Assembly (NCBI GenBank): GCA_947492995.1 | Contig: CANLOU010000001.1 | Coordinates: 629,001 to 693,000, forward strand | Direction of reading: 5' to 3' | Source: an uncultured Litoreibacter sp. | GTDB lineage: Bacteria > Pseudomonadota > Alphaproteobacteria > Rhodobacterales > Rhodobacteraceae | DNA length: 64,000 bases | Shown: positions 1 to 64,000 of the stretch, in pieces | Position numbering within the stretch: the stretch's first letter is position 1 | Layout of the letters: each line of letters starts with the position of its first letter | Notes under the pieces: generated by a model | Told to the model about the DNA's origin: nothing | What the model saw: the letters and a program-made list of their open reading frames with translations, nothing else | Databases searched by the model: none | Position numbers and translations under genes: made by a program

Positions 1-1159
1 CGGCGGCGGCTCCGGCCCATGCGCCGGTCGCAAGGCAAGCGGTGATTAGGTAGCCGCCCGTTGGGGCGTCCCAATCAAGCATCTCACCCGCGACGAAAAC
101 GCCTTTTTTCGATCTGAGCATCAGGTTGCCATCCACAGCGCTTTGGGGAATGCCACCGACGGTCGAGATGGCCTCGTCTAGGGGGCGCAAAGTGTAGGGC
201 TTGATCGTAAGGGCCTTAACCCGCTCCGCGAGGGCGGTTGGGTCGCTTGGCAAAGGCCGCGCGAATTCGTTCAGCAAACCGATCTTGGCGGGATCGAGCT
301 TGAGGGCCTTGCGCAGAAAGGTGCCTGCGCTCATTTTGCCGCGTGGTTTGGCAAGGCGTGCCGCAACCGCGGCCACTGACATATCAGGCAACAGATCCAA
401 GGTCAGCGCGGCGCCATCACGCAGCGCTGAGGTGACCAAATAGATGCCCCCGCCTTCGATGCCGGTCGCGGACAGCACGATCTCCCCCCGGCTTTTCTGA
501 TCCCCGGCCTGCAACGCGATGTTTTTGACCGGTGCGCCCAGATTGCGTGCCATGTGGTCCGACCAATCAATGGAGAGACCCACGTTGGACGGGGCGAATG
601 GCTGTGTCTCGATGCCTGCGTCTGACAGGGTCTGCGCCCAGTGCCCATCAGACCCTAACCTGGCCCAACTGCCGCCCCCCATCGCCAGAACGACAACGTC
701 AGCGTCCATCTGCTTGGCGCCTTCCGGCGTCTCAAAGGACAGGGCATCGCCGTCCCAGCCGGTCCAGCGCCATCTGACATGCCGCGTGACCTGCAGATCG
801 TCCAGCCGCCGCAACCACGCCCGCAACAGGGGAGATGCCTTCATGGCTTTGGGGAACACGCGGCCGGTGGAGCCGGTGAAAATTTCCTGTTCAAGGTCTT
901 CGGCCCAGGCCATGACCTCCGCCACGCCGAAGCGGTCAATCATTGGGGCCAGCCACCCCGCGCTGTCGCGGTAGGCGGCCAGAAAATCCGCATCCTTTTC
1001 GTTTTTCGTCAGGTTTAGACCCGATTTTCCCGCCATGAGGAACTTGCGCGCGACTGAGGGTTTTTGGTCAACTACGATCACTGACAGGCCCGCTTTTGCC
1101 ATCACCTCTGCCGCCATGAGGCCCGCAGGACCCGCGCCGATCACCAACCCGCTAAGCAT
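1..1159 (-). CDS. BaiN/HI0933-like FAD-dependent oxidoreductase (3' end outside window)
   Basis: Reading leftward from an ATG at 1159, an unbroken frame of 386 codons runs off the window edge, so the C-terminus is missing. The N-terminus has a dinucleotide-binding glycine motif (GLVIGAGPAGLMAAE, residues 4-18), then KFLMAGKSGLNLT, typical of the HI0933/TIGR03862 flavoprotein family. Near the visible end is GVFVAGEMLDWDAPTGGY, the family's C-terminal FAD-contact motif, so probably only about 10-20 residues are lost. The start overlaps the stop of the upstream crotonase gene by 8 bp, suggesting translational coupling. Substrate is unknown; members are annotated as NAD(P)/FAD-dependent oxidoreductases. 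Family assignment is confident, exact reaction is not. Confidence 0.85.
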   Translation of the reverse strand, partial: MLSGLVIGAGPAGLMAAEVMAKAGLSVIVVDQKPSVARKFLMAGKSGLNLTKNEKDADFLAAYRDSAGWLAPMIDRFGVAEVMAWAEDLEQEIFTGSTGRVFPKAMKASPLLRAWLRRLDDLQVTRHVRWRWTGWDGDALSFETPEGAKQMDADVVVLAMGGGSWARLGSDGHWAQTLSDAGIETQPFAPSNVGLSIDWSDHMARNLGAPVKNIALQAGDQKSRGEIVLSATGIEGGGIYLVTSALRDGAALTLDLLPDMSVAAVAARLAKPRGKMSAGTFLRKALKLDPAKIGLLNEFARPLPSDPTALAERVKALTIKPYTLRPLDEAISTVGGIPQSAVDGNLMLRSKKGVFVAGEMLDWDAPTGGYLITACLATGAWAGAAA

Positions 1160-1760
1160 CAATCATCGCTTTGATAGAGGCCACATGTGCCGCGTTGGCA
1201 CCGATGCAATCCGCCGCAAGGTCATGCGCCGTCTGCATCAGATCATCAGGTTCGACAATGCGGTCAATCAGACCCCATTCCTGCGCCTCGGGCGCAGATA
1301 CTTTCATCCCTGCCATCAAAATCATCTTGGCCCGTGAGGGTCCCACCAACTGCTTCAAACGCGGCGGGTCGCTTGGTTGCGGCAGAAAGCCCAGACGCAT
1401 CACCGGGTAAAACACCTTTGCTTGCGGCACCGCGATACGCAGGTCACACGCCAATGCCATGCCACATGCACCACCTGCCAATGTCCCGTTCAAGGCCGCT
1501 ATGCTGAGACCCTGATAGCCGGCAATCGCGGATGAAAGCCGTTCCCAAACCGGATCAACTGCAAGCCCTGCCTTGGCGGCGTCGAGGTCTGCGCCGGCGC
1601 TGAACACCTTACCCCGACCGGTGAGGATCAGCGCTTTGCCGTCAAACCCAGCCACCGCATCAGCAAGCGTTTCCAACATCTCGCCCGTCAACGAATTTGC
1701 CTTGTCAGGCCGGTTTATCGTCAGAGTCAGCACGTCCGCACTTTGGTCGATTTGGATCAT
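1152..1760 (-). CDS. Enoyl-CoA hydratase/isomerase (crotonase) family protein
   Basis: This 202-residue protein has the crotonase fold signature. LTINRPDKANSLT lies near the N-terminus, FSAGADL forms the first oxyanion-hole strand, and NGTLAGGACGMALACDLRIA is the second. It likely acts on a CoA thioester, as in beta-oxidation or a related pathway. I chose the ATG at 1760 because AAGGA lies 7 nt upstream; an in-frame ATG 15 codons earlier gives a poor N-terminus. At 202 residues it is shorter than the usual 255-260, lacking part of the C-terminal trimerisation helices, so its substrate cannot be named. The flavoprotein gene downstream overlaps it by 8 bp. Confidence 0.85.
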   Translation of the reverse strand: MIQIDQSADVLTLTINRPDKANSLTGEMLETLADAVAGFDGKALILTGRGKVFSAGADLDAAKAGLAVDPVWERLSSAIAGYQGLSIAALNGTLAGGACGMALACDLRIAVPQAKVFYPVMRLGFLPQPSDPPRLKQLVGPSRAKMILMAGMKVSAPEAQEWGLIDRIVEPDDLMQTAHDLAADCIGANAAHVASIKAMIDA

Positions 1761-1865
1761 TTTGTTTCCTTCGAAAACCGCTGCGTCAGCCATACACAGG
1801 GACACCCCACTTGCGCCACCCCGCGCATCGCACTACCTCAACCACAACATAGTTTAGGAGGCCCC

Positions 1866-3212
1866 ATGGCCCAGTCCCTTTCCGATCTTGCGCAATCGCT
1901 TTTGACCGCTGCCAAAGCCGCAGGTGCGGAGGCCGCAGACGTGTTGGCCGTAGATGGCAGGTCGGTTTCGATCGACGTGCTGGGGGGCAAGCTGGAACAC
2001 GCGGAACGGTCCGAGGGCTTAGAGGTCGGGCTGCGCGTCATGGTCGGGCTGCGTCAGGCCTGCGTGTCATCGTCGCTGATAGACCCGAACACGCTGCAAA
2101 ACATGGCAGAGCGCGCGGTTTTCATGGCCCGCGAGGCACCAGAAGACCCGCATATTGGATTGGCAGACCCGGACCAGCTGTCGCAGATTTCTGACGCAAA
2201 CTCGCTGGACTTGTTTGATGCCTCGCCAGAGCCAGATGCGGCGGCATTAGAGGAGGACGCCCAGCGTGCGGAGGCCGCGGCATTGGCCGTCAAAGGCGTG
2301 TCGCAAGTGCAATCGGCAAGCGCGGGCTACGGGTCGCGGCGCATCCACCTTGCTGCAACGAACGGGTTTTCGGGCGGGTATCAGCGCTCGTCCCGGTCGA
2401 CATCCTGCGTTGCCATCACCGGCGAAGGCACCGGGATGGAACGTGACTATTTCGGCGAAGGGCGGATTTACCAATCCGACCTGCCCGATGCGGCCGAGAT
2501 CGGGCGCATTGCCGGTGAGCGGACCGTGCAGCGCGCGGGCGCGCGCAGGCCAAAGACCGGCGCGTATCCGGTGATCTTTGAAGAGCGCATCGCATCGTCG
2601 CTGATCGGGCACCTGCTGACGGCGGTGAACGGGTCGATGATCGCGCGCGGCTCCAGCTGGCTGAAAGACGCCATGGGGGAACAGGTCCTGCCCAGCGGGT
2701 TGGACATTGTTGAAGACCCGCATCGGCAGCGCGTCCCGGGTTCAAGACCGTTTGACGGGGAAGGCTTGGCCACCGCATCGCGCCACATTGTGAAGGATGG
2801 CGTTTTGCAAGGCTGGACGCTGGACCTTGGAAATGCCCGCAAACTGGGCCTGCAATCGACCGCGAATGCGTCTCGGGGGACGTCCAGCCCGCCATCGCCA
2901 TCGCTGTCGAATGTGGCTCTAACACAGGGCGACCTGTCGCTGGATGAGATGTTGAAGGACATGGGCACGGGGTTGCTGGTGACCTCGATGATTGGGTCCA
3001 CGATCAACCCGAACACGGGCGAGTATTCGCGTGGGGCCTCGGGGTTTTGGATCGAAAATGGGGAACGGGCCTATCCGGTCAATGAATGTACGCTCGCCGG
3101 CAATTTGCGCGACATGTTGATGACCATCCGCCCCGCCAATGATGCGCGGGCGCATCTGTCACGCGTCGTGCCATCGCTTGCCGTAGAGGGACTGATCCTT
3201 GCCGGTGAATGA
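1866..3212 (+). CDS. pmbA: PmbA/TldE family metalloprotease subunit
   Basis: This 448-residue protein matches TldE/PmbA, the partner of TldD. The TldD/E complex is a cytoplasmic zinc protease that processes unfolded or modified peptides and contributes to CcdA/microcin maturation in enterobacteria. Visible family features are the N-terminal SIDVLGGKLEHAERSEGLEVG segment, the central GYGSRRIHLAATNG region and the C-terminal ECTLAGNLRDMLM motif. No HExxxH zinc motif is present, as expected for the E subunit. The start at 1866 follows a strong TAGGAGG site; a longer frame from 1743 lacks one. It is translated divergently from the crotonase and overlaps the phosphatase gene downstream by 14 bp. 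Confidence 0.9.
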   Translation: MAQSLSDLAQSLLTAAKAAGAEAADVLAVDGRSVSIDVLGGKLEHAERSEGLEVGLRVMVGLRQACVSSSLIDPNTLQNMAERAVFMAREAPEDPHIGLADPDQLSQISDANSLDLFDASPEPDAAALEEDAQRAEAAALAVKGVSQVQSASAGYGSRRIHLAATNGFSGGYQRSSRSTSCVAITGEGTGMERDYFGEGRIYQSDLPDAAEIGRIAGERTVQRAGARRPKTGAYPVIFEERIASSLIGHLLTAVNGSMIARGSSWLKDAMGEQVLPSGLDIVEDPHRQRVPGSRPFDGEGLATASRHIVKDGVLQGWTLDLGNARKLGLQSTANASRGTSSPPSPSLSNVALTQGDLSLDEMLKDMGTGLLVTSMIGSTINPNTGEYSRGASGFWIENGERAYPVNECTLAGNLRDMLMTIRPANDARAHLSRVVPSLAVEGLILAGE

Positions 3213-3981
3213 GGACCTTCAACTGTTGATAGACGCCGCCAAGGCCTCCGCCGACATTGGCCGGTCGTTTTTCAACGACAACCCGCAGGTTTGGGACAAG
3301 GACGACAGCCAGGGGCCGGTCACCGAGGCCGACCTGGCCATCGACACCATGTTGAAATCCGAGCTTCTGGCGAGCCGCGCCACCTATGGCTGGCTGTCTG
3401 AAGAAACCGAGGATGACTGCAAACGCCTTGACCATGAACGGGTTTTCATTATCGACCCCATTGACGGCACGCGGGCTTTTATCGCGGGCGAAAGGTCCTG
3501 GTCCCATTCGCTGGCCATCGCGGAACAGGGGCGCGTCACTGTGGCGGTGGTGTATGTGCCGATGATGGATCGCCTTTACGCGGCGACCGAAGCGTCGCCA
3601 GCAACCCTGAACGGCGACCCGATCTTTGCCACCCAACAATCGGTGCTGGACGGGGCGACGGTGTTGGCCGCCAAGCCGAACCTGACGCCGAGATATTGGA
3701 AAGATGGCGTCCCGCCGGTGGCGCGCCATTTCCGCCCGTCCCTCGCCTATAGGCTGTCGCTTGTCGCGCAGGGGCGGTTTGACGCCATGCTGACATTGCG
3801 CGACTGCTGGGAATGGGACATCGCGGCGGGCGAGCTGATTGTGCGCCAAGCCGGTGGGATCGCCACCGACATGGCGAACAAGCCGCTGCACTTTAACCGC
3901 GCAAGGCCCAAGAATTTTGGCTGCGTGGCGGCGGGGCCAAATCTGCACCCATTGCTGCAATCGCGCCTGAAGCTGGACTAG
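3199..3981 (+). CDS. Inositol monophosphatase-family phosphatase (CysQ-like)
   Basis: A 260-residue member of the IMPase/FBPase/CysQ superfamily of Mg-dependent phosphatases. The metal-binding residues are seen as the EETEDD segment (around residue 72), DPIDGTRAF (motif 1, around residue 90) and WEWDIAAGELI (motif 2, around residue 205). The likely substrate is 3'-phosphoadenosine 5'-phosphate or an inositol-type monophosphate; sequence alone does not separate these. Translation probably starts at TTG 3199, 8 nt after GAGGG; a GTG at 3205 is the alternative. Either start overlaps the pmbA stop, so the two genes are probably translationally coupled. Confidence 0.88.
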   Translation: MPVNEDLQLLIDAAKASADIGRSFFNDNPQVWDKDDSQGPVTEADLAIDTMLKSELLASRATYGWLSEETEDDCKRLDHERVFIIDPIDGTRAFIAGERSWSHSLAIAEQGRVTVAVVYVPMMDRLYAATEASPATLNGDPIFATQQSVLDGATVLAAKPNLTPRYWKDGVPPVARHFRPSLAYRLSLVAQGRFDAMLTLRDCWEWDIAAGELIVRQAGGIATDMANKPLHFNRARPKNFGCVAAGPNLHPLLQSRLKLD

Positions 3982-4049
3982 CAATTCCCCCTGTCACGCG
4001 CGGTTCCGTTCGCCTATGGTCAGCGACAGACACATTCGGAGCATATCCC

Positions 4050-4292
4050 ATGACACAACGCCTTCATCTGGTCTTCGGCGGCGAGCTGATCGACCCGACA
4101 AAGAACGCCTTCAAGGACATTGATGACATCCACATCGTTGGTATGTTCCCCGACTATGACAGCGCCTATAACGCGTGGAAGTCAGAGGCTCAGCGCACCG
4201 TTGACAACGCCCATATGCGCTACTTCATTGCCCATATCCATCGTCTGCGTGACGAGGAAATCTCTGCCAGCCCGACCGAAGAGCTGGGTTGA
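4050..4292 (+). CDS. DUF4170 domain protein
   Basis: An 80-residue soluble protein that reads as a complete DUF4170 protein (LVFGGELIDP, then IHIVGMFPDYDSAYNAWK and a C-terminal AHIHRLRDEE). The family is small, alphaproteobacterial and without a known biochemical function. It often lies directly upstream of waaA and lpxK, as here, with 15 bp to waaA. A role linked to lipopolysaccharide assembly is therefore possible, but this is inference from position only. No signal peptide or membrane segment is seen. Confidence 0.8.
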   Translation: MTQRLHLVFGGELIDPTKNAFKDIDDIHIVGMFPDYDSAYNAWKSEAQRTVDNAHMRYFIAHIHRLRDEEISASPTEELG

Positions 4293-4307
4293 TAAGAGGC
4301 GGTTCAC

Positions 4308-5600
4308 ATGGGGTTCTCCCTTGGTCTTGCGGCTTATCTTGCGGCGTCGAACCGAATGGTTGGCTACGCCAATCGCAAACTTGACGCGCGGCTGGCCGAG
4401 GGCAAAGAACACCCCGACCGCATAGAGGAACGGCGCGGGATCGCGTCGCAACCGCGTCCTGTTGGCACGTTGATCTGGTTCCATGCGGCATCCGTTGGCG
4501 AGGCCTTGTCGCTGCTGAACCTGATTGAGCAGGTGCTGGACGACTTCCCCGACCTCAACGTGCTGCTGACGACGGGGACGCGGACCTCTGCTGACTTGAT
4601 CCAGACCCGTCTGCCGCCCCACACCATCCACCAGTTCGTACCCGTTGACGCGCGCCCCTTCGTGAAGGCCTTTTTGAGGCATTGGAAACCTGACGTCGCG
4701 GTCTGGACCGAAAGCGAGCTTTGGCCATCCTTGATTGCCGAAACCGGCAGGAGCGGCGCCAAGATGCTGCTGCTCAACGCCCGTATGTCACAAAAATCCC
4801 ATGACAAATGGCGGTGGATTCCGGGCATGGCGAAAGCTCTGCTTCGCAATTTTGACCAGATACATGTGCAGGATGAACCGACCGCAAGGTATCTGCGCCG
4901 TCTGGGTGCAAAGCGTGACACGCTGGAGGTGACGGGGTCATTGAAGGAAAGCAGCGGCGCGTTGCCCCATAACGAAACGGAGCGCGCGCGTTTGGCGGAA
5001 CAATTCAAGACGCGGCCCGTTTGGCTGGCTGCGTCCACTCATGAGGGCGAAGAGGACCTTGTTGCCCAAGCCCACGATCAGGCGACGAAAGCGTCGCACC
5101 GGTTGCTGATGATACTTGCCCCGCGCCACCCCGAACGCGGCCCGCAAATAGCCCAGGACCTGCGCAATGCAGGCTGGAATGTTGCCGTCAGGTCAGAGGG
5201 CGCAGATCCCGAGCCGGCCACCCAAATCTATCTGGCCGACACCTTGGGCGAAATGGGCCTGTGGTACCGCCTTGCCCCGGTCACCTTTCTTGGGGGGTCG
5301 CTAGTCGATATCGGCGGCCACAATCCTTTTGAGCCGGCGGCCCTTGGTTCGGCGATTGTCCATGGACCTTACGTTCACAGCGCCGCCGAGATTTACGAGC
5401 GCCTGGCACAAGCAGGTGGCGCGCAACAAATCGCGGATGCCGACGCGCTTGGCAAAGCCATAGTGGACCTTCTTGAACCACACCGGGCCGCCGCGCTGGC
5501 GCATGCCGCCTGGGAAGTCACGTCCAGCGGCGCGGGCGCGACGGAACGTGCGTTGAGCCAACTTACCGCCATGATTGATGATGTGGAGGAGCAGGCATGA
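4308..5600 (+). CDS. waaA: 3-deoxy-D-manno-octulosonic acid (Kdo) transferase
   Basis: This 430-residue protein matches WaaA/KdtA, the inner-membrane GT-B glycosyltransferase that adds Kdo to lipid A precursor. An N-terminal hydrophobic anchor (FSLGLAAYLAASN) precedes FHAASVGEALS, which carries the catalytic glutamate. The family region WTESELWPSLI follows, then the C-terminal Rossmann part with TFLGGSLVDIGGHNPFEPAA, the conserved CMP-Kdo-binding segment. Length is normal. It lies between DUF4170 and lpxK and overlaps lpxK by 4 bp (ATGA), forming a lipid A/Kdo operon. Confidence 0.95.
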   Translation: MGFSLGLAAYLAASNRMVGYANRKLDARLAEGKEHPDRIEERRGIASQPRPVGTLIWFHAASVGEALSLLNLIEQVLDDFPDLNVLLTTGTRTSADLIQTRLPPHTIHQFVPVDARPFVKAFLRHWKPDVAVWTESELWPSLIAETGRSGAKMLLLNARMSQKSHDKWRWIPGMAKALLRNFDQIHVQDEPTARYLRRLGAKRDTLEVTGSLKESSGALPHNETERARLAEQFKTRPVWLAASTHEGEEDLVAQAHDQATKASHRLLMILAPRHPERGPQIAQDLRNAGWNVAVRSEGADPEPATQIYLADTLGEMGLWYRLAPVTFLGGSLVDIGGHNPFEPAALGSAIVHGPYVHSAAEIYERLAQAGGAQQIADADALGKAIVDLLEPHRAAALAHAAWEVTSSGAGATERALSQLTAMIDDVEEQA

Positions 5601-6574
5601 AAGCGCCGGGGTTCTGGTACCGCCCCCCGTCGCTGGCCGCAAAGCTGCTTTCGCCGCTGGGGTCATTATATGCCAGAGCAACCGCGCGGCGGATCGCGAA
5701 CGCGACGCCCATCAAGATGGATATCCCCGTTATTTGCGTTGGCAACATCAACGTGGGCGGCACCGGCAAAACCCCAACCGTCATAGCGCTGGCTGATCGC
5801 TTGAAGAGCAAAGGCTGGTCGCCGCAGATTGTGTCGCGAGGCCATGGAGGGTCTTTGGAAGGGCCCGTGCAGGTCCTTGAACGCGTGCATTCAACCGATC
5901 AAGTCGGAGATGAACCCCTTTTGCTTGCGGCTTTTGCCCCAACATGGGTTGCACGCAATCGCGCAGACGGCGCCGCAAAGGCAGCCGAGGCCGGAGCAGA
6001 CATCATTTTGATGGATGACGGCCATCAAAACCCCAGCATCCACAAAGACATTTCGCTGGTGGTGGTGGACGCGGCCCGCGGGTTTGGAAATGACCATGTG
6101 CTGCCAGCGGGTCCGTTGCGCGAACCTATCGCGACCGGTCTGGCGCGGGCCGACGCCTTGCTGAGCATTGGCGGCCCAAAGGCGCAGGGACGATTTGCCG
6201 GGCTGAACGACCTGCCCCCGGACCTGCCGCATCTCACCGGCCAGCTTAAACCCCTGCCCACCGGCATGGATTGGGCCGATATGCGCGTTTTGGCCTTTGC
6301 AGGGATTGGCATGCCGGACAAATTTTTCGCCACGCTGCGCAGCCTGGGCGCAGATGTCGCGAAGACCGAACCGCTGGACGACCACCAACCCTTGTCGGAC
6401 GCTCTGCTAACGCGACTTGCTGCGGAAGCCACCGCACTTGGTGCTCAACTTGTGACAACGGAAAAGGACGCGGTGCGTCTGCCCGCGTCCTTTCGATCTC
6501 AGGTCCTGACGGTGCCCGTCAGGCTTGATGTGGAAGACTGGAGCGCCCTAGATGCGCTCCTCGACCAACTTTAG
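5597..6574 (+). CDS. lpxK: Tetraacyldisaccharide 4'-kinase
   Basis: LpxK phosphorylates the 4' position of the tetraacyl disaccharide precursor to give lipid IVA at the inner membrane. The 325-residue protein has an N-terminal membrane-interacting helix (AAKLLSPLGSLYA), then a P-loop embedded in GNINVGGTGKTPTVIALA (around residues 50-67). The conserved DDGHQNPS segment follows around residue 138. C-terminal TTEKDAVRLP is also typical. It is translationally coupled to waaA through an ATGA overlap and ends 4 bp into the convergent DsbA-like gene. Confidence 0.95.
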   Translation: MKAPGFWYRPPSLAAKLLSPLGSLYARATARRIANATPIKMDIPVICVGNINVGGTGKTPTVIALADRLKSKGWSPQIVSRGHGGSLEGPVQVLERVHSTDQVGDEPLLLAAFAPTWVARNRADGAAKAAEAGADIILMDDGHQNPSIHKDISLVVVDAARGFGNDHVLPAGPLREPIATGLARADALLSIGGPKAQGRFAGLNDLPPDLPHLTGQLKPLPTGMDWADMRVLAFAGIGMPDKFFATLRSLGADVAKTEPLDDHQPLSDALLTRLAAEATALGAQLVTTEKDAVRLPASFRSQVLTVPVRLDVEDWSALDALLDQL

Positions 6575-7230
6575 AGTTTGGCGTCCAACAGGGCCTTCAA
6601 CTCGTCATAGGACATGTTGGATTCCAACTTGCCATCAATCACGAAGCTTGGCGTGGCGCGGATGCCGTCGGCTTGGGCGTTTTCCTGAAACACCGCCGTC
6701 ATCGCCCGTGCCATGTCACCGTCTTGCAAACATGCATCAAGCTGTTCGTCGGTCAAACCGGCCAACTTGCCCATTTTCTTGAGGTTGCCCGCAATCTGCG
6801 CAGGCTCCCCTTGGGTCCAAGTGCGTTGGTTTTCGTAGATCAGGTCTGTCAGGCCAAAATACTTCTCTGGCCCACCGCAGCGCGCCATCATGCCGGCCCA
6901 AAGGCCCGGCCCGTCGAAATAGACCTCGCGGTAAATGAACTTCACCTTACCGGTGTCAATGTAATCGGCCTTCAGCTGCGGAAACACATTTTTATGGAAG
7001 GTCTGGCAATGCGGGCAGGTGAAGGACGCATATTCGATAAACTCAATCGGCGCGTCGGCGTCACCCATCGTCATTTCCAGAACCGCAGAGGTGTCCACCT
7101 CACTGGCGGTCTGCGCCTGCGCGGCCCCCAGGTCAGGCACCCCCGGCGATGTGCTCCGGTTCATCATGAAAAAGCCGCCAATGGCGACGGCAACCACGGC
7201 AAGTCCTGCCAGCAGTAGGTTACGGTTCAT
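6571..7230 (-). CDS. DsbA-family thioredoxin-fold thiol oxidoreductase
   Basis: A 219-residue protein with an N-terminal signal or anchor (NLLLAGLAVVAVAIGGFFM) and a DsbA-type thioredoxin fold. The active-site motif CPHC lies in YASFTCPHCQTFHKN (around residue 72), and the cis-proline region is ATPSFVIDG near the C-terminus. It probably forms or isomerises disulfides in the periplasm. This BdbD/DsbA-like subtype is often called disulfide bond formation protein. One nucleotide separates it from the upstream DUF721 gene, so they are co-transcribed. Start ATG 7230 is supported by its hydrophobic N-terminus. Confidence 0.9.
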   Translation of the reverse strand: MNRNLLLAGLAVVAVAIGGFFMMNRSTSPGVPDLGAAQAQTASEVDTSAVLEMTMGDADAPIEFIEYASFTCPHCQTFHKNVFPQLKADYIDTGKVKFIYREVYFDGPGLWAGMMARCGGPEKYFGLTDLIYENQRTWTQGEPAQIAGNLKKMGKLAGLTDEQLDACLQDGDMARAMTAVFQENAQADGIRATPSFVIDGKLESNMSYDELKALLDAKL

Positions 7231-7231
7231 C

Positions 7232-7777
7232 TTATTTCCCTTTCGATGCGCCTTTGCGCGACAAATAATTCTGGCTGAGCGTCTCTAACGCGGCCCTCAG
7301 CCCCTCATTCTCAACACCGTCCGTCATCGCGGCGGAGGCCTCTTTGACCTCCTCGCTCACCGGTGGCTTTGCCCTTTCAGGCGTGCCTTCAAACATAGCG
7401 CGCCCCTCGTGAAACCCAACAGGCGCGGTCTGCGTGATGGCGACGCGGCTGATCGCCGAATAGCCGTAACACGCGTTCACCCGCTCCCGGATTTGAGGCA
7501 GCTGCATTTGCACCATCGGCGCATTTGGCCCTGTGGTCAGCACCGTCAGCACCGCGCCGAACCCATCGCGGGAATAGCCAATCTTGACCGGCGTCGCCAT
7601 CTTGGCCATGTCATCGCCGACAATTTCGGTCCAATGGGTTAACAGACGCATAACCGCGAAGCCGCGCTTTTCGCCGGCGGTTTTCACACGGTTCTGGATC
7701 AGCCCCGACATGGACGCAAAGCCGCGGCCCCGACGGGTCGGGCTGTTGGTCTTCGAATATGTCTGCTTTCCGGCCAT
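7232..7777 (-). CDS. DciA-like DUF721 protein
   Basis: This 181-residue protein contains the DUF721 (DciA) domain: a basic N-terminus, then VMRLLTHWTEIVGDDMAKMATPVKI and VLTTGPNAPMVQMQLPQIRERVNACYG. DciA proteins load or stimulate the replicative helicase DnaB in bacteria that lack DnaC. The C-terminal third is acidic and probably disordered. I chose ATG 7777 (MAGKQTYSK) because AAGGGTG precedes it; the frame is open further upstream but without a good start site. It is divergent from mutY (83 bp apart) and followed directly by the dsbA-like gene. Role as helicase loader is inferred from the family. Confidence 0.8.
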   Translation of the reverse strand: MAGKQTYSKTNSPTRRGRGFASMSGLIQNRVKTAGEKRGFAVMRLLTHWTEIVGDDMAKMATPVKIGYSRDGFGAVLTVLTTGPNAPMVQMQLPQIRERVNACYGYSAISRVAITQTAPVGFHEGRAMFEGTPERAKPPVSEEVKEASAAMTDGVENEGLRAALETLSQNYLSRKGASKGK

Positions 7778-7860
7778 GTCACCCTTTTCAAGCGTCGGCT
7801 TTAGTCTACCCTTCACACGCGTTTGAGGCACTATAAACCCAACATTGAGGAACATAAACT

Positions 7861-8913
7861 TTGTGTGACAGGCCCGACCCCCAATTGCTGCTGGATTGGT
7901 ACGATGTCCACGCCCGCCCCATGCCGTGGCGCACCCCGCCTGCCGACAAGCTGGCCGGCGTCAAACCCGACCCGTACCGCGTCTGGCTGTCGGAGATCAT
8001 GCTGCAGCAAACCACCGTGGCGGCGGTCAAGGACTACTTCATCAAATTCACGACGCTCTGGCCCACGGTGGCCGATCTTGCCGCCGCCAAAGACGCCGAC
8101 GTCATGGCAGCATGGGCGGGCCTAGGCTACTACGCCCGCGCCCGCAACCTGCTGAAATGCGCCCGCGCGGTGGTCGCGGACCACAATGGCGCCTTCCCCG
8201 ACACGGTTCACGCGTTGCAAACCCTGCCCGGCATCGGCCCTTACACCTCCGCCGCGATCGCCTCCATCGCGTTTGAGCGGCAGGCCACCGTGGTCGACGG
8301 CAATGTCGAACGGGTCATGTCGCGGCTCTATGCGGTTGAGGTTCCCCTGCCGACCTCCAAGCCGGAGCTCACGCAACTGGCCACCGCCCTGACCCCGACC
8401 GCGCGTCAGGGCGATTACAACCAGGCCGTCATGGACCTTGGCGCCACGATCTGTTCGCCCAAAAACCCGGCTTGTGGCATCTGCCCGTGGAAGGACCCCT
8501 GCAAGGCCCGCGCGCATGGCATCGCCGCCGAGTTGCCCAAAAAGCTGCCCAAAAAGGTCAAGCCAACCCGCCACGGCATCGCCTATGTCGCACGTCGCCG
8601 TGACGGGGCTTGGCTGCTGGAAACCCGCCCCGAAAAGGGCCTGCTTGGAGGCATGCTTGGCTGGCCGGGGTCCGATTGGAACGATGACCCGCAACCCAAC
8701 CCGCCGATGGACACCCACTGGCAAGACACCGGGATGGAGGTCCGCCACACCTTCACCCATTTCCACCTTAAGCTGCAGGTGATGACCAGTTGGGCGGAAA
8801 CAGAGCCTCATCAGGGGACTTTTGTCCCCCATGCGCAGTTCAGCCCGGCCAGCCTGCCCACCGTCATGCGCAAGGTTTATGACGTTGCGTGTCATCACGT
8901 CGCCCTGAATTGA
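7861..8913 (+). CDS. mutY: A/G-specific adenine DNA glycosylase
   Basis: MutY removes adenine mispaired with 8-oxoguanine. The 350-residue protein shows EIMLQQTTVAAV with the catalytic Glu (around residue 41), the helix-hairpin-helix LPGIGPYTSAAIASIA (around 122), and the catalytic Asp in VVDGNVERVMSR (around 142). A 4Fe-4S cysteine set C-x6-C-x2-C-x5-C lies around residues 199-215. A C-terminal NUDIX-like 8-oxoG recognition domain begins near HGIAYVARRRDG. The start is TTG 7861: an in-frame stop lies two codons upstream and GAGGA precedes it at a suitable distance. No in-frame ATG fits. Confidence 0.95.
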   Translation: MCDRPDPQLLLDWYDVHARPMPWRTPPADKLAGVKPDPYRVWLSEIMLQQTTVAAVKDYFIKFTTLWPTVADLAAAKDADVMAAWAGLGYYARARNLLKCARAVVADHNGAFPDTVHALQTLPGIGPYTSAAIASIAFERQATVVDGNVERVMSRLYAVEVPLPTSKPELTQLATALTPTARQGDYNQAVMDLGATICSPKNPACGICPWKDPCKARAHGIAAELPKKLPKKVKPTRHGIAYVARRRDGAWLLETRPEKGLLGGMLGWPGSDWNDDPQPNPPMDTHWQDTGMEVRHTFTHFHLKLQVMTSWAETEPHQGTFVPHAQFSPASLPTVMRKVYDVACHHVALN

Positions 8914-8974
8914 GCGCAATCCCGCGTTAAGGTAGAATCGCTACATCATCAAAACTCAGACGGACGACCCGCCA

Positions 8975-10114
8975 ATGGCCACTTTGACGCCCGAACAAGT
9001 CTCGAAATTGAACAACGCCGCGCCGTTCTGGTTGTCACTGGCGTTGATCCCGGTTGTCATGCTCGCGTCGGTTCAGGGCGGGTGGTATATCGCGCTGATC
9101 CCGCTCTTTGGCTGGGGCATGTTCTCGGTCCTCGACACGTTTGTCGGGCTGAACACCGACAATGCCGATCTGGAAACCACCGATGATGATCTGTTTTGGT
9201 ACACGCTCATCACGATGCTCTGGTTCCCGATCCAGTTCTTCACGATCTTCGGCACCATGGCATACGCCTTAAACGCCCCGCATCTTTCTACATCCGAACT
9301 CATCTGGCTGTTCTTCGGCATCGGCGTGGTGACGGGCTCTGTCGGCATCAACTATTCCCACGAGCTGATGCACCAGAAAAACAAGCTGGAGCGCTGGTTG
9401 GCCGACCTGCTGTTGGCCTCTGTCCTCTACAGCCATTTCCGGTCCGAGCATCTGCTGAACCACCACCGCTATGTGGCGACGCCAAAAGACCCTGTTACGG
9501 CCCGATACAATGAAGGCTTCCATCGCTTCTTCCCGCGCGTGCTGCGCCAATGCGCGCGCTCCGCGTGGGAGGCCGAGGCCAAAATGCTTGCCCGCAAAGA
9601 CCTGCCGCCAACTGATTTCAGCAACCCGTTCTGGCGCTACGCAGCCTTGCAATTGGGCTTCCTGATCCTCGCGGCCCTTATCGGCGGCTGGGTCGGGATT
9701 GGCCTGTTCATCTTCCAGTCCTTCGTGGCCATCTGGCAGCTAGAGCTGGTCAACTACATCGAACATTATGGCCTGACCCGCAAACATCTGGGAGACGGCA
9801 AATACGAACATGTGCAGCCGCGCCATTCCTGGAACGCCGCGCAGAAGGCGTCCAACTGGTTTCTAATCAACCTGCAGCGCCATTCCGACCATCATTACAA
9901 GCCCGACCGCCGCTTCCCGCTGCTACAAACCTATACCGAGGCTGACGCGCCGCAGCTGCCGCATGGCTATCCCGTCATGACAATGGCCGCGATGGTGCCA
10001 CCGCTTTTTCGGCGCATCATGAACCCACGGGTGCGGAAATGGCGCGCGATGTATTATCCTGAAATCACCGACTGGTCCGCCTACAAGACGGCCAGCAACC
10101 CGATGCCACGCTGA
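8975..10114 (+). CDS. alkB: Alkane 1-monooxygenase (AlkB)
   Basis: A 379-residue integral membrane di-iron hydroxylase that oxidises the terminal carbon of medium-chain alkanes. Four to six hydrophobic segments are visible. The histidine boxes are NYSHELMHQK (box 1, around residue 130), EHLLNHHRYVATP (box 2, around 160) and LQRHSDHHYKPDR (box 3, around 300). NYIEHYGLTR, the AlkB signature, precedes box 3. It stands alone, without a rubredoxin gene next to it, so electron transfer partners must be encoded elsewhere. Box 2 has Asn where many AlkBs have Gly (EHxxGHH). This can occur in the family but may affect substrate range. Confidence 0.93.
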   Translation: MATLTPEQVSKLNNAAPFWLSLALIPVVMLASVQGGWYIALIPLFGWGMFSVLDTFVGLNTDNADLETTDDDLFWYTLITMLWFPIQFFTIFGTMAYALNAPHLSTSELIWLFFGIGVVTGSVGINYSHELMHQKNKLERWLADLLLASVLYSHFRSEHLLNHHRYVATPKDPVTARYNEGFHRFFPRVLRQCARSAWEAEAKMLARKDLPPTDFSNPFWRYAALQLGFLILAALIGGWVGIGLFIFQSFVAIWQLELVNYIEHYGLTRKHLGDGKYEHVQPRHSWNAAQKASNWFLINLQRHSDHHYKPDRRFPLLQTYTEADAPQLPHGYPVMTMAAMVPPLFRRIMNPRVRKWRAMYYPEITDWSAYKTASNPMPR

Positions 10115-10145
10115 CCATCATTGTTCCAAAAATATCCCGGGGTTT

Positions 10146-10158
10146 GGGGCAGAGCCCC
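10146..10158. terminator. GC-rich hairpin downstream of alkB
   Basis: The stem GGGGC/GCCCC with loop AGA follows alkB by about 30 bp and lies between two convergent genes. There is no clear T-run, so it could be a weak terminator or one of the dispersed GGGGTTTGGGGCAGAGCCCC-type repeats common in Rhodobacterales genomes. Confidence 0.4.
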
Positions 10159-10190
10159 ATGAAAGCGTAGCGCGCGCCGCAGGCGCTCAA

Positions 10191-11219
10191 TTACGGATCG
10201 TCGCCAACGCGCACCAGCTGTTTGCCAAAATTGCCGCCCCTCAGCAGGTCCAGAAACGCGGCAGGCGCGTTTTCCAATCCCTCAGAAACGCTTTCCTTCA
10301 CCTTGATCGCGCCATTGCCGACCAAAGGCCCAACCTCTTGCTGGAACTGATCCATCAAGTGGAAATGGTCAAAGATGATGAACCCCTGCACCCGCAAGCG
10401 GCGGGTCAGGATGTTGCGCCACACCGCGGGCAGCGGCTGCGCCTCCAATATCCCCTGCCCCGAATACCACGCGATCATGCCGCAGACCGCGATGCGCCCC
10501 CCTGTATTCATGCGCGTCAAAACCGCTTCCAACGTCTTGCCGCCAACGTTTTCGAAATACACATCGACGCCGTCCGGAGCGGCCTCTTTCATCGCGCCAG
10601 CCAAAGCTTTGGCGTCCATCGCGCGATGGTCCAGACAGACGTCGTAGCCCAGCTCCTCAACCGCAAACGCACATTTATCCGCGCCGCCTGCGACGCCAAT
10701 AACCCGCATGCCTTTGGCTTTGGCCAGCTGCCCCACCATGCCGCCCACCGCACCGGTCGCGGCGGAGACGACAATCGTCTCGCCCGCCTGCGCCCCAGCG
10801 ATTTCGTTCAGCCCGACCCAAGCCGTGATCCCCGGCATGCCCAAGGCCCCCAGCGCGGTCGAAATGGGGGCGACCGCAGGGTCCACCTTGCGCACCCCTT
10901 CGCCGTCTGAAATCGCGTGCGTGGTCCAGCCAAACTGTGCGGTGACGATGTCACCAACAGTGAATTTGGCGTTGTTAGACACTAAAACCTCGCCAACCGC
11001 CCCGCCTTCCATCACCCCACCAATGGCCACTGGCTCGGCGTAAGATTTCACGTCATCCATGCGCCCGCGCATGTAGGGATCTAGGGACAGCCAGATCACC
11101 CGAACCAGAAATTCGCCTTCGCCTGGCGCTGGCAACTCGCGCGTCTCTTGCGCAAAATTCTCAGGCACGGGCGCACCTTTGGGGCGCGACGCGAGGGTGA
11201 TTGAGGTGGCGGTTGTCAT
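10191..11219 (-). CDS. NADP-dependent medium-chain oxidoreductase (CurA/LTB4DH-like)
   Basis: This 342-residue protein belongs to the zinc-independent MDR group that includes CurA and leukotriene B4 12-hydroxydehydrogenase; these reduce C=C bonds of enones using NADPH. SLDPYMRGRMDD lies near the N-terminus. The nucleotide-binding motif is SAATGAVGGMVGQLAKAKG (around residues 150-168), and DVYFENVGGKTLEAVL is the conserved segment after the Rossmann fold. No zinc ligands are present. Start at ATG 11219 has AAGGA 7 nt upstream; an earlier ATG at 11234 is less well placed. Physiological substrate is not identifiable. Confidence 0.88.
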   Translation of the reverse strand: MTTATSITLASRPKGAPVPENFAQETRELPAPGEGEFLVRVIWLSLDPYMRGRMDDVKSYAEPVAIGGVMEGGAVGEVLVSNNAKFTVGDIVTAQFGWTTHAISDGEGVRKVDPAVAPISTALGALGMPGITAWVGLNEIAGAQAGETIVVSAATGAVGGMVGQLAKAKGMRVIGVAGGADKCAFAVEELGYDVCLDHRAMDAKALAGAMKEAAPDGVDVYFENVGGKTLEAVLTRMNTGGRIAVCGMIAWYSGQGILEAQPLPAVWRNILTRRLRVQGFIIFDHFHLMDQFQQEVGPLVGNGAIKVKESVSEGLENAPAAFLDLLRGGNFGKQLVRVGDDP

Positions 11220-11267
11220 GGCATGTTCCTTCATTCAACTGCCGCAACCATAGCCCATCGCGCAGAT

Positions 11268-11304
11268 AAAAAAATGCCCTGCCGCTCTTGGGAGCAGACA
11301 GGGC
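11268..11304 (-). terminator. Rho-independent terminator of ccrM
   Basis: On the minus strand, GCCCTG pairs with CAGGGC, enclosing an inner stem GCTC/GAGC with loop CCAA. The hairpin is followed by ATTTTTTT. It sits 66 bp after the ccrM stop and before the oxidoreductase start, so it should end ccrM transcripts. Confidence 0.85.
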
Positions 11305-11369
11305 TTAGGTATGTGCTTGCGACGATGGCCGCAGGCACGGGCGGTAACTGTTGAAGTCTTAGAGGCGGA

Positions 11370-12506
<1,137 letters not shown>

Positions 12507-12580
12507 TCATTTGTTGCACTCAGGATGAGTCAAAGACGATTCGCAGTCAAAAACTATAAGTTTCAATTGCTTACAAAAAA

Positions 12581-13189
12581 TCATCGACACAAGATATTGT
12601 GGACCGGTTTGTAGGAACGACGATGATGTGGTGTTACGCCGTGTTGCTCTAATGCACTGATGTGCTCTTTGGTCGGGTAGCCCATATTTTTGCCCCAATT
12701 GAACTCGGGGTATTGTTGCGCCAATGCACACATGATCCGGTCGCGGGTAACTTTTGCCAGAATGGACGCCGCCGCAATGGATTGCGACCGCCCATCGCCT
12801 TTGACCAAAGGCGTGGAGGGCTGGGCCAAATCCGCTGGCACCCGGTTCCCATCGACGAGCACGTGACCAACATCGGAAATCCCGGCCACCGCACGACACA
12901 TTGCCAGGTGGGAGGCGTGGTAAATGTTCAACGCGTCGATCTCTTCAACGCTGGCCTGTGCAATGCAATAGCGCGCCCGCGCACAGATCTCGTCAAACAA
13001 CGCGTCGCGCTTCTTGGCGCTTAGCTTTTTGGAATCGTTGAGCCCCTCGGGGATGTCCGCAGGGTTCAACACAACCGCCGCCGCGACCACCGGCCCCGAC
13101 AAGGGACCGCGCCCGGCTTCGTCCACCCCGGCCACGCCGGAGACACCATCGGCGATCAACGCCGCTTCGAATGAAAAATCTGGTCCCAT
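12581..13189 (-). CDS. rnhB: Ribonuclease HII
   Basis: RNase HII cuts RNA in RNA/DNA hybrids and removes single ribonucleotides from DNA. The 202-residue protein has the catalytic motif [19 protein letters not shown] (around residues 18-36), [11 protein letters not shown], and a further acidic residue in [24 protein letters not shown] is also conserved. I chose ATG 13189 ([11 protein letters not shown]), matching the usual N-terminus. A longer frame from 13309 would add 40 residues and overlap the exported protein gene upstream; its extra sequence does not look like RNase HII. Confidence 0.93.
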
Positions 13190-13278
13190 GGGCCGTTCAA
13201 ACACTGGCCAGCCCGGAAACGCAAAGAGAAAGGGGGCGACCTTGGCGGCCACCCCCAACTGCTCGCTTTCGTTATAGC

Positions 13279-13698
13279 TCACACGCGCCACCCTTTTTGG
13301 CTCAGGCATTTCTTGGTATAGAAGTAACGTGGACCGCTGTTTTGCTTCGCCTGACGCAGGCAGCTTTGCGGCAAGCGGGCGCGTGTATGTTTCTGCGCAC
13401 AGCTTGCGCTATAGACTTGGCGGTTGCCGCGATGCGTCCATTGATTTGTCAGGCAGTGACGCGGAGCCACCTTCGAATGACGCGGCGGTTTAGGGGCGCG
13501 GTAAATCGGCTGCGGATGCTGGCGGCCGACAGTCGCTTCGCTGTGGTTGCTGCGCTTGGCCGCGTTGGCCAACGCGCCCAGAACAACAAGCCCCGCGATG
13601 ACCTTAAAGACATCCTCGTCTGCGCGTGCCGGAGCGGCAGTGAAGGAGGTCGCAGCAAGCGCGATACTTAGGACGGAGGCGATCATTGTACGTTTCAT
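13279..13698 (-). CDS. Small exported protein of unknown function
   Basis: The 139-residue product starts with a clear signal peptide: basic MKRT, a hydrophobic core, and a cleavage-like APARA/DE junction near residue 26. A second hydrophobic stretch ([14 protein letters not shown]) follows. The mature part is basic, with four cysteines (CLTNQ, ASCAQKH, SCLRQ, KKCLSQ) that could form two disulfides in the periplasm. Start 13698 is preceded by AAAGGA. It lies upstream of rnhB on the same strand; any functional link is unknown. I do not recognise a named family. Confidence 0.7.
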
Positions 13699-13860
13699 TG
13701 GGGTGTTCCTTTCAGGTTGGCAGTGATCTGGTGCGGCCTGTCTTGACCGGACACCACAAATCTGGCCCACCCCCCGGAGCTAACCAATTTCATCACACTG
13801 AAAGGCGTTTACGGATGATTGTTATTGAATAACGCCCCGCCCTGCCCCCATCTCGGGCAC

Positions 13861-14154
13861 ATGAAAAAACGCATCCTATATATAGCCGCGCTTTTGCTTG
13901 CGGCGTCGGTGAGCGCGGGCCAAGCCGCCTGCTATGCCGACTACAAAGCCAAGAAAGACAACCCGTTGCAGCTGCATTACGGGGTGATCCAAGTGCCAAA
14001 CGGAGTGTGCAATGGCCGTCGCGACGCGGCGTCCATCATTGCGCCGCGCCTTGCCAATCAGGGTTGGACCCTGCTCAATGTATTGAGCGTATTTGATGAC
14101 CAAGGCCTTGCAGGAAGGAAAGCCAGTGCAGGACGCTACTTCCTCCGTTTCTAG
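13861..14154 (+). CDS. Small exported protein of unknown function
   Basis: A 97-residue protein with a signal peptide (MKKRILYIAALLLAASVSAGQA) and a mature domain beginning ACYADYKAKKDNP. It contains HYGVIQVPNGVC and GWTLLNVLSVFD and ends KASAGRYFLRF. The two cysteines may pair. It resembles a small conserved roseobacter protein, but I cannot name a function. The next gene starts inside its 3' end (29-bp overlap), which suggests translational coupling with a membrane regulator candidate. Confidence 0.7.
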   Translation: MKKRILYIAALLLAASVSAGQAACYADYKAKKDNPLQLHYGVIQVPNGVCNGRRDAASIIAPRLANQGWTLLNVLSVFDDQGLAGRKASAGRYFLRF

Positions 14155-14824
14155 ACTGACGCCCGCTCGTGTGATCGTTGTCGGGGTGCTGGCGATTGTC
14201 GGCATCCTTTTGATCGCCGCGCTGGTACTGTTCCTGAACCTGCCTGACGCCAACGCATTCAACATGCGGGTCGAAAGGCTGTTTGTTGAGAACGACACTC
14301 TGACCGGCGAGGCCGAGATCAAGCTGTTGGAAATTCTTGCTGGCTCGGGCACCGCGTTTTCGGAAACACTTGCGTCTTACCGTTTCATCATTTTCGTGTT
14401 GATGGTCTTCGCCACCGCGCTTTTGATTGCAACGCTTGTGTCGCTGGTTTCACTGGTTGGCCTTGCCCGCCGTATGGCCGAGGTCGAGAAATCCGGTATT
14501 CAGGTCAACACACTTACCGTGCATCGCGGCGAACGCATCGTTCAGATCAACGACATGGAGTTCAAACTGACCGAGGCCGCGCTAGAGACACTTTCGGTGC
14601 TTGCGGAGGCCCGGATAGATGACGACATCCTGTCAGGGATCGAGATCGAAAGCGTTATCTCCGGCAAACCGCAGATCGACTGCGATGAGGCGTCTGGCGC
14701 GGTTCGCATCAAGCGGCTGCGTGACCACCTGGGCAATCAAATGATGAGCGAACTTCTTATCAAGAATATCGCGCGCAAAGGCTATGTGTTGGCGGTCGAA
14801 CCGGACGCAATTCGGATGCTGTAA
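14126..14824 (+). CDS. Membrane protein with C-terminal OmpR-like winged helix
   Basis: A 232-residue protein with two predicted transmembrane helices (VIVVGVLAIVGILLIAALVLFL around residues 16-37; FIIFVLMVFATALLIATLVSLVSLVGLA around 87-114). A cytoplasmic C-terminal domain follows. It contains MEFKLTEAALETLSVLAEA, RIKRLRDHLGNQ and LLIKNIARKGYVL, which align by eye with the winged-helix DNA-binding domain of OmpR-type regulators (…LTxxExxLLxxLa…, VHRLRRKLG, ETVRGxGYxL). A membrane-bound regulator with the order TM-TM-wHTH is the inverse of ToxR. GTG 14126 is the best start (GGAAGGAAA upstream); an ATG at 14093 is possible. DNA binding is inferred, not shown. Confidence 0.65.
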   Translation: MQDATSSVSRLTPARVIVVGVLAIVGILLIAALVLFLNLPDANAFNMRVERLFVENDTLTGEAEIKLLEILAGSGTAFSETLASYRFIIFVLMVFATALLIATLVSLVSLVGLARRMAEVEKSGIQVNTLTVHRGERIVQINDMEFKLTEAALETLSVLAEARIDDDILSGIEIESVISGKPQIDCDEASGAVRIKRLRDHLGNQMMSELLIKNIARKGYVLAVEPDAIRML

Positions 14825-15147
14825 ACGCATTTGGGTGTCCGGCGCGTGGGCGATCGTGCAAAGCGCAAAAGCCTGAACTGATGCGACATTGAAGAACCGG
14901 CGGCGCACCTTGTTGGTGTACCGCTGCTAACGCCAGCAAGTCTGCTACAAGAATGCGCGGGGCGAGGCACCGGGCGCCCCTACGCATTTTTCGTAGGGAA
15001 ATCCCGGTTGATATGCTGTGAGTCTGTTCGGATCGGGCGATGAACGCCCTAAGATCTTTTTATGCTCGCGTTGGGATGAACGCAGCCCACACACTCATAT
15101 CGGGGTAGCATCAGAATTTTGAGTGTTCCTTTTCCACCTCTTTGAGA
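14825..15147. other. Intergenic region left of the island
   Basis: About 320 bp without a convincing gene. It holds a short inverted repeat (CCCTACG 14978-14984 with CGTAGGG 14992-14998, T-rich loop) that may act as a weak terminator for the upstream membrane protein. The region ends at the island's left attachment site. It is the chromosomal flank that was originally next to the 3' end of the tRNA-Arg gene. Confidence 0.5.
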
Positions 15148-15194
15148 TGGCGACCCCGGCAGGATTCGAACCTGCAACCTGCCCCTTAGGAGGG
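15148..15194 (-). repeat. attL: 47-bp duplicate of the tRNA-Arg 3' half
   Basis: These 47 bases are identical to 33940-33986 inside the intact tRNA-Arg(CCT) gene. Read on the minus strand the repeat spans part of the anticodon stem, the anticodon loop, the T-arm, the acceptor 3' strand and the encoded CCA. This is the classic attachment core of a tyrosine integrase. The 5' half of a tRNA is absent here, so this copy is not a functional tRNA gene. It marks the left end of an element of about 18.8 kb. Confidence 0.95.
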
Positions 15195-15208
15195 AACCGT
15201 TCATAGCC

Positions 15209-16303
15209 CTATTCCTTCTTTGATTTCTGTTGTTTGGATGTTTGTACAGGGTCTTCCTGTACATGGTTTGTACGAAAACGGGCCCTGACATCGGCTTCAT
15301 CCGTTTCTGCGTGGGCATAGATGCGCATGGGCAAATTGGGGTCTGACCAGTGGCCAGCCTTGGCGGCGGTAACAGGATCGACACCTTGACGGACGACCAA
15401 TTCAGTGAAGAAGCCATGCCGCCCTGCGGGGTGTGCAGAGAGGTATGGGATGCCCGCACTCTTGCAGATCGTCTTCCAGCGCGTGTTGTAGCCTGTTGGA
15501 CTGCCGTAGCCGAACACGCGCGGCTTCATCAACTTGCCTGTTTTGCGGTTCTTGGGCCTTTTCGGTGGTAGCGCGATCATTTCGTCCATCATCTGAGGAG
15601 AAACTTTGATCCAGACGTCATCATGTGCTTTCTGCGCTTTGATCCGAACGAGGTTCTCCGTGGGCTTTAGGTCTTGAGGTTCAACGGATGTGGCTTGATC
15701 GATGCGGGCAGCGGTTTCAAACATGAAACGCACAAGAGCGGCATTGTATGGATCGGCAAATCTGCAAAATTCATCGATCCATTCTTGGTCGGCTGGCGTG
15801 CGCTCCACCCTGCTCGGCGTACCGCGTAGTTTGTCTTGAGCTATGCGCTCAATCTTTGCGTATGCTTTCACACGGATCAGCGGCGTGCCCGTCAGCTCAT
15901 GGGAATTGTTAATTACTGCACGAGCAGGAGTAACAATTTCTCTCCACCAAGTGTCGGTACAAGCCAATGGTTTTAGCTTCGGCCCGAGGTCCTTGAGTAA
16001 AGCTCCTGTTATGGCTCCGAGTGGCATATCACCGATCTCCTCGACGATAGGTATCAGCTGCTTCGCAGTCTTAGGGGAAGCATTGTAAAGCATGATCGCA
16101 TCCGAGAACGTCTTGCTCGGCTCGTCGCCAACGACATGACGGCGTATCTGAAGCTCTGTCTCGCGGTTTATCCAGTCCCGTGCGCCTGCTTCTGTAGATG
16201 CCTTAGTGCTTCGCCTGTATGGGCCGGCGATTGGCCTGCCGTTGTATTCGACCCAGCACTTAGCCCAGTAGAAGCGACCCCTCTTGTAGATTTGGAACGG
16301 CAT
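15209..16303 (-). CDS. int: Tyrosine recombinase/integrase of the island
   Basis: A 364-residue phage/ICE-type integrase whose gene ends 14 bp from attL. The N-terminal arm-binding part begins MPFQIYKRGRFYWAKCWVEY. The catalytic residues are visible: Arg in FETAARIDQATSV, Lys in VRIKAQKAHDDVW, the HxxR box in LSAHPAGRHGFFTEL, His in AGHWSDP, and the nucleophile Tyr in MRIYAHAET near the C-terminus. All needed residues are present, so it should be active. Its position next to a tRNA repeat shows that it catalysed insertion into tRNA-Arg. Confidence 0.93.
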   Translation of the reverse strand: MPFQIYKRGRFYWAKCWVEYNGRPIAGPYRRSTKASTEAGARDWINRETELQIRRHVVGDEPSKTFSDAIMLYNASPKTAKQLIPIVEEIGDMPLGAITGALLKDLGPKLKPLACTDTWWREIVTPARAVINNSHELTGTPLIRVKAYAKIERIAQDKLRGTPSRVERTPADQEWIDEFCRFADPYNAALVRFMFETAARIDQATSVEPQDLKPTENLVRIKAQKAHDDVWIKVSPQMMDEMIALPPKRPKNRKTGKLMKPRVFGYGSPTGYNTRWKTICKSAGIPYLSAHPAGRHGFFTELVVRQGVDPVTAAKAGHWSDPNLPMRIYAHAETDEADVRARFRTNHVQEDPVQTSKQQKSKKE

Positions 16304-16314
16304 GCCTGGCCTCC

Positions 16315-16515
16315 TTAAAAAATCTTGTCGATCTGCGCCGGCGTAATCAGCATGGTCCGCCCAAGGCGGTAGAATGCGCCGGAGTCATTCGCCCTCTCAC
16401 GCAGGGTGCGCTCGGAAATATCGATCCCCATGCCGGACATGACTTGGACCCATTGGGCGGGCGTCTTGCCTTGCTCAAGGATTCTCGAACAGTCGGATTT
16501 CTCGTTGTCAGCCAT
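16315..16515 (-). CDS. Excisionase-like small DNA-binding protein
   Basis: A 66-residue protein immediately upstream of the integrase (11 bp). It has a helix-turn-helix-like segment (TPAQWVQVMSGMGIDISERTL) and ends GAFYRLGRTMLITPAQIDKIF, resembling the end of AlpA/excisionase-type winged helix proteins in which the target residue is read from a cassette. It would direct the integrase toward excision. I chose ATG 16515 (MADNEKSDC) rather than the longer Arg-rich frame. The gene starts one nucleotide after the stop of the ribbon-helix-helix gene upstream, so the three genes probably form one operon. Confidence 0.65.
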   Translation of the reverse strand: MADNEKSDCSRILEQGKTPAQWVQVMSGMGIDISERTLRERANDSGAFYRLGRTMLITPAQIDKIF

Positions 16516-16516
16516 A

Positions 16517-16681
16517 CTATGCGCCCCTCTGCGGGTTCTGGGCCTGCTCGCCCTTGGACATCTCAGCACGAAGGCAACTGACAATCTGTGCACTCTGCGA
16601 TCGAAGGTTCTTTTTGGCCTCAGCTTCAAGCCATGCCTTCACATCCGCGGGAATGATGAGTTTGAACTGTTTGGCTTTCAT
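16517..16681 (-). CDS. Arc-type ribbon-helix-helix regulator
   Basis: A 54-residue protein with the Arc-like pattern MKAKQFKLIIPADVKAWLE, then a helical region with SQSAQIVSCLRAEM. Arc-family proteins bind operators as dimers through an N-terminal beta-strand. Its start at 16681 follows GGGAGGG. It is divergent from a second Arc-like gene, with only 78 bp between them, and heads the short operon leading to the excisionase-like protein and integrase. It probably controls island excision. Confidence 0.8.
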   Translation of the reverse strand: MKAKQFKLIIPADVKAWLEAEAKKNLRSQSAQIVSCLRAEMSKGEQAQNPQRGA

Positions 16682-16709
16682 AACGTCCCTCCCGTTTACA
16701 CAACCATCA

Positions 16710-16748
16710 GGACATAAATGTCCGTTTATCCAAGGACAAATTATGTCC
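16710..16748. promoter_or_regulatory. Paired inverted repeats between divergent RHH genes (probable operators)
   Basis: The 78-bp space between the two divergent Arc-type genes contains GGACATAAATGTCC (16710-16723) and GGACAAATTATGTCC (16734-16748). Both are palindromes built from GGACA/TGTCC half-sites, with centres about 25 bp apart. This is the arrangement expected for cooperative binding by ribbon-helix-helix dimers, which would repress both promoters. Binding is inferred. Confidence 0.65.
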
Positions 16749-16759
16749 ATTGTAGCCCT

Positions 16760-17071
16760 ATGAGTGAAAAAACGCCGATTCAGTTCAAGCTGATGATTCC
16801 CGCCGACCTAAAAATCCGGGTCGAAGAGATGGCCTCGTTGAACAGGCGCAGCTTGTCACAAGAGATCGTAGCAGCGCTTGAGGAGCAATACCCAGCTCCC
16901 GATACGTCCGAAGCTACTGGGATCGAAGCAAGAGTTCTTCTTTGGTTGGCGAGGAGAATCCGGAAAGGTTCCCCTAAGCCTGGTTCACTGCGCGACCGGC
17001 AGGCAGCTGCCTACGAAGTTTTGGCCGGTAGATCGATTGTCCAGAACTCCAGTGATTTTGATGAGATGTAG
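16760..17071 (+). CDS. Arc-type ribbon-helix-helix regulator with C-terminal extension
   Basis: A 103-residue protein beginning MSEKTPIQFKLMIPADLKIRVEEMA, then NRRSLSQEIVAALEEQY, a full Arc-like ribbon-helix-helix domain. The next 50 residues (ARVLLWLARRIRKGSPKPG ...) form an extension not found in short Arc proteins. Start ATG 16760 gives the canonical N-terminus. It is divergent from the other Arc-like gene over shared inverted repeats, so the pair probably forms a switch for island gene expression. Confidence 0.8.
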   Translation: MSEKTPIQFKLMIPADLKIRVEEMASLNRRSLSQEIVAALEEQYPAPDTSEATGIEARVLLWLARRIRKGSPKPGSLRDRQAAAYEVLAGRSIVQNSSDFDEM

Positions 17072-17225
17072 TTGCATCCGTTGATACAGAAGCGCTAAAA
17101 AAACGAAAGTCTTAGGCCCATTCCAGACATTCATGACATGTTGCGAGGGAGAACATTATCGGCCCCAAAACAGTCATTAACCCTATTTCTTTACTCATCA
17201 GCTCCAAGGCGACCAACATTGCAAT

Positions 17226-17515
17226 TTACCGTTTTCTAGCAGTCAGATCTACCATGGGACGGTTCTCAGGTAGATCGGTGCACGGCCAAATGACTGTCTC
17301 AAACGTTTCATCAGGGGTCAAAGTCAGACCAGCTGCCTTTCACCAGAACAAGTCATCGTTGCGTCGGCGGAAGATCATCTCAAGCGTGAAGGCGCCGCTT
17401 TCCGGCATCAGCTCGATCCTAAGTTTATCAGTTCCGTCGTACTCGGGGACAGAAGGGGAGAGCTTAGAAACTTCCCGTCGTTCGAGATCAGCGGAGCGGG
17501 AGCGTCTTCGTAGAC
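17226..17515 (-). pseudogene. Possible gene remnant with in-frame TGA
   Basis: Between the RHH gene and vsr there is no intact gene. On the minus strand one frame reads a coding-like segment (LSPSVPEYDGTDKLRIELMP, then GAFTLEMIFRRRNDDLFW), hits TGA, then continues in the same frame (AAGLTLTPDETFETVIWP) to a TAA at 17228-17226. No start or ribosome site is seen. I read it as a decayed gene fragment of unknown identity rather than an expressed gene. The rest of 17072-17536 shows nothing I can name. Confidence 0.35.
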
Positions 17516-17536
17516 GCTTGTTATGCCCGTTTCACC

Positions 17537-17992
17537 TTAGACACATTTGATATCAACATCGAGACAGTCAGTATCGGCATCTAGCCATTCCTCAATGTGG
17601 CGCGCCGCTGCTTCGGGAGAGCCAGCTCTTCTTAGAGCGCATTCCCAGACCGTTGCCACTCGCCAGCCCAATTCGAGAAGTTGAACGACATTCTTCTGGT
17701 CTCGACTCGTATTCGACGCGAACTTGTCCTTCCAGAATTCCGGACGAGTATTCGGAGTAGTTGCAAAACGACAGCCCTCATGTCGATGCCAGAAGCAGCC
17801 ATGGACGAAGATCGCCACTTTTCTCCCGGGCATGACGATGTCGGGCTTGCCCGGCAGATCTTTCCGATGAAGGCGATAGCGCAGGCCGATTGCGTGCATC
17901 GTTTTTCGCAAAGCAATCTCGGGCCTCGTGTTCTTCCCCCCTACTCCCGACATCATCCGGAACCGGGTTGCCTTGTCCACTATGTCAGTCAT
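17537..17992 (-). CDS. vsr: Very short patch repair endonuclease Vsr
   Basis: Vsr nicks DNA 5' to T:G mismatches that arise when 5-methylcytosine deaminates, and normally accompanies a C5-cytosine methyltransferase. The 151-residue protein shows NTRPEIALRKTMHAIGLRYR, then LPGKPDIVMPGRKVAIFVHG with the catalytic Asp, and GCFWHRHEGC, which carries the zinc/histidine residues. WRVATVWECALR near the C-terminus is also typical. Start ATG 17992 (MTDIVDKATRFRMMSGV) gives the family N-terminus. The dcm-like gene is divergent, 65 bp away, as expected for a functional pair. Confidence 0.93.
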   Translation of the reverse strand: MTDIVDKATRFRMMSGVGGKNTRPEIALRKTMHAIGLRYRLHRKDLPGKPDIVMPGRKVAIFVHGCFWHRHEGCRFATTPNTRPEFWKDKFASNTSRDQKNVVQLLELGWRVATVWECALRRAGSPEAAARHIEEWLDADTDCLDVDIKCV

Positions 17993-18057
17993 TTTCTCCC
18001 TAGTTTGCCGGGAAGGACCTGGTACTATCGAGTTCGAATTAATCGGGAGCCGTATAC

Positions 18058-19644
18058 TTGTCGTCAACATATGGTGTTGTGGATCTGTTTGCAGGGCCGG
18101 GCGGCCTTGGAGAAGGTTTCGCCTCGGCCGGGCGGCGGGGCGATCGCCCTTTCGAGATCGCCATCTCGGTCGAAAGGGAAAAGTCCGCCCACAGGACCCT
18201 CCGCCTTCGAGCTTTCATTCGTGAGCTCGTTCGCAAGTCCGGCCGCCTTCCTGACAGCTACATCGCCTTCCATGCTGGCAGGTGTGCCGAACCGGACTGG
18301 AGCAAGATTGATCCGGACGCTTGGAAACTGGCGAGCTCCGAAGCGCGGTGTCTCGAGCTCGGTGATGAGACAACAACGACAATACTGGACGCGGAGATAG
18401 ATCGCCTGCAATCAGGCGAACACACCGATACGATATTGATCGGTGGACCTCCCTGCCAGGCGTATTCACTCGTGGGCAGGGCTCGCAGTAGGGGTACAGA
18501 CGGCTATCGGCCGGAGGATGATCATCGAAACTTCCTCTTTCGCGAGTACATTCACGTTCTGGACCGGCTGCGTCCGGCTGCTTTCGTACTCGAAAACGTG
18601 AAGGGAGTGCTTTCCTCGAAGGTCGGCGACAGGCATATTTTTGACGAGATCATGCAGGACATCGCGACACTCGGCGGAAGCGATGACGAGGCATATGAGC
18701 TGTTCGCGCTCAACGTCGAAAACGGGGTGATGTCGCTTACAAAGCCCGAGAATCCTTCCGACTTCATCGTTCGTGCGGAGAATCACGGCGTCCCCCAAAG
18801 GCGGCACCGGGTGATCGTTATAGGCGTCCGATCCGACCTAGTACCGCAAGCTACCAGAGCACGAGCAGAAATCGACGACACTCCCTGCAGCGTGAATGAA
18901 GCCATCGGCAAGCTGCCAAACCTGCGCAGCGGCCTCAGCAAGACAGCAGATGGTGCTGCCGAATGGAAGGCTATCGTTGTGGCGGCAGCAAGTCAGCTGC
19001 TCGAACTGTTTAACGATGACGCGGACATGGTCAAAGAACTTCAGAAAACCATTGATGAAGTCGCCGACTGGCATCCTGCAGACAGAACCAGTTCGTCTCT
19101 TCCGGAGGATTACGCCAAGTCTAATGGAAGCCTGCTTCAATGGCTCGAGAACGAACAGCTAGAAGCTCTCGCTCAGCACGAGACGCGTGGCCACATGGCG
19201 TCGGACCTAAGGAGATATCTCTTCGCATCGATCTTCGGGCGCGCTCAAAAAAGATGCGCAAAAAAGGCGGATTTTCCTGAGGCGCTCGCTCCCAGTCACG
19301 AGAGTTGGGAAAAGAATATCTTCTCCGATCGCTTCAAGGTTCAGCTCGGCAGTCAAGCTGCTACGACGATAACCAGCCACATCTCCAAAGATGGCCACTA
19401 TTTCATCCACCCGGACCCGTCACAATGCCGCAGCCTCACGGTGCGCGAGGCGGCGCGACTCCAGACCTTTCCGGATGACTACCTGTTCCTAGGGAACAGG
19501 ACGCAACAATATGTCCAGGTCGGCAACGCCGTGCCGCCCTATCTCGCCCGCCAGATTGCAGACCTGCTCCTAAATCTACTCGAAGGCGCGACGGAGCAGG
19601 AAACTGGTACGACAGTATTAAGCACGGAGCTGGTCTGCGCCTGA
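18058..19644 (+). CDS. DNA (cytosine-5) methyltransferase
   Basis: A 528-residue C5-cytosine methyltransferase. Motif I is VVDLFAGPGGLGEGFASAG (residues 7-25). Motif IV is IGGPPCQAYSLVGRARSRG, with the catalytic Cys around residue 134. Motif VI is FVLENVKGVLS (around 178), VIII is VPQRRHRVIVIG (around 246), and IX/X include LTVREAARLQTFP and YVQVGNAVPPYLARQIADLL at the C-terminus. The variable recognition region is long (around residues 260-440). TTG 18058 is the start: the frame is closed 18 bp upstream and GGGAG precedes it. Next to vsr and convergent with the AIPR operon, it probably marks self DNA; the target is unknown. Confidence 0.93.
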   Translation: MSSTYGVVDLFAGPGGLGEGFASAGRRGDRPFEIAISVEREKSAHRTLRLRAFIRELVRKSGRLPDSYIAFHAGRCAEPDWSKIDPDAWKLASSEARCLELGDETTTTILDAEIDRLQSGEHTDTILIGGPPCQAYSLVGRARSRGTDGYRPEDDHRNFLFREYIHVLDRLRPAAFVLENVKGVLSSKVGDRHIFDEIMQDIATLGGSDDEAYELFALNVENGVMSLTKPENPSDFIVRAENHGVPQRRHRVIVIGVRSDLVPQATRARAEIDDTPCSVNEAIGKLPNLRSGLSKTADGAAEWKAIVVAAASQLLELFNDDADMVKELQKTIDEVADWHPADRTSSSLPEDYAKSNGSLLQWLENEQLEALAQHETRGHMASDLRRYLFASIFGRAQKRCAKKADFPEALAPSHESWEKNIFSDRFKVQLGSQAATTITSHISKDGHYFIHPDPSQCRSLTVREAARLQTFPDDYLFLGNRTQQYVQVGNAVPPYLARQIADLLLNLLEGATEQETGTTVLSTELVCA

Positions 19645-19665
19645 ACTGGCTCAGACCGGGAGGCT

Positions 19666-21762
19666 TCAAGTTTGAGCGCTCTGGAACGGAGCTCCTTCTG
19701 ACTCGGCGATATTGAGGATTTCGACACCGCGTACTGCTTGCTTCACGGACGGAGCCTTGGCCCAGTCCCTTGCGGCATATCCGCTCAGCGTCGCTGCAAT
19801 TCCGCACTGCCAGTCCTTCAGATTGCCTGTCTCTGCACCCCACTGACTGATGGCGATCCATTCTTGGGCTGAGACCTGTTGGCAGCGATGCATGGCATCT
19901 AGCTCGGCAGGGCTGAGGGCCTGGTCGATGGTCCTTCCCTTGCCTTTCCCTTTGCCCGCATCCCGCGTTGTGCCGCCGATTTCCGGCGGCAGAGTTGATG
20001 GCAGGGGAAGTTCAAGGCCCCGGATCGCCATCCAGCAATCGGTCTTCTTGCACCATTCGGTCACGTTCTTGCCGTTGGCCGTCTCGACGATGGCATCACG
20101 AATCTCGTGCGCCCAGTTGCGCATAAGTTCGACTAGCTCAACTGAGAGTTCCTGAGTCTTCCAAATCGCGTCGAGGTCGACCTGCCTTCCCGTGCGGTGG
20201 GACAGATAGGCAACGACATAAGTCGCCACCTGCGCGCGATACGCGGGAAAAGCCTCTTTACGGGTAATGCTGACAGCCTGTTTGTAGAGGATCGCCTTCG
20301 CAATCGCTCGCCGATAGTAAGTCTCGTCAGGTTTCCATCCCTTCGAGTGTGTCTCCGAATGGTCCTGCATAAACCAGGCAAAGCACTTCTGTCCGCCGAG
20401 GCTGACCTTGTCCGGCTTCTGTTCCCAAGAGAGGAGGAACTTGGCAAGCTCGACCTTGTCGAACTTCCGCTGACGAGGTGTCTTCTCGTTGAACTTCTTG
20501 ACCTGGGCAGGTGTACTAGCGGTCCGCGACTTCTCGACCTCGTATTCGCCGCGGGTCCGCTCATAGAACCAGCGCCCTTGCTCACCCGGGCACCAGATCT
20601 GCGAGGATAGGCGCGACATCTCGACATGATAGGGGTCGTTGGCCGAGAAGTCGGCCATCTGGATGTTGTTCTGCGAGTTTGCGTAAAGCGAGATCGCAGG
20701 GACCATTTCCTCGATCCGCTCCGCCTCGATGAGGGAGATCTTTGCGGGCACATAGACGGTCGACAGATCGACCTTGTCGTTACGCCGTGCTCTGTGGATA
20801 GAGGCGGTTGTCTGGCCTCCGTTCACGATCTGGAGCCCCCTGACCGCAGTAATGTGACGGGCCCCGGTCTCGGCGTCATGCCTGACCTCGATTTCGTCAA
20901 CGGTAGCCACGATACCGTTGTTGTAGGCCATGAAACGATCCGGACGCGTTCGTAGCGTGTCGCGGATTCCCCGGTTTACCTTGCCTCTTGCTTGAAGGAA
21001 TGACCGGACATTCTTCTCGAGAAGTCGCGGACCATATCTGTCATAGAGCTGGAAGAGGATCTCCCCGGGTATGAGGGCGAGATAGGCGTCGTAGTCTTGG
21101 GAAATCTCCGGCGCGTGAAGGCAACGAAGCCCTTCGTCGGAGTAACTCGTGAAATCCACCACGATCTCGTCGCGGGGCAGCCCTGCCTGAACCAGTCGGT
21201 AGAGCCTCTCGATGTCAACGACTTCGTAGGAGAGGGGAGTGCCATCGATGTCCTCAGCATCGATGGCATTCAGCGAGCAGCGCGAGTCCGTCAGGATGAG
21301 AACGCGGTAGCGCGCTGCATCGTCAGCAATTTCGCGGATCCGCTCCACCATGCCATAGTCGGCGTGCGAAGGATCAAGAGACCCTAGCAGATCACCCGTC
21401 GCCTTTTCGATGAATGTCCGGGCTTGGCGCCCCGCACGCCGGATGTCCTCGGGAGGTATTGAACCCAGCTCACGCGTGCCGTCGAAACAGGAGATGTAGA
21501 CGTCAATGACGGCTTCGTCGTCACTGATTCCATAACCGTTTGATCGTGCCGTTCTCGCTCCGAAGCTTCGTTCGAAATGGCAGACTTCGGGGTTTTCGGT
21601 GAAAGCAACTTCCGAGAGCCACGTAGTGCAGATATCGGTGAAGACGTTCTCGGAGAAGTCGGGAAGGACAGGCGAGCCGCCGCCCGAGCCCCCACTTCTC
21701 GCCTCGTTGATGTCTGCGTTCAGGCTCTTGCGAAATTCGGAAATGTCTAGGTCAGTCGACAT
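19666..21762 (-). CDS. AIPR family protein (Mza-type defence operon)
   Basis: A 698-residue protein matching the AIPR (abortive infection phage resistance) family. The core is seen as KVNRGIRDTLRTRPDRFMAY, then NNGIVATVDEI and GLQIVNGGQTTASIHRARR, followed by ISLYANSQNNIQMADFSAND and WFYERTRGEYE. AIPR proteins are thought to be nuclease-related effectors, but the catalytic mechanism is not settled. I chose ATG 21762 because GGAG sits 6 nt upstream; it overlaps the PD-(D/E)XK gene by 11 bp. It is the last gene of the GHKL-Z1-DUF4420-AIPR operon and is convergent with the methyltransferase. Confidence 0.85.
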   Translation of the reverse strand: MSTDLDISEFRKSLNADINEARSGGSGGGSPVLPDFSENVFTDICTTWLSEVAFTENPEVCHFERSFGARTARSNGYGISDDEAVIDVYISCFDGTRELGSIPPEDIRRAGRQARTFIEKATGDLLGSLDPSHADYGMVERIREIADDAARYRVLILTDSRCSLNAIDAEDIDGTPLSYEVVDIERLYRLVQAGLPRDEIVVDFTSYSDEGLRCLHAPEISQDYDAYLALIPGEILFQLYDRYGPRLLEKNVRSFLQARGKVNRGIRDTLRTRPDRFMAYNNGIVATVDEIEVRHDAETGARHITAVRGLQIVNGGQTTASIHRARRNDKVDLSTVYVPAKISLIEAERIEEMVPAISLYANSQNNIQMADFSANDPYHVEMSRLSSQIWCPGEQGRWFYERTRGEYEVEKSRTASTPAQVKKFNEKTPRQRKFDKVELAKFLLSWEQKPDKVSLGGQKCFAWFMQDHSETHSKGWKPDETYYRRAIAKAILYKQAVSITRKEAFPAYRAQVATYVVAYLSHRTGRQVDLDAIWKTQELSVELVELMRNWAHEIRDAIVETANGKNVTEWCKKTDCWMAIRGLELPLPSTLPPEIGGTTRDAGKGKGKGRTIDQALSPAELDAMHRCQQVSAQEWIAISQWGAETGNLKDWQCGIAATLSGYAARDWAKAPSVKQAVRGVEILNIAESEGAPFQSAQT

Positions 21763-22771
21763 CGTCATCTCCAGCAAACACTGCTGCGAAGTCGCGAAAT
21801 TCGGTTTGAAAATCGGAACAGGCATTCACTGCCACCGAGTACTTGCCGGCAACGATTCCTCCGTGGAGGTCTTCTCTCCTCAATCGCGGAAATTCATCCC
21901 GCACGCGATAAAACGTCAGGCTCGCCGGTTTCAGTTGCGGCTCTGCATAATTCGATGCCTGTGACTCGTGGTACCCGGCAGCAACGAGGAGATCCTCCAC
22001 CCGCTGCAGGGCACCAGGGAAGTCCTTCAGGCGGTCTCTCTGCCGCGCGATAAGAGCCGGCAGGCTCAAGCCATCCTGCGTATCCATCCTGAGTGCCACA
22101 AAGCAGACGTGAAGGCTCCTTACCGCAGTCTCGTCGAACTGCTCCAGGCGGGATACGCGCATGACCGGATCCCCTGTCGCCGAACCACTCTTGACCTCGA
22201 GCGCATGGCCCAGCTGGTCGAAGTCGTGAAGCGCGCGCGGACCTTGCCAAGCCTCCACTGCCTGAAGTTCGCCCAGCATGGGATAGAGGATCTGCTCCAG
22301 AACCGTGATTTCCGCGAAGATACCCCTGATCTGCTCCTGAGACAGGCCTCTGTCCGAATGGAGCTGCATGAAGCGCTGCCAGGCCTGAAGCCGCCTCAGG
22401 AACGCGCCGAACCCCGCTCGTCCGGGAGAGTGTTCCATGATCACATTTGCGATGTCAGAACACAGCGCCGCGAACACATCGCGATACTGTGCGCCTGAAA
22501 GCTCTAGCGCTACCCGCAGCTTGCCGCCGGACCCAGCGGCAATCATCTGTACCTGCGTGCGGAACCCCTTGCCCTCGGGCCATTCGGTCCCAGGCGGTAC
22601 GGAACTCGCATTAAGATCGTAGAGAAGCCCGACGCTGCCGGAAGGCATCCTCCGGCCAGCCAGAAGGTCGTGGGGCGAGCCACGGGAAATCTTGCGCCCG
22701 TGCCAGCCAGATTCCCTGTGACCTTCCTTCTCGATTTCCTGCCAGATGGCTTCGATGTCTTCGCCGGTCAC
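21752..22771 (-). CDS. PD-(D/E)XK nuclease-like protein (DUF4420)
   Basis: A 339-residue protein of the DUF4420 type, a PD-(D/E)XK-fold family tied to Z1 ATPases. The putative active site includes the helix GIFAEITVLEQILYPML with Glu, the ALHDFDQLG acidic segment, and the E-x-K strand HALEVKSGSATG (around residues 190-202). The N-terminus reads MTGEDIEAIWQEIEKEG. It starts inside the 3' end of the Z1 gene (ATGA overlap), and the AIPR gene starts inside its own 3' end, so all are made from one transcript. Probable nuclease component; cleavage not shown. Confidence 0.83.
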   Translation of the reverse strand: MTGEDIEAIWQEIEKEGHRESGWHGRKISRGSPHDLLAGRRMPSGSVGLLYDLNASSVPPGTEWPEGKGFRTQVQMIAAGSGGKLRVALELSGAQYRDVFAALCSDIANVIMEHSPGRAGFGAFLRRLQAWQRFMQLHSDRGLSQEQIRGIFAEITVLEQILYPMLGELQAVEAWQGPRALHDFDQLGHALEVKSGSATGDPVMRVSRLEQFDETAVRSLHVCFVALRMDTQDGLSLPALIARQRDRLKDFPGALQRVEDLLVAAGYHESQASNYAEPQLKPASLTFYRVRDEFPRLRREDLHGGIVAGKYSVAVNACSDFQTEFRDFAAVFAGDDDVD

Positions 22772-25620
22772 AGTTCGCTCTCCGTGCGGGCAAAGACATT
22801 ATTCACGACGTAGTCGATCTCCGTGGCGTTCGAGCTCGTGGGGAAGCTGAGTGCAACAGCCATGACCGGATCCGTGACACCTCGTGTCACCTCGGTGTCC
22901 GGATCAAGGGGGTAGAGCAACATCAGCCCTCGCCCCTGATGCCTCGTTTCCCGTATGGACATGCCGCTGGGTTCGTTCGGAAATTGGTCTCGCGTCCGGT
23001 TGCGAGCCGCATCCTCATGCCAAGTGGCGCGTGTCCGTTCGAGAGCCTCGGCGAAAGCATCCTCGTCGAGGTCGATCGCTTCGTCGCGTGGTGAGACAAG
23101 CCGGCCGATGATGTACTTTTTCGCATCGATCTGGTCGCTGATCGATGTGTTCCTGGTCAAGGGCGTACGCTGAACCATGGGGATCTTCAGACCGGATAGG
23201 TCAGTCACCTGCCCCCTTCCCGACAGCAGTGCAACGTCCCACTCCAGAAGATCCCTGTGCTCGTTCTGCTTCTCGATGAACTGCCTTAGGAAATTGCTGT
23301 TCGCCTTGACCGAGTCCTCGTGCGTCGCATAACCGCCAAGGAAAGATAGGATCGCGGAAGCTTCCACTCGCTCCCAGAAGAACGAGTTCTTCCACTGGTG
23401 CAGGCTTCCCTCGGGACGCGAGCGCGAAGGATCGATTTCCGAAGGCAATCCGATTGCCTTCAGGAATACTTCGGTTGTTTGCCTGTTTGCTTCGATCAAG
23501 TCCTTGCTGGCATGAAAGACGACGGTTTCCGAGATCGTGCCGGCAAAGCTGAGTTTCATCGGAGTGCCGGAACGCATCTTGACCCTTGAGGTGATCATGA
23601 GGGCCGGATGGGAGCGGACACGCAGACCGTAGTTGCGCGGGGTTCCCCGCACGGATGCCATGTGATCAAACTCTTCACGCAGCTCCTCCGACGCTACCGT
23701 GATCTTCTCGAACCATTCGCGGAGGTCCGCCGTCATGTAGAGCCTGCAGACATCCTCGTACCCGTGGCGGTATCCAAACCAACGCCCCATCTGCATGAGC
23801 GTGTCGTACATGCGCGAGGCTCGAAGAAAGTAGCTTGTTGTCAGACCCTTGAGGGTGAGACCGCGGCTTAACTTGTCGCCGCCCACGGCTATGCTGAGAA
23901 CGTGCTCCGATCCCGCCGCTTCCTGATCGAGGATGTCACCGGCACTTCCGTTGATCTCCTTAACGTCAATTTGCGGGATCGCCCTTTCGACAAAGGGCTC
24001 GATGTCCTCCCATGCGAAGATTTCGCTGCCGGGATTATGACCCGGCTTTAGGCTGTCCGCGAAATCCTCGGCAAAGAGCGCTTCCAGTTCGACCCTGATG
24101 CAACGCTCGCCCTCCGTCTCGCCGTAGCGGAACTCGCGCTTTATGGCTTCCACTTCGGCCTCGATCTGCTGCATCACAAGATTCTGGACGCTGGTGAACC
24201 GCGAAACGTGGACCAGCATCGAGTTGTGGGCACGGTCCTGACCACGAGCGCGTCGCACCGCAGAAGCGATTATGAACGAGTGGATCGCCTTCACGAGCGA
24301 TGGCGGGAGCGTGAGCTCGCCCATGTATCGCGGGACCCAGCCGTTCTTGTGCTTCGGAGGTACCCAGCCGGAATTCTCGTTCAGGCTGAGGGAATCGGCA
24401 TGATCCTCGATTTCGCGCACGTAACGATGCTGTGCATCCTCGATCTCGTCCACGTGCTCTTCGTAAGATCCGAAGACATGCACCGGACCAAAGTAATCGG
24501 AAGGGGCAGGAAGGCTGACGATGAAGCTGCTTGGAAAGAGATCAGGGCCCTCTTCCTTCGTCTCCGCCTGTTCGTGGATAAAGATGTTTGCGAAAGGCGT
24601 TGCGGTGTAGCCGACATAGGCCTTCTGCTGGAACAGCGTGAGCAACCTTCGGATCAGCTGGTTAATGCGCGAGGGATCATGCTCCGGATCAGGCTGGCCG
24701 TGCTCGTCGAAGGCGCCGTCCTTAGTATCGACCGACGCGTGGTCTGCCTCGTCATCGATAACCAGAAGTGGAATTCCGGAAACACTCTCCCTTCCCGTTT
24801 CCTGATTGACCGCAGTGTGCGCCCACTTGACCCAGTTGATGAGGTTCTGAAGAACCGTGTACTGTTTTTTGATTACAAAAACGAGTGGTCTCCCGCCCGG
24901 ATTGATCGAGAAGGATTTCGCGCGGTTCGTGTTGAAGTCACCGTCGTCCGCGCGGTTGGTCACCGAGTCCGGACGAAGAGACGGATCTGGGTTGATGTTA
25001 CCGACCCCAACCGCCCTAAAACCCTCGTCGGGCTGACGATTGTTGTCATACCCGAGAAACCCTTCCTCGATGCGAATCTGGGTCTGCGACCGCAGGTTCT
25101 TATGAATGCCCGCGAGGACAATGATTATCTTGTATCCAGCGTCAGCAGCCTTGCAGATGAGCCCCGTATAGTTCGCGGTCTTGCCCGATTGGACGTGACC
25201 GACGACCAGCCCGCGCCGGTCCCACGCGCCCTCTCGCTGCGGATCCTCGATGTGCGAAAGAATGCGGTCAGTAATACCGTCAAGCTTTGTCGTCGGTTCG
25301 AGACCAATATCAGGTAGGATGTGCTGACGATAGCGGTCCCAGTAGTTCCATTCGAGTTCGGGCTTGCGTTCAGCGAGCCATTCCACGTGGTTTTCGTTGC
25401 TGACCAGTTCCTGAGCATCGCCGATCCAGATGCTGATCCTCTCCTCGATCGACGCCAGCATGTCCTCGCGATCGAAGTCTTCGGGCAGGTTTGGAAACAT
25501 CATGCAGATCCCGTCGAGGACCTGGGCGATCCGCTCGCGAGTAATGGTCTCGGTCTTTCCGATTTCCTCCAGAATGCCCATGACCTGCCCACGGATCTTG
25601 GCTACAACACTATCTGCCAA
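22768..25620 (-). CDS. Z1 domain ATPase/endonuclease-associated protein
   Basis: A 950-residue protein with the Z1 domain (SF2-helicase-like ATPase of restriction and defence loci). The Walker A-like motif GHVQSGKTANYTGLICKAAD lies around residue 140. A DEAD-like Walker B is seen in LLVIDDEADHASVDTKDG (around 280). YVGYTATPFANIFIHEQAE is the SF2 motif III region (around 345). SIAVGGDKLSRGLTLKGLTT and RWFGYRHGYEDVCRLYM match motifs V and VI. It probably couples ATP use to DNA movement for the DUF4420 nuclease. It overlaps the DUF4420 gene by 4 bp and follows the GHKL ATPase gene by 13 bp. Confidence 0.9.
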   Translation of the reverse strand: MADSVVAKIRGQVMGILEEIGKTETITRERIAQVLDGICMMFPNLPEDFDREDMLASIEERISIWIGDAQELVSNENHVEWLAERKPELEWNYWDRYRQHILPDIGLEPTTKLDGITDRILSHIEDPQREGAWDRRGLVVGHVQSGKTANYTGLICKAADAGYKIIIVLAGIHKNLRSQTQIRIEEGFLGYDNNRQPDEGFRAVGVGNINPDPSLRPDSVTNRADDGDFNTNRAKSFSINPGGRPLVFVIKKQYTVLQNLINWVKWAHTAVNQETGRESVSGIPLLVIDDEADHASVDTKDGAFDEHGQPDPEHDPSRINQLIRRLLTLFQQKAYVGYTATPFANIFIHEQAETKEEGPDLFPSSFIVSLPAPSDYFGPVHVFGSYEEHVDEIEDAQHRYVREIEDHADSLSLNENSGWVPPKHKNGWVPRYMGELTLPPSLVKAIHSFIIASAVRRARGQDRAHNSMLVHVSRFTSVQNLVMQQIEAEVEAIKREFRYGETEGERCIRVELEALFAEDFADSLKPGHNPGSEIFAWEDIEPFVERAIPQIDVKEINGSAGDILDQEAAGSEHVLSIAVGGDKLSRGLTLKGLTTSYFLRASRMYDTLMQMGRWFGYRHGYEDVCRLYMTADLREWFEKITVASEELREEFDHMASVRGTPRNYGLRVRSHPALMITSRVKMRSGTPMKLSFAGTISETVVFHASKDLIEANRQTTEVFLKAIGLPSEIDPSRSRPEGSLHQWKNSFFWERVEASAILSFLGGYATHEDSVKANSNFLRQFIEKQNEHRDLLEWDVALLSGRGQVTDLSGLKIPMVQRTPLTRNTSISDQIDAKKYIIGRLVSPRDEAIDLDEDAFAEALERTRATWHEDAARNRTRDQFPNEPSGMSIRETRHQGRGLMLLYPLDPDTEVTRGVTDPVMAVALSFPTSSNATEIDYVVNNVFARTESEL

Positions 25621-25633
25621 ACTGAATTCCCCT

Positions 25634-27121
25634 CTAGATTTCGTCGACTATCTCGGAATACTGGTCGAAAGGGGCCATCCTGCGCAGCTGCACCTTCGCC
25701 TCGTCCTTTGAAAGCCCCCTGCCGCGCATGAGGCTTGCTAGCAGGTCACGAGCAAGTGCTCGGATCTGTTCTCGTGTATCTCCGGAGAACGGCGTCGCGG
25801 GAAGCTCCCCCTGCTCAACAGTATCGATCCAGATCTTTTCGACCGGGACAGTGTTTTCCAGCAACTTGAAAAAGGCAGCGATCGAACGATCGTCATCATC
25901 AAGCGATGAGAGGATGTAGTTCGCCACGGGATGACTGGCATCGATGCGATAGGCTGACTGTCCTCCGATCTTGACGGACTTCCACGGACGAGCAAGGTTG
26001 GCGACCTTGGGGCTCTTTCCGTATTCTCCGCGATGGACGAACACTGACCTGGCCTCTCCGCGAATTGCGAGAGCAAGATCGGTAAGCCGGGCCCTCAAGT
26101 TTTCCGGCGGATTGGCATCAGATTTCTTGACGTCGATCTGCCAGGCAGCGTCTTCAGAGTTGGGAAGGTCGACGCGGATGCGTGCGAGTTTGTGAGTCTC
26201 GTCCCGAACCCAAGGCCTCGGCCTTCCAAGACCCAACCATCCACCTGCCACAAGAAGCCTGTCATTGCGGTAGATATAAAAGCCCTGGCTTGTCACCCAG
26301 CCTTCGCTGCCGCCAGCTTTGTTCCAAGCCTTCTCGTCCTCGATCATGTCCTTGTTGGGCAGAACGAAACCCTTGACCCGAATCCGGGCATTCGCCGTGC
26401 CGACAATCTCCTCAGGACTAGGTCTGCATGCAGGGTGCGACCTCAGGAAAGGATCCCATGGACTTAAGCGGGCAGCATTTACATGCAGTTTCAGCTTTGG
26501 CTGACCGCCTTCCAGATAGCGATGAAAGACCATGGAAAGATGGTGCTCAAGCTGCTCCATCAAAAGGTGCGACTTGGCAGCACCTTCGACAGCACTGTGG
26601 CGTGGACGGACCCTGTCAAGCTTGTTCCAGAGGACGAGAGTTCCGTTTTCCTGTTCTTCGAGACGTTTGATATGGGGACCGGCATTTTTGGGAGCTGAAG
26701 TCAGCAAACGCCATGCACCCTTCGAATCTGCCAGAAAATCGAGGTCCCACCTTCTTATGGCGACCTCCCCACCCTTGCGCTTCGAGGCGACGGTGAGGCT
26801 TCTCGCTTGGGAAAAGGATGCGGTCTTGAGACCAAGCCCGAAGCGGCCAAGATCGGCTTCGGCTCGAGGTACCAACGGACTCTGCGAACCCAGCTTCATG
26901 GCCGCCCGAAGAATCTTCTCATCCATCCCCTCGCCATCGTCGAGGATACTTATGAAAGGGTTTTCTGCGGCCAGTTCGACGTTGACGAAGACATTTCGGG
27001 CCTTGGCTGTGATGCTGTTGTCTATGATATCTGCAATCGCGGTTTCGGCAGAGTAGCCGAAACCGCGAAGGGATTCAGCCAGCGCATCGGCTGGCGGTGG
27101 AGCGTCTTCGTATTCCTGCAT
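25634..27121 (-). CDS. GHKL ATPase, MORC/MutL/Hsp90-like
   Basis: A 495-residue protein with an N-terminal GHKL ATP-binding fold. The N-box is AIADIIDNSITAKARNVFV (around residues 30-48), G1 is ILDDGEGMDE (around 60-69), and G2 is DLGRFGLGLKTASFSQA (around 90-106). An S5-like middle domain follows, with a C-terminal part of unclear role. Such proteins link ATP-driven dimer closure to DNA engagement. It is the first gene of the four-gene operon, with about 590 bp of noncoding DNA upstream for its promoter. Related R-M-like loci were predicted to contain MORC/MutL-type ATPases. Confidence 0.87.
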   Translation of the reverse strand: MQEYEDAPPPADALAESLRGFGYSAETAIADIIDNSITAKARNVFVNVELAAENPFISILDDGEGMDEKILRAAMKLGSQSPLVPRAEADLGRFGLGLKTASFSQARSLTVASKRKGGEVAIRRWDLDFLADSKGAWRLLTSAPKNAGPHIKRLEEQENGTLVLWNKLDRVRPRHSAVEGAAKSHLLMEQLEHHLSMVFHRYLEGGQPKLKLHVNAARLSPWDPFLRSHPACRPSPEEIVGTANARIRVKGFVLPNKDMIEDEKAWNKAGGSEGWVTSQGFYIYRNDRLLVAGGWLGLGRPRPWVRDETHKLARIRVDLPNSEDAAWQIDVKKSDANPPENLRARLTDLALAIRGEARSVFVHRGEYGKSPKVANLARPWKSVKIGGQSAYRIDASHPVANYILSSLDDDDRSIAAFFKLLENTVPVEKIWIDTVEQGELPATPFSGDTREQIRALARDLLASLMRGRGLSKDEAKVQLRRMAPFDQYSEIVDEI

Positions 27122-27666
27122 GGTTCCCCGAAATATCTGGATAACCGCTCCTTCGATCGTTCATCCATACGCCAACAACATGTCTACTGCCGAACCAATC
27201 TTGCCCAGTGCTTTCGAGGCTGAACACACTTCTGTATGGTTTCGGATTTAACGGTTGCTGGGAAATATTTTCGGAGGTAGCCGATCATCTGCTCAACGCT
27301 ACCCGAACCTGAAATATGTGGATGCGTCGCCAAAGCCATACCTCCCAACAAAATGAGCTCTTTATCTGATTAAGTAGTCAAAACAGTCTATTGTAGATAA
27401 TCTGATTCTGGCAACAATTTACGGCTTTCGCGCCACATGCACATATAGCTATCACATTCGCACGACCTGCCTTCACCGGCTCGGGTGCAAGGCAACAGGG
27501 TGAGACAGGGTAATAGCTTGGCGCCGTTGGAAATGGGTTCGCATCCGGCGCGAAAACCGGCTTGGATTAAGGTAGGCGAGTAGATGTTAAAATGGCGGCG
27601 GCTCGCTTCGGCTCCATTTGGCGGTCATTCGTGCAGACCGCGGCGAACGATTACTCTCCGTCCTAC
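27122..27666. other. Long intergenic region between the Mza-type operon and higBA
   Basis: About 545 bp with no convincing gene. It must contain the promoter and leader of the GHKL-Z1-DUF4420-AIPR operon (leftward) but no clear -35/-10 pair stands out. AT-rich runs near 27370-27420 contrast with GC-rich flanks, consistent with foreign DNA. No tRNA or recognisable riboswitch is seen. Confidence 0.4.
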
Positions 27667-27707
27667 ATGTATCAAGACTTGACACATGTATCAACAAATG
27701 ATACATA
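27667..27707 (+). promoter_or_regulatory. higBA promoter with overlapping operator
   Basis: A -35 box TTGACA (27679-27684) and a -10-like TACATA (27702-27707) are separated by 17 bp. The operator is an inverted repeat with arms ATGTATCA (27686-27693) and TGATACAT (27699-27706), separated by 5 bp and lying over the promoter. A third ATGTATCA half-site is at 27667-27674. The predicted transcript start falls at about 27713-27715, right at the higB ATG (27714), with no ribosome site, so higB mRNA may be leaderless. HigA binding as autorepressor is inferred from the family. Confidence 0.7.
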
Positions 27708-27713
27708 TCTCTC

Positions 27714-27995
27714 ATGATCCAAACCACCAAGGGCAAACTCGCCACCAACGCCGTAAAGGGCAAGTATGGCAAAGGCTTCCCTGGTGACTTGGTGAAGCGC
27801 ACGCGGGCGATGCTGTCGGCATTGGATGCTGCGGTGGTCGTCGAGGATTTGCGGTTCCCGCCCGGCAACCACCTGGAAGAACTGAAAGGGGATCGGGCCG
27901 GACAACACTCCGTTCGGATCAACGGGCAATGGCGCATCTGCTTTGTCTGGACGCCGAACGGCCCCGCCGATGTCGAGATTGTGGATTACCATTGA
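27714..27995 (+). CDS. higB: HigB-like toxin (RelE/ParE superfamily)
   Basis: A 93-residue toxin of the HigB type, an mRNA interferase that cuts transcripts on the ribosome. Family landmarks are the central helix MLSALDAA, then LRFPPGNHLEELKGDRAGQ and the C-terminal core HSVRINGQWRICFVW, whose Arg/His/Trp residues contribute to catalysis, ending with ADVEIVDYH. The gene precedes its antitoxin, the usual HigBA order. It has no visible Shine-Dalgarno site and probably starts on a leaderless mRNA. The pair may stabilise the island. Confidence 0.92.
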   Translation: MIQTTKGKLATNAVKGKYGKGFPGDLVKRTRAMLSALDAAVVVEDLRFPPGNHLEELKGDRAGQHSVRINGQWRICFVWTPNGPADVEIVDYH

Positions 27996-28007
27996 GAGGA
28001 TACGCTG

Positions 28008-28298
28008 ATGAGCTTGCTTGAAGACCCGATGCACCCCGGTGAAGTCCTGAAGGAGCTTTACCTCGATCCACTGGAGATGGGGGCCATCGCGTTTGCGCGT
28101 CGTCTGGGGGTGCCTCGCACGCGGATTGAGCGGTTGATCAAAGGCACGACCGGGATCACTCCGGACACAGCTCTGCGCCTTGCGCGTGTGTTCAACACGA
28201 CCCCGGCCTACTGGGTGAACTTACAGACGAACTACGACATGGCGGTGGCGGCCAAGGAGATCGATGTTTCTGGTATTGAACCGCTTGTTGCGGCCTGA
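28008..28298 (+). CDS. higA: HigA-like antitoxin with HTH (XRE family)
   Basis: A 96-residue HigA antitoxin: HPGEVLKELYLDPLEM at the N-terminus, then an XRE-type helix-turn-helix AFARRLGVPRTRIERLIKG, and the conserved ITPDTALRLARVFNTTPAYWVNLQTNYD. It neutralises HigB and should repress the pair by binding the palindrome over the promoter. It begins 12 bp after higB, and a GAGAGGA ribosome site lies just before ATG 28008. The arrangement looks intact and functional. Confidence 0.93.
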   Translation: MSLLEDPMHPGEVLKELYLDPLEMGAIAFARRLGVPRTRIERLIKGTTGITPDTALRLARVFNTTPAYWVNLQTNYDMAVAAKEIDVSGIEPLVAA

Positions 28299-28557
28299 AC
28301 CTGGCTTAGGACTAATGCGGACCTGTCTTGGAGACATCGCGTCGCAGAAGGCTATAAGTTTGGGTCCGCACCAACCACGTTCCACACTGCAACGAATTTA
28401 GGCTTTTCGCTCAACAGAAGCATCTATGCTCAGCTCCCTATCAGGACATTCATGGCTTAACTTAAAACGTGTCCTCATTGTTTGGGACGCATACAAAGGT
28501 CAGAAACCTACTTATGTGGTGCGCCGCATGCTGATACCATAGTCATAGCGCACTGCA

Positions 28558-30537
28558 TTGAAATTGAAGACAGATATAGACAGGGATATTGGAAGAGTGG
28601 ACGTATTTGGGCCAGAACTGATTAAAGCAGCAATTGGCGTCGGCAAGCATTTCGCAACAAAATCTGTCGACCAAATGATAGCAAACAAAGAAAAGATCAT
28701 ACAAAAGACCGAACTGACGAATGACCAGGTTGAGGACACTCTGTCCGCGCTGAGCCCTGCTCGAGTAGTTGCTAAGGTTGAGGTTGATGCCGACCACACA
28801 CTGTCGGAGATACAGCGGCATATTGAAACGCTGAGGAAATGGAGTTCGACAATCAACTTCAAGGATCTTTCTAAATCCAAACGGTTAGATGATATCTACA
28901 TTCATCTCGACACATTCCTCGTACCACGCGCGCGCCACGTTTCGGAAACTGAGCAAACCAATCGGATCGAACTCGAACATGAAATAACCAACTCTGATGC
29001 CAACGTTCTGATTCAAGGTTTGCCCGGGGCTGGAAAAACCACGTCCATGAAAAGAGTAGTGAAGTTATGCCTGGAAAACCAATCACCCGAGCTCAAGAAG
29101 TACTTCTTTCCTGTGCTAATCAGACTTCGAGAGTTGGACGCGAGTGCAGATAGTGAATACAATCTGATCGCTAAGCTGTCCAAGCTCTTTGCATACAAAA
29201 TAGAGATTGAGCTTCCTGAGGTTGACAAGGGGCTGACACCCTTCAAAAAAATGGCTCGTGAAGCGGAAGCAAATGCGTTCATCGACTATTTGAACCACCT
29301 AAGACCACTGCTGATACTCGATGGATTTGATGAGATTGCTGACCCGAGAGTACGCGAAGCCGTCCTATCAGAAATTTCGCTAATTTCTCGTAGGGCACCG
29401 AATCTTAGAACCGTCTTGACCTGCAGGACTGGTGAGATCGGGGCTTTGATTGATAGCTTCGAGGAATATGAAATTGCTCCATTGAGCTGGGACCAAATTG
29501 AGAGTTTCGCGGCGAAGTGGATACCAAGCCAGGACGAGTGTACTAAGTTCGTAAAGCTCATTAAGGATAGCCCGTTTGCTGATACAGCCTTCAAACCACT
29601 TTCTTTGGCACATCTTTGTGCAATCTATGAGCGAATTGGAAGAATCCCAGACAAGCCTAAAGCTGTTTATCGTCGCGTAGTTCGATTGTTGATCGAGGAC
29701 TGGGATGAACAACGCCGTGTAAAACGAGAGTCAAAGTATGCCAGATTCGATTTGGACCAAAAGTATGAATTTCTTTCCAACCTTGCATACTATTTCTCTG
29801 TCGATCGTCAGAAATACGTCATGTCACATGCTGATCTTCAGAAGGCCTATCTTCGCCTGAGCAAAAGATTTGGCCTGCTCTCTCACGAGCAGAACAGTGT
29901 GGTAGCGGAACTTGAAAGTCATACCGGTCTATTTGTTCAGAGCGGCTCTGAAAAATTCGAGTTCGCCCATAAATCCTTACAAGAGTACCTCGCAGCAGAG
30001 TTTCTTGTTAAGATGCCGATACCACCAAGCAACGAAAGAAGGCTCCATAGCCTTTCATCTGAACTAGCAATCGCCACCGCCATCTCATCAATACCAAGCG
30101 AGTATCTTGCTAGCTTAATAGACCATACATTCACTTCAAAAAGCTTAGATTCCCAATTTTATTTTTCGTTCGTAAATCGCCTTTTGCAGGAGAAGCCAGA
30201 TTTTGATACTGACTTTGAGACTTTCCTAAGTCTACTTAGGGTTTTCAGCCTTTGGTTTTGCAATGGAACGATCCCAACTGGAAAATTTCAAGGGACACCA
30301 GCGAATGTATTCGTTGGCGGATACAGCGGGGTGGATGCATCCAAATGCCCCTCCATTTCTAAGTTTTTTACAACCGATGAGTGGAGTAGCCATATGAAAG
30401 AATTTTCCGAATTATACGAGATAAGCGCAAGTGCTAGCCCTTCTAAGTCAATTCTTATGGCACAAAAACGTGCAAAAAGGCGAGTGTTCCGCAACTCTCG
30501 TGACTACTTTGTTCTCCCGGAAGCCTTCTTGATTTGA
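28558..30537 (+). CDS. NACHT domain STAND NTPase (bacterial NLR-like)
   Basis: A 659-residue protein with a NACHT NTPase core. Walker A is IQGLPGAGKTTSMKRVV (around residues 152-168). Walker B is LLILDGFDEIADPRV, with the key Asp around residue 255, and VLTCRTGEI follows as sensor 1. A helical winged region contains FEFAHKSLQEYLAAEFLVK (around 470), the typical end of the NACHT module. The C-terminal 170 residues hold no repeats I can name and could be the sensor. The 130-residue N-terminal part is the candidate effector. Bacterial NACHT proteins defend against phage. TTG 28558 is the only upstream start in frame; no clear ribosome site. Base use is AT-rich against the rest of the window. Confidence 0.87.
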   Translation: MKLKTDIDRDIGRVDVFGPELIKAAIGVGKHFATKSVDQMIANKEKIIQKTELTNDQVEDTLSALSPARVVAKVEVDADHTLSEIQRHIETLRKWSSTINFKDLSKSKRLDDIYIHLDTFLVPRARHVSETEQTNRIELEHEITNSDANVLIQGLPGAGKTTSMKRVVKLCLENQSPELKKYFFPVLIRLRELDASADSEYNLIAKLSKLFAYKIEIELPEVDKGLTPFKKMAREAEANAFIDYLNHLRPLLILDGFDEIADPRVREAVLSEISLISRRAPNLRTVLTCRTGEIGALIDSFEEYEIAPLSWDQIESFAAKWIPSQDECTKFVKLIKDSPFADTAFKPLSLAHLCAIYERIGRIPDKPKAVYRRVVRLLIEDWDEQRRVKRESKYARFDLDQKYEFLSNLAYYFSVDRQKYVMSHADLQKAYLRLSKRFGLLSHEQNSVVAELESHTGLFVQSGSEKFEFAHKSLQEYLAAEFLVKMPIPPSNERRLHSLSSELAIATAISSIPSEYLASLIDHTFTSKSLDSQFYFSFVNRLLQEKPDFDTDFETFLSLLRVFSLWFCNGTIPTGKFQGTPANVFVGGYSGVDASKCPSISKFFTTDEWSSHMKEFSELYEISASASPSKSILMAQKRAKRRVFRNSRDYFVLPEAFLI

Positions 30538-30775
30538 CAGGAACTGCGTGCTCATCGTGAGGTCCGTGAATTCTCTCTAAGCAACTGGTGCATTGGACTC
30601 TCTTGGCGAAAATTCAGAGCGACCGCTAGGACTGCCATGCCGCTGAGTGGTTGGCCATGCACGGTTCATTGTGGAACCTCCAAAGCAGACTTTGAGACAG
30701 CGGCAGACACTTGCAGTGTTAGATGCAGCTAGCGTCAATGCCGCAGCCCCCTCTCCGCATGCGCCTCCTGGCTGT

Positions 30776-31075
30776 CTAGCTCTCCCTCAATCTCTCGGCG
30801 GCGGCTTTCGCTAAGCTCAAGCTCTGCTGCAAGCTCTCGTCCAGCGTCTTGTTGCTCGCCTCGTCGTTCAGCAATCCGCTCAAGGCCTTCATGGATGCGG
30901 CTTGTGAACGAATGAGCAAGGTCACGCAGTCTTTCAAACCAGCCAGTTCCCTCTCGATCCTGCCGGTCGAGCGTGTCTCCAAGGCGGTCAAGTCCTTCGC
31001 GGAGGCCTCTGAGGCCGTCACCAACCGCTCGACGCAGGCGAGCAAGTCGCGTTCCAAGGCTGTTAGTTGTGTCAT
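30776..31075 (-). CDS. MbeD/MobD-like mobilization protein
   Basis: A 99-residue helical protein whose N-terminus (MTQLTALERDLLACVERLV) resembles the MbeD/MobD family of ColE1-type plasmids (MTELEKQLLSAFEQL type), followed by a long predicted coiled coil. These small proteins assist conjugal mobilization or entry exclusion. The start ATG 31075 abuts the mobB stop directly and is preceded by GAGGAGG. The relaxase needed for transfer is missing or truncated here, so it is probably a relic, though the gene itself is intact. Confidence 0.65.
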   Translation of the reverse strand: MTQLTALERDLLACVERLVTASEASAKDLTALETRSTGRIERELAGLKDCVTLLIRSQAASMKALSGLLNDEASNKTLDESLQQSLSLAKAAAERLRES

Positions 31076-31537
31076 CTAATCCTCCTCGATCCGAATGCAG
31101 GTGACGTGTTGCCCACCCATCGTGCAGGTGCGCAGACGTGTCTTCGATGAGTCCAGGATCAGCCAGGTCCCCTCGGGCCGCTCGATCCGTGTCAGGCCAA
31201 TTTCCGTCAGTTCTGAGCGGCTCAGATGGACCGTCCAGAAGAAGCTCGCGGCCATCATCAAGGCGATCCCCGTCAGCACCATCGCCGCGATCAGCCAGGG
31301 TGAGATCGTCAGCCATAGGCGGATCGACCTCAGCCGGGTCTCGAAGATGCTCGCGGTCTCGGTCTGAAAGCGGCGCGTATCGCTCGCGATGGTATGCTGC
31401 GCGGCGCCCACAATGTTCTTCAAATCGATCCTGAAGCTCTTGAGCTGGGACGAGATCGAGGCGACGTGTTCCTGCCTGATCTCGTCGAGCTCCGCGTTCA
31501 ACTTCTCGCTCAGGCGGGTCGGCTTGCCAGTCTTCAT
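31076..31537 (-). CDS. MbeB/MobB-like mobilization protein with membrane helix
   Basis: A 153-residue protein with a coiled-coil N-terminal half (SEKLNAELDEIRQEHVASIS...) and a transmembrane pair or long helix (LWLTISPWLIAAMVLTGIAL and onward, around residues 74-100). A short C-terminal domain with two cysteines (RTCTMGGQHVTCIRIEED) follows. The layout fits MobB/MbeB, which helps place the relaxosome at the membrane. AAAGGAGAG precedes ATG 31537. It is followed without a gap by the MobD-like gene, as in ColE1-type mob regions. Assignment rests on arrangement and general features. Confidence 0.6.
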   Translation of the reverse strand: MKTGKPTRLSEKLNAELDEIRQEHVASISSQLKSFRIDLKNIVGAAQHTIASDTRRFQTETASIFETRLRSIRLWLTISPWLIAAMVLTGIALMMAASFFWTVHLSRSELTEIGLTRIERPEGTWLILDSSKTRLRTCTMGGQHVTCIRIEED

Positions 31538-31725
31538 GGAAAATCTCTCCTTTCAGCCGCCAGCGCTCGCCGGTGTCGGCGGCTTGGGCAGTAAGGTAGA
31601 ATTTGCCTGCTTTGCCGGAGTAGGAATGGCTTGCATAGCGAACAAAAATGTAATTCCTTAGCAAGTGACTAAGCTTTTCTATCGCGGGTCACCGTCCGCA
31701 ATCTAAACAGGACTGCCGACCCTAC

Positions 31726-32070
31726 ATGGAAACCTTTAAGACATTGCTGCCTGTCATCACCACCCTGTTGGGGGCGGCATTATCTTTGATGGCAATTGAA
31801 TACCGAAGCACAAAGGAGCAAAAACGATTTTTGGAACGAGAAAAGGACAGCAAAAAGAATGAAGCAATAGCCGCTATTGCAGAAGTTCTTCTGCTTGCTG
31901 TGTCAGGGCAAGTTTCAGGCAGCCAAGCAAAGAAAAAGGTGATTGAAATCTATGCATCTAATCTCATGCTGCTGGAAAACGGTTTTTATAAGCAAACCGT
32001 TGAGTGCTTTGATGAAAATAACGATATCTTACCTGAACATGTAGAACAGTGGATCGAACAAAAGAGATAG
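31726..32070 (+). CDS. Small membrane-anchored protein of unknown function (pair, first gene)
   Basis: A 114-residue protein with an N-terminal transmembrane helix (LLPVITTLLGAALSLMAIEY, residues 7-26), a charged lysine/glutamate-rich coiled-coil segment, and a C-terminal soluble part (KVIEIYASNLMLLENGFY). I do not recognise the family. It overlaps the next gene by 22 bp, so the two are probably translated together. The pair is AT-rich against the island's GC-rich genes and sits among defence genes, which makes a role in phage conflict possible but unproven. Confidence 0.65.
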   Translation: METFKTLLPVITTLLGAALSLMAIEYRSTKEQKRFLEREKDSKKNEAIAAIAEVLLLAVSGQVSGSQAKKKVIEIYASNLMLLENGFYKQTVECFDENNDILPEHVEQWIEQKR

Positions 32071-32933
32071 GCGATAATTTGGAAAAATCAGACATTCAAT
32101 TGCTAGCTAGTCAAAACAGACAAAAGTTGCCTCAAGAGCAAGAGTTAGGCGCGACAATCCAACACAGAGTATTTGTCGAATTTGGCGAGAAGTCACGCCT
32201 TCCAACAACACTGATTTCACTCGGGGCGTTCTGTAAAATCGTTAAGGATATCCTCGGAGCCAGCCTTGATGACCAGTGTCGGCGAGCCATTATGCAGAAT
32301 AATGTGGATCTCGATAATGTTAGCGTTGAAGAGTTTGATTCACAAATACCTTTTCAGATTTCTTTTGAAAATGGGATATTTAAGTCTAGTAGTAAAGCAG
32401 ATCCTATTTCGATAGCGGACATTGTAATCAGACAAGATTCTATCTCGGTAATTGTGAATGGCGACAGCACTGATGCTCAGGAGGTAATTTCGGGAGCTTA
32501 CAATGCCGTCTTAGCGCAAGCTGGCTATTCCAACAAGTTCTCCGAAGACTGCGTTGCAGCTCGCGCTCATACATGTTTTACAGTTGCTCGTCTTAATTTT
32601 GGAATTTCGTCAGTCTTTTCTGAAGCGATTCAGACAACACTCAACGCGACCGTGAAATCCGATGCAGAGCGCTTCAAGAATATTGGCTCAATGCCGGTCG
32701 GTACCAGCCAAGAGCAACTTAAGAATTACATGATTGTCCCAAAGGTGAAAGCCTTGGAATTTTCTATTACGCGCTTCGATAAGTCTAGTGGAGCCTCGGA
32801 AGTTTGCACCCTTAGAATAGCGCCACGAACAAAAACAGATGTCGATATGGGCGATTATGTTTTCATTAGTGAGTACCCAGAGGATGTCCACAATGAATTG
32901 GTCAAAGCGTTTACTGATGCGCTGCCATCTTAG
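32049..32933 (+). CDS. Hypothetical protein (pair, second gene)
   Basis: A 294-residue soluble protein that I cannot assign to a family. It is mixed alpha/beta, with no P-loop, nuclease or other catalytic motif visible. IQHRVFVEFGEKSRLPTTLI is near the N-terminus and a beta-rich C-terminal part contains TLRIAPRTKTDVDMGDYVF. It could start at GTG 32049, inside the upstream gene, or at TTG 32079 after AGG. Together with the small membrane protein it forms an isolated two-gene unit in the defence island: a candidate for an undescribed sensor/effector pair. Confidence 0.65.
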   Translation: MDRTKEIGDNLEKSDIQLLASQNRQKLPQEQELGATIQHRVFVEFGEKSRLPTTLISLGAFCKIVKDILGASLDDQCRRAIMQNNVDLDNVSVEEFDSQIPFQISFENGIFKSSSKADPISIADIVIRQDSISVIVNGDSTDAQEVISGAYNAVLAQAGYSNKFSEDCVAARAHTCFTVARLNFGISSVFSEAIQTTLNATVKSDAERFKNIGSMPVGTSQEQLKNYMIVPKVKALEFSITRFDKSSGASEVCTLRIAPRTKTDVDMGDYVFISEYPEDVHNELVKAFTDALPS

Positions 32934-33060
32934 CGCACGTTGGAATTGGTTCCGATGAGCTTGTACCCCTACTGAGTTTAGGAGGCAGATTTAAAGCGAG
33001 TATTGCTTTCAGGTGCCGTCGCTTGTTTCCAAATCGCGCTGTGATCAGTAGTCCGGCGGA
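32934..33060. other. Short noncoding segment between the unknown pair and the wHTH pseudogene
   Basis: About 130 bp separate the unknown pair from the decayed winged-helix gene. No gene, repeat or regulatory site can be supported. Confidence 0.3.
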
Positions 33061-33784
33061 TCAAACTAGTATGATGGTCTGGCTGCGCAATGCTTCCACC
33101 GTCTCTGAGTCTTTCGCCTGCTTCTCGACATAGGCCGGCTGGTGCCGAGACTGGAACTAGTTATTGGTAAAGCAGACCTTGGTGCGGGTGAACCCTGTGC
33201 TGGCCGCTGCGTAAGCTTGGACGCCTATCAGCAGTTTGTCCGACCTGATTTTTTCGTTTATGGCCTCTCCAATCTGGGTAAGGCAAGCCGCCTTGCCGCG
33301 CAACCAGTCTGGCGGATATTCCGCTAAGATCTCCTCAGCTTCTCCATCCTCCGCCGCCCCGCGCTCGCGCGTAGGAGGTTTATGGATGGTTTGGGGGTCG
33401 TGGTGGCCTCGGTACCCCGGCCACTGTGGGCCCCGTTCCGGGTCCAGTCTGAACGGGGTCCACTGTAGCCCCCGTCTCGATCTCTGGTTCTGCGGTCAGT
33501 TCCAACGCCTCTATCCGGGCGAGATCGATCCGGTAAACGACCGTGAAACCGTTCTCGCATCCCCGCGCGCCCGTCTCGACCAGGATGCCTTCTTTCAAGA
33601 AGTCCCGGATCGAACGCTTGACCGTGGTCTCCCCGAGCTCCGTGTGCCTCTGGATCGTTCCCTTCGAACACCAGATGCCAGACCCGTCATCCGACGCTTT
33701 GTCCGCCAGAAACATGATGATATGCTTGCGCGTCGCACTCCCGAACTTCCGCTCCGCGCACGCATTCGCCACACGCCAGCTCAT
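33061..33784 (-). pseudogene. Broken plasmid-type winged-helix protein
   Basis: From ATG 33784 the frame encodes MSWRVANACAERKFGSATRK, then a winged-helix core (GIWCSKGTIQRHTELGETTV and KRSIRDFLKEGILVETG), and stops at 33380. A neighbouring frame then continues a coherent C-terminal part (EEILAEYPPDWLRGKAACL, INEKIRSDKLLIGVQAYAAA), is cut by an in-frame TAG at 33159-33157, and resumes (SRHQPAYVEKQAKDSETVEA) to TGA at 33063-33061. So one frameshift in the CCCCCAAACC region and one nonsense mutation inactivate it. Intact relatives are helix-turn-helix proteins of alphaproteobacterial plasmids, possibly replication-linked. It supports a plasmid origin for this end of the island. Confidence 0.7.
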
Positions 33785-33939
33785 TGAACCGCCCCAAAAG
33801 CCGCAAAGACGTGCGAATTTTGTACAGGTTTTGTACGAGATTTCGGTCGTTTTCGGAGAATTCGGCGGAAAACGAACCGGGCGTTTCTGCACGCTTCTGC
33901 ACAACAGGCTGAAAATAAGCCATATTTTTCAGGTAGTTT

Positions 33940-33986
33940 TGGCGACCCCGGCAGGATTCGAACCTGCAACCTGCCCCTTAGGAGGG
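33940..33986 (-). repeat. attR: 47-bp core inside tRNA-Arg
   Basis: Identical to 15148-15194. It forms the 3' half of the intact tRNA gene, so integration restored the gene. Island DNA lies to its left; the 5' half of the tRNA to its right is original chromosome. Confidence 0.95.
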
Positions 33987-34016
33987 GGCTGCTCTATCCA
34001 GTTGAGCCACGGGGTC
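33940..34016 (-). tRNA. tRNA-Arg (anticodon CCT)
   Basis: On the minus strand a full cloverleaf folds: acceptor GACCCCG/CGGGGTC, D-stem GCTC/GAGC, anticodon stem GCCCC/GGGGC with loop CTCCTAA (anticodon CCT, reads AGG), T-stem GCAGG/CCTGC with TTCGAAT, discriminator G, then an encoded CCA (33942-33940). It is the integration site of the island; its 3' half doubles as attR. Confidence 0.96.
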
Positions 34017-34058
34017 GTGCCGGCGTGTTTTGCTGAATTCAAATCGGATAGGCAACAA

Positions 34059-34096
34059 AAAAGGGGACGCGAATTTGGCCCAACGCGTCCCCTTTT
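34059..34096. terminator. Strong bidirectional hairpin terminator
   Basis: A 13-bp perfect inverted repeat, AAAAGGGGACGCG (34059-34071) and CGCGTCCCCTTTT (34084-34096), with a 12-nt loop. It has T-runs on both strands. It separates the tRNA-Arg gene from the LacI-family gene and probably insulates them. Confidence 0.8.
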
Positions 34097-34211
34097 AACG
34101 GGCTCACGAGGTCTTGCGACCAACGGAACCTAACTTTGTTACCGCTAACATAGCTGGGCATTCGCCTTTGGACAACCCATTGATTTAGAGCTATCAATAG
34201 ACAAATACCTG

Positions 34212-35261
34212 TTGCAAAGGCGTCCCGTTTTGACCAGCCGCTCCGACCCTGACTATCGCCCTAACCTTACTCTTAGGGACGTGTCCGAGGCCTCTGGCGT
34301 CAGCGAAATGACAGTCAGCCGCGTTTTAAGAAATCGCGGCGAAGTCTCTGAAAAGACGCGGCAACGCGTCCTTGCTGCAGCGCGAGAGCTTGGCTACGTC
34401 CCCAACAAAATCGCAGGCGCGCTGGCCTCTAACACCGTCAACCTTGTTGGCGTCATCATCCCGTCGCTGTCAAATATGGTGTTCCCGGAAGTCATGATGG
34501 GCATCTCCTCGGTGCTTGACAGAACGCCGTTGCAGCCGGTGGTGGGCGTCACGGACTACGAGCCCGAGAAGGAAGAGCGGGTTATCTTCGAAATGCTGTC
34601 GTGGCGGCCAACAGGGTTGATTGTCGCGGGGCTTGAACACACTGCCCCTGCACGCAAAATGATGGAAGCCGCGAACATTCCTATCGTCGAAATTATGGAT
34701 GTTGACGGCGAGGCGGTCGATGCGTGTGTCGGGATCTCGCACGAGCGCGCCGGTCGCGAAACTGCTACCGAAATACTGAAGCGCGGGTACCGGAAAATAG
34801 GGTTCTTGGGGACGAAAATGCCGCTGGATCACCGCGCCAGAAAACGGTTCGAAGGCTTTAACGCAGTGCTTCAGGAAGCCGGGCTGTCATTGGCAGATGA
34901 GGAATACTATTCCGGCGGCTCTGCGCTGGCGAAAGGCCGGGAAATGACCCAATCCATCCTATCGCGCAGCAAAGACCTCGATTTTCTTTATTATTCCAAC
35001 GACATGATCGGCGCCGGCGGCCTGCTTTACTGCTTGGAGGCCGGATATGACGTTCCGGGTGACATTGGAATGGCAGGGTTCAATGGCGTCGAGTTGATAG
35101 AAGGGCTGCCCCGCCGTCTCGCGACAATGGACAGCTGCCGCGTTGAGATTGGCACGAAGGCCGCAGAACTTATCGCATCCGCCCTAGACAAGTCACAGAC
35201 AAAACCAGATCGTCGCGTCGAGATTTCACCAGTGTTTGCCCCCGGTGATACTGTGCGTTGA
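34212..35261 (+). CDS. LacI-family transcriptional regulator
   Basis: A 349-residue LacI/GalR-type regulator. The N-terminal HTH with hinge is TLRDVSEASGVSEMTVSRVL, followed by LAAARELGYVPNKIAGALAS. A periplasmic-binding-protein-like sensor follows (VGVIIPSLSNMVFPEVMMGI, then GFLGTKMPLDHRARKRFEGF, and GMAGFNGVELIEG). It resembles the GntR subgroup that senses gluconate-like sugar acids, but no sugar gene is adjacent, so its ligand is unknown. TTG 34212 is taken as the start; a second TTG at 34230 is an alternative. It is the first chromosomal gene right of the island. Confidence 0.88.
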   Translation: MQRRPVLTSRSDPDYRPNLTLRDVSEASGVSEMTVSRVLRNRGEVSEKTRQRVLAAARELGYVPNKIAGALASNTVNLVGVIIPSLSNMVFPEVMMGISSVLDRTPLQPVVGVTDYEPEKEERVIFEMLSWRPTGLIVAGLEHTAPARKMMEAANIPIVEIMDVDGEAVDACVGISHERAGRETATEILKRGYRKIGFLGTKMPLDHRARKRFEGFNAVLQEAGLSLADEEYYSGGSALAKGREMTQSILSRSKDLDFLYYSNDMIGAGGLLYCLEAGYDVPGDIGMAGFNGVELIEGLPRRLATMDSCRVEIGTKAAELIASALDKSQTKPDRRVEISPVFAPGDTVR

Positions 35262-35354
35262 ACGCATATTTCTTTAAATTCTTACCAATATCTTCATATC
35301 TCTGACCTAGTGCTTGGCTGATCCCTTAAACTTGGCGGAAAGGCGAGGCTTGAT

Positions 35355-36131
35355 TTGGCCGATGGCGCGCGTCTGACAGCACGAGATATTGTGGATGCGA
35401 CCATGCCCTCGTTGCGACGCTATGGCCGTGCTTTGTCTGGAAGCCAACATGTCGGCGACGCGCTGGCCGCGCGGGCGAGACGTCGTTCCAAATCCGAAAT
35501 TTCGGACATCTCGGCGAAGACCATCCGCATCTTGCTTTTTTGCCTGCTGCACAAGTGTTGGGTTGGCCTTACCGGGCCAACCCTCAGTGAAGCCGCAGCC
35601 CGCCAAAAGATGATTGGGCTTACCCCAAACTCGCGCGAGACCCTGTTGCTGCGGGCCGTCGAAGAATTTTCCTTTGCCGACATTGCGCTTATTCTTGATC
35701 GCGCCAAAACCGAGGTAGAGCAGCTATTCGAGATCGCGTTGCACGAAATGCCGTATAGCAATGGCACGCGGGTGTTGATCGTCGAAGACGACCCGATGGT
35801 CGCAATGGACATGTCTGCCTGCCTGTCAGATATGGGGTGCGAGGTGATCGGTGTCGCCAGAACCGCCGCGCAGGCGATCGAGCTGGCGGCGACGTCCCCA
35901 CCCCGCTTAATCATTGCCAGCTTGATCTTGGCCGACAAATCGTCGGGCCTGACGGCAACCCAGCACATAACGCGTAACAGGCCCGACATAGATGTCGTGT
36001 TTGTGACCCCTTACCCAGAGCAATTGCTAACCGGCACCGATAAGGAGCCGGTTTTTATCATTGAGAAGCCCTATGTCGACGAGCAGGTTCGCAGTGCCGT
36101 CAGCCAAGCCCTGATCCTGAGCGGCAGCTAG
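35355..36131 (+). CDS. PhyR-like protein with degenerate receiver domain
   Basis: A 258-residue protein with an N-terminal sigma-factor-like domain (residues 1-130, including LTPNSRETLLLRAVEEFSFA) and a C-terminal receiver, the PhyR layout of the general stress response anti-anti-sigma factor. The acidic pocket (IVEDDP), the Thr (FVTPYPEQ) and the Lys (FIIEKPY) are kept. The residue that should be the phospho-acceptor Asp (ADIQLAD in typical PhyR) is Ser 189 (ASLILAD here), so normal phosphorylation is not possible. No nepR or ecfG gene is adjacent. TTG 35355 is used as start. It may be a constitutive or differently regulated paralog. Confidence 0.8.
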   Translation: MADGARLTARDIVDATMPSLRRYGRALSGSQHVGDALAARARRRSKSEISDISAKTIRILLFCLLHKCWVGLTGPTLSEAAARQKMIGLTPNSRETLLLRAVEEFSFADIALILDRAKTEVEQLFEIALHEMPYSNGTRVLIVEDDPMVAMDMSACLSDMGCEVIGVARTAAQAIELAATSPPRLIIASLILADKSSGLTATQHITRNRPDIDVVFVTPYPEQLLTGTDKEPVFIIEKPYVDEQVRSAVSQALILSGS

Positions 36132-36304
36132 ACCTTCCCGGCCCGCGGGCCGGCGAAGAACCAGATGATGAAGCCGATGATTGGCAAGATCAGGACCAGA
36201 AGTATCCAAAGAACTTTCGTACCCGTTTCAGCCGACGAGTTCAGAATCGAGACAATTGCCCAGATCGCCAGTACAAAGACGATTATGCCGCCAATAGTTT
36301 GCAT
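36128..36304 (-). CDS. Small membrane protein with PLDc_N-like domain
   Basis: A 58-residue protein made of two transmembrane helices (GGIIVFVLAIWAIVSILN and VLWILLVLILPIIGFIIWFF) and a short basic tail, ending GPRAGKV. It matches the N-terminal PLDc_N module seen in cardiolipin synthases and in free-standing small proteins of unknown role. ATG 36304 follows GAAGG. It ends 4 bp into the stop of the convergent PhyR-like gene. Confidence 0.8.
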   Translation of the reverse strand: MQTIGGIIVFVLAIWAIVSILNSSAETGTKVLWILLVLILPIIGFIIWFFAGPRAGKV

Positions 36305-36470
36305 GTTGAAACCTTCGTGTTTTTTCGTTGGACCCCAGCGTATCAGCCTTCCAGCCACGCTCAAAGCCCGGTGAGCTACATACGTGCATGTGGTCTTGCG
36401 GTGAGGTCTTTCAAGTTGTGAGTTATCAAAGCAACCGATATTCAAGTCTGGAGCCTTTCGGGAGGATCAG

Positions 36471-37832
36471 ATGAACAGTCACGCAATACCAACGGGCATG
36501 ACCCAGGCTCCGTCCTTGGACGGGCCACATAAGGGCTACATGCCCGGCTTTGGGAATGACTTTGAGACCGAGGCGCTTGCTGGCGCGCTGCCGCAAGGAA
36601 TGAATAGCCCGCAAAAGTGCAACTACGGCCTGTATGGAGAGCAGTTGAGCGGCACCGCGTTTACCGCGCCGAGCCATCAGAACGAGCGCACCTGGTGCTA
36701 CCGCATCAGGCCGTCCGTCAAGCACTCGCATCGCTACACAATGGTCGATCTGCCATATTGGAAATCCGCCCCGAACATTGAAGCGTCTGTCACGTCTCTT
36801 GGGCAATACAGGTGGGACCCGGTCCCCCATGGAAAAGATGCTCTGACTTGGCTGACAGGCATGCGGACGATGACGACAGCGGGCGATGTGAACACGCAAG
36901 TGGGCATGGCAAGCCATGTGTACACGGTCACGGAAAGCATGATCGACCACTACTTCTACTCAGCCGACAGCGAGATGCTGATCGTTCCGCAGGAGGGCCG
37001 GCTTAGGTTCTGCACGGAGCTGGGGATCATCGACATTTCCCCGCAAGAAATCGCGATTATCCCCCGCGGCCTGGTATACCGCGTCGAGGTTCTCGAAGGG
37101 CCTTGCCGCGGCTTTGTCTGCGAGAACTACGGCCAGAAATTCGAGCTTCCGGCACGCGGCCCCATCGGCGCGAATTGCATGGCCAACCCGCGCGACTTCA
37201 AAGCTCCGGTGGCCGCGTTTGAGGACCGGGAGACACCGTCCGTTGTGACCATCAAGTGGTGTGGGCAGTTCCACGAGACAAAGATCAACCAGTCGCCGCT
37301 GGACGTCGTTGCATGGCACGGCAATTACGCGCCAATGAAATACGATCTGCGCACCTACTGCCCTGTGGGTGCCGTCCTGTTCGACCATCCCGACCCGTCA
37401 ATCTTCACCGTGCTAACCGCCCCATCGGGCCAGGCTGGCACGGCCAATATCGACTTTGTTCTTTTCCGCGAACGCTGGCTGGTTGCCGAAGATACGTTCC
37501 GCCCCCCTTGGTACCACAAAAACATCATGTCTGAGCTGATGGGCAACATCTACGGCCAGTACGACGCAAAGCCCAAAGGGTTCATCCCCGGCGGGATCTC
37601 GTTGCACAATATGATGCTGCCCCATGGCCCCGACAAAAACGCCTTCGAAGGCGCGTCCAATGCCAAGCTGGAACCGCATAAGCTGGAGGACACGATGTCG
37701 TTCATGTTCGAAACCCGGTTTCCGCAACATCTCACCAAATTTGCGGGGGAAGAAGCGCCGCTGCAGGACGACTACATTGATTGCTGGGACGACATCGAGA
37801 AAAAGTTTGATGGAACACCGGGTCAGAAATGA
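36471..37832 (+). CDS. hmgA: Homogentisate 1,2-dioxygenase
   Basis: HmgA opens the ring of homogentisate to maleylacetoacetate in tyrosine/phenylalanine breakdown. The 453-residue protein has the family start [20 protein letters not shown]. The iron site is [16 protein letters not shown], with His and Glu six residues apart, and [19 protein letters not shown] supplies the second His. Length is normal. It is the first gene of an operon: the FAH-type hydrolase starts 4 bp before its stop. Confidence 0.96.
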
Positions 37833-38791
37833 AACTTGGGTCTCTCAAAGCAAGCAACGCTCCGGACGGGCACCTTGTCGTCGTTTCAGACGACCTTTCC
37901 CAGACCATCTCTGCTGGCGCATCGACGCTGCAGGCTTTCCTGGACGGGGCGGCGCTGGCTCCCGACGAGACAACACGCGCGCCTGCTGATCCAGGCAGTT
38001 TTGCCTCCCCCCTTCCACGCTCCTACCAGTTCCTTGATGGCTCGGCCTACGTGAACCACGTCGAACTTGTCCGAAAAGCACGCGGTGCTGAAATGCCCGA
38101 AAGCTTCTGGTCAGACCCGCTTATGTATCAAGGCGGGTCCGACAGCTTTTTGGGCCCAACAGACCCGATTTCTGGCCATCCCGATTGGGGCATTGATTTC
38201 GAGGGCGAGGTCGCGGTTGTCACCGGACCCGTGCGCATGGGAGCCAGCCTTGAAGAGGCCAAACACGCCATACGGTTGGTGATGCTGTGCAATGATGTGT
38301 CATTGCGAAACCTCATCCCAAGCGAGCTGTCCAAGGGCTTTGGCTTTGTCCAGTCCAAGCCTGCCTGTAGTTTCTCGCCGGTCGCGGTCACGCCGGATGC
38401 GCTGGATGGCTGGGACGGCTCTAGGCTGCACGGCACGTTAAACGTAAACCTGAATGGCGCGCCCTACGGGCGGGCAGATGCCGGCGTCGACATGACATTC
38501 GACTTCCCGACACTCATCGCGCACGCCGCGAAGACGCGCAGCTTGGCGGCAGGTACCATCATTGGGTCCGGCACGGTCTCCAACAAACTTGGCGGTGGTC
38601 CCGGCAAGCCTGTCAGCGAGGGCGGCGCTGGCTATTCATGCATCGCCGAACAACGCGTGGTCGAAACCATTCTCCACGGCACCCCCAAAACACCCTTCCT
38701 TCAGCACGGCGACACCGTCGACATCTGGATGGAAGACGACACCGGCCAAAACATCTTTGGCACCATTTCACAAAAGGTTCAGGCACTATGA
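37829..38791 (+). CDS. Fumarylacetoacetate hydrolase family protein
   Basis: A 320-residue hydrolase with the FAH fold. Metal ligands appear in [13 protein letters not shown] (E-x-E) and [13 protein letters not shown]. Near the C-terminus is [16 protein letters not shown], the family glycine motif. In this context it should cleave fumarylacetoacetate to fumarate and acetoacetate, the last step of homogentisate breakdown. It is coupled to hmgA upstream and to the MBL-fold gene downstream by 4-bp overlaps. Shorter than mammalian FAH, as usual for bacteria. Confidence 0.92.
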
Positions 38792-39738
38792 GCAAGGCAT
38801 TCGCGTCACAGGGTGACATGACCGAGAAGAAAATCACCTTTGATGAGGTCGGCGACGGCTTGTGGGCGTTTACGGCCGAAGGCGATCCAAACTCGGGTGT
38901 CATCATTGGCGATGAAAGTGTAATGATCGTCGAGGCGCAGGCCACCCCACGGCTTGCCAACAAAGTCATCGAAAAAGTGCGGGAGGTGACCGACAAGCCC
39001 ATCTCCCACGTGGTGCTGACCCATTACCACGCCGTGCGGGTGCTTGGGGCCTCTGCCTTTGACGCCAGCCAAATCATCATGTCTGACGCCGCCCGCGCCA
39101 TGGTGGTCGAACGGGGGCAGGAAGACTGGGATAGCGAATTCCAGCGGTTCCCACGCCTGTTTGAGGGGCATGAAAGCATCCCCGGCCTCACCTACCCGAC
39201 CACCACGTTCAGCGACAGCATGACTGTTTATCTTGGCGACCGCCGGGTCGACATCAAGCAAATTGGACGGGCGCATACGGCCGGCGACGCGGTTATTCAT
39301 GTGCCCGACCAAAACGTCATGTTCACCGGCGACATCGTCGAGGATCATTCAGCATGCTACTGTGGGGACGGCTATTTTGGCGATTGGGGGGCCACCTTGG
39401 ACCGGATCAAATCCTACGACGTGGACGCAATCGCGCCCGGCCGCGGCGGGGCGCTGGTTGGCAAGGACGCGGTCGCGCGCGCCATTGAAAGCACGCGGGA
39501 CTTCGTTGACAGCACTTACCAGCCCGCCCGCAAAGTGGCGATGAAAGGCGGGTCGCTGAAAGACGCATGGGACGCGGTGCGCGAGGCCTGCGACCCGAAA
39601 TTCAAGGACTACGCCATTTACGAGCACTGTCTGCCCTTCAATGTCAGCCGCGCCTATGACGAAGCGCGCGGGATTTGGCATCCACGCATCTGGACCGATA
39701 AACGTGATCTGGACATGTGGGCGCAACTGCAAGGCTAG
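38788..39738 (+). CDS. MBL-fold hydrolase with unusual metal motif
   Basis: A 316-residue metallo-beta-lactamase-fold protein. The first metal motif reads VLTHYHAVRVLGASAF, so HxHxDH is replaced by HxHxxR and the second-site Asp/His are missing. Later ligands remain (GRAHTAGD and FTGDIVEDHSACYCGDG). It likely binds a single metal, or a different one. It sits between the FAH-type and monooxygenase genes in the homogentisate operon and may act as a hydrolase or isomerase-like helper (for example where maleylacetoacetate isomerase is expected). That role is inference only. Confidence 0.83.
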   Translation: MSKAFASQGDMTEKKITFDEVGDGLWAFTAEGDPNSGVIIGDESVMIVEAQATPRLANKVIEKVREVTDKPISHVVLTHYHAVRVLGASAFDASQIIMSDAARAMVVERGQEDWDSEFQRFPRLFEGHESIPGLTYPTTTFSDSMTVYLGDRRVDIKQIGRAHTAGDAVIHVPDQNVMFTGDIVEDHSACYCGDGYFGDWGATLDRIKSYDVDAIAPGRGGALVGKDAVARAIESTRDFVDSTYQPARKVAMKGGSLKDAWDAVREACDPKFKDYAIYEHCLPFNVSRAYDEARGIWHPRIWTDKRDLDMWAQLQG

Positions 39739-39761
39739 TTGGCAACGAGGGAGGCCGCACG

Positions 39762-41387
39762 TTGACAGAACCCCGCTATGACATCGCGTTCAAACTGTAC
39801 CCGTACAAACAGGTAGCCGCGCAATCCACCGCCCCTCAGCGCCACCCCGTTGTGATCGTCGGTGGCGGCCCGATTGGGCTAGCCACCGCGCTTGATCTGG
39901 GGCGCAAAGGCACGCCAGTCCTTGTGCTCGATGACCACGAGGGGGCGGGTCAGGGCAGTCGGGCCATCTGCTTTGCAAAACGCACGCTCGAAATTGCGGA
40001 CCGGCTCGGCGCAGGTCAGGCCATGGTCGACAAGGGCGTGGTGTGGAATGTCGGCAAGGTCTTTCACGGCGACGACAAGGTTTTCGAATTCAACCTGCAA
40101 CCCGAGGAAGGCCACAAGTTCCCCGCCTTCATAAACCTGCAACAGCCGTATTTCGAGAAATACATCGCGGATGAAATCCGCGTGGCCCAGTCGCAAGGCG
40201 CACCGATCGAACTTCGAGGCAAAAACACCGTCACGAAAATGTGCCAAAAGGACGACCATGTCGTCCTGGACGTGGACACGCCAGACGGTCCCTATAAAAT
40301 CCTGGCGGATTGGCTGGTCGCCTGTGACGGGGCCCGGTCCCCGATCCGTAAAATGATGGGCCTCAGTTTTGACGGGCGGGTGTTCGAGGACAATTTCCTG
40401 ATCGCAGACGTCAAAATGACCGCGGCCTTCCCGACCGAGCGCTGGTTCTGGTTCGAGCCGCCCTTCAAAAACAGCGGCGCGTCGGCGTTGCTGCACAAGC
40501 AGCCCGACGACATTTGGCGCATCGACTTTCAACTGGGGTGGGACATAGACCGCGCACATGAACTGCAAGACGAAAATGTTCGCGCCCGGGTGGATGCAAT
40601 GTTGGGCGAAGACATCGACTACGAGTTGGAATGGACCTCGATCTACACGTTCCAATGCCGACGCATGAAAGACTTTCGGCATGACCGCGTGCTGTTTGCC
40701 GGTGACAGCGCGCATCAGGTCTCGCCCTTCGGGGCCCGCGGGGCCAATTCAGGTGTTCAGGACGCGGATAATCTGGCTTGGAAACTTGACCTCGTCATCA
40801 AGGGGCTGGCCCCCGACGCGCTGCTCGATACCTATTCCCGGGAACGCGCCCACGGGGCGGACGAGAACATTCTCAATTCATCTCGGGCCACAGATTTTCT
40901 GACCCCGAAAAGCGACATGAGCAAGGTGTTTCGCAACGCCGTACTCACACTTGCCAAATCCCATGAATTTGCGCGGCCATTGGTCAATTCCGGGCGGCTG
41001 TCGGTGCCATGCGTTTACGACGGCATGCCTTTGAACGGACCCGACGAATTGGCAGGCCCTGCGCGGACACGGGTTGGCGCACCTTGCGTGGATGCGCCGA
41101 TGGCGGAGGGGTTCCTGCTGGATAAATTGGGCGGCAGCTTTACGCTTCTTGCGATCAACACCCAGCCGCCTTCGCTGGAAGAGGTCGGCGGGATCGCAAT
41201 ACAAACGCTGCGCATCTCAACCAAGGAAGATGACCCGACGGGGGCGGTCAAGGACCGGTATTTGGGCTACACCACGCAGGCGATTTATCTGCTGCGTCCC
41301 GACCAACATGTTGCGGCGCGTTGGACAACCGCAAATGCCCAACAGATCGCGACAGCCTTGCGCATCGCAACCGCACAGGAGCTTTAG
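39762..41387 (+). CDS. FAD-dependent aromatic monooxygenase (MhpA/PheA type)
   Basis: A 541-residue class A flavoprotein hydroxylase. The FAD GxGxxG motif is VVIVGGGPIGLATALDLGRKG (about residues 29-49), the DG motif is LVACDGARSPIRKMMG, and the GD motif is RVLFAGDSAHQVSPFGARGA. It probably hydroxylates an aromatic acid that feeds homogentisate, for instance 3-hydroxyphenylacetate. That is inferred from the operon. TTG 39762 is the start, with GGGAGG just upstream. It is followed after 3 bp by the DUF2783 gene. Confidence 0.9.
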   Translation: MTEPRYDIAFKLYPYKQVAAQSTAPQRHPVVIVGGGPIGLATALDLGRKGTPVLVLDDHEGAGQGSRAICFAKRTLEIADRLGAGQAMVDKGVVWNVGKVFHGDDKVFEFNLQPEEGHKFPAFINLQQPYFEKYIADEIRVAQSQGAPIELRGKNTVTKMCQKDDHVVLDVDTPDGPYKILADWLVACDGARSPIRKMMGLSFDGRVFEDNFLIADVKMTAAFPTERWFWFEPPFKNSGASALLHKQPDDIWRIDFQLGWDIDRAHELQDENVRARVDAMLGEDIDYELEWTSIYTFQCRRMKDFRHDRVLFAGDSAHQVSPFGARGANSGVQDADNLAWKLDLVIKGLAPDALLDTYSRERAHGADENILNSSRATDFLTPKSDMSKVFRNAVLTLAKSHEFARPLVNSGRLSVPCVYDGMPLNGPDELAGPARTRVGAPCVDAPMAEGFLLDKLGGSFTLLAINTQPPSLEEVGGIAIQTLRISTKEDDPTGAVKDRYLGYTTQAIYLLRPDQHVAARWTTANAQQIATALRIATAQEL

Positions 41388-41390
41388 CCA

Positions 41391-41579
41391 ATGAGCCTCA
41401 ACCTTGATCCAAACATCACCGATCCGGACGGCTTCTATGACGAGCTGCTCGACGCCCACCAAGACCTCAGCAAGGCGGACAGCGATGCGCTGAACGCCCG
41501 CCTCATCTTGATTCTCGCCAACCATATCGGGGATCGCGAAACGCTCAGAGATGCGCTTCGGGTTGCAAAAGCGCCGTAG
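41391..41579 (+). CDS. DUF2783 small protein
   Basis: A 62-residue protein, mostly helical and acidic, that fits DUF2783 (DPDGFYDELLDAHQDLSKAD, then LNARLILILANHIGD). Members are usually found next to this type of FAD monooxygenase in Alphaproteobacteria, as here (3-bp gap). Function is unknown; a subunit or chaperone for the hydroxylase is possible. It is the last gene of the homogentisate operon. Confidence 0.85.
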   Translation: MSLNLDPNITDPDGFYDELLDAHQDLSKADSDALNARLILILANHIGDRETLRDALRVAKAP

Positions 41580-41779
41580 CCCTCGACATTGATGGTGCTT
41601 TAATACCGCTGATTTTCTTCCGCGATTGCCGTGGCTTACGGCCTTGGCACGGGCTTTCCTTGCCAATTTTCAATCCGCTCAACCCGTGAAACGCGCCGCT
41701 TTCAGCTGCATTGAAGGTTGATCGAAAAACCCGTCTGACGCACAGTTAACGCGTTTTTAGTATTTGATGGGAGTGTATT

Positions 41780-44539
41780 ATGACCCTCGACCTGCTTGCG
41801 GCTGCGCAGAATTTGGCGGCACCCGAACCCGAAGAAGGCCTTCCGGCAAACCGCCTGCGTTTCACTTTGGAATATGCACAGGCCCCAGACGAAACGGCCG
41901 AACGGCAAAAACTTGTCGACATACTTGGTGGCGAGAAATTCTCTCTCGACCCGCTCGACCCGCTACTTCCTGAATTTCTTGTTTTGCAATTTTCTGGCGT
42001 CGAGCGGCGCATTTCACCGCAAAGCCAGTTCGCCGCAGCAGACGAGCTTGTGGATGTGTTGGGTCTCGTTTCTGCGACGCCTGACATAGGGTCCACCTTT
42101 GTCATCGCGCCCGATGACCCTGACCGTGTCGAGAGGGCGGCGGACCTCTTTCTGGGTTTCACCTGCTGGGTCAGCGAACGAGCCTTGGCCAAAGATTGGT
42201 CCGTCAAGGCAATGAACATCCCGCCGCTTTGGGCGCGCGGGATTGATGGAAGCGGAATTACCGTCGCCCAACCCGATAGTGGCGTTGCAACTCATTCTGA
42301 ACTTGATGGCGTCCTAGACCTGTCGCGCGCGCTCAATGTGCTCAACGGGACGACAGACCCAACCGACCCGCTGTCATCTGATATGGGCAACCCCGGTCAC
42401 GGGACAGCCACAGCCAGTGTCGTGGCAAGCCGCAGCTCCGGGTCTGTGCTTGGCTCTGCTCCAGGAGCGAAAGTTGTGCCCATTCGCTGCCTAAACAGCG
42501 TTGTGCTTGGCATTGATCCAACCCCGGTCGCCAAGGCGATCCTTCACGCTGTGCGTATCAACGCTGACGTCATATCAATGTCTTTGGGCGGGGGGCTTTA
42601 TTCGCGCTCGATGGCTGCTGCGATGGAAAAGGCTGCCGAGGCCGGGATCATTATCATCGCCGCTGCCGGCAATTGTGTGCAACCGATTGTCGTCTACCCC
42701 GCACGAGACCGTAACGCCATTGCGTTGGGAGGCAGCAATCATCAGGACAAGCCGTGGAAAGGGTCAAGCCGAGGCCGCGCCGTTGTCGTGTCCGCCCCAG
42801 CCGAAAACGTCCTTGTTGCGCGACGAACGCCAGATGATGGCGGGCAGGAAGTCGTCAAACCGTCGCAAGGAACCTCATTCGCAGTCGCGTTGACAGCTGG
42901 TGTCGCCGCCATGTGGCTGCAACACAAGACACGTGCGCATGTCGCGCAGCATGCCGCACGGCTTGGCACCACGACCAACACCTTGTTCAAAACGGTGCTC
43001 AAACTGACGGCGCGCCAACCCAGCGGTTGGCCGTCTTCGCTTGGTGCGGGCATCGTGGATGCGGAAAAGGTGATTGATTTCGATCTTGCGTCAATCCAGT
43101 CCATCGGCACCCCCGAAGCCGCCCAGCCTGTCACTGACGATGCGTTGGTGGCCGCTCTCGATCGGTCCTTCGAAGGTATCGAAACGGGGTTTGACGACTG
43201 GCCCCGCATCGGGGCTGAAACTGTTTTCTTGCTGAATGACGCTTGGATACGGGCCGAGCGCGGTGCCGGACTGCCGGTGGAATCGCCATCAAGACCTGCC
43301 GCCAGCAAAGGGTTGCAAACGCGTATGCCCTCCCATGTCGCGGCTGCTATCGCGCCCCACGATGACACGCCATCATTCGACCCGCCGCTTATCAACCGCG
43401 CCGCAAAGCAGCCAAACTACGCCAAGCTGCTGGCGGCCGGTCAACGCGGCACGCCCGAGTCGAGCGCGGCGATGTCGACCGAGCAAGCCAATGCACGGCT
43501 GAAAGGCGCGCACGCAGATCAAGTGCTCAACGCCGCGGATCAGGCCTTCTCGGGCATATTGGCTTTGGGGCAGGGTGAACGTGACGCGCAGGCCAGCGTG
43601 ATGCAGCAGGCCAAGGAGGTAATCCAGATGGTCGCTGACGGGCGCACCGAAGACCTGGACACCAACGGACGGGCGACCCTTGAAGCCCTTGTGCGGGTGA
43701 CCGATAGACCCGCCTTTCGCCTGACAGGTGGCACCATTGATCTTGAAGATCCGCTGTTCGGCGAATGGGGCGGCTTCTTGGCGCTGCAAATTGACCTTCC
43801 AAGCTGGGCCGACTCTGTCGGTCGTATCAATCTTGACGGCACCCATGTTGGCACCGGCTTCCTGATGGGCGGCGGGCAGGTCATGACCAATCGCCATGTG
43901 TTGGAGGCCTGCGCGGACGAGATTTTCGGTCCCGTCGGCTCCGTTTGGCGCTTTGACAGGGGGGAGGTGACAATCGACTTCTCTGACCTTGCGGATGGCA
44001 GCAAGGAATATGCGCTCACCGGCGTTTCAATGGCAGGCCCTGACCCCATTCAGGGGATGGAGAACCTGAACCACCTTGATTGCGCGATGCTGCGACTGGA
44101 TGCGGGGGCTGCAGGACTGCCGCGCGAGCTTCCCTTCGCACGCGGTCTGAACACCGACGCCGACATGATGGTGATCGGCTACCCAGCGCGGCCCGGCACG
44201 TCGGCTTTCATTGATCCGGCAACCGGCAAACCAAGTCTGGAGATCGCGCAAAGGCTGCGGCAAATATTTGGCACGGACTTTGGGCGGAAATATGTGGCCC
44301 CGGGCAGAGTCCTTGAGGGGCCGGGCCAGCTTGCAGGCGATCCACATGCATGGGCGCTCAGCCATGATTGCAGCACGCTGGGCGGCAACTCTGGCTCGGT
44401 GGTGATCCAGCTTGATGGCAACCCTGCCGTAGCCGGTCTGCATTTCAGCGGCGCTCCGTTGACGGCCAACAAGGCGCATGCGCTTGGCAAGGTGGATGAA
44501 AGCAGGGCGGGCCCGCTGCCAAGCGCGAATTGGATATAG
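41780..44539 (+). CDS. Double protease: subtilisin-like (S8) fused to trypsin-like (S1) domain
   Basis: A 919-residue protein with two complete serine protease active sites. An N-terminal region of about 150 residues precedes the S8 domain: Asp 166 (VAQPDSGVATHSEL), His 207 (GNPGHGTATASVV), oxyanion Asn (IIAAAGN) and Ser 366 (QGTSFAVALTAG). After a linker of about 250 residues, a trypsin-like domain follows: His 706 (VMTNRHVLEAC), Asp 767 (LNHLDCAML) and Ser 871 (TLGGNSGSVVI). No signal peptide is seen, so it probably acts in the cytoplasm. ATG 41780 starts the cassette; the next gene begins 6 bp after its stop. Probable effector/initiator protease of a conflict system. Confidence 0.88.
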   Translation: MTLDLLAAAQNLAAPEPEEGLPANRLRFTLEYAQAPDETAERQKLVDILGGEKFSLDPLDPLLPEFLVLQFSGVERRISPQSQFAAADELVDVLGLVSATPDIGSTFVIAPDDPDRVERAADLFLGFTCWVSERALAKDWSVKAMNIPPLWARGIDGSGITVAQPDSGVATHSELDGVLDLSRALNVLNGTTDPTDPLSSDMGNPGHGTATASVVASRSSGSVLGSAPGAKVVPIRCLNSVVLGIDPTPVAKAILHAVRINADVISMSLGGGLYSRSMAAAMEKAAEAGIIIIAAAGNCVQPIVVYPARDRNAIALGGSNHQDKPWKGSSRGRAVVVSAPAENVLVARRTPDDGGQEVVKPSQGTSFAVALTAGVAAMWLQHKTRAHVAQHAARLGTTTNTLFKTVLKLTARQPSGWPSSLGAGIVDAEKVIDFDLASIQSIGTPEAAQPVTDDALVAALDRSFEGIETGFDDWPRIGAETVFLLNDAWIRAERGAGLPVESPSRPAASKGLQTRMPSHVAAAIAPHDDTPSFDPPLINRAAKQPNYAKLLAAGQRGTPESSAAMSTEQANARLKGAHADQVLNAADQAFSGILALGQGERDAQASVMQQAKEVIQMVADGRTEDLDTNGRATLEALVRVTDRPAFRLTGGTIDLEDPLFGEWGGFLALQIDLPSWADSVGRINLDGTHVGTGFLMGGGQVMTNRHVLEACADEIFGPVGSVWRFDRGEVTIDFSDLADGSKEYALTGVSMAGPDPIQGMENLNHLDCAMLRLDAGAAGLPRELPFARGLNTDADMMVIGYPARPGTSAFIDPATGKPSLEIAQRLRQIFGTDFGRKYVAPGRVLEGPGQLAGDPHAWALSHDCSTLGGNSGSVVIQLDGNPAVAGLHFSGAPLTANKAHALGKVDESRAGPLPSANWI

Positions 44540-44545
44540 TCTTCT

Positions 44546-46516
44546 GTGACCGCGATTAAGCCTCTTGAAATCAAACGGCTTGCTCAGAAGCTCAAGGTGT
44601 CGCGGGCGGTATTTGCCGCCGCGTATGATGAGGTCGCGGATGCATATGGCGGCCTGACCTTCAAGGTTGTGGCCGAACTGCAAAATCTGGAAGAGCATCT
44701 TCCCCCCGGCCAGGACCGGGACAGGCGCGATTATTTTGCGGCGATGCGCAAGGCCAACGAAGACGACTGGCTGGTCGAATTCGTGTTCGAGAAATTCGCC
44801 GATCTGGCGGCGCCCGATCAAGGCGCCAGCGATGCCAGCTCAATCAGGCCGGTGTTGCAAAGCATTGCCAACAGGCAGCAGCGATTCCAAGAGGCCGATA
44901 AAATCACCATGGGCACGCTGACGGCCATGCGCCGCTGCTGCGTGATTAAGGCGGTCACCAAGACGCAGGACAGCACGACCCGCGAGGCAGTGGGGTCGGG
45001 CTTCCTGATCGGGCCGCATTTGGTGCTGACGAACCACCATGTAATTTCAAGGTTCTTGGGCGAGGACGGGGCACCGCTGAACGGCAACACGCAGCCTTAT
45101 GTCGAATTTGACTATCACGCGGGCCGCAGCAGGATCATGAAGCCGCAGCCCTATGATCTGTTGCAAAGCGAAGGCCGGTCATGGCTGCTGGCGCACAGTC
45201 CAAAGGTGCCTGAAACCGTCGACGAGACGGCCGAGACCTTGGCCGCCAATCTCGACTATGCGGTCCTGATCCTTGATGGCAGGCCGGGGGACATGCGCGG
45301 CTTCTACAGCCTCTCGGATATCCTCAATGATCTGCCCATCAAGCTGCCGCCCGTTGGCAACCCGCTGCAGCTTTGGCAATTCCCCAACAGCCAGCCCATG
45401 AAGGTTGTGTCCAACCTGCGGTCGCCGCCCCCGCCTGCGCTTAGTTTCCCAGACGATGAAACGGACCACCCCCGCGTCTATTACGTGGTTAATTCTGATC
45501 GGGGGTCGTCCGGTGGGCTGGTGCTGGACGACGCGTCAAAGGCGATGGCGCTGCACGATGCCGGGTTCAACGCGGATGCCCCGCAGGACGCGCGCAAGAA
45601 CCGTGGCGTGCCGCTGCACATGATTGCGCGGGACGCGATCAGCATCATCACTCAGGAAATTTCGAACCAGCCCAAAAAGGCGGGCTGGCATCCCAAGCGC
45701 AAGCTGCCCATCATTGGCCGGCAGACCCTTCAAAACCATATCTTCGATGCGGCTTACCGGAACGGGCGTATCATCGCGGTCATGACCATCCCGGACGATA
45801 ATGCGCAACGCATCCCCAAGCTGGGGCGCAGCTACACGCGGGAGATCATCGAAAGCTGCCTGCCTGCGGACAAGCATCATATCGTCTCTGTCGGCGCCTC
45901 GTTGATTGATCCCGATCCGTTCCTGACCGCCCATCGCATCGTCTCAACCATTAACCCCGCTCTTGCGACCGAACTGCCCCTTCCAACAGGGGAAACGACA
46001 CTGGATGCCGACGCGACGGGCATATTGGTGCAAGAGACGGTCGCCGCGCTGCAGGCCGCGGCGCCTGACAAAATCGTTTGGCTGATGATCGACGATATTG
46101 ATTCCGATCCCATCGGGACGCAGTGGGGGTCATCCAGCTTTCTGGTGGCCCTGTACCGCCGGATTGCTCGCTCCGATACTCTGCGCGTCGTGCTCGCGGG
46201 GCTGCCCCGCCGTCTGGAGGGGCTGCAAGACATTCGGGCGCAAACCGGTGTCATTCTCGAAGACCTCCTGACCGAAGAGCCCACCGATGCAGAACGCACT
46301 GATTGGATCGCCGCGCATTTGACGCATGACATGCAGCCCCATGAGTTGGCGCCGCGCCTGTCCAGCCTTGTCGCTGGCGTCGCCTTTGAGCAGGCGGATG
46401 GCTCAAATGGCGGCGCGGCTCCGTCCTCGGCCCGTCTCAGCAAAACCGAGGCGCTGAACAGATTGCTCAGCAGCCACGGGCGCACGGCATTCCTGACAGG
46501 TGATCGCGATGACTAA
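44546..46516 (+). CDS. EAD-like domain, trypsin-like protease and NTPase-like C-terminus
   Basis: A 656-residue protein. Residues 1-90 (LAQKLKVSRAVFAAAYDEVA ... NEDDWLVEFVFEKFADL) form a small helical domain that resembles an effector-associated domain (EAD1-like), an adaptor used in NTP-dependent conflict systems. A trypsin-like domain follows: His 165 (LTNHHVISRF), Asp 237 (NLDYAVLILD) and Ser 322 (RGSSGGLVLDD). The C-terminal 250 residues contain VWLMIDDIDSDP and LRVVLAGLPRRL, like the Walker B and sensor strands of a P-loop ATPase, but no clear Walker A. GTG 44546 starts 6 bp after the double-protease gene; the stop overlaps the STAND gene by 8 bp. Confidence 0.82.
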   Translation: MTAIKPLEIKRLAQKLKVSRAVFAAAYDEVADAYGGLTFKVVAELQNLEEHLPPGQDRDRRDYFAAMRKANEDDWLVEFVFEKFADLAAPDQGASDASSIRPVLQSIANRQQRFQEADKITMGTLTAMRRCCVIKAVTKTQDSTTREAVGSGFLIGPHLVLTNHHVISRFLGEDGAPLNGNTQPYVEFDYHAGRSRIMKPQPYDLLQSEGRSWLLAHSPKVPETVDETAETLAANLDYAVLILDGRPGDMRGFYSLSDILNDLPIKLPPVGNPLQLWQFPNSQPMKVVSNLRSPPPPALSFPDDETDHPRVYYVVNSDRGSSGGLVLDDASKAMALHDAGFNADAPQDARKNRGVPLHMIARDAISIITQEISNQPKKAGWHPKRKLPIIGRQTLQNHIFDAAYRNGRIIAVMTIPDDNAQRIPKLGRSYTREIIESCLPADKHHIVSVGASLIDPDPFLTAHRIVSTINPALATELPLPTGETTLDADATGILVQETVAALQAAAPDKIVWLMIDDIDSDPIGTQWGSSSFLVALYRRIARSDTLRVVLAGLPRRLEGLQDIRAQTGVILEDLLTEEPTDAERTDWIAAHLTHDMQPHELAPRLSSLVAGVAFEQADGSNGGAAPSSARLSKTEALNRLLSSHGRTAFLTGDRDD

Positions 46517-49500
46517 CGCCGCGCAGATCGCAATTGAACACGCCGCCCTGAACGGACATTTCGCGCCAAGGCGCTTCCTATATGCGGCGGGCGATGACAC
46601 TGCTCAGGTGCTCAGCGCGCTGGGGCCGTTGTGCCACGAAATCGTGGAAGACGACAAAATTCTCTGGCGGATGCGCAACTCGGACCGGCTGCGCGTGCTC
46701 AAGCAATTGTTTAGGGACAAAGCCCGCCTCAACCAGCGGCTCCGCAAACGCGGACCCAAGAAATCCGATACCTTTGCCCAAGTTCTTGCTGCCTGCCTGA
46801 AGGGCAAGACTGCACCAAAAATTGCCGACTTCATCGTACCGGACGATCCCCAAAGTTTGCATAAGCTGCGTGAGGCGCTTAGCGCTACAGTTGTCGCGCA
46901 ATCTGTTGTCAGCGCGAAACGCGGCAAGTCTCTGGTGGCCTTTGAACGAAAGCTTCGATTTACCTCCTCAAAATACGCAGAGCGGGCAAGACAGCAGGCA
47001 GTGCTACCTTCAAAACTCTGCGGGCGGATCGCCGAGCGCAAAGCGATTTTCGCCTTCCTGAATAACCGGCCCGTCAGTCACCCCATAACGGTCCTCAATC
47101 CAGCTGCACAAACACCCCCGCGATCCCTTCTGGTTCTCGGCTCACCGGGTATGGGGAAATCGGCGTTTCTGGCAGACCTGTCGGCGCGTCTCCCTGATCG
47201 CAGCCCCAGGCCGTGGGTGCTCAAATTCGACTTCGATCAACTCACCCTGCTGCACGGTGGAAGCATTGCCTGGACGGAGGAAGCCATGCGCCAGCTCAGC
47301 CTCCAACTCAGGGATAAGCAAGACAAACTCGATGACTTGCGTGGACGCTTTGCGCAGCGCCGCGCAGAAGAAGCCACGGGAGAGACGCTTTCCGAAGTCG
47401 AGTTCCTGCTCGATGACACCGCAACAATCCTCGCGGATGTGCCGCACAAACCAATGGTCGTCTTGCTCGACACGATTGAGGAGGTCGTGTCTCGCGACAT
47501 GCGCGAGGATTTCGAACGCGCGCCGCGCGGGACCGTGTTCCGGTCCCTGATTGACTGGGTCAAGCGGCTGTCGACATTGAACGGCGTCCAGCCGGTCCAT
47601 GTAATCTATTCCGGGCGCATCCCGCCACCCATCGCGCAAGACCTGCTGCCTGAATGGTTCGACGCGGAACTGGAATTACCCCAGCTTGAAGACGATGCGG
47701 CGGCGGAACTGCTTGGCATCTTTGATGCCGACATGTCCCACGACATACGGACGGCCTTGGTCCAAAGCGTCGGTGGCCACCCATTGCATCTGATTCTTGT
47801 GCAAAAGCATCTTCGGAATCTCACGCCAAGCGAGCGCGAAGACGTCATCGAGGAGCTCCAACAAGAGGGTCTGCCAGGCATGGAGTCGTCCACGGTCATG
47901 CAGACGCTCTACAGCCGGTTTCTTGATCGGTTGCGCATCAAGGATCGCAGCCACGGCCTGACGGAAGAGATGATAAAGCAACTGGCCCATCCCGGGCTGC
48001 TGTTGCGCAAGATAACCGTGGAAACGCTGACCGATGTTATCGCGCCCGCGGTGGGTGTGGACTTCTCCGGCGCTGCCGCTGCGCAGCAGGCATTCCGCAT
48101 CCTTCGAGATCAGGTCTGGTTGGTCAACTCCGCCCCCGGCAGCGACTTCATCACACACCGCCCCGATGTGCGCCGCGTGATGCTGCCTATGATGTTGGGC
48201 TCCACAAAGCCCGAAATCGCCTGCGTCCTCAAAGCAGCGATCAAAGACCGTGACGCCGCCGACGATCCCGTCAATGCGGGCTATTTCCGCGCGTTGCTGG
48301 GCGAAACCAGCTGGCTGAAGAAGAACCCGGAGCTCGCCCAAAGCGTCATCAACAAGGCTGGCCTTGAAGAACTGGAAGTGCTGACCCCCGAAGTCCGCGG
48401 ATTGCTGAAATTCTACGCCTCAGAAGTTCGCCCGCTCAGCGAGGAAGAGCTCAGCACGTTGGACGACAAACAAAGGGACCTCGCGCAATTCGCCTCAAGC
48501 GCCGAAATGGTCCGCAAGACCGGTACGCGGTCTTCTGCCTCCGCCATGGAAAGGCAGAGTGGCTCCGACCGCGAGCACTACGCCAATCGCGACATGATTG
48601 ACCGCCTCAAGGAGGACATCCACAGCACGGGGCAGTCAGGCGACGCTTACGACATACTCAATCACACGTTCCTGCAAACTGAGATCAACACCGCCTTCAT
48701 CGAAGGCGACTTTGAAACCGTTCTCGAGTTGGGCTGGCATGCCATCGCCCAAATGCGCTCCCTCCCCGATCTCTCACAGCCGCTTGCTATACGAATGTCC
48801 GAATTTGGGGAATTCTGGCTCTGGCGTCTGACGCTCGCCAGCATGGTTATGCCGGTCAAGGAAAAAGGCGCTTTGACGTCCCTCAAGCGAAAGATCAGTG
48901 ATTGGGACTATTCAATCTCAAGAACTCAGACGAACAATATCTTTTCAGCATCCCTGTTCGACTTTGATATGCTGCTGCGCTCGTTGGATCCGAGGGCTCG
49001 ACCGCAATACATGCTCAACGGGGCAGAACGGCAAGGCAAGGTCAGCAATCTTGGCTTCAAAGGTCAGCGGCTCTTGGCCCAGTCAATTCTGCTCCGTTCC
49101 GTCGCAAAGGACCGATCCGTCACGTTGGAGGTCAGCGCCAACACCCAAAGCTTTCTGGCCCCAGAATACAGGCAGTTGGCAAGAGGCGATGATGCCAGCC
49201 GATCTGTCATGGTCGACTATAGATCTGCGCGTTCAAAATCCGCTGAATTGGTCGAGGACATTTTCAAACACATTCGCAGAGGCAGGCAGAGCGGGCCGGA
49301 TGAACTTACCCGCATATATCGCGGCTTTGTCCGGTCCCGTCGCATCGACAGATCTAATGCTGTCCCACTCACATATCTGCCAATCGGCGATGTGCCCTTC
49401 CCGCGAACTATTCTGAACCGGGTCGTCCGCGGACAAACACCCGAACTTCACGACACGGTCGCGGGCTTGCTCGTCAACGAAATCGTCACTGATAGTGTGG

Positions 49501-49769
49501 AAGATCTATTTTTCTTCGCCCCTTTGTCGCTGCCGACGCCTTGGCCGCAAGACGCGCTGCGCCGCATTCAACTCTTGTCCAATCCCAAGGCTAACAGCCA
49601 GGAACGTCATGACGCCGCAATCGAACTCACCCGTTTCGCGGACCTGTGCGGGCTGCTGACGATGCTGGCTGGCAACATGGCCGAACAGTCGTCCTCTCCC
49701 CGCGTCCAGAACGTGGCGCGACTTTTGCGCCACCTCGACCATCATTGGACATGGCCCACCAAAACCTGA
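46509..49769 (+). CDS. STAND-type P-loop ATPase (protease cassette)
   Basis: A 1086-residue protein. The N-terminal 170 residues are helical and without a named domain. The NTPase core has Walker A LVLGSPGMGKSAFLADLSAR (GSPGMGKS at residues 211-218) and Walker B PMVVLLDTIEEVVSRD (around 322), then VHVIYSGRIPP as sensor 1 and a winged-helix-like region with VGGHPLHLILVQ. The C-terminal 450 residues are mostly helical and could sense a trigger or form the oligomer. ATG 46509 is chosen (AGGTG upstream); it overlaps the EAD-trypsin gene by 8 bp. The unit looks like a switch ATPase controlling the two proteases. Confidence 0.83.
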   Translation: MTNAAQIAIEHAALNGHFAPRRFLYAAGDDTAQVLSALGPLCHEIVEDDKILWRMRNSDRLRVLKQLFRDKARLNQRLRKRGPKKSDTFAQVLAACLKGKTAPKIADFIVPDDPQSLHKLREALSATVVAQSVVSAKRGKSLVAFERKLRFTSSKYAERARQQAVLPSKLCGRIAERKAIFAFLNNRPVSHPITVLNPAAQTPPRSLLVLGSPGMGKSAFLADLSARLPDRSPRPWVLKFDFDQLTLLHGGSIAWTEEAMRQLSLQLRDKQDKLDDLRGRFAQRRAEEATGETLSEVEFLLDDTATILADVPHKPMVVLLDTIEEVVSRDMREDFERAPRGTVFRSLIDWVKRLSTLNGVQPVHVIYSGRIPPPIAQDLLPEWFDAELELPQLEDDAAAELLGIFDADMSHDIRTALVQSVGGHPLHLILVQKHLRNLTPSEREDVIEELQQEGLPGMESSTVMQTLYSRFLDRLRIKDRSHGLTEEMIKQLAHPGLLLRKITVETLTDVIAPAVGVDFSGAAAAQQAFRILRDQVWLVNSAPGSDFITHRPDVRRVMLPMMLGSTKPEIACVLKAAIKDRDAADDPVNAGYFRALLGETSWLKKNPELAQSVINKAGLEELEVLTPEVRGLLKFYASEVRPLSEEELSTLDDKQRDLAQFASSAEMVRKTGTRSSASAMERQSGSDREHYANRDMIDRLKEDIHSTGQSGDAYDILNHTFLQTEINTAFIEGDFETVLELGWHAIAQMRSLPDLSQPLAIRMSEFGEFWLWRLTLASMVMPVKEKGALTSLKRKISDWDYSISRTQTNNIFSASLFDFDMLLRSLDPRARPQYMLNGAERQGKVSNLGFKGQRLLAQSILLRSVAKDRSVTLEVSANTQSFLAPEYRQLARGDDASRSVMVDYRSARSKSAELVEDIFKHIRRGRQSGPDELTRIYRGFVRSRRIDRSNAVPLTYLPIGDVPFPRTILNRVVRGQTPELHDTVAGLLVNEIVTDSVEDLFFFAPLSLPTPWPQDALRRIQLLSNPKANSQERHDAAIELTRFADLCGLLTMLAGNMAEQSSSPRVQNVARLLRHLDHHWTWPTKT

Positions 49770-49789
49770 TCGGTCAGAAAGGAAAGCCT

Positions 49790-49891
49790 ATGGTCGATTT
49801 GAAGTTGTTCTGGAGATACGTCATTCAAACTGCGGAGATCGAAGACTACCGAATCCATGACAACACAACGATGTGCGCATCTTGTCGATGA
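49790..49891 (+). CDS. Possible small ORF after the STAND gene
   Basis: A 33-codon frame (MVDLKLFWRYVIQTAEIEDY...) with a GAAAGGA site just upstream, starting 20 bp after the STAND gene. It could be a small accessory protein of the cassette or the start of a truncated gene, since the next 240 bp contain no intact gene. I see no family match. Confidence 0.3.
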   Translation: MVDLKLFWRYVIQTAEIEDYRIHDNTTMCASCR

Positions 49892-50133
49892 TCCTCTAAG
49901 AGAGGAGCAAATGCGTTTGGAAGTCAATCGCGGTCCAAAGCTGCCGTTGGCATCGACTAAGACCGCAGCGATAAGGGTATCCCAAAGCGGACATTTGTGG
50001 ATGGCGCAGCATTGCGAGAGATCAGGTGTTCGCAGTGCGGGACAAAGCAGGCTTTTGCTGTTTATGCACCGATCGCCGGTTTCAGATTTCGCACCCGAAC
50101 TCTAACGGAGACCGCGCGCGCAGAAGTAGCGAT

Positions 50134-50655
50134 TTAAATCTTCCCGCTTAGGAGCGACAGATTACATTGCGTCGCATAACCCATCGCACGTTTTATTCCC
50201 GGTAAAAGAGCCGCCCCGTTCATCGCATAGCTAATCTCAATCAAACCTGCGTTTCCGAAGGCCCTTTGAATTTCGGCGCGCGCCTCTGAATCGTCCTCGC
50301 CGTTTGAAACGACAGCATCCGAGAGGCGTGCGACGGCGGAGATTTCTTTGGGAAGTTCGGCGTAGTCTTTCAACAGCAAAGCCCTGATCGTTTCCGGTTT
50401 AATGCCAGATGCTTTTGCCAGGTTCACTTCTGCCTCAACACATGTCCCACAATCTGCGGCGACTGCGCCACGTATCCTCGCAACGTGATACGCCAGAGCA
50501 GGGACGTTCTTGTTCGGATCGAGAAAACCGAAAATCTTTCCATAGCGAGACATCAGCCCGAAGTCTGTTTTCGCTATCTCATGTGCATAATCGAGCTCGA
50601 CGCCAATACGTTTTTCAGCCCTGTTTACCAGATATCGTGCGATGGATTTTAGCAT
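50134..50655 (-). CDS. AhpD/carboxymuconolactone decarboxylase-like protein
   Basis: A 173-residue helical protein with the AhpD-like motif VAADCGTCVEAEVNLA (around residues 67-82), a CxxC pair as in peroxidase-like alkylhydroperoxidase D proteins. Upstream is RYGKIFGFLDPN. A likely thiol-based redox role is inferred from the CxxC. ATG 50655 follows GGGAGG. It is isolated, on the opposite strand to its neighbours, and is not part of the protease cassette. Confidence 0.8.
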   Translation of the reverse strand: MLKSIARYLVNRAEKRIGVELDYAHEIAKTDFGLMSRYGKIFGFLDPNKNVPALAYHVARIRGAVAADCGTCVEAEVNLAKASGIKPETIRALLLKDYAELPKEISAVARLSDAVVSNGEDDSEARAEIQRAFGNAGLIEISYAMNGAALLPGIKRAMGYATQCNLSLLSGKI

Positions 50656-50984
50656 CCTGATCCTCCCTAACCACTTGCAAAGCGCATTGCATGCTTGCTT
50701 GGCTATTTGCCAAAAGGAAGGGCTATCTGAACATATCCGGAATGCGCTCAACACATACATTCAACCATTTTTCAGAACAGGAAAACTGGCACTGGTAAGT
50801 GATGCAGCATCATGCGCTTTGGGCTCACTCCTGCCGTTAGCCGCGTCAACACATCCTGACAAACGACCTTAATCTTACCAACATCAGCGGCCCAAACCGG
50901 ATGAGGTGGGTGGCTCCTGCTCCAACCGGCGTCGCAATGCGCCATAATGCAAATGTCAAAATCTGCCTACGAGAGGAGCTGCCC
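50656..50984. other. Intergenic region, no gene seen
   Basis: About 330 bp between the AhpD-like gene and the first IS remnant. Open frames are short and lack start signals. The right part is GC-rich and may be debris of inserted DNA; I see no repeats or RNA genes. Confidence 0.4.
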
Positions 50985-51043
50985 CATGCAAGTTTCCATA
51001 ATCGGCGTTGATCTGGCCAAGTATGTTTTCAAATCCACGGGAT
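50985..51043 (+). pseudogene. IS110-type transposase N-terminal fragment
   Basis: The first 19 codons, MQVSIIGVDLAKYVFKSTG, match the start of an IS110-family DEDD transposase (GVDLAK is the first catalytic Asp region). A stop follows at once, and the next DNA belongs to an IS3-type element, so this is a remnant cut by another insertion. Confidence 0.75.
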
Positions 51044-51715
51044 AGCGGAGAACGAAGAACCGCGTCGCGAAGCAAGGGACCTCAAAGAGGTGGTCGCGGA
51101 ACAGACGCTCGAACTGCGTTTTCTCAAAAAAGCATGTACGACGGTGAGGACGGCCAAGACTGAGAGACCTTGCATCTGAGAAGCTGGAGATCATCCGGCA
51201 GGTCGAGGGATCGCATCTGTCAACGCGTCAAACGCTGGCCAAGCTGGGCATTCCACGCACCACGTTCTATCGCTGGTACGACCGATATCTTCAGTGCGGC
51301 GAGGCTGGTCTGAAGGATCAATTTCCCAAACCTAAACAAGTTTGGAACCGGGTGCCTGATGAAGTGAAGCGCAAGGTTGTCGACTTCGCCTTGCAGGAAA
51401 CGGAACTGTCACTGCGGGAGCTGGCCGTGACATTCATGGATCAGGATCGCTATTTTGTATCAGAATCCACCGTGTATCGGGTGCTGAAAGCGCATGACCT
51501 GATTACCAGCCCGGCGTGCATCGTGCTCAAGGCGGCGAACGAGTTCAAAGACAAAACGACTGGGATCAACCAGTTGTGGCAGATGGACTTCACCTACATC
51601 AAAGTCTTCGGCTGGGGCTGGTTCTATCTCAGTACGGCCCTCGACGATTACAGCCGCTACATCGTCTCCTGGAAGATCTGCCCCAACATGCGGGGTGAAG
51701 ACGTGACGGACACCA
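51044..51715 (+). pseudogene. Truncated IS3-family transposase (OrfA tail and OrfB N-terminal part)
   Basis: The first part encodes the end of an OrfA (DLKEVVAEQTLELRFLKK). From about 51160 the OrfB frame reads LRDLASEKLEIIRQVEGSHL, then IPRTTFYRWYDRYLQ, and the start of the rve integrase core (LWQMDFTYIKVFGWGWFYLS, then ALDDYSRYIVSWK, with two catalytic Asp). The frame loses homology after MRGEDVTDT, before the conserved DDE glutamate, so it cannot transpose. No terminal repeats are evident. Confidence 0.8.
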
Positions 51716-51901
51716 GAGGAAACGAATGCTCTCATTCTCGACTGACTCGCAAAACAACAGATCATCTCGATGATGTTCTTCCTCGGCTTTGGCGGTGACG
51801 TGACCACGTCACTGATCTCCCGCCGAGATCACGCTCGCCGCACTTTAACGTATCAAGAGCATGCTGGTTGCGGAGGTTCTATTCTGAAACTTACAGTTGC
51901 C

Positions 51902-52366
51902 TTAGTACCCCTTTGGGGGTGGCACGACCGCGTCGCCTACGGATAATCGTCCGGTCTTGATGATCTTTGCGATCAATCCGCCGCAATCTTCGAATGTCTT
52001 CTGAAAACTGGCGTCAATACCGGCCCGCTTGCTTGGAAGATTACATGGATCGCAATAGCTGACACCTTCAAAAACAGCATTGCCGACGCTAAATTCCCGA
52101 CCGATGAGCCACATCAATTCGACGTCCTTAACAAAGATGTTTCGACGGCTATCAGCAAAGCTAAATGCTGTGTCTTTGAAGAAGCGAGCATTCATTAACG
52201 TGACCTGGCGGAGACCCATCCTGTCGCGATTGAAGCGGCCTTGACCAGTGCAGTAACGATCTCCTTCAAGTCCTTGACCAGCGAGTCCGACAACGCTTTG
52301 CACTTCCGTCATTTTCGAGAACATCGTTTCGCCGATACAAATACCAACGATGGATCCATCTGACAT
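51902..52366 (-). CDS. MOSC domain protein
   Basis: A 154-residue protein of the MOSC family (molybdenum cofactor sulfurase C-terminal-like). The family features GLEGDRYCTGQGRF and VSYCDPCNLPSKRAG are seen, the latter with a conserved Cys, plus GGLIAKIIKTGRLSVGDAV at the C-terminus. MOSC proteins deliver sulfur or handle pyridoxal/molybdenum-linked chemistry; a precise substrate is not visible. It lies alone between IS remnants, ATG 52366, on the minus strand. Confidence 0.85.
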   Translation of the reverse strand: MSDGSIVGICIGETMFSKMTEVQSVVGLAGQGLEGDRYCTGQGRFNRDRMGLRQVTLMNARFFKDTAFSFADSRRNIFVKDVELMWLIGREFSVGNAVFEGVSYCDPCNLPSKRAGIDASFQKTFEDCGGLIAKIIKTGRLSVGDAVVPPPKGY

Positions 52367-52542
52367 TTTGACTTCTTTCTAAGAGTTTACACATGGCTTT
52401 GGAATTTCGGCAAGGAGAGGCATTCAGGGCCACCCAAGACATCTAATTTGTCTCAGAGTTCAGGATTGGTCTAGGTTCCGTCAAAAAAAATTCTGTAGAT
52501 CGAATTGGACCTGTTGCGGATTTGTGCGGCTCTCTTGACTTG

Positions 52543-52749
52543 CTAATTTGCCACAAGGCAAAAACGACCAATGTGATGCGCGCCGCCGCAAGCCTCCGTC
52601 GCGATAATGCACGGTGTCAATTCTGCCAGAAAGTCCAGCAACCGGTGCCGTTAACGGCGCTTGCGATACACGACCTCCCCTATTGTATCCAATCCTGCAA
52701 GACTGAAAACGGTGTTACCCAGATCAACGCCCAATGCTTCAACAACCAT
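52543..52749 (-). pseudogene. IS110-type transposase remnant
   Basis: On the minus strand, ATG 52749 opens a frame reading MVVEALGVDLGNTVFSLAGL, then IGEVVYRKRR, a stop, and LLDFLAELTPCIIATEACGG in the same frame. These are the first catalytic region and second conserved block of IS110 transposases. It has an in-frame stop, a truncation and no C-terminal domain. The rest of 52367-52901 contains no gene I can support. Confidence 0.75.
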
Positions 52750-52901
52750 CAGAATGCTCCTATCTCTACACCAATGCCCACAACAATAGCCGCGGTTTGG
52801 CGGGAAGGCAGTTCATCCCATTAGGTCAGTTTCTTCGCCGCACAGCCGCAGACTCAATAATGCCCGTGTCACTCCATCAACCGGACAAAGCCGTGGCGCG
52901 T

Positions 52902-53753
52902 TCATTTGATCCAGCTTTTGTTGGCGCGTATCCATCCCGGCGTGCATCCGTAGCGGCTCGACAGCATCGAGGTCAGGTGCTGCTGCGAGCTGAAGCCGCA
53001 GTCTAGCGCAATTTCAGAGATCGAAAGTTGCGTGTGGGCCAGCATGTCACAGGCGCGGAAAAGGCGTCGCTGTAACACGTACTGGTAAAACGACAGCCCC
53101 GTCTTAATCTTAACCCCGTGGAATATGACTCGAACCGGCAGCCCGAGGGCACTGGCCACGGCGTCGACCGTCAATTTCTGATCAAGGTTCGCGTCGATGA
53201 AATCCCGTGTCCTGCGGAAATCCGAAGTGCCGTGCTGCCCGCCGCGCCGGTGTCGGGGTTTCAGAATTGCTGTTGTTTCCAATAGAACCATGCTGGCGAG
53301 GCACTGCAGCTCTAAGCTATCGGTGTCGTACCGGCGATTAATCATCGACTTAGCGTAGCGTGCTAAGTGGAAAATCTTATCGCTCTGTAAGTTCAGCGCG
53401 TGTCCGCCGCGGCGCAGACTGGCAATGCTACCCTCGCAGGTCATCTGCAAGAAGTGCCGCCCGTAGGAAAACGCGATGAATGCGCTGTCGATCCTGTGTC
53501 CGTCCACCCGGACCCGCTCCCGCCTTGCATGAAAGGAACAGGAGGCGGCGATGAAATCCTGCGGCTTCATTTGGCTATCGTCGAGCTGCATATCCGCGTA
53601 GACGTTCCCCAGCACGAGGCAGATTGTGTCATCCTCTGGTTCGATATCCAGCGAATAGCTTTTGTTTCCCGAAACCGCGTAACAGACCCCTCCGATTGGC
53701 CCGCCACGCGCAAACTGTGAAAAACTTCGCGTCTCCTCCGTCTGAGTGCGCAT
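52902..53753 (-). CDS. AraC-family transcriptional regulator
   Basis: A 283-residue protein with a C-terminal AraC/XylS DNA-binding domain: TRDFIDANLDQKLTVDAVAS, then LGLPVRVIFHGVKIKTGLSF as the first HTH and YQYVLQRRLFRACDMLAHTQ with ISEIALDCGFSSQQHLTSM as the second. The N-terminal 150 residues form a ligand-sensing domain resembling the AraC_binding_2 type. It is divergent from the SnoaL-flavoprotein-cytochrome genes (about 365 bp to the first start) and is a likely regulator of that operon, perhaps activated by its aromatic or steroid-like substrate. Confidence 0.87.
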   Translation of the reverse strand: MRTQTEETRSFSQFARGGPIGGVCYAVSGNKSYSLDIEPEDDTICLVLGNVYADMQLDDSQMKPQDFIAASCSFHARRERVRVDGHRIDSAFIAFSYGRHFLQMTCEGSIASLRRGGHALNLQSDKIFHLARYAKSMINRRYDTDSLELQCLASMVLLETTAILKPRHRRGGQHGTSDFRRTRDFIDANLDQKLTVDAVASALGLPVRVIFHGVKIKTGLSFYQYVLQRRLFRACDMLAHTQLSISEIALDCGFSSQQHLTSMLSSRYGCTPGWIRANKSWIK

Positions 53754-54118
53754 TGTTCAGCCTCCCCTCTGCCATGCCAACGCCCTGGTGCTCCGGCGCA
53801 GGATCGATCGTATCCTAAAAAATATTTTTTTTAACTAAAAATCTTTTTCAACTTCACCATCGCTCGGTGTTGGGGCCGCTGATCCGCCTTGTCTTCAAAG
53901 CTGGTGGTCCGAATCTGTAAATCTCTGAGGCTAATTTGGAAGCTTTTCGGTGCTTGGGTTGGAAAGCTCAGAGCTGCTTCCCGTCAGGTGACGGAAAGCG
54001 GGGCCCGTGCGCCCCGATCCAGGGGACTCCTTCGAATGCTGTGAAAACGGCAGCGTCGCGCGTCACTGATCGGCAAACGGCCCCTAACGGATTGCATGAT
54101 TCAAGGGAGAGAGATGCA
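53754..54118. promoter_or_regulatory. Divergent intergenic region, AraC gene and catabolic operon
   Basis: About 365 bp. A very AT-rich tract (around 53814-53855, TAAAAAATATTTTTTTTAAC-like) is the probable promoter zone for one or both divergent units. The right half is GC-rich and would be a long leader for the operon. No perfect operator could be picked out by eye. Confidence 0.45.
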
Positions 54119-54577
54119 ATGACGATACATGAAAATGGCGGGTTCGAGACCGCCGTAATGACCGACGAGCAGCGCAAAGCCGTCGCACTAGAATATCTTG
54201 TGCGGATGGATCGCGGAGGAGATTTTCTGTCGCTGTTGGATGACCACGCGCGGGTTTCTTTCCCGAAGTGGGGCTTGGCTAAAGGCCGCGAGGAATACAC
54301 CCAGCTTTTTACGGATCTGATGGGAATTCTGAAATCTGTCGAACACCACAACAGCTACTTTAACTACGTCATTCAGGGCGACATGGTCGTCATTGAGGGC
54401 ACAACCGCTGGGGTTACTGCCAAGGATATCCCTTGGCGTGCCGGCACTGGCCATGCTGGAAACTGGTGCGACGTGTTCGAGATCCGCGACTTCAAGATCC
54501 ACCGCCTCGCGATCTACCTCGATCCTGATTACGGCGGCGAGGATACCGATCGTTATCCTTGGCTAAAAGACCGCTAG
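54119..54577 (+). CDS. SnoaL/NTF2-like protein
   Basis: A 152-residue protein with an NTF2-like cone fold: ALEYLVRMDRGGDFLSLLDD at the N-terminus, DHARVSFPKWGLAKGREEY, then VIEGTTAGVTAKDIPW and a C-terminal VFEIRDFKIHRLAIYLDPDY. Such proteins act as small hydrolases, isomerases or ligand binders. It is the first gene of the operon with the Tat flavoprotein and cytochrome c. ATG 54119 is preceded by AAGGGAGAG. Confidence 0.78.
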   Translation: MTIHENGGFETAVMTDEQRKAVALEYLVRMDRGGDFLSLLDDHARVSFPKWGLAKGREEYTQLFTDLMGILKSVEHHNSYFNYVIQGDMVVIEGTTAGVTAKDIPWRAGTGHAGNWCDVFEIRDFKIHRLAIYLDPDYGGEDTDRYPWLKDR

Positions 54578-54717
54578 GCGGCACTGGCCGGGCCAAGATC
54601 CAACAGGCCTGGCCTTCACACTTTCCGACTTTTCCCCTGACCCCCGGGCAGGGCCCGTCCGGCGTATCCGGGGGGGTCCTTCGAAGGGCGGCAGGGTCAC
54701 ACAAAACGGAGGACATT

Positions 54718-56457
54718 ATGACGAAAGAAAACAAAAAACACACCGCAACCATCGGGCGCCGCCAGTTCCTGGCCGCCGGGTCGGCCGCCGGGGCCGCCAT
54801 GATTGGCGGATCGCAGGCCGAGGCGCAGCCGCTTCGCGCAAGCGATACCCAATTCGACGAAACCCGCGACATGATCTGCGTCGGCGCTGGTGCTGGCGGG
54901 TTGACCAGCGCACTTTTCGGCAAGTGGAACGGCAACGACGTGCTGGTGCTGGAAAAAGCGCGCACGCCCGGCGGCACCACGCAGAAATCCGCCTTCTGGT
55001 ACTGGGTTCCGAATAACACGCCCCTGCGCAACGCGGGCCTGACCGACCCGCGGGAAGACTTCATGCGTTACGCCGCGCGGATCAGCTATCCGCAGAGCTA
55101 TAACGCCGATGACCCCAAACTGGGCCTGACCGACTGGCAGTTCGAAATGATCGGCGCAGTCTGGGACAGCGGCTCGGACGCGGCAGACCTGCTGGACGAA
55201 CGAGGGGCGCTCAAGTATCGGCACCTCGATTTCGCCCCGGACTACTTTGCTGAACTGCCTGAGAACAAAACACCCAAGGGACGCGTGCTCTATCCACTGG
55301 AGGGCAACGATCTCGGCTCCAACGGCGGTGCCGCTGCGATCGCTTCGCTGCTGAGGTCCTGCGCCGAAGAGGATATCGAAGTGCGCACTCGAAACCGGGT
55401 GACGACGCTGGTCTTCGACGATGCGGGTGCCGTTGTTGGCGTGCAGGTCGAGACTCCCGAAGGAGTGCGGGTGATCGGCGCCAGAAAGGCTGTCATCTTT
55501 GCCAGCGGTGGCTACACACACAACCCGGTCATGCGGCAAAACTTTTTGTCGGTACCGATTTTTGGCGGCTGCGCGGCCCTGTCAAACGAAGGTGACTTTA
55601 TCAATATCGCAAGCAGCTCCGGGGCGGCGCTGGGCAATCTCAACTACGCTTGGTTCTGCCCCATTCCGCTGGAAAAGGCCGTTGCGAAGGACCCTTCGAT
55701 CAGCGGCATCTTTACGGTGACAGGCGATTCAATGATCTTCGTCAACAAATACGGCCATCGTACCCTGAACGAAAAGTTGCAGTACAACGAACTGGCGCAG
55801 CAGTTCTTCCGTTGGGACGGCGCCAAAGCCGAGATGCCGGACCTTGTGCAGATCATGGTCTGGGACCAGCACGCGCAGGACAACTGCGCAAGCTCAGATT
55901 TTGGCGGGCTTATCACGCCTGAAGGTGGCGACAACCGACATGTTATCAAGGGCGAAACCCTGGAAGAACTGAGCGCGGCGACGGAAGAACGGCTGGCACA
56001 ATTCGCCGGCAACACTGGTGGCATTTCTCTTGCGGAGGATTTCACCGCAAACCTGAAAAGCTCGATCGAGCGTTTCAATGGCTTTGCCGCCGCGGGAAAG
56101 GACGAGGACTTCGCGCGGGGCGAACGGCAGGTGGAACTGTTGTTTACCGGACCAGTCGGCGAGGATGCCAATCCGGACAACCCAACGATGCACCCGATCT
56201 CGGACAACGGCCCCTATTACGCGGCGTTGGTTGTTGGTGGCACGCTCGACACCAAAGGCGGGCCGGTAACAAACAGCCACGGACAGGTACTTGATACCGA
56301 GGGCACACCCATCGTGGGGCTTTACGGATGCGGGAATTGCGTGGCCTCGCCGACCGGGCGGGCCTATTGGTCGGGCGGCGGAACGTTGGGGCCGCTTTTG
56401 GCGTTCTCCTACCGGGCTTCGATCCAAGCCAACAAAGAGCCCGTGCGGCAATTATGA
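54718..56457 (+). CDS. Tat-exported FAD-binding dehydrogenase (KstD/fumarate reductase-like)
   Basis: A 579-residue flavoprotein with a twin-arginine signal (IGRRQFLAAGSAAGAAMIGG, residues 12-31), so it is probably periplasmic. The FAD motif is MICVGAGAGGLTSALFG (around residues 53-69). The family segment ARTPGGTTQKSAFWYWVP and the C-terminal NCVASPTGRAYWSGGGTLGP (around residues 542-561) are the FAD_binding_2 features found in 3-ketosteroid dehydrogenases and flavin-fumarate reductases. Strong CGGAGG site before ATG 54718. Electrons probably go to the cytochrome c encoded next. Confidence 0.87.
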   Translation: MTKENKKHTATIGRRQFLAAGSAAGAAMIGGSQAEAQPLRASDTQFDETRDMICVGAGAGGLTSALFGKWNGNDVLVLEKARTPGGTTQKSAFWYWVPNNTPLRNAGLTDPREDFMRYAARISYPQSYNADDPKLGLTDWQFEMIGAVWDSGSDAADLLDERGALKYRHLDFAPDYFAELPENKTPKGRVLYPLEGNDLGSNGGAAAIASLLRSCAEEDIEVRTRNRVTTLVFDDAGAVVGVQVETPEGVRVIGARKAVIFASGGYTHNPVMRQNFLSVPIFGGCAALSNEGDFINIASSSGAALGNLNYAWFCPIPLEKAVAKDPSISGIFTVTGDSMIFVNKYGHRTLNEKLQYNELAQQFFRWDGAKAEMPDLVQIMVWDQHAQDNCASSDFGGLITPEGGDNRHVIKGETLEELSAATEERLAQFAGNTGGISLAEDFTANLKSSIERFNGFAAAGKDEDFARGERQVELLFTGPVGEDANPDNPTMHPISDNGPYYAALVVGGTLDTKGGPVTNSHGQVLDTEGTPIVGLYGCGNCVASPTGRAYWSGGGTLGPLLAFSYRASIQANKEPVRQL

Positions 56458-56525
56458 AACAGCCAATCCGCGCCCCTGCCGGGGTGCGGATTGCTCCTTA
56501 TTTCCCGATTCCGGAGTTACACATC

Positions 56526-56837
56526 ATGAAATCGACCCTTTTAACCGTCATGACCGCGACACTCTTTGCCTCCGCGACCTGGGCCGAAGATATGGCCCCC
56601 CCCGACATCGAGACCGGGCGCACGCTCTACTTCGAGGTCTGTGCATCCTGCCACGGCAGCACCGGCGCGGGCGGTGCAGGCCCTGATCTGCGTCCAGCCG
56701 CGGAAGCCTTCGACATTGATGGCTTTGTTTTCTTCATCCAAAACCCGCCAGACAGCATGCCCAGTTTCGCTTCGGCACTGAGCGAGAAGGAAATGCGCGA
56801 CATCGCTTCCTTTGTCGCATCGCTTGCGCCGATGTAG
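56526..56837 (+). CDS. Small periplasmic cytochrome c
   Basis: A 103-residue protein with a signal peptide (MKSTLLTVMTATLFASATWA) and a class I c-type heme site: CASCH at residues 39-43, and MPSF around residue 79 with the likely Met ligand. It ends in a helix FVASLAPM. It is the likely electron acceptor of the Tat flavoprotein gene just upstream (68 bp). A strong terminator follows. Confidence 0.9.
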   Translation: MKSTLLTVMTATLFASATWAEDMAPPDIETGRTLYFEVCASCHGSTGAGGAGPDLRPAAEAFDIDGFVFFIQNPPDSMPSFASALSEKEMRDIASFVASLAPM

Positions 56838-56865
56838 TGCACGGCGGCTTCTTTGCCCCTGAAAG

Positions 56866-56905
56866 CAGAACCGTTTTAAATTGGCAATTTTCCGGTTCTG
56901 TTTTT
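56866..56905 (+). terminator. Rho-independent terminator after cytochrome c
   Basis: Stem CAGAACCG (56866-56873) pairs with CGGTTCTG (56893-56900), with an inner AAATT/AATTT pairing, followed by TTTTT. It ends the SnoaL-flavoprotein-cytochrome operon just before the convergent dioxygenase operon. Confidence 0.88.
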
Positions 56906-56993
56906 GGCGAGCCGAAGAGCCCGTCGAAACACGTTATGACGACAGGCACGTTGTATCCGATGGCGCCGCTGGCCCGACGGACCGGCGATGTCT

Positions 56994-57953
56994 TTAGGGC
57001 TCTATTTCTTTATTTAAGATGAAATCTGATGGAAGATCAGGCCCCCAAAGGTAAATGGAATCCTCTGGCGGGTAGTCTCCTGCCTCCCAATCACAATCCA
57101 CGGGGATATAATCAATATCGGATGAGTATTCTGAATAGCTTCCCCAAGGGTCGGTAACATAGTGAAAGTAATTGGATCCAAGAACATGACGCCCAAGACC
57201 CCAGCCCTTCGAATAACCCTTATCGGCCATCTGCATCGCGCCTTTACCGATATCGTTAATCGTTGGCACATCCCATGAGCAGTGGTGCAGACCCGGAGCA
57301 GTTGATTTGGCAAAAGCGATGAGGTGATGATCGGAACCGTGAATACCGTGCATGAAACAGATGCCGTCGCCGGACCTGTCCGAAAGCCTTAACCCCAGCA
57401 CGCGTGAATAAAACTCGATCGCTTTTGTAACGTCCGCCGTGAATATGAGGACATGCGCAAGCCGATGTGGCCTGACCTGTTCCACCTGACTTCGTCGCAT
57501 CGAACCCATTTCGCCGCCCGGGACGCTTTCCATGGTGAAATCGGACTTTTCGTCAGGTGACGTCTTTTCGGCCACCTTTATTTCAATGGTGACTCCGTTG
57601 TGATCCTGAAACCAGATTCCATTGCTGTCGTATCCAGGCGGAGGGTCCATAAGCTTGACACCCTGTTTCTCGGCGCGCCGTTTCATTGGCTCAAAATCTT
57701 CTTCGAAGACGCCAAAGCTAAGAAAGTTCAGCTTCTTGCGCGCGCCTTCCCCGATAGAAGCCCACCGATGCTCAGAGCCAAAGGTATAAAGCCCAAGGCC
57801 ATTCCCCTCTTCCCTCACATCAAGACCAAACGTGGTATAAAATTCCTCTGCAACCTTCAAATCCGGAACAGCCATATTGAACGTGTCCATTGAATGGGCA
57901 CCCAGGTCACCCGGCCGCTTGTTCACACCGATTTTTCCAACAATAGCTGTCAT
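56994..57953 (-). CDS. Extradiol ring-cleavage dioxygenase (VOC family)
   Basis: A 319-residue two-domain vicinal oxygen chelate protein of the catechol 2,3-dioxygenase type. Iron ligands of the C-terminal domain are His in PHRLAHVLIFTADV (around residue 167), His in PGLHHCSWDVP (around 222) and Glu in GSYSEYSSDIDYIP (around 273). The first domain (FNMAVPDLKVAEEFYTTFG) lacks ligands, as usual. It likely opens a catechol or dihydroxy-aromatic acid. It overlaps the livM-like gene upstream by 4 bp, so uptake and ring cleavage are made together. Confidence 0.88.
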   Translation of the reverse strand: MTAIVGKIGVNKRPGDLGAHSMDTFNMAVPDLKVAEEFYTTFGLDVREEGNGLGLYTFGSEHRWASIGEGARKKLNFLSFGVFEEDFEPMKRRAEKQGVKLMDPPPGYDSNGIWFQDHNGVTIEIKVAEKTSPDEKSDFTMESVPGGEMGSMRRSQVEQVRPHRLAHVLIFTADVTKAIEFYSRVLGLRLSDRSGDGICFMHGIHGSDHHLIAFAKSTAPGLHHCSWDVPTINDIGKGAMQMADKGYSKGWGLGRHVLGSNYFHYVTDPWGSYSEYSSDIDYIPVDCDWEAGDYPPEDSIYLWGPDLPSDFILNKEIEP

Positions 57954-59008
57954 AGATCTGTCCTTTCAGAGGTGAAGATCACGCGTCGCCGAAGGGGGAA
58001 CAATGTCAGGCCCAATCGGTCCCGCAAAAGCCCCCAAAGGCCTTGCGGCGCAAATATCATTACGACGATACCCGCAGCGCCAAGCGCGACGAGATACCAG
58101 CTGCCGAAATCGGCAAGGAAATTCTGCAACACGAAGAAAACAATAACGCCAAGGATTGGTCCCTCGAGCGTTCCTATACCTCCGATTACGACAACGAAGA
58201 TTACGAATGCCGTCCAATCCGTCACACTGAATGCAGCGCCGGGCGATATGCGCGCGGTCTGCAAAAAGATGAGAGCGCCAACCATACCCGCGCCAAAGGC
58301 CGAGATGAGGTACGTCATCCACTTGATAGCTGAGGCGTTAATTCCAACCGATCTAGCTGCCTCAGCATTGTCTTTGACAGCTGTTAGGCCCAATCCAATT
58401 CGACGCCGCATAAGCACATAGATTGCTGTCATCAAAGCAACCGCGAGGATTAATGCGATCCAGTAGAGTATGATGTCACGCGCAGCGGAGCCACTAACAT
58501 CGAAAAGGGCCCGGACCCAATCTGTCCCTGGCATGCTACGCACCGTGTCGCGTGGCAACGATGTGCCCGTTCCCCCGCCCACAGCCTTCCACTGTGCAAC
58601 AGACAAACGAGCGACCTCGGCTAGGACCCAAGATCCAATCGCGAAATAGGCCCCGTCCAGACGAAACAGAAAGAATGCAAAGGGTATTGCAAAGAGAAGC
58701 GCAACGACGCCGCCCATCAAGATCGAAAGAAGCGGATCAAAACCATACAGCCCGACGACTGCGAAAAGTGTATAGGCACCGAGCCCGACAAAGGCCTGTT
58801 GGCCGACTGAAACCAACCCGCCATACCCAGCGAGAAGGTTCCAACATTGCGCGAGCGCCAGAAGCGTCAGTATCGCAAACATGTCCTTGATAATGCCGCG
58901 CGACACAAATGCGGGCAGAAACACTGCCGCAATAATAGCAGCGAACGCAAACACCAGAAAAACTCGGCTGCTGCGGGTCGCGATTTCTATGCGTGCATTG
59001 TGCGTCAT
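57950..59008 (-). CDS. livM: Branched-chain-type ABC transporter permease (LivM)
   Basis: A 352-residue inner-membrane permease with about 9-10 hydrophobic helices. The LivM signature is WNLLAGYGGLVSVGQQAFVG, with the EAA-like loop MRRRIGLGLTAVKDNAEAAR, then GGIGTLEGPILGVIVFFVLQ. In this context it probably imports an aromatic acid rather than leucine. ATG 59008 is chosen (MTHNARIEI), overlapping the livH stop by 4 bp; a longer frame begins inside livH and is not needed. Confidence 0.9.
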   Translation of the reverse strand: MTHNARIEIATRSSRVFLVFAFAAIIAAVFLPAFVSRGIIKDMFAILTLLALAQCWNLLAGYGGLVSVGQQAFVGLGAYTLFAVVGLYGFDPLLSILMGGVVALLFAIPFAFFLFRLDGAYFAIGSWVLAEVARLSVAQWKAVGGGTGTSLPRDTVRSMPGTDWVRALFDVSGSAARDIILYWIALILAVALMTAIYVLMRRRIGLGLTAVKDNAEAARSVGINASAIKWMTYLISAFGAGMVGALIFLQTARISPGAAFSVTDWTAFVIFVVVIGGIGTLEGPILGVIVFFVLQNFLADFGSWYLVALGAAGIVVMIFAPQGLWGLLRDRLGLTLFPLRRRVIFTSERTDL

Positions 59009-59862
59009 TGTTTTGGCATCAAACCTCTCGGACGGATCAGCAGGACGATCAGAAAGGCCACATGGCCCGCCAGAATCTGCCATTCCGGATTAAGGGCGGC
59101 TCCGACTGTCTGACTCACGCCAATAATCATTCCCCCAATGAGCGTTCCCCAGAGATTCCCGAGGCCGCCAATGATGACTGCTTCAAATGCATACAACAGT
59201 CGTGCCGGGCCTGTTGTGGGATCAAAGTTCGCACGCATGCCGAGGTACAGCGCGGCGATCGTCACGATGACGAGCGCAAGGCCAGTGGCTAATGCGAAGA
59301 TTCTATTCGGCTTGATGCCCATCAAGCTTGCTGTTGTTGGATCATCTGAAACAGCACGGAATGCCCGCCCAAGCGCTGTGCGGTAAAATATCCAGTTGAG
59401 AATTAGGATAACCGCTATCGCCGAGCCAAACGTCAAAAGTGGCAAGAGACCAAGGGAGGTAACGCCTATATCCACCGATGCGGTTTCCAATACCCCCACG
59501 GGGATACGTTGGCTGTCCGCCGAAAAGGTTTCAAGCAACAGGTTTTGGAGGATCACCGATAACCCGAAAGTAACCAGGAGCGGTGGAAGGATATTATGGC
59601 CAAGGACCCGGTTCAGCACCGCGAGCTGCAGAACCCAACCGACACCAAACATCAACGGCGCTGCGATGAGGGCGGATAAGAAAGGATTCAGCCCAAAAAC
59701 ACTCACCCCAACAAGGATAAGATAACCTGCGAAAACGATAAGGTCGCCGTGTGCAAGGTTCACAAGCCGCATGATACCGAAGATCAGCGACAGCCCAGAG
59801 GCAAAAAGTGCATAGAGACCGCCAAGAAGAACACCTTGTATTATGGTATCTATGCCAATCAT
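59005..59862 (-). CDS. livH: Branched-chain-type ABC transporter permease (LivH)
   Basis: A 285-residue permease with about eight hydrophobic helices. LivH features are FASGLSLIFGIMRLVNLAHG at the N-terminus, FRAVSDDPTTASLMGIKPNR (the cytoplasmic coupling loop) and GLGNLWGTLIGGMIIG at the end. It forms the heteromeric channel with LivM. ATGA overlaps join it to livF upstream and livM downstream, so the transporter is one transcription unit. Confidence 0.92.
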   Translation of the reverse strand: MIGIDTIIQGVLLGGLYALFASGLSLIFGIMRLVNLAHGDLIVFAGYLILVGVSVFGLNPFLSALIAAPLMFGVGWVLQLAVLNRVLGHNILPPLLVTFGLSVILQNLLLETFSADSQRIPVGVLETASVDIGVTSLGLLPLLTFGSAIAVILILNWIFYRTALGRAFRAVSDDPTTASLMGIKPNRIFALATGLALVIVTIAALYLGMRANFDPTTGPARLLYAFEAVIIGGLGNLWGTLIGGMIIGVSQTVGAALNPEWQILAGHVAFLIVLLIRPRGLMPKQ

Positions 59863-60563
59863 GCCGCGGCTCCGAAATAGGCTTCGTGAACGACGCTCCG
59901 GCTAAGATCAGCAGGGGCACCTTCCAGCGAAACTTTGCCTTCGATCATGCAGTAAACATAAGAAGCCACGCGCATGGCCTGGGCGATGTCCTGTTCGACA
60001 ATGATCGCGCCAGTTCCCTGTGACAGGATCTTTGGCATAGCCGCATAAATCTCTCTGATGACGATAGGGGCAAGACCAAGGCTGATTTCATCAAACAACA
60101 GCACCTCCGGGTTCGACATAAGTGCCCGCCCGATCGCAATCATCTGTTGCTGTCCGCCTGATAAGGCGGTGGCGGGCCGCGATCTAAATTCGCTAAGGAT
60201 CGGGAACAAAGCGTACACAGAATGCAGGTTCCAAGGCCCAGAGCCTTTTCGACGATCAGCACCGACTAAAAGGTTCTCTTCAACTGACAGCGACGGGAAA
60301 AGCCTGCGCCCTTCCGGCACCATCGCGATCCCGCGTTGCATGATGTTGCTTGCCGGTAAGTCGCCGATCGGTTTTCCCTTGAAAACAACTTGTTCAGGCG
60401 CGTTCTGCAGAACCCCTGAGATCGATCGCATCAATGTTGTTTTTCCCGCGCCATTTGCCCCGATAATTGAGACAATCTGCCCCGGCTCAAGCGAAATATT
60501 GACGCCGAAAAGCGCACGGAAATCGCCGTAGCTGGCTGTCAGATCCTGGGTTTGCAAGATCAT
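59859..60563 (-). CDS. livF: ABC transporter ATP-binding protein (LivF)
   Basis: A 234-residue ATPase. Walker A is IIGANGAGKTTLMRSISG (around residues 34-51), the signature is ATALSGGQQQMIAIGRALM, and Walker B is EVLLFDEISLGLAP. The Leu-rich MVPEGRRLFPSLSVEENLLV segment is typical of LivF. It pairs with LivG to power the LivHM permease. It is coupled to livG by an ATGA overlap. Confidence 0.92.
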   Translation of the reverse strand: MILQTQDLTASYGDFRALFGVNISLEPGQIVSIIGANGAGKTTLMRSISGVLQNAPEQVVFKGKPIGDLPASNIMQRGIAMVPEGRRLFPSLSVEENLLVGADRRKGSGPWNLHSVYALFPILSEFRSRPATALSGGQQQMIAIGRALMSNPEVLLFDEISLGLAPIVIREIYAAMPKILSQGTGAIIVEQDIAQAMRVASYVYCMIEGKVSLEGAPADLSRSVVHEAYFGAAA

Positions 60564-61279
60564 GAGTCTGCCCCCAGGTAAATCTCGCGAACTGCGTCAC
60601 TGCCCATGACTTCGGTGGGATTGCCCTGCGCGATGACCTTGCCAAAATCCAACACCGCAAGACGTTGCACAACAGCCGTCAGCGCATGCAAAACATGTTC
60701 GATCCAGATGATCGTCACCCCTTGGGCATTCACGCTGCGGATTGTATCCGTAAGGGCCACGCATTCACCGTCGGTTAAGCCACCGGCGATTTCATCTAGC
60801 AGCAACAGATCTGGCTGCGTTGCGAGGGCACGCGCCATTTCCAGCCTTTTGCGGTTGAGAAGCGGTAATCCAGCCGCAGGTGTATTCACAACGGCCATGA
60901 GTTCGGTCGTTTCAAGAATTTCCAGACAATCCTGCGCAACATCTTGCTCGGATGCGTTGCGCCCGAAAGAGGCGGCCGCAAGCAGGTTTTCGAAAACCGT
61001 GAGGGACCCAAACGGTTGAGGCACTTGAAAGCTGCGCCCAATCCCGGCGTGGATACGCCGGTTGGCGGGCACCTTGGTGATGTCTTGGTCTTTGAAGGTG
61101 ATTTTTCCTTCATCCGGGCGAAGGTTTCCGGTGATGAGGTTGAACAGGGTGGATTTCCCAGCCCCGTTCGGCCCGACAATGCCAAGCGCCTCACCTTTAG
61201 GCACCTCTAAGCTGACTTTGTCAGCAACAGTTAATGCACCGAAGGATTTGCTCACGTCTGCCAGCTTCAAGAATGCCAT
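60560..61279 (-). CDS. livG: ABC transporter ATP-binding protein (LivG)
   Basis: A 239-residue ATPase. Walker A is IVGPNGAGKSTLFNLITG (around residues 33-50). The Q-loop region GIGRSFQVPQPFGSLTVFEN is typical of LivG, and Walker B is PDLLLLDEIAGGLTDGE. The usual LSGGQ signature is weakly kept: LLNRKRLEMARAL is seen where LSYGxQRxLEIARAL is expected, so the signature Ser-Gly-Gly is absent. It starts 15 bp after the binding-protein gene. Confidence 0.9.
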   Translation of the reverse strand: MAFLKLADVSKSFGALTVADKVSLEVPKGEALGIVGPNGAGKSTLFNLITGNLRPDEGKITFKDQDITKVPANRRIHAGIGRSFQVPQPFGSLTVFENLLAAASFGRNASEQDVAQDCLEILETTELMAVVNTPAAGLPLLNRKRLEMARALATQPDLLLLDEIAGGLTDGECVALTDTIRSVNAQGVTIIWIEHVLHALTAVVQRLAVLDFGKVIAQGNPTEVMGSDAVREIYLGADS

Positions 61280-61294
61280 TTGCTCAGATCCCGC

Positions 61295-62554
61295 TCATGT
61301 CAGCGTCTCGAAAGCGCCACCAGTTGGGATATTGGGTGCATCGCTGTTCTCGACGACGACCAGTTCAAACGAGCCATCTTCGCGACGCCGCCATTGACCT
61401 CCGGTAAGTAAGGTCTTGGTTACGTTTGCCGCTGCAAAAGGTGGAACGCCCGCGCCGTCAAAGGCAACGCGACCGATGATCGTTTCGAGGTTGGTCGCCG
61501 CGATCGCCTCTGCGATCGCCTCTCCGTCACCTGTTGACGCCGTGCGGCCCATGACATCAGCCGCCATCTCAAAGAGCGAATGTACGAAACCAATTGGCTG
61601 TGTCCAAGGACGGTTGGTTTCGGTTGAAAATGCCTCGGCCAACTCGGCCGCTGACTGTCCTGAAACGGAGGACGAGAACGGGTGCGTTGGTGTCCACCAG
61701 ACTTCAGAGCTAAGATTATGCGCGCCCTCGCCCAAGGCCTCTACAGTCGGTGGAAAGAGGATTGCCTTGGCAACCGTGACGGCCTTGGGCGCATAGCCTT
61801 GCTGCTTGGCTTGGTTCCAGAAGGTCGTGAAATCAGGCGGTATGATTACGCCGGTTACGATATCGGCGTTGTCCCCTTTAAATGCGTTGATCTGCGCGCT
61901 GAAATCATCGGTGAGGTTCTGGAACCTGCCTGGATCAAGCAGGTTATAGCCCGCGGCCTCCAAACCGGGCCGCAGTCCGACAGTCGGATCACCCCATGCG
62001 TTGCCATCTGCGTCATTCGGGAAAAGGCCACCAACACGCTGATTGGTGTCCAGCTGCCCCCACATCGCCGTGAAAACATTGATGATGTCCTCTAGCCCCC
62101 AGAAATAGTGGAATGAAAAATCGAATGGCTGCCATGACCCTGGATCCGTTGGATTGCCCTGTTGTCCGATGAACCAAGGTTGCCAAGGCGCCAATGTCGA
62201 AATGCACGCGACACCTTCTAACTCACATGTGGTTGTAACAGGATTGGTCGTCTCAGGGGTTGAACCGACAAGCATGAGCTCCACTTCGTCATCGACGATC
62301 AATTCCTGGGCGACTTCGGCTGCGCGGTTTGGGTTGGATTGACTATCCTTAACAATGACCTCGAACTCACTCCCGATGTCCGTCCCTAGGAACAGGTCAA
62401 TGTTGAAAGCGTCGCTTTCCGAAAAGGCGGCAAGGGGCCCGGTTTGCGGGCTTACATAGCCCAGCTTGATCTTCCGGCCCTGTGCGATCGCCGGTGCAGC
62501 AAGCACCGCCGATGCGGCAGCCGTCGTTTTAAGCAGCTTTCTGCGCGTAATCAT
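61295..62554 (-). CDS. ABC transporter substrate-binding protein (LivK-like, Tat signal)
   Basis: A 419-residue periplasmic binding protein with a twin-arginine-like leader (MITRRKLLKTTAAASAVLAA, cleavage near APAIAQG). The Peripla_BP_6 fold starts KIKLGYVSPQTGPLAAFSES and continues through VIVKDSQSNPNRAAEVAQEL, as in amide/branched-chain amino acid binders. In this operon it may bind an aromatic acid. It is followed by livG and preceded (44 bp) by the flavin monooxygenase. Confidence 0.9.
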   Translation of the reverse strand: MITRRKLLKTTAAASAVLAAPAIAQGRKIKLGYVSPQTGPLAAFSESDAFNIDLFLGTDIGSEFEVIVKDSQSNPNRAAEVAQELIVDDEVELMLVGSTPETTNPVTTTCELEGVACISTLAPWQPWFIGQQGNPTDPGSWQPFDFSFHYFWGLEDIINVFTAMWGQLDTNQRVGGLFPNDADGNAWGDPTVGLRPGLEAAGYNLLDPGRFQNLTDDFSAQINAFKGDNADIVTGVIIPPDFTTFWNQAKQQGYAPKAVTVAKAILFPPTVEALGEGAHNLSSEVWWTPTHPFSSSVSGQSAAELAEAFSTETNRPWTQPIGFVHSLFEMAADVMGRTASTGDGEAIAEAIAATNLETIIGRVAFDGAGVPPFAAANVTKTLLTGGQWRRREDGSFELVVVENSDAPNIPTGGAFETLT

Positions 62555-62598
62555 TTTGTTCCTCCCTGATGATGATGGTCGTTCAGACGAAGCCCTGT

Positions 62599-64000
62599 TT
62601 AGTTGGCCAAGATTTGCCTCATCGCTTTGCCCAGATCGCCTTCAGGATCTGACGTCATCGTGGACGCGCGCCATGCGACGTAGCCGTCGGGGCGCACAAG
62701 AACGCATCCATCTTCGGCAATTTCGCTCGCGTGGTACCAATCAGCGAAGATGTCGTAGGCATCACAGCCCTCTGGCCCGATCGTCACGGCATCGATCCCG
62801 TGCGATTGTGCCGCATTCACCCAGCCGTCACCGCCAAGGCCCGTCAGGACGGTAAATTCACCTTTCCCAACAAGATCTTTTGTCGAGATTTGTTTGCCAT
62901 TCCTACTTACCCAAACATGCGGGAGCCGGGCCCCGGGCCAAGTCGTTGGATGGTAATAAAGCTCTGCGTCGCGCGTATATTCGGGCTCGGTCGTGCCGTC
63001 GGCCACGACCGCAGTTGAAGCATAGCGGTTATTGAGCTCTACCCCATGTGCATTGAACTCATAATTCTTTTGGCGAATTGCTTTGTAGAGGCTCTCGCGC
63101 TGTTTGGCGCCGTCTTCGGTTGCTTCTTTGCGGGCTTCCATTGCGGCCTCAGGATTATCGGTTCCGATCAATCCAAGCGCCTCAAAGATGGGCGGGTAGT
63201 CCCCAATGGATTTATTGGCGCGCTTCACGATCTTCTGCGCAACTGGGGCGCGCTCATCTTGATACGTGTCCAAAAGTCCGTCGCCGGCCTCGCCTTTCAG
63301 AACAGCCGCCAATTTCCATGCGAGGTTTTGCGCATCTTGGATCGACGTATTCGAGCCCAAGCCGTTCAACGGAGGATGGCGATGAATTGCGTCCCCCATG
63401 CAAAAGACCCGCCCCGCCGAAAGTTGGGTGGCCCACATCTCATTCACTGTCCACGTCGATGTCGATCTGATTTTGACGTCGATGGTATCGTCGCCCACCA
63501 ATTGGTGCACGATCTTGATGGCTTCCTCATCAGTCAGCTTCATCTCACCTTGCGAAATGTCATAGCCCCAAATGGCCAGCCATTCGTTCCAGGGGCGAAC
63601 CATCCGCACGACCCCTGCCCCGATGCCGCCGATTTCGGCCCCGGGCTGCAAAACCCAGTACAAAACAGAGGGTCGGTGTGCGACGTATTTGCTAAGGTCG
63701 GCGTCGAATAAAATATTCATTGACCCCGACAGCCCCATTTCGCCATCCAGCGGGAGGCCAAGGTCTTCAACGACCTGACTGCGCGCACCATCGGCACCAA
63801 TCAGATATTTGGCGCGGATCTCAAAAATCTCACCGTTTAGCCGATCTTTGATCTTCGCAGTCACACCATCTTCATCTTGCTCAAGTGAAACATATTCACT
63901 GTTGAACATGATTTTGCTGCCCCGTTGGCCGGCGCATTCCAGCAGCATCGGTTCAAGGTACGTTTGCGGCAGGTCACACATTTCGCAGGGGCTGGCGAGA
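62599..64000 (-). CDS. FAD-dependent aromatic monooxygenase, TfdB/phenol hydroxylase type (5' end outside window)
   Basis: The frame stays open to the window's right edge, so the N-terminus with the FAD GxGxxG motif is missing. The visible 466 residues include the DG motif in YLIGADGARSQVVEDLGLPL, the GD motif in GRVFCMGDAIHRHPPLNGLG, then IQDAQNLAWKLAAVLKG. A C-terminal thioredoxin-like domain (KQISTKDLVGKGEFTVLTGL) follows. This is the pattern of 2,4-dichlorophenol or phenol 2-monooxygenases. It probably hydroxylates a phenol to a catechol for the extradiol dioxygenase in the same operon. The substrate is unknown. Confidence 0.88.
   Translation of the reverse strand, partial: LASPCEMCDLPQTYLEPMLLECAGQRGSKIMFNSEYVSLEQDEDGVTAKIKDRLNGEIFEIRAKYLIGADGARSQVVEDLGLPLDGEMGLSGSMNILFDADLSKYVAHRPSVLYWVLQPGAEIGGIGAGVVRMVRPWNEWLAIWGYDISQGEMKLTDEEAIKIVHQLVGDDTIDVKIRSTSTWTVNEMWATQLSAGRVFCMGDAIHRHPPLNGLGSNTSIQDAQNLAWKLAAVLKGEAGDGLLDTYQDERAPVAQKIVKRANKSIGDYPPIFEALGLIGTDNPEAAMEARKEATEDGAKQRESLYKAIRQKNYEFNAHGVELNNRYASTAVVADGTTEPEYTRDAELYYHPTTWPGARLPHVWVSRNGKQISTKDLVGKGEFTVLTGLGGDGWVNAAQSHGIDAVTIGPEGCDAYDIFADWYHASEIAEDGCVLVRPDGYVAWRASTMTSDPEGDLGKAMRQILAN

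What the first reader, a model, noticed from the sequence alone, without database searches (positions are those of the whole stretch)
41780..49769. Three-gene protease/STAND cassette, possibly a new conflict or cell-suicide system
Seen: three genes spaced by 6 bp and overlapping by 8 bp encode a double serine protease (S8 plus S1), an EAD-like/trypsin-like/NTPase-like protein and a STAND-type ATPase. Known: EADs, trypsin-like effectors and STAND ATPases combine in NTP-dependent conflict systems, where an ATPase senses a threat and releases an effector. Inferred: the ATPase could oligomerise on a trigger and start a protease cascade (two trypsins and one subtilisin), like a zymogen chain. I do not recall a named defence system with this exact set of three.
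Basis: partly seen in the sequence, partly recalled or inferred. Interest (0 to 1): 0.88.

Follow-up and report, generated by a model that had tools for sequence, protein, structure and literature searches.

The report
Immune-switch operon with protease chain
Three neighbouring bacterial genes, related to the Caulobacter cell-lysis genes lypA, lypB and lypC, encode an immune-type (NLR-like) ATPase and three protease domains; they likely form a chain in which the triggered ATPase lets one protease cut and free another that would kill the cell, perhaps to stop viruses.

Summary
The three genes are real and intact. They recur in the same order in 11 of 28 outside loci read, and on a conjugative Rhizobium plasmid. 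The set has known relatives: genes 2 and 3 match LypA and LypB (hhalign E 4e-26 and 2e-41), and the trypsin half of gene 1 matches LypC (31%, E 2e-18). LypABC is a published CARD-NLR-like lysis system of Caulobacter. Here the LypC nuclease is missing and a subtilisin with a zymogen-like prodomain takes its place.

New here: between subtilisin and trypsin, the only columns at least 95% conserved in 70 non-redundant relatives are three glutamates, one inside and one directly beside a low-confidence loop. Glu followed by a small residue also marks the prodomain linker (63 of 70; shuffle mean 18.3) and the LypC nuclease linker (30 of 33; shuffle mean 10.7). By sequence, the nearest solved relatives of both trypsin domains are glutamyl endopeptidases. 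I infer a glutamate-coded protease chain that frees the subtilisin once the ATPase fires. Trigger, cleavage and outcome are untested. The CARD fold of gene 2 was not confirmed; no EAD was found.

The parts
41780..44539 (+). Gene 1 (P1, 919 aa): I9-like prodomain + S8 subtilisin + helical linker + trypsin; occupies the LypC role
   Evidence: ORF; Pfam; model md617fe4f3bdc mean pLDDT 85.7; trypsin part 31% identical to LypC over 296 alignment columns, E 2e-18
41852..42082 (+). P1 residues 25-101, predicted beta-alpha-beta-beta-alpha-beta prodomain like the subtilisin I9 propeptide
   Evidence: secondary structure; Foldseek to unprocessed pro-subtilisin E 3whi_B, 418 columns, TMt 0.80, TMq 0.33 against 0.25-0.28 for mature subtilisins; no Pfam I9 match
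42131..42133 (+). Glu118 of P1, candidate cut site between prodomain and subtilisin (low-confidence loop 108-123)
   Evidence: E followed by S/A/G/T in this linker in 63 of 70 relatives, shuffle mean 18.3, max 30 in 2000 shuffles; in the window itself the dipeptide is E-R
42248..43051 (+). P1 residues 157-424, Peptidase_S8 with D166/H207/S366
43280..43282 (+). Glu501 of P1, candidate cut site after the subtilisin (E-S)
   Evidence: E in 70 of 70 non-redundant relatives, next residue S 41, A 15, T 10, other 4; pLDDT below 50 at 495-501
43457..43459 (+). Glu560 of P1, candidate cut site before the trypsin unit (E-S)
   Evidence: E in 62 of the 65 relatives that reach this column; directly after the loop 556-559 with pLDDT below 50
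43850..44422 (+). P1 residues 691-881, trypsin-like domain with H706/D767/S871; GLH motif with H888 follows
   Evidence: Pfam; the eight best of 14 PDB sequence matches are glutamyl endopeptidases, E 5e-4 to 2e-3
44546..46516 (+). Gene 2 (P2, 656 aa): helical domain + trypsin + degenerate NTPase; LypA-like
   Evidence: hhalign to the LypA family Prob 99.7, E 4e-26 over 498 columns
44561..44809 (+). P2 residues 6-88, five predicted helices in the position of the LypA CARD
   Evidence: model m4f1d408a0503, block pLDDT 78-97; domain-only profile comparison negative (Prob 0.2)
44993..45544 (+). P2 trypsin-like domain, H165/D237/S322; ALH motif with H337 directly follows the Pfam range
   Evidence: Pfam; triad and H337 in 39 of 39; best PDB profile match glutamyl endopeptidase 1p3c, E 3.5e-11
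45707..46321 (+). P2 C-terminal NTPase-like domain with degenerate Walker A (GRS); limits set by eye from the alignment
   Evidence: alignment; counts; AAA_22 and AAA_16 match 8 and 6 of 39 family members
46509..49769 (+). Gene 3 (P3, 1086 aa): NLR-like STAND ATPase with long C-terminal part; LypB-like
   Evidence: Pfam AAA_16; hhalign to the LypB family Prob 100, E 1.6e-41 over 569 columns
47139..47162 (+). P3 Walker A GSPGMGKS (K217); Walker B D321 lies at 47469-47471
   Evidence: K217 and D321 in 17 of 17 diverse family members, gene 3 included

Best explanation
This operon encodes relatives of the Caulobacter lysis proteins LypA and LypB, plus a subtilisin-trypsin fusion in the place of LypC, and it likely works as a protease chain in which the triggered ATPase gathers the LypA-like protease, which would cut the fusion after conserved glutamates and so free the subtilisin to kill or lyse the cell. 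Step by step. P3 would rest autoinhibited and assemble with ATP when it senses an unknown trigger (inferred from its Walker A/B motifs and from LypB, whose K230A and D335A mutants fail in Caulobacter, PMC13236601). P3 would recruit P2 through the helical N-terminal domain of P2 (inferred; [quoted passage not shown] Crowded P2 trypsin, together with the P1 trypsin, would cut P1 at Glu118, Glu501 and Glu560 (predicted). Losing the I9-like prodomain would activate the subtilisin, the candidate death effector (predicted). Shown here: homology, intact active sites, recurring gene order, the conserved glutamates, and a zymogen-like model. That related operons carry a nuclease, a subtilisin or both beside the same trypsin family suggests an exchangeable cargo.
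For: Gene order P1-P2-P3 recurs in L002-L007, L042-L044, L047 and L050, 11 of 28 outside loci, and in L080 on a conjugative Rhizobium plasmid. P2 matches the LypA family E 4e-26, P3 the LypB family E 2e-41, and the P1 trypsin matches LypC E 2e-18. Locus L082 was recognised as lypABC-like because, after fitting a start codon for LypA and for LypC, residues S262/T356/S360/F361, K230/D335 and S296/H471/N505 fall at the published numbers. Catalytic residues in non-redundant sets: S8 and trypsin triads in 65 of 65 fused forms, P2 triad in 39 of 39, P3 K217 and D321 in 17 of 17. Conserved glutamates in linkers; the fourth low-confidence loop of that region, 528-541, has no such Glu. By sequence, glutamyl endopeptidases come first for both trypsin domains; the GxH motif is kept (H337 39 of 39, H888 64 of 65). 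The P1 model resembles unprocessed pro-subtilisin E and pro-Tk-subtilisin. No long membrane segment is evident: maximum KD19 1.8 in P1, 1.0 in P2, 1.3 in P3. Cargo exchange: S8 plus separate trypsin-NucA in L045 and L049, trypsin-NucA-S8 in L046.
Against: No cleavage, toxicity or defence was measured. Glutamate preference is inferred from sequence neighbours and a pocket histidine whose role is recalled; in the structural list for P2 the V8/Esp rows are tied (Z within about 1) with elastase-like and other proteases, and Foldseek mixes them with DegS. The linker tests were framed after seeing the alignments, and shuffling controls only composition. In the window the first site reads E-R. Glu480, also invariant, sits in a predicted helix, so an invariant Glu need not be a cut site. 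The CARD-like domain was not confirmed. In Caulobacter the nuclease catalytic residues of LypC were dispensable for lysis, so the fused cargo need not be the killer. Five of five stand-alone S8 relatives carry Thr at the nucleophile, so S8 activity is not universal. Nine of 15 loci lack the ATPase partner.
Confidence: 0.5

Rival explanations
1. Same LypABC-like switch, but the trypsin half of P1 is the active output: it cleaves a lytic protein encoded elsewhere, and the subtilisin is accessory.
For: In Caulobacter the LypC peptidase residue S296 is required while point mutants of its fused nuclease still lyse (PMC13236601, section 9). Stand-alone S8 relatives have Thr at the nucleophile in 5 of 5.
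Against: In the fused form the S8 triad is kept in 65 of 65 non-redundant relatives, and S8 accompanies P3 in 13 of 15 positive genomes of the order, which argues that it matters.
Confidence: 0.25
2. The operon serves lysis for release of gene transfer agents in this host, as lypABC does in Caulobacter, rather than phage defence.
For: The closest studied relative does this (PMC13236601). The host genome holds a GTA_TIM gene, 480 bits, on another contig.
Against: P3 relatives occur in only 15 of 390 genomes of the order, own included, and in none of the 5 congeners in that sample. The trio also sits on a conjugative plasmid with an integrase nearby, which fits a roaming defence gene better than a fixed GTA partner. 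Rhodobacter capsulatus releases its GTA by holin-endolysin (stated in PMC13236601).
Confidence: 0.15
3. The conserved glutamates are structural (helix caps or salt bridges), the trypsins have another specificity, and activation is by oligomerisation alone without cutting P1.
For: Glu480 is invariant but lies in a predicted helix. Low pLDDT does not prove disorder. In the structural list for the P2 trypsin, glutamyl endopeptidases are tied with other proteases.
Against: Glu501 lies in, and Glu560 directly after, a low-confidence loop amid variable residues, and both are mostly followed by small residues. A similar Glu recurs in the nuclease linker of LypC-type proteins, 32 of 33.
Confidence: 0.3

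Closest known systems
LypABC of Caulobacter crescentus (CARD-NLR-like; Banks et al. 2026, PMC13236601; abstract, sections 7, 8, 9, 13, part 1 of section 68 and search passages read)
   Same: NLR-like ATPase, LypA-type protein (helical domain, trypsin, degenerate NTPase) and a LypC-type trypsin in one operon; catalytic residues intact
   Different: LypC carries a C-terminal NucA nuclease and no subtilisin; here the nuclease is absent and an S8 zymogen-like unit is fused N-terminal to the trypsin; gene order is C-A-B instead of A-B-C
CARD-NLR gasdermin systems of Lysobacter and Azospirillum (Wein et al. 2025; not held, known here only as cited by PMC13236601)
   Same: trypsin-like protease with CARD plus NLR-like ATPase (as described by PMC13236601)
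   Different: gasdermin or other effectors there; Pfam found no gasdermin domain in the three proteins here
System 3 of Kaur et al. 2020 (PMC7159879; section 32 and search passages read): NucA + trypsin, sometimes S8, STAND, EAD1
   Same: S8 with trypsin, and STAND NTPases in some operons, mostly alphaproteobacterial; a proteolytic cascade was proposed there
   Different: NucA, called core there, is absent from this trio; no EAD1 in the trio
AVAST type 1 / nuclease-protease pairs (PMC12799240, search passages read)
   Same: a trypsin activates another enzyme by cutting gating loops, in AVAST under a STAND ATPase
   Different: cargo there is an MBL-type pro-nuclease and the trypsin is fused to the system enzyme; here the candidate cargo is a subtilisin fused to its trypsin
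HET-Q1/HET-Q2 of fungi (PMC12881547, search passages read)
   Same: subtilisin-like protease in a cell-death pair
   Different: acts on a gasdermin-like partner in fungi; no such partner found in this trio

Membership tests
CARD-NLR / LypABC kind | NLR-like STAND ATPase with Walker A and B in the operon | tested here: met
   K217 and D321 in 17 of 17; hhalign to the LypB family E 2e-41
CARD-NLR / LypABC kind | Partner protein with trypsin-like peptidase followed by an NTPase-like domain | tested here: met
   Pfam; hhalign to the LypA family E 4e-26 over 498 columns
CARD-NLR / LypABC kind | CARD fold at the N-terminus of the protease | tested here: inconclusive
   five confident helices; PDB profile search gave 3 hits at E 0.6-1.1, chance level; VIA list filled by the trypsin; domain-only hhalign Prob 0.2, E 0.31
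[quoted passage not shown]
   shown for Caulobacter in PMC13236601 (section 9); not assayed here
CARD-NLR / LypABC kind | Causes lysis, cell death or phage protection | not testable with these tools
   needs wet work
LypABC orthologue in the strict sense | LypC-type trypsin | tested here: met
   31% over 296 columns, E 2e-18
LypABC orthologue in the strict sense | C-terminal NucA endonuclease on LypC | tested here: not met
   no PF01223 in P1, while it is found in L045, L046, L049, L052 and L054; the paper notes that C. endophyticus LypC lacks it too
Kaur System 3 | NucA-type endonuclease as core | tested here: not met
   absent from the trio
Kaur System 3 | Trypsin with S8, plus STAND NTPase | tested here: met
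EAD-coupled conflict system | EAD at the N-terminus of the trypsin protein | tested here: not met
   at Pfam level only: no EAD family at E up to 1 in P2 or among the 39 family members; EAD1 is found in the protein L054:12952
AVAST type 1 | MBL-type pro-nuclease encoded immediately upstream of the trypsin | tested here: not met
   the MBL-fold gene upstream (38788-39735, PF00753) lies in a homogentisate-type catabolic operon, with an FAD monooxygenase gene between it and the trio
Glutamyl endopeptidase (V8-like S1) | Cleavage after Glu | not testable with these tools
   nearest solved relatives by sequence are glutamyl endopeptidases; structurally tied with other proteases; the GxH pocket motif is shared, its meaning recalled

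The most novel reading that the evidence does not exclude
Bacterial CARD-NLR systems run on a glutamate release code: an NLR-activated glutamyl-specific protease cuts conserved Glu-small sites that separate each cargo (subtilisin zymogen here, NucA nuclease in LypC) from its partners, so this operon is an NLR-controlled three-protease zymogen cascade, built in one bacterium much as caspase or clotting chains are in animals.
Probability: 0.4. Interest if true: 0.8.

Novelty: new variant of a known kind. Interest (0 to 1): 0.6.

Why it matters
[quoted passage not shown] A conserved, alignable glutamate in the cargo linkers of both the subtilisin and the nuclease variants gives point mutations that test activation directly. 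If right, it would be a bacterial protease cascade under NLR control with interchangeable cargo, a close parallel to inflammasome and clotting chains. I recall, without a call, that DefenseFinder lists a subtilase subtype of CARD_NLR; if so, the gene set itself is catalogued and only the release code would be new.

Tried and rejected
EAD reading of P2: no Pfam EAD match. AVAST type 1 reading because an MBL gene lies upstream: rejected, it belongs to a catabolic operon. CARD check: the Foldseek and VIA lists shown were filled by the trypsin domain; a profile of the N-terminal domain gave three chance-level PDB hits; domain-only comparison with LypA-type N-termini was negative. RNA families at 33000-52500: only a tRNA. 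Phage records: no match to P1.

A fixed defence island: one search listed 150 flanking ORFs of 18 loci, window included. I scanned 74 of them with PADLOC at E 1e-8: 17 families, each in one member. Two further scans of 20 of these ORFs traced mad3/mad8-like (also ATPase-Toprim, AriA) to L005, PycC-like to L047, weak viperin-like to L053 and C3a206 to L043. SoFic fits the annotated Fic protein of L080. The TIR effector, PycTIR, PDC-S04 and PDC-S24 matches were not traced. Flanking ORFs are alike only within L002/L003, L042/L043/L044 and L047/L050, in two genes of L045/L051, and in one pair L005/L049; a conserved fourth partner of the fused form was not found.

Empty-site reading: the upstream catabolic operon is matched in 15 of 21 genomes of the genus, own included. 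The first 1.0 kb downstream of the trio is matched in one other congener by a 130-base stretch; from about 50.8 kb on, short matches occur at several places in congeners, like a repeated IS-type element. I did not search the trio itself in all 21. GC content of the trio (0.57-0.61) is not unusual for the window, so transfer is suggested by distribution only.

Paper searches for a subtilase CARD-NLR and for glutamyl endopeptidases with NLR or gasdermin: the listings and abstract beginnings show no such description. I did not read the listed papers beyond those named in Closest known systems; the library lacks most subscription papers and Wein et al. 2025.
Full report
What is there. Pfam gives S8 plus trypsin for gene 1, a borderline trypsin for gene 2 and a borderline AAA for gene 3. 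The expected catalytic residues are present. No long hydrophobic segment stands out (maximum KD19 1.8, 1.0 and 1.3), so I take the proteins as cytoplasmic (inference).

Does the set recur? A profile of gene 2 brought 15 named loci. A profile of gene 3 brought 15 positive genomes out of 390 of the order and 4 of 385 of the class (two of them marginal at E 8e-4); both counts include the own genome. I read 28 outside loci with profiles of all three proteins: the 15 and 13 regions fetched. The order gene 1, gene 2, gene 3 is found in L002-L007 and in L042, L043, L044, L047 and L050, 11 of 28 (in L005 gene 3 runs into the contig end). Nine of the 28 (L008-L016) matched only the protease domain and carry no gene 3 relative in the fetched stretch. 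Of the 15 positive genomes of the order, 8 have the fused subtilisin-trypsin form (own genome included; G312 and G354 are read as L002 and L003 because their contig lengths agree), 4 have a stand-alone S8 with a later trypsin protein (L045, L049, L051, L053), 1 has a trypsin-NucA-S8 fusion (L046), and 2 have no S8 match in the fetched region (L048, L052). NucA was confirmed by Pfam in L045, L046, L049 and L052; L051 and L053 were not scanned. In plasmid records, 17 hold a gene 3 relative, none covering 80% of it; 11 of the 17 are Rhizobium, ten of those with the same match, and 13 are typed conjugative. One Rhizobium phaseoli plasmid shows the full trio beside a dCTP deaminase gene, with a site-specific integrase nearby, and one Polaromonas plasmid shows protease, ATPase and nuclease genes.

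What it is related to. The LypABC paper (PMC13236601; abstract, sections 7, 8, 9, 13, part 1 of the Extended Data legends and search passages read) describes a tripartite CARD-NLR-like system needed for GTA-mediated lysis in Caulobacter. To compare directly I looked for the genes in the family of a genome with a high score for the RNA family CC2171, which rings in the control genome Caulobacter vibrioides but is not specific to it (13 of 385 genomes over the cut-off). There, gene 3 relatives occur in 33 of 199 genomes, 9 of them at E below 1e-50; I fetched those nine regions. Locus L082 has, after choosing two start codons, the nine published residues at the published numbers. Against it, P1 shows 31% identity over 296 columns of the LypC trypsin, P3 27% over 582 columns of LypB, and P2 only a 19-residue blastp match to LypA at E 6e-4. 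Profile against profile, P2 and LypA match over nearly the full length (E 4e-26) and P3 and LypB over 569 columns (E 2e-41). So the filing under the LypABC kind is solid for the whole proteins. It is weaker for the CARD itself, where the isolated domains do not match.

What is different. LypC has a trypsin followed by a NucA nuclease. Here the nuclease is absent and an S8 protease stands before the trypsin. The AlphaFold2 model of gene 1 (mean pLDDT 85.7) has a beta-alpha-beta-beta-alpha-beta unit at residues 25-101 ahead of the S8 fold. The proenzyme matches, unprocessed pro-subtilisin E (3whi) and pro-Tk-subtilisin (2zwo, 2e1p), align over 418-463 columns with query TM scores of 0.31-0.33, against 0.25-0.28 for mature subtilisins. 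I read this as a zymogen. The second look with VIA lists only the mature S8 core, so docking of the prodomain rests on Foldseek alone.

The glutamates. I aligned 86 gene 1 relatives (73 database proteins, with P0077, P0104 and P0133 left out by hand, and 13 locus ORFs, five of them stand-alone S8) and kept 70 below 80% identity. Between residues 436 and 620 only three columns reach 95% identity, all Glu: 480 and 501 in 70 of 70, 560 in 62 of 65. Glu480 lies in a predicted helix; Glu501 lies in, and Glu560 directly after, low-confidence loops, and both are mostly followed by Ser, Ala or Thr. The low-confidence loop 528-541 has no such column. In the prodomain linker a Glu followed by a small residue occurs in 63 of 70 against a shuffle mean of 18.3 and a maximum of 30 in 2000. 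In 33 non-redundant trypsin-NucA-type proteins (from 50 of suitable length) the linker before the nuclease has Glu at one column in 32, and Glu-small in 30 of 33 against a shuffle mean of 10.7 and a maximum of 21. By sequence both trypsin domains find glutamyl endopeptidases first among solved structures (E 3.5e-11 for P2; E 5e-4 for P1), and share with them a GxH motif after the catalytic serine; that this His binds the substrate Glu is recalled, not from a call. By structure the P2 trypsin does not single them out: V8/Esp rows are tied with elastase-like proteases. The windows for the linker tests were set after seeing the alignments, and the shuffles keep only composition.

Mechanism and role. 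The most likely reading is a chain: trigger, ATPase assembly, recruitment of gene 2, cutting of gene 1 after Glu, release of the subtilisin. Each step after homology is inferred. Against the subtilisin as killer stand the Caulobacter result that catalytic residues of the nuclease cargo were dispensable while the LypC peptidase was not (deleting the nuclease domain made LypC unstable), and the finding that all five stand-alone S8 relatives carry Thr in place of the nucleophile Ser. Phage defence and GTA lysis are both open: the host has a GTA gene, while the sparse, partly plasmid-borne distribution fits defence.

Novelty. The kind is known; S8 with trypsin and NucA was noted in System 3 in 2020 (PMC7159879, section 32), and I recall a subtilase subtype in DefenseFinder without having seen it here. 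What I did not see in the listings is the glutamate pattern or any mechanism for the subtilisin form.

Noticed in passing
L045:5074-6687, L049:5295-6929, L051:12719-14368, L053:6251-7897, L083:6276-7952: Stand-alone S8 relatives carry GTT in place of GTS at the catalytic serine (5 of 5), while the 65 non-redundant fused forms keep Ser; the unfused subtilisin may be a pseudo-protease or a Thr enzyme.
   Followed up: partly
window 38788-39735: A metallo-beta-lactamase-fold gene lies upstream of the trio but belongs to a homogentisate dioxygenase / FAA hydrolase / FAD monooxygenase operon; it mimics an AVAST type 1 layout.
   Followed up: yes
window 51352-51798: Short ORF with a partial integrase core (rve, profile positions 5-54 of 102) about 1.6 kb after the trio; the stretch from about 50.8 kb matches several places in congeners.
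   Followed up: partly
L054:12952-14241: An EAD1-trypsin protein is encoded near another NLR-like ATPase that also has trypsin-NucA and plain trypsin genes.
   Followed up: no
L005:342-1961: A mad3/mad8-like ORF (PADLOC) lies a few kb from a trio in a Rhodobacteraceae MAG.
   Followed up: no
L045:2809-5033 and L051:14316-16448: Two split-form loci share the two ORFs just upstream of the stand-alone S8 (58% and 36% identity), possible further partners of that form.
   Followed up: no
G000:C2:491328-492215 (L090): The host genome carries a GTA_TIM gene (480 bits), which points to a gene transfer agent cluster.
   Followed up: partly
P0144, P0151, P0156, P0162, P0165: The same trypsin family is also fused to a PLD-like domain (PF13091), a further cargo type.
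   Followed up: no
window 58001-60000: AT skew of 0.258 is far above the rest of the window, over minus-strand transporter-like ORFs.
   Followed up: no
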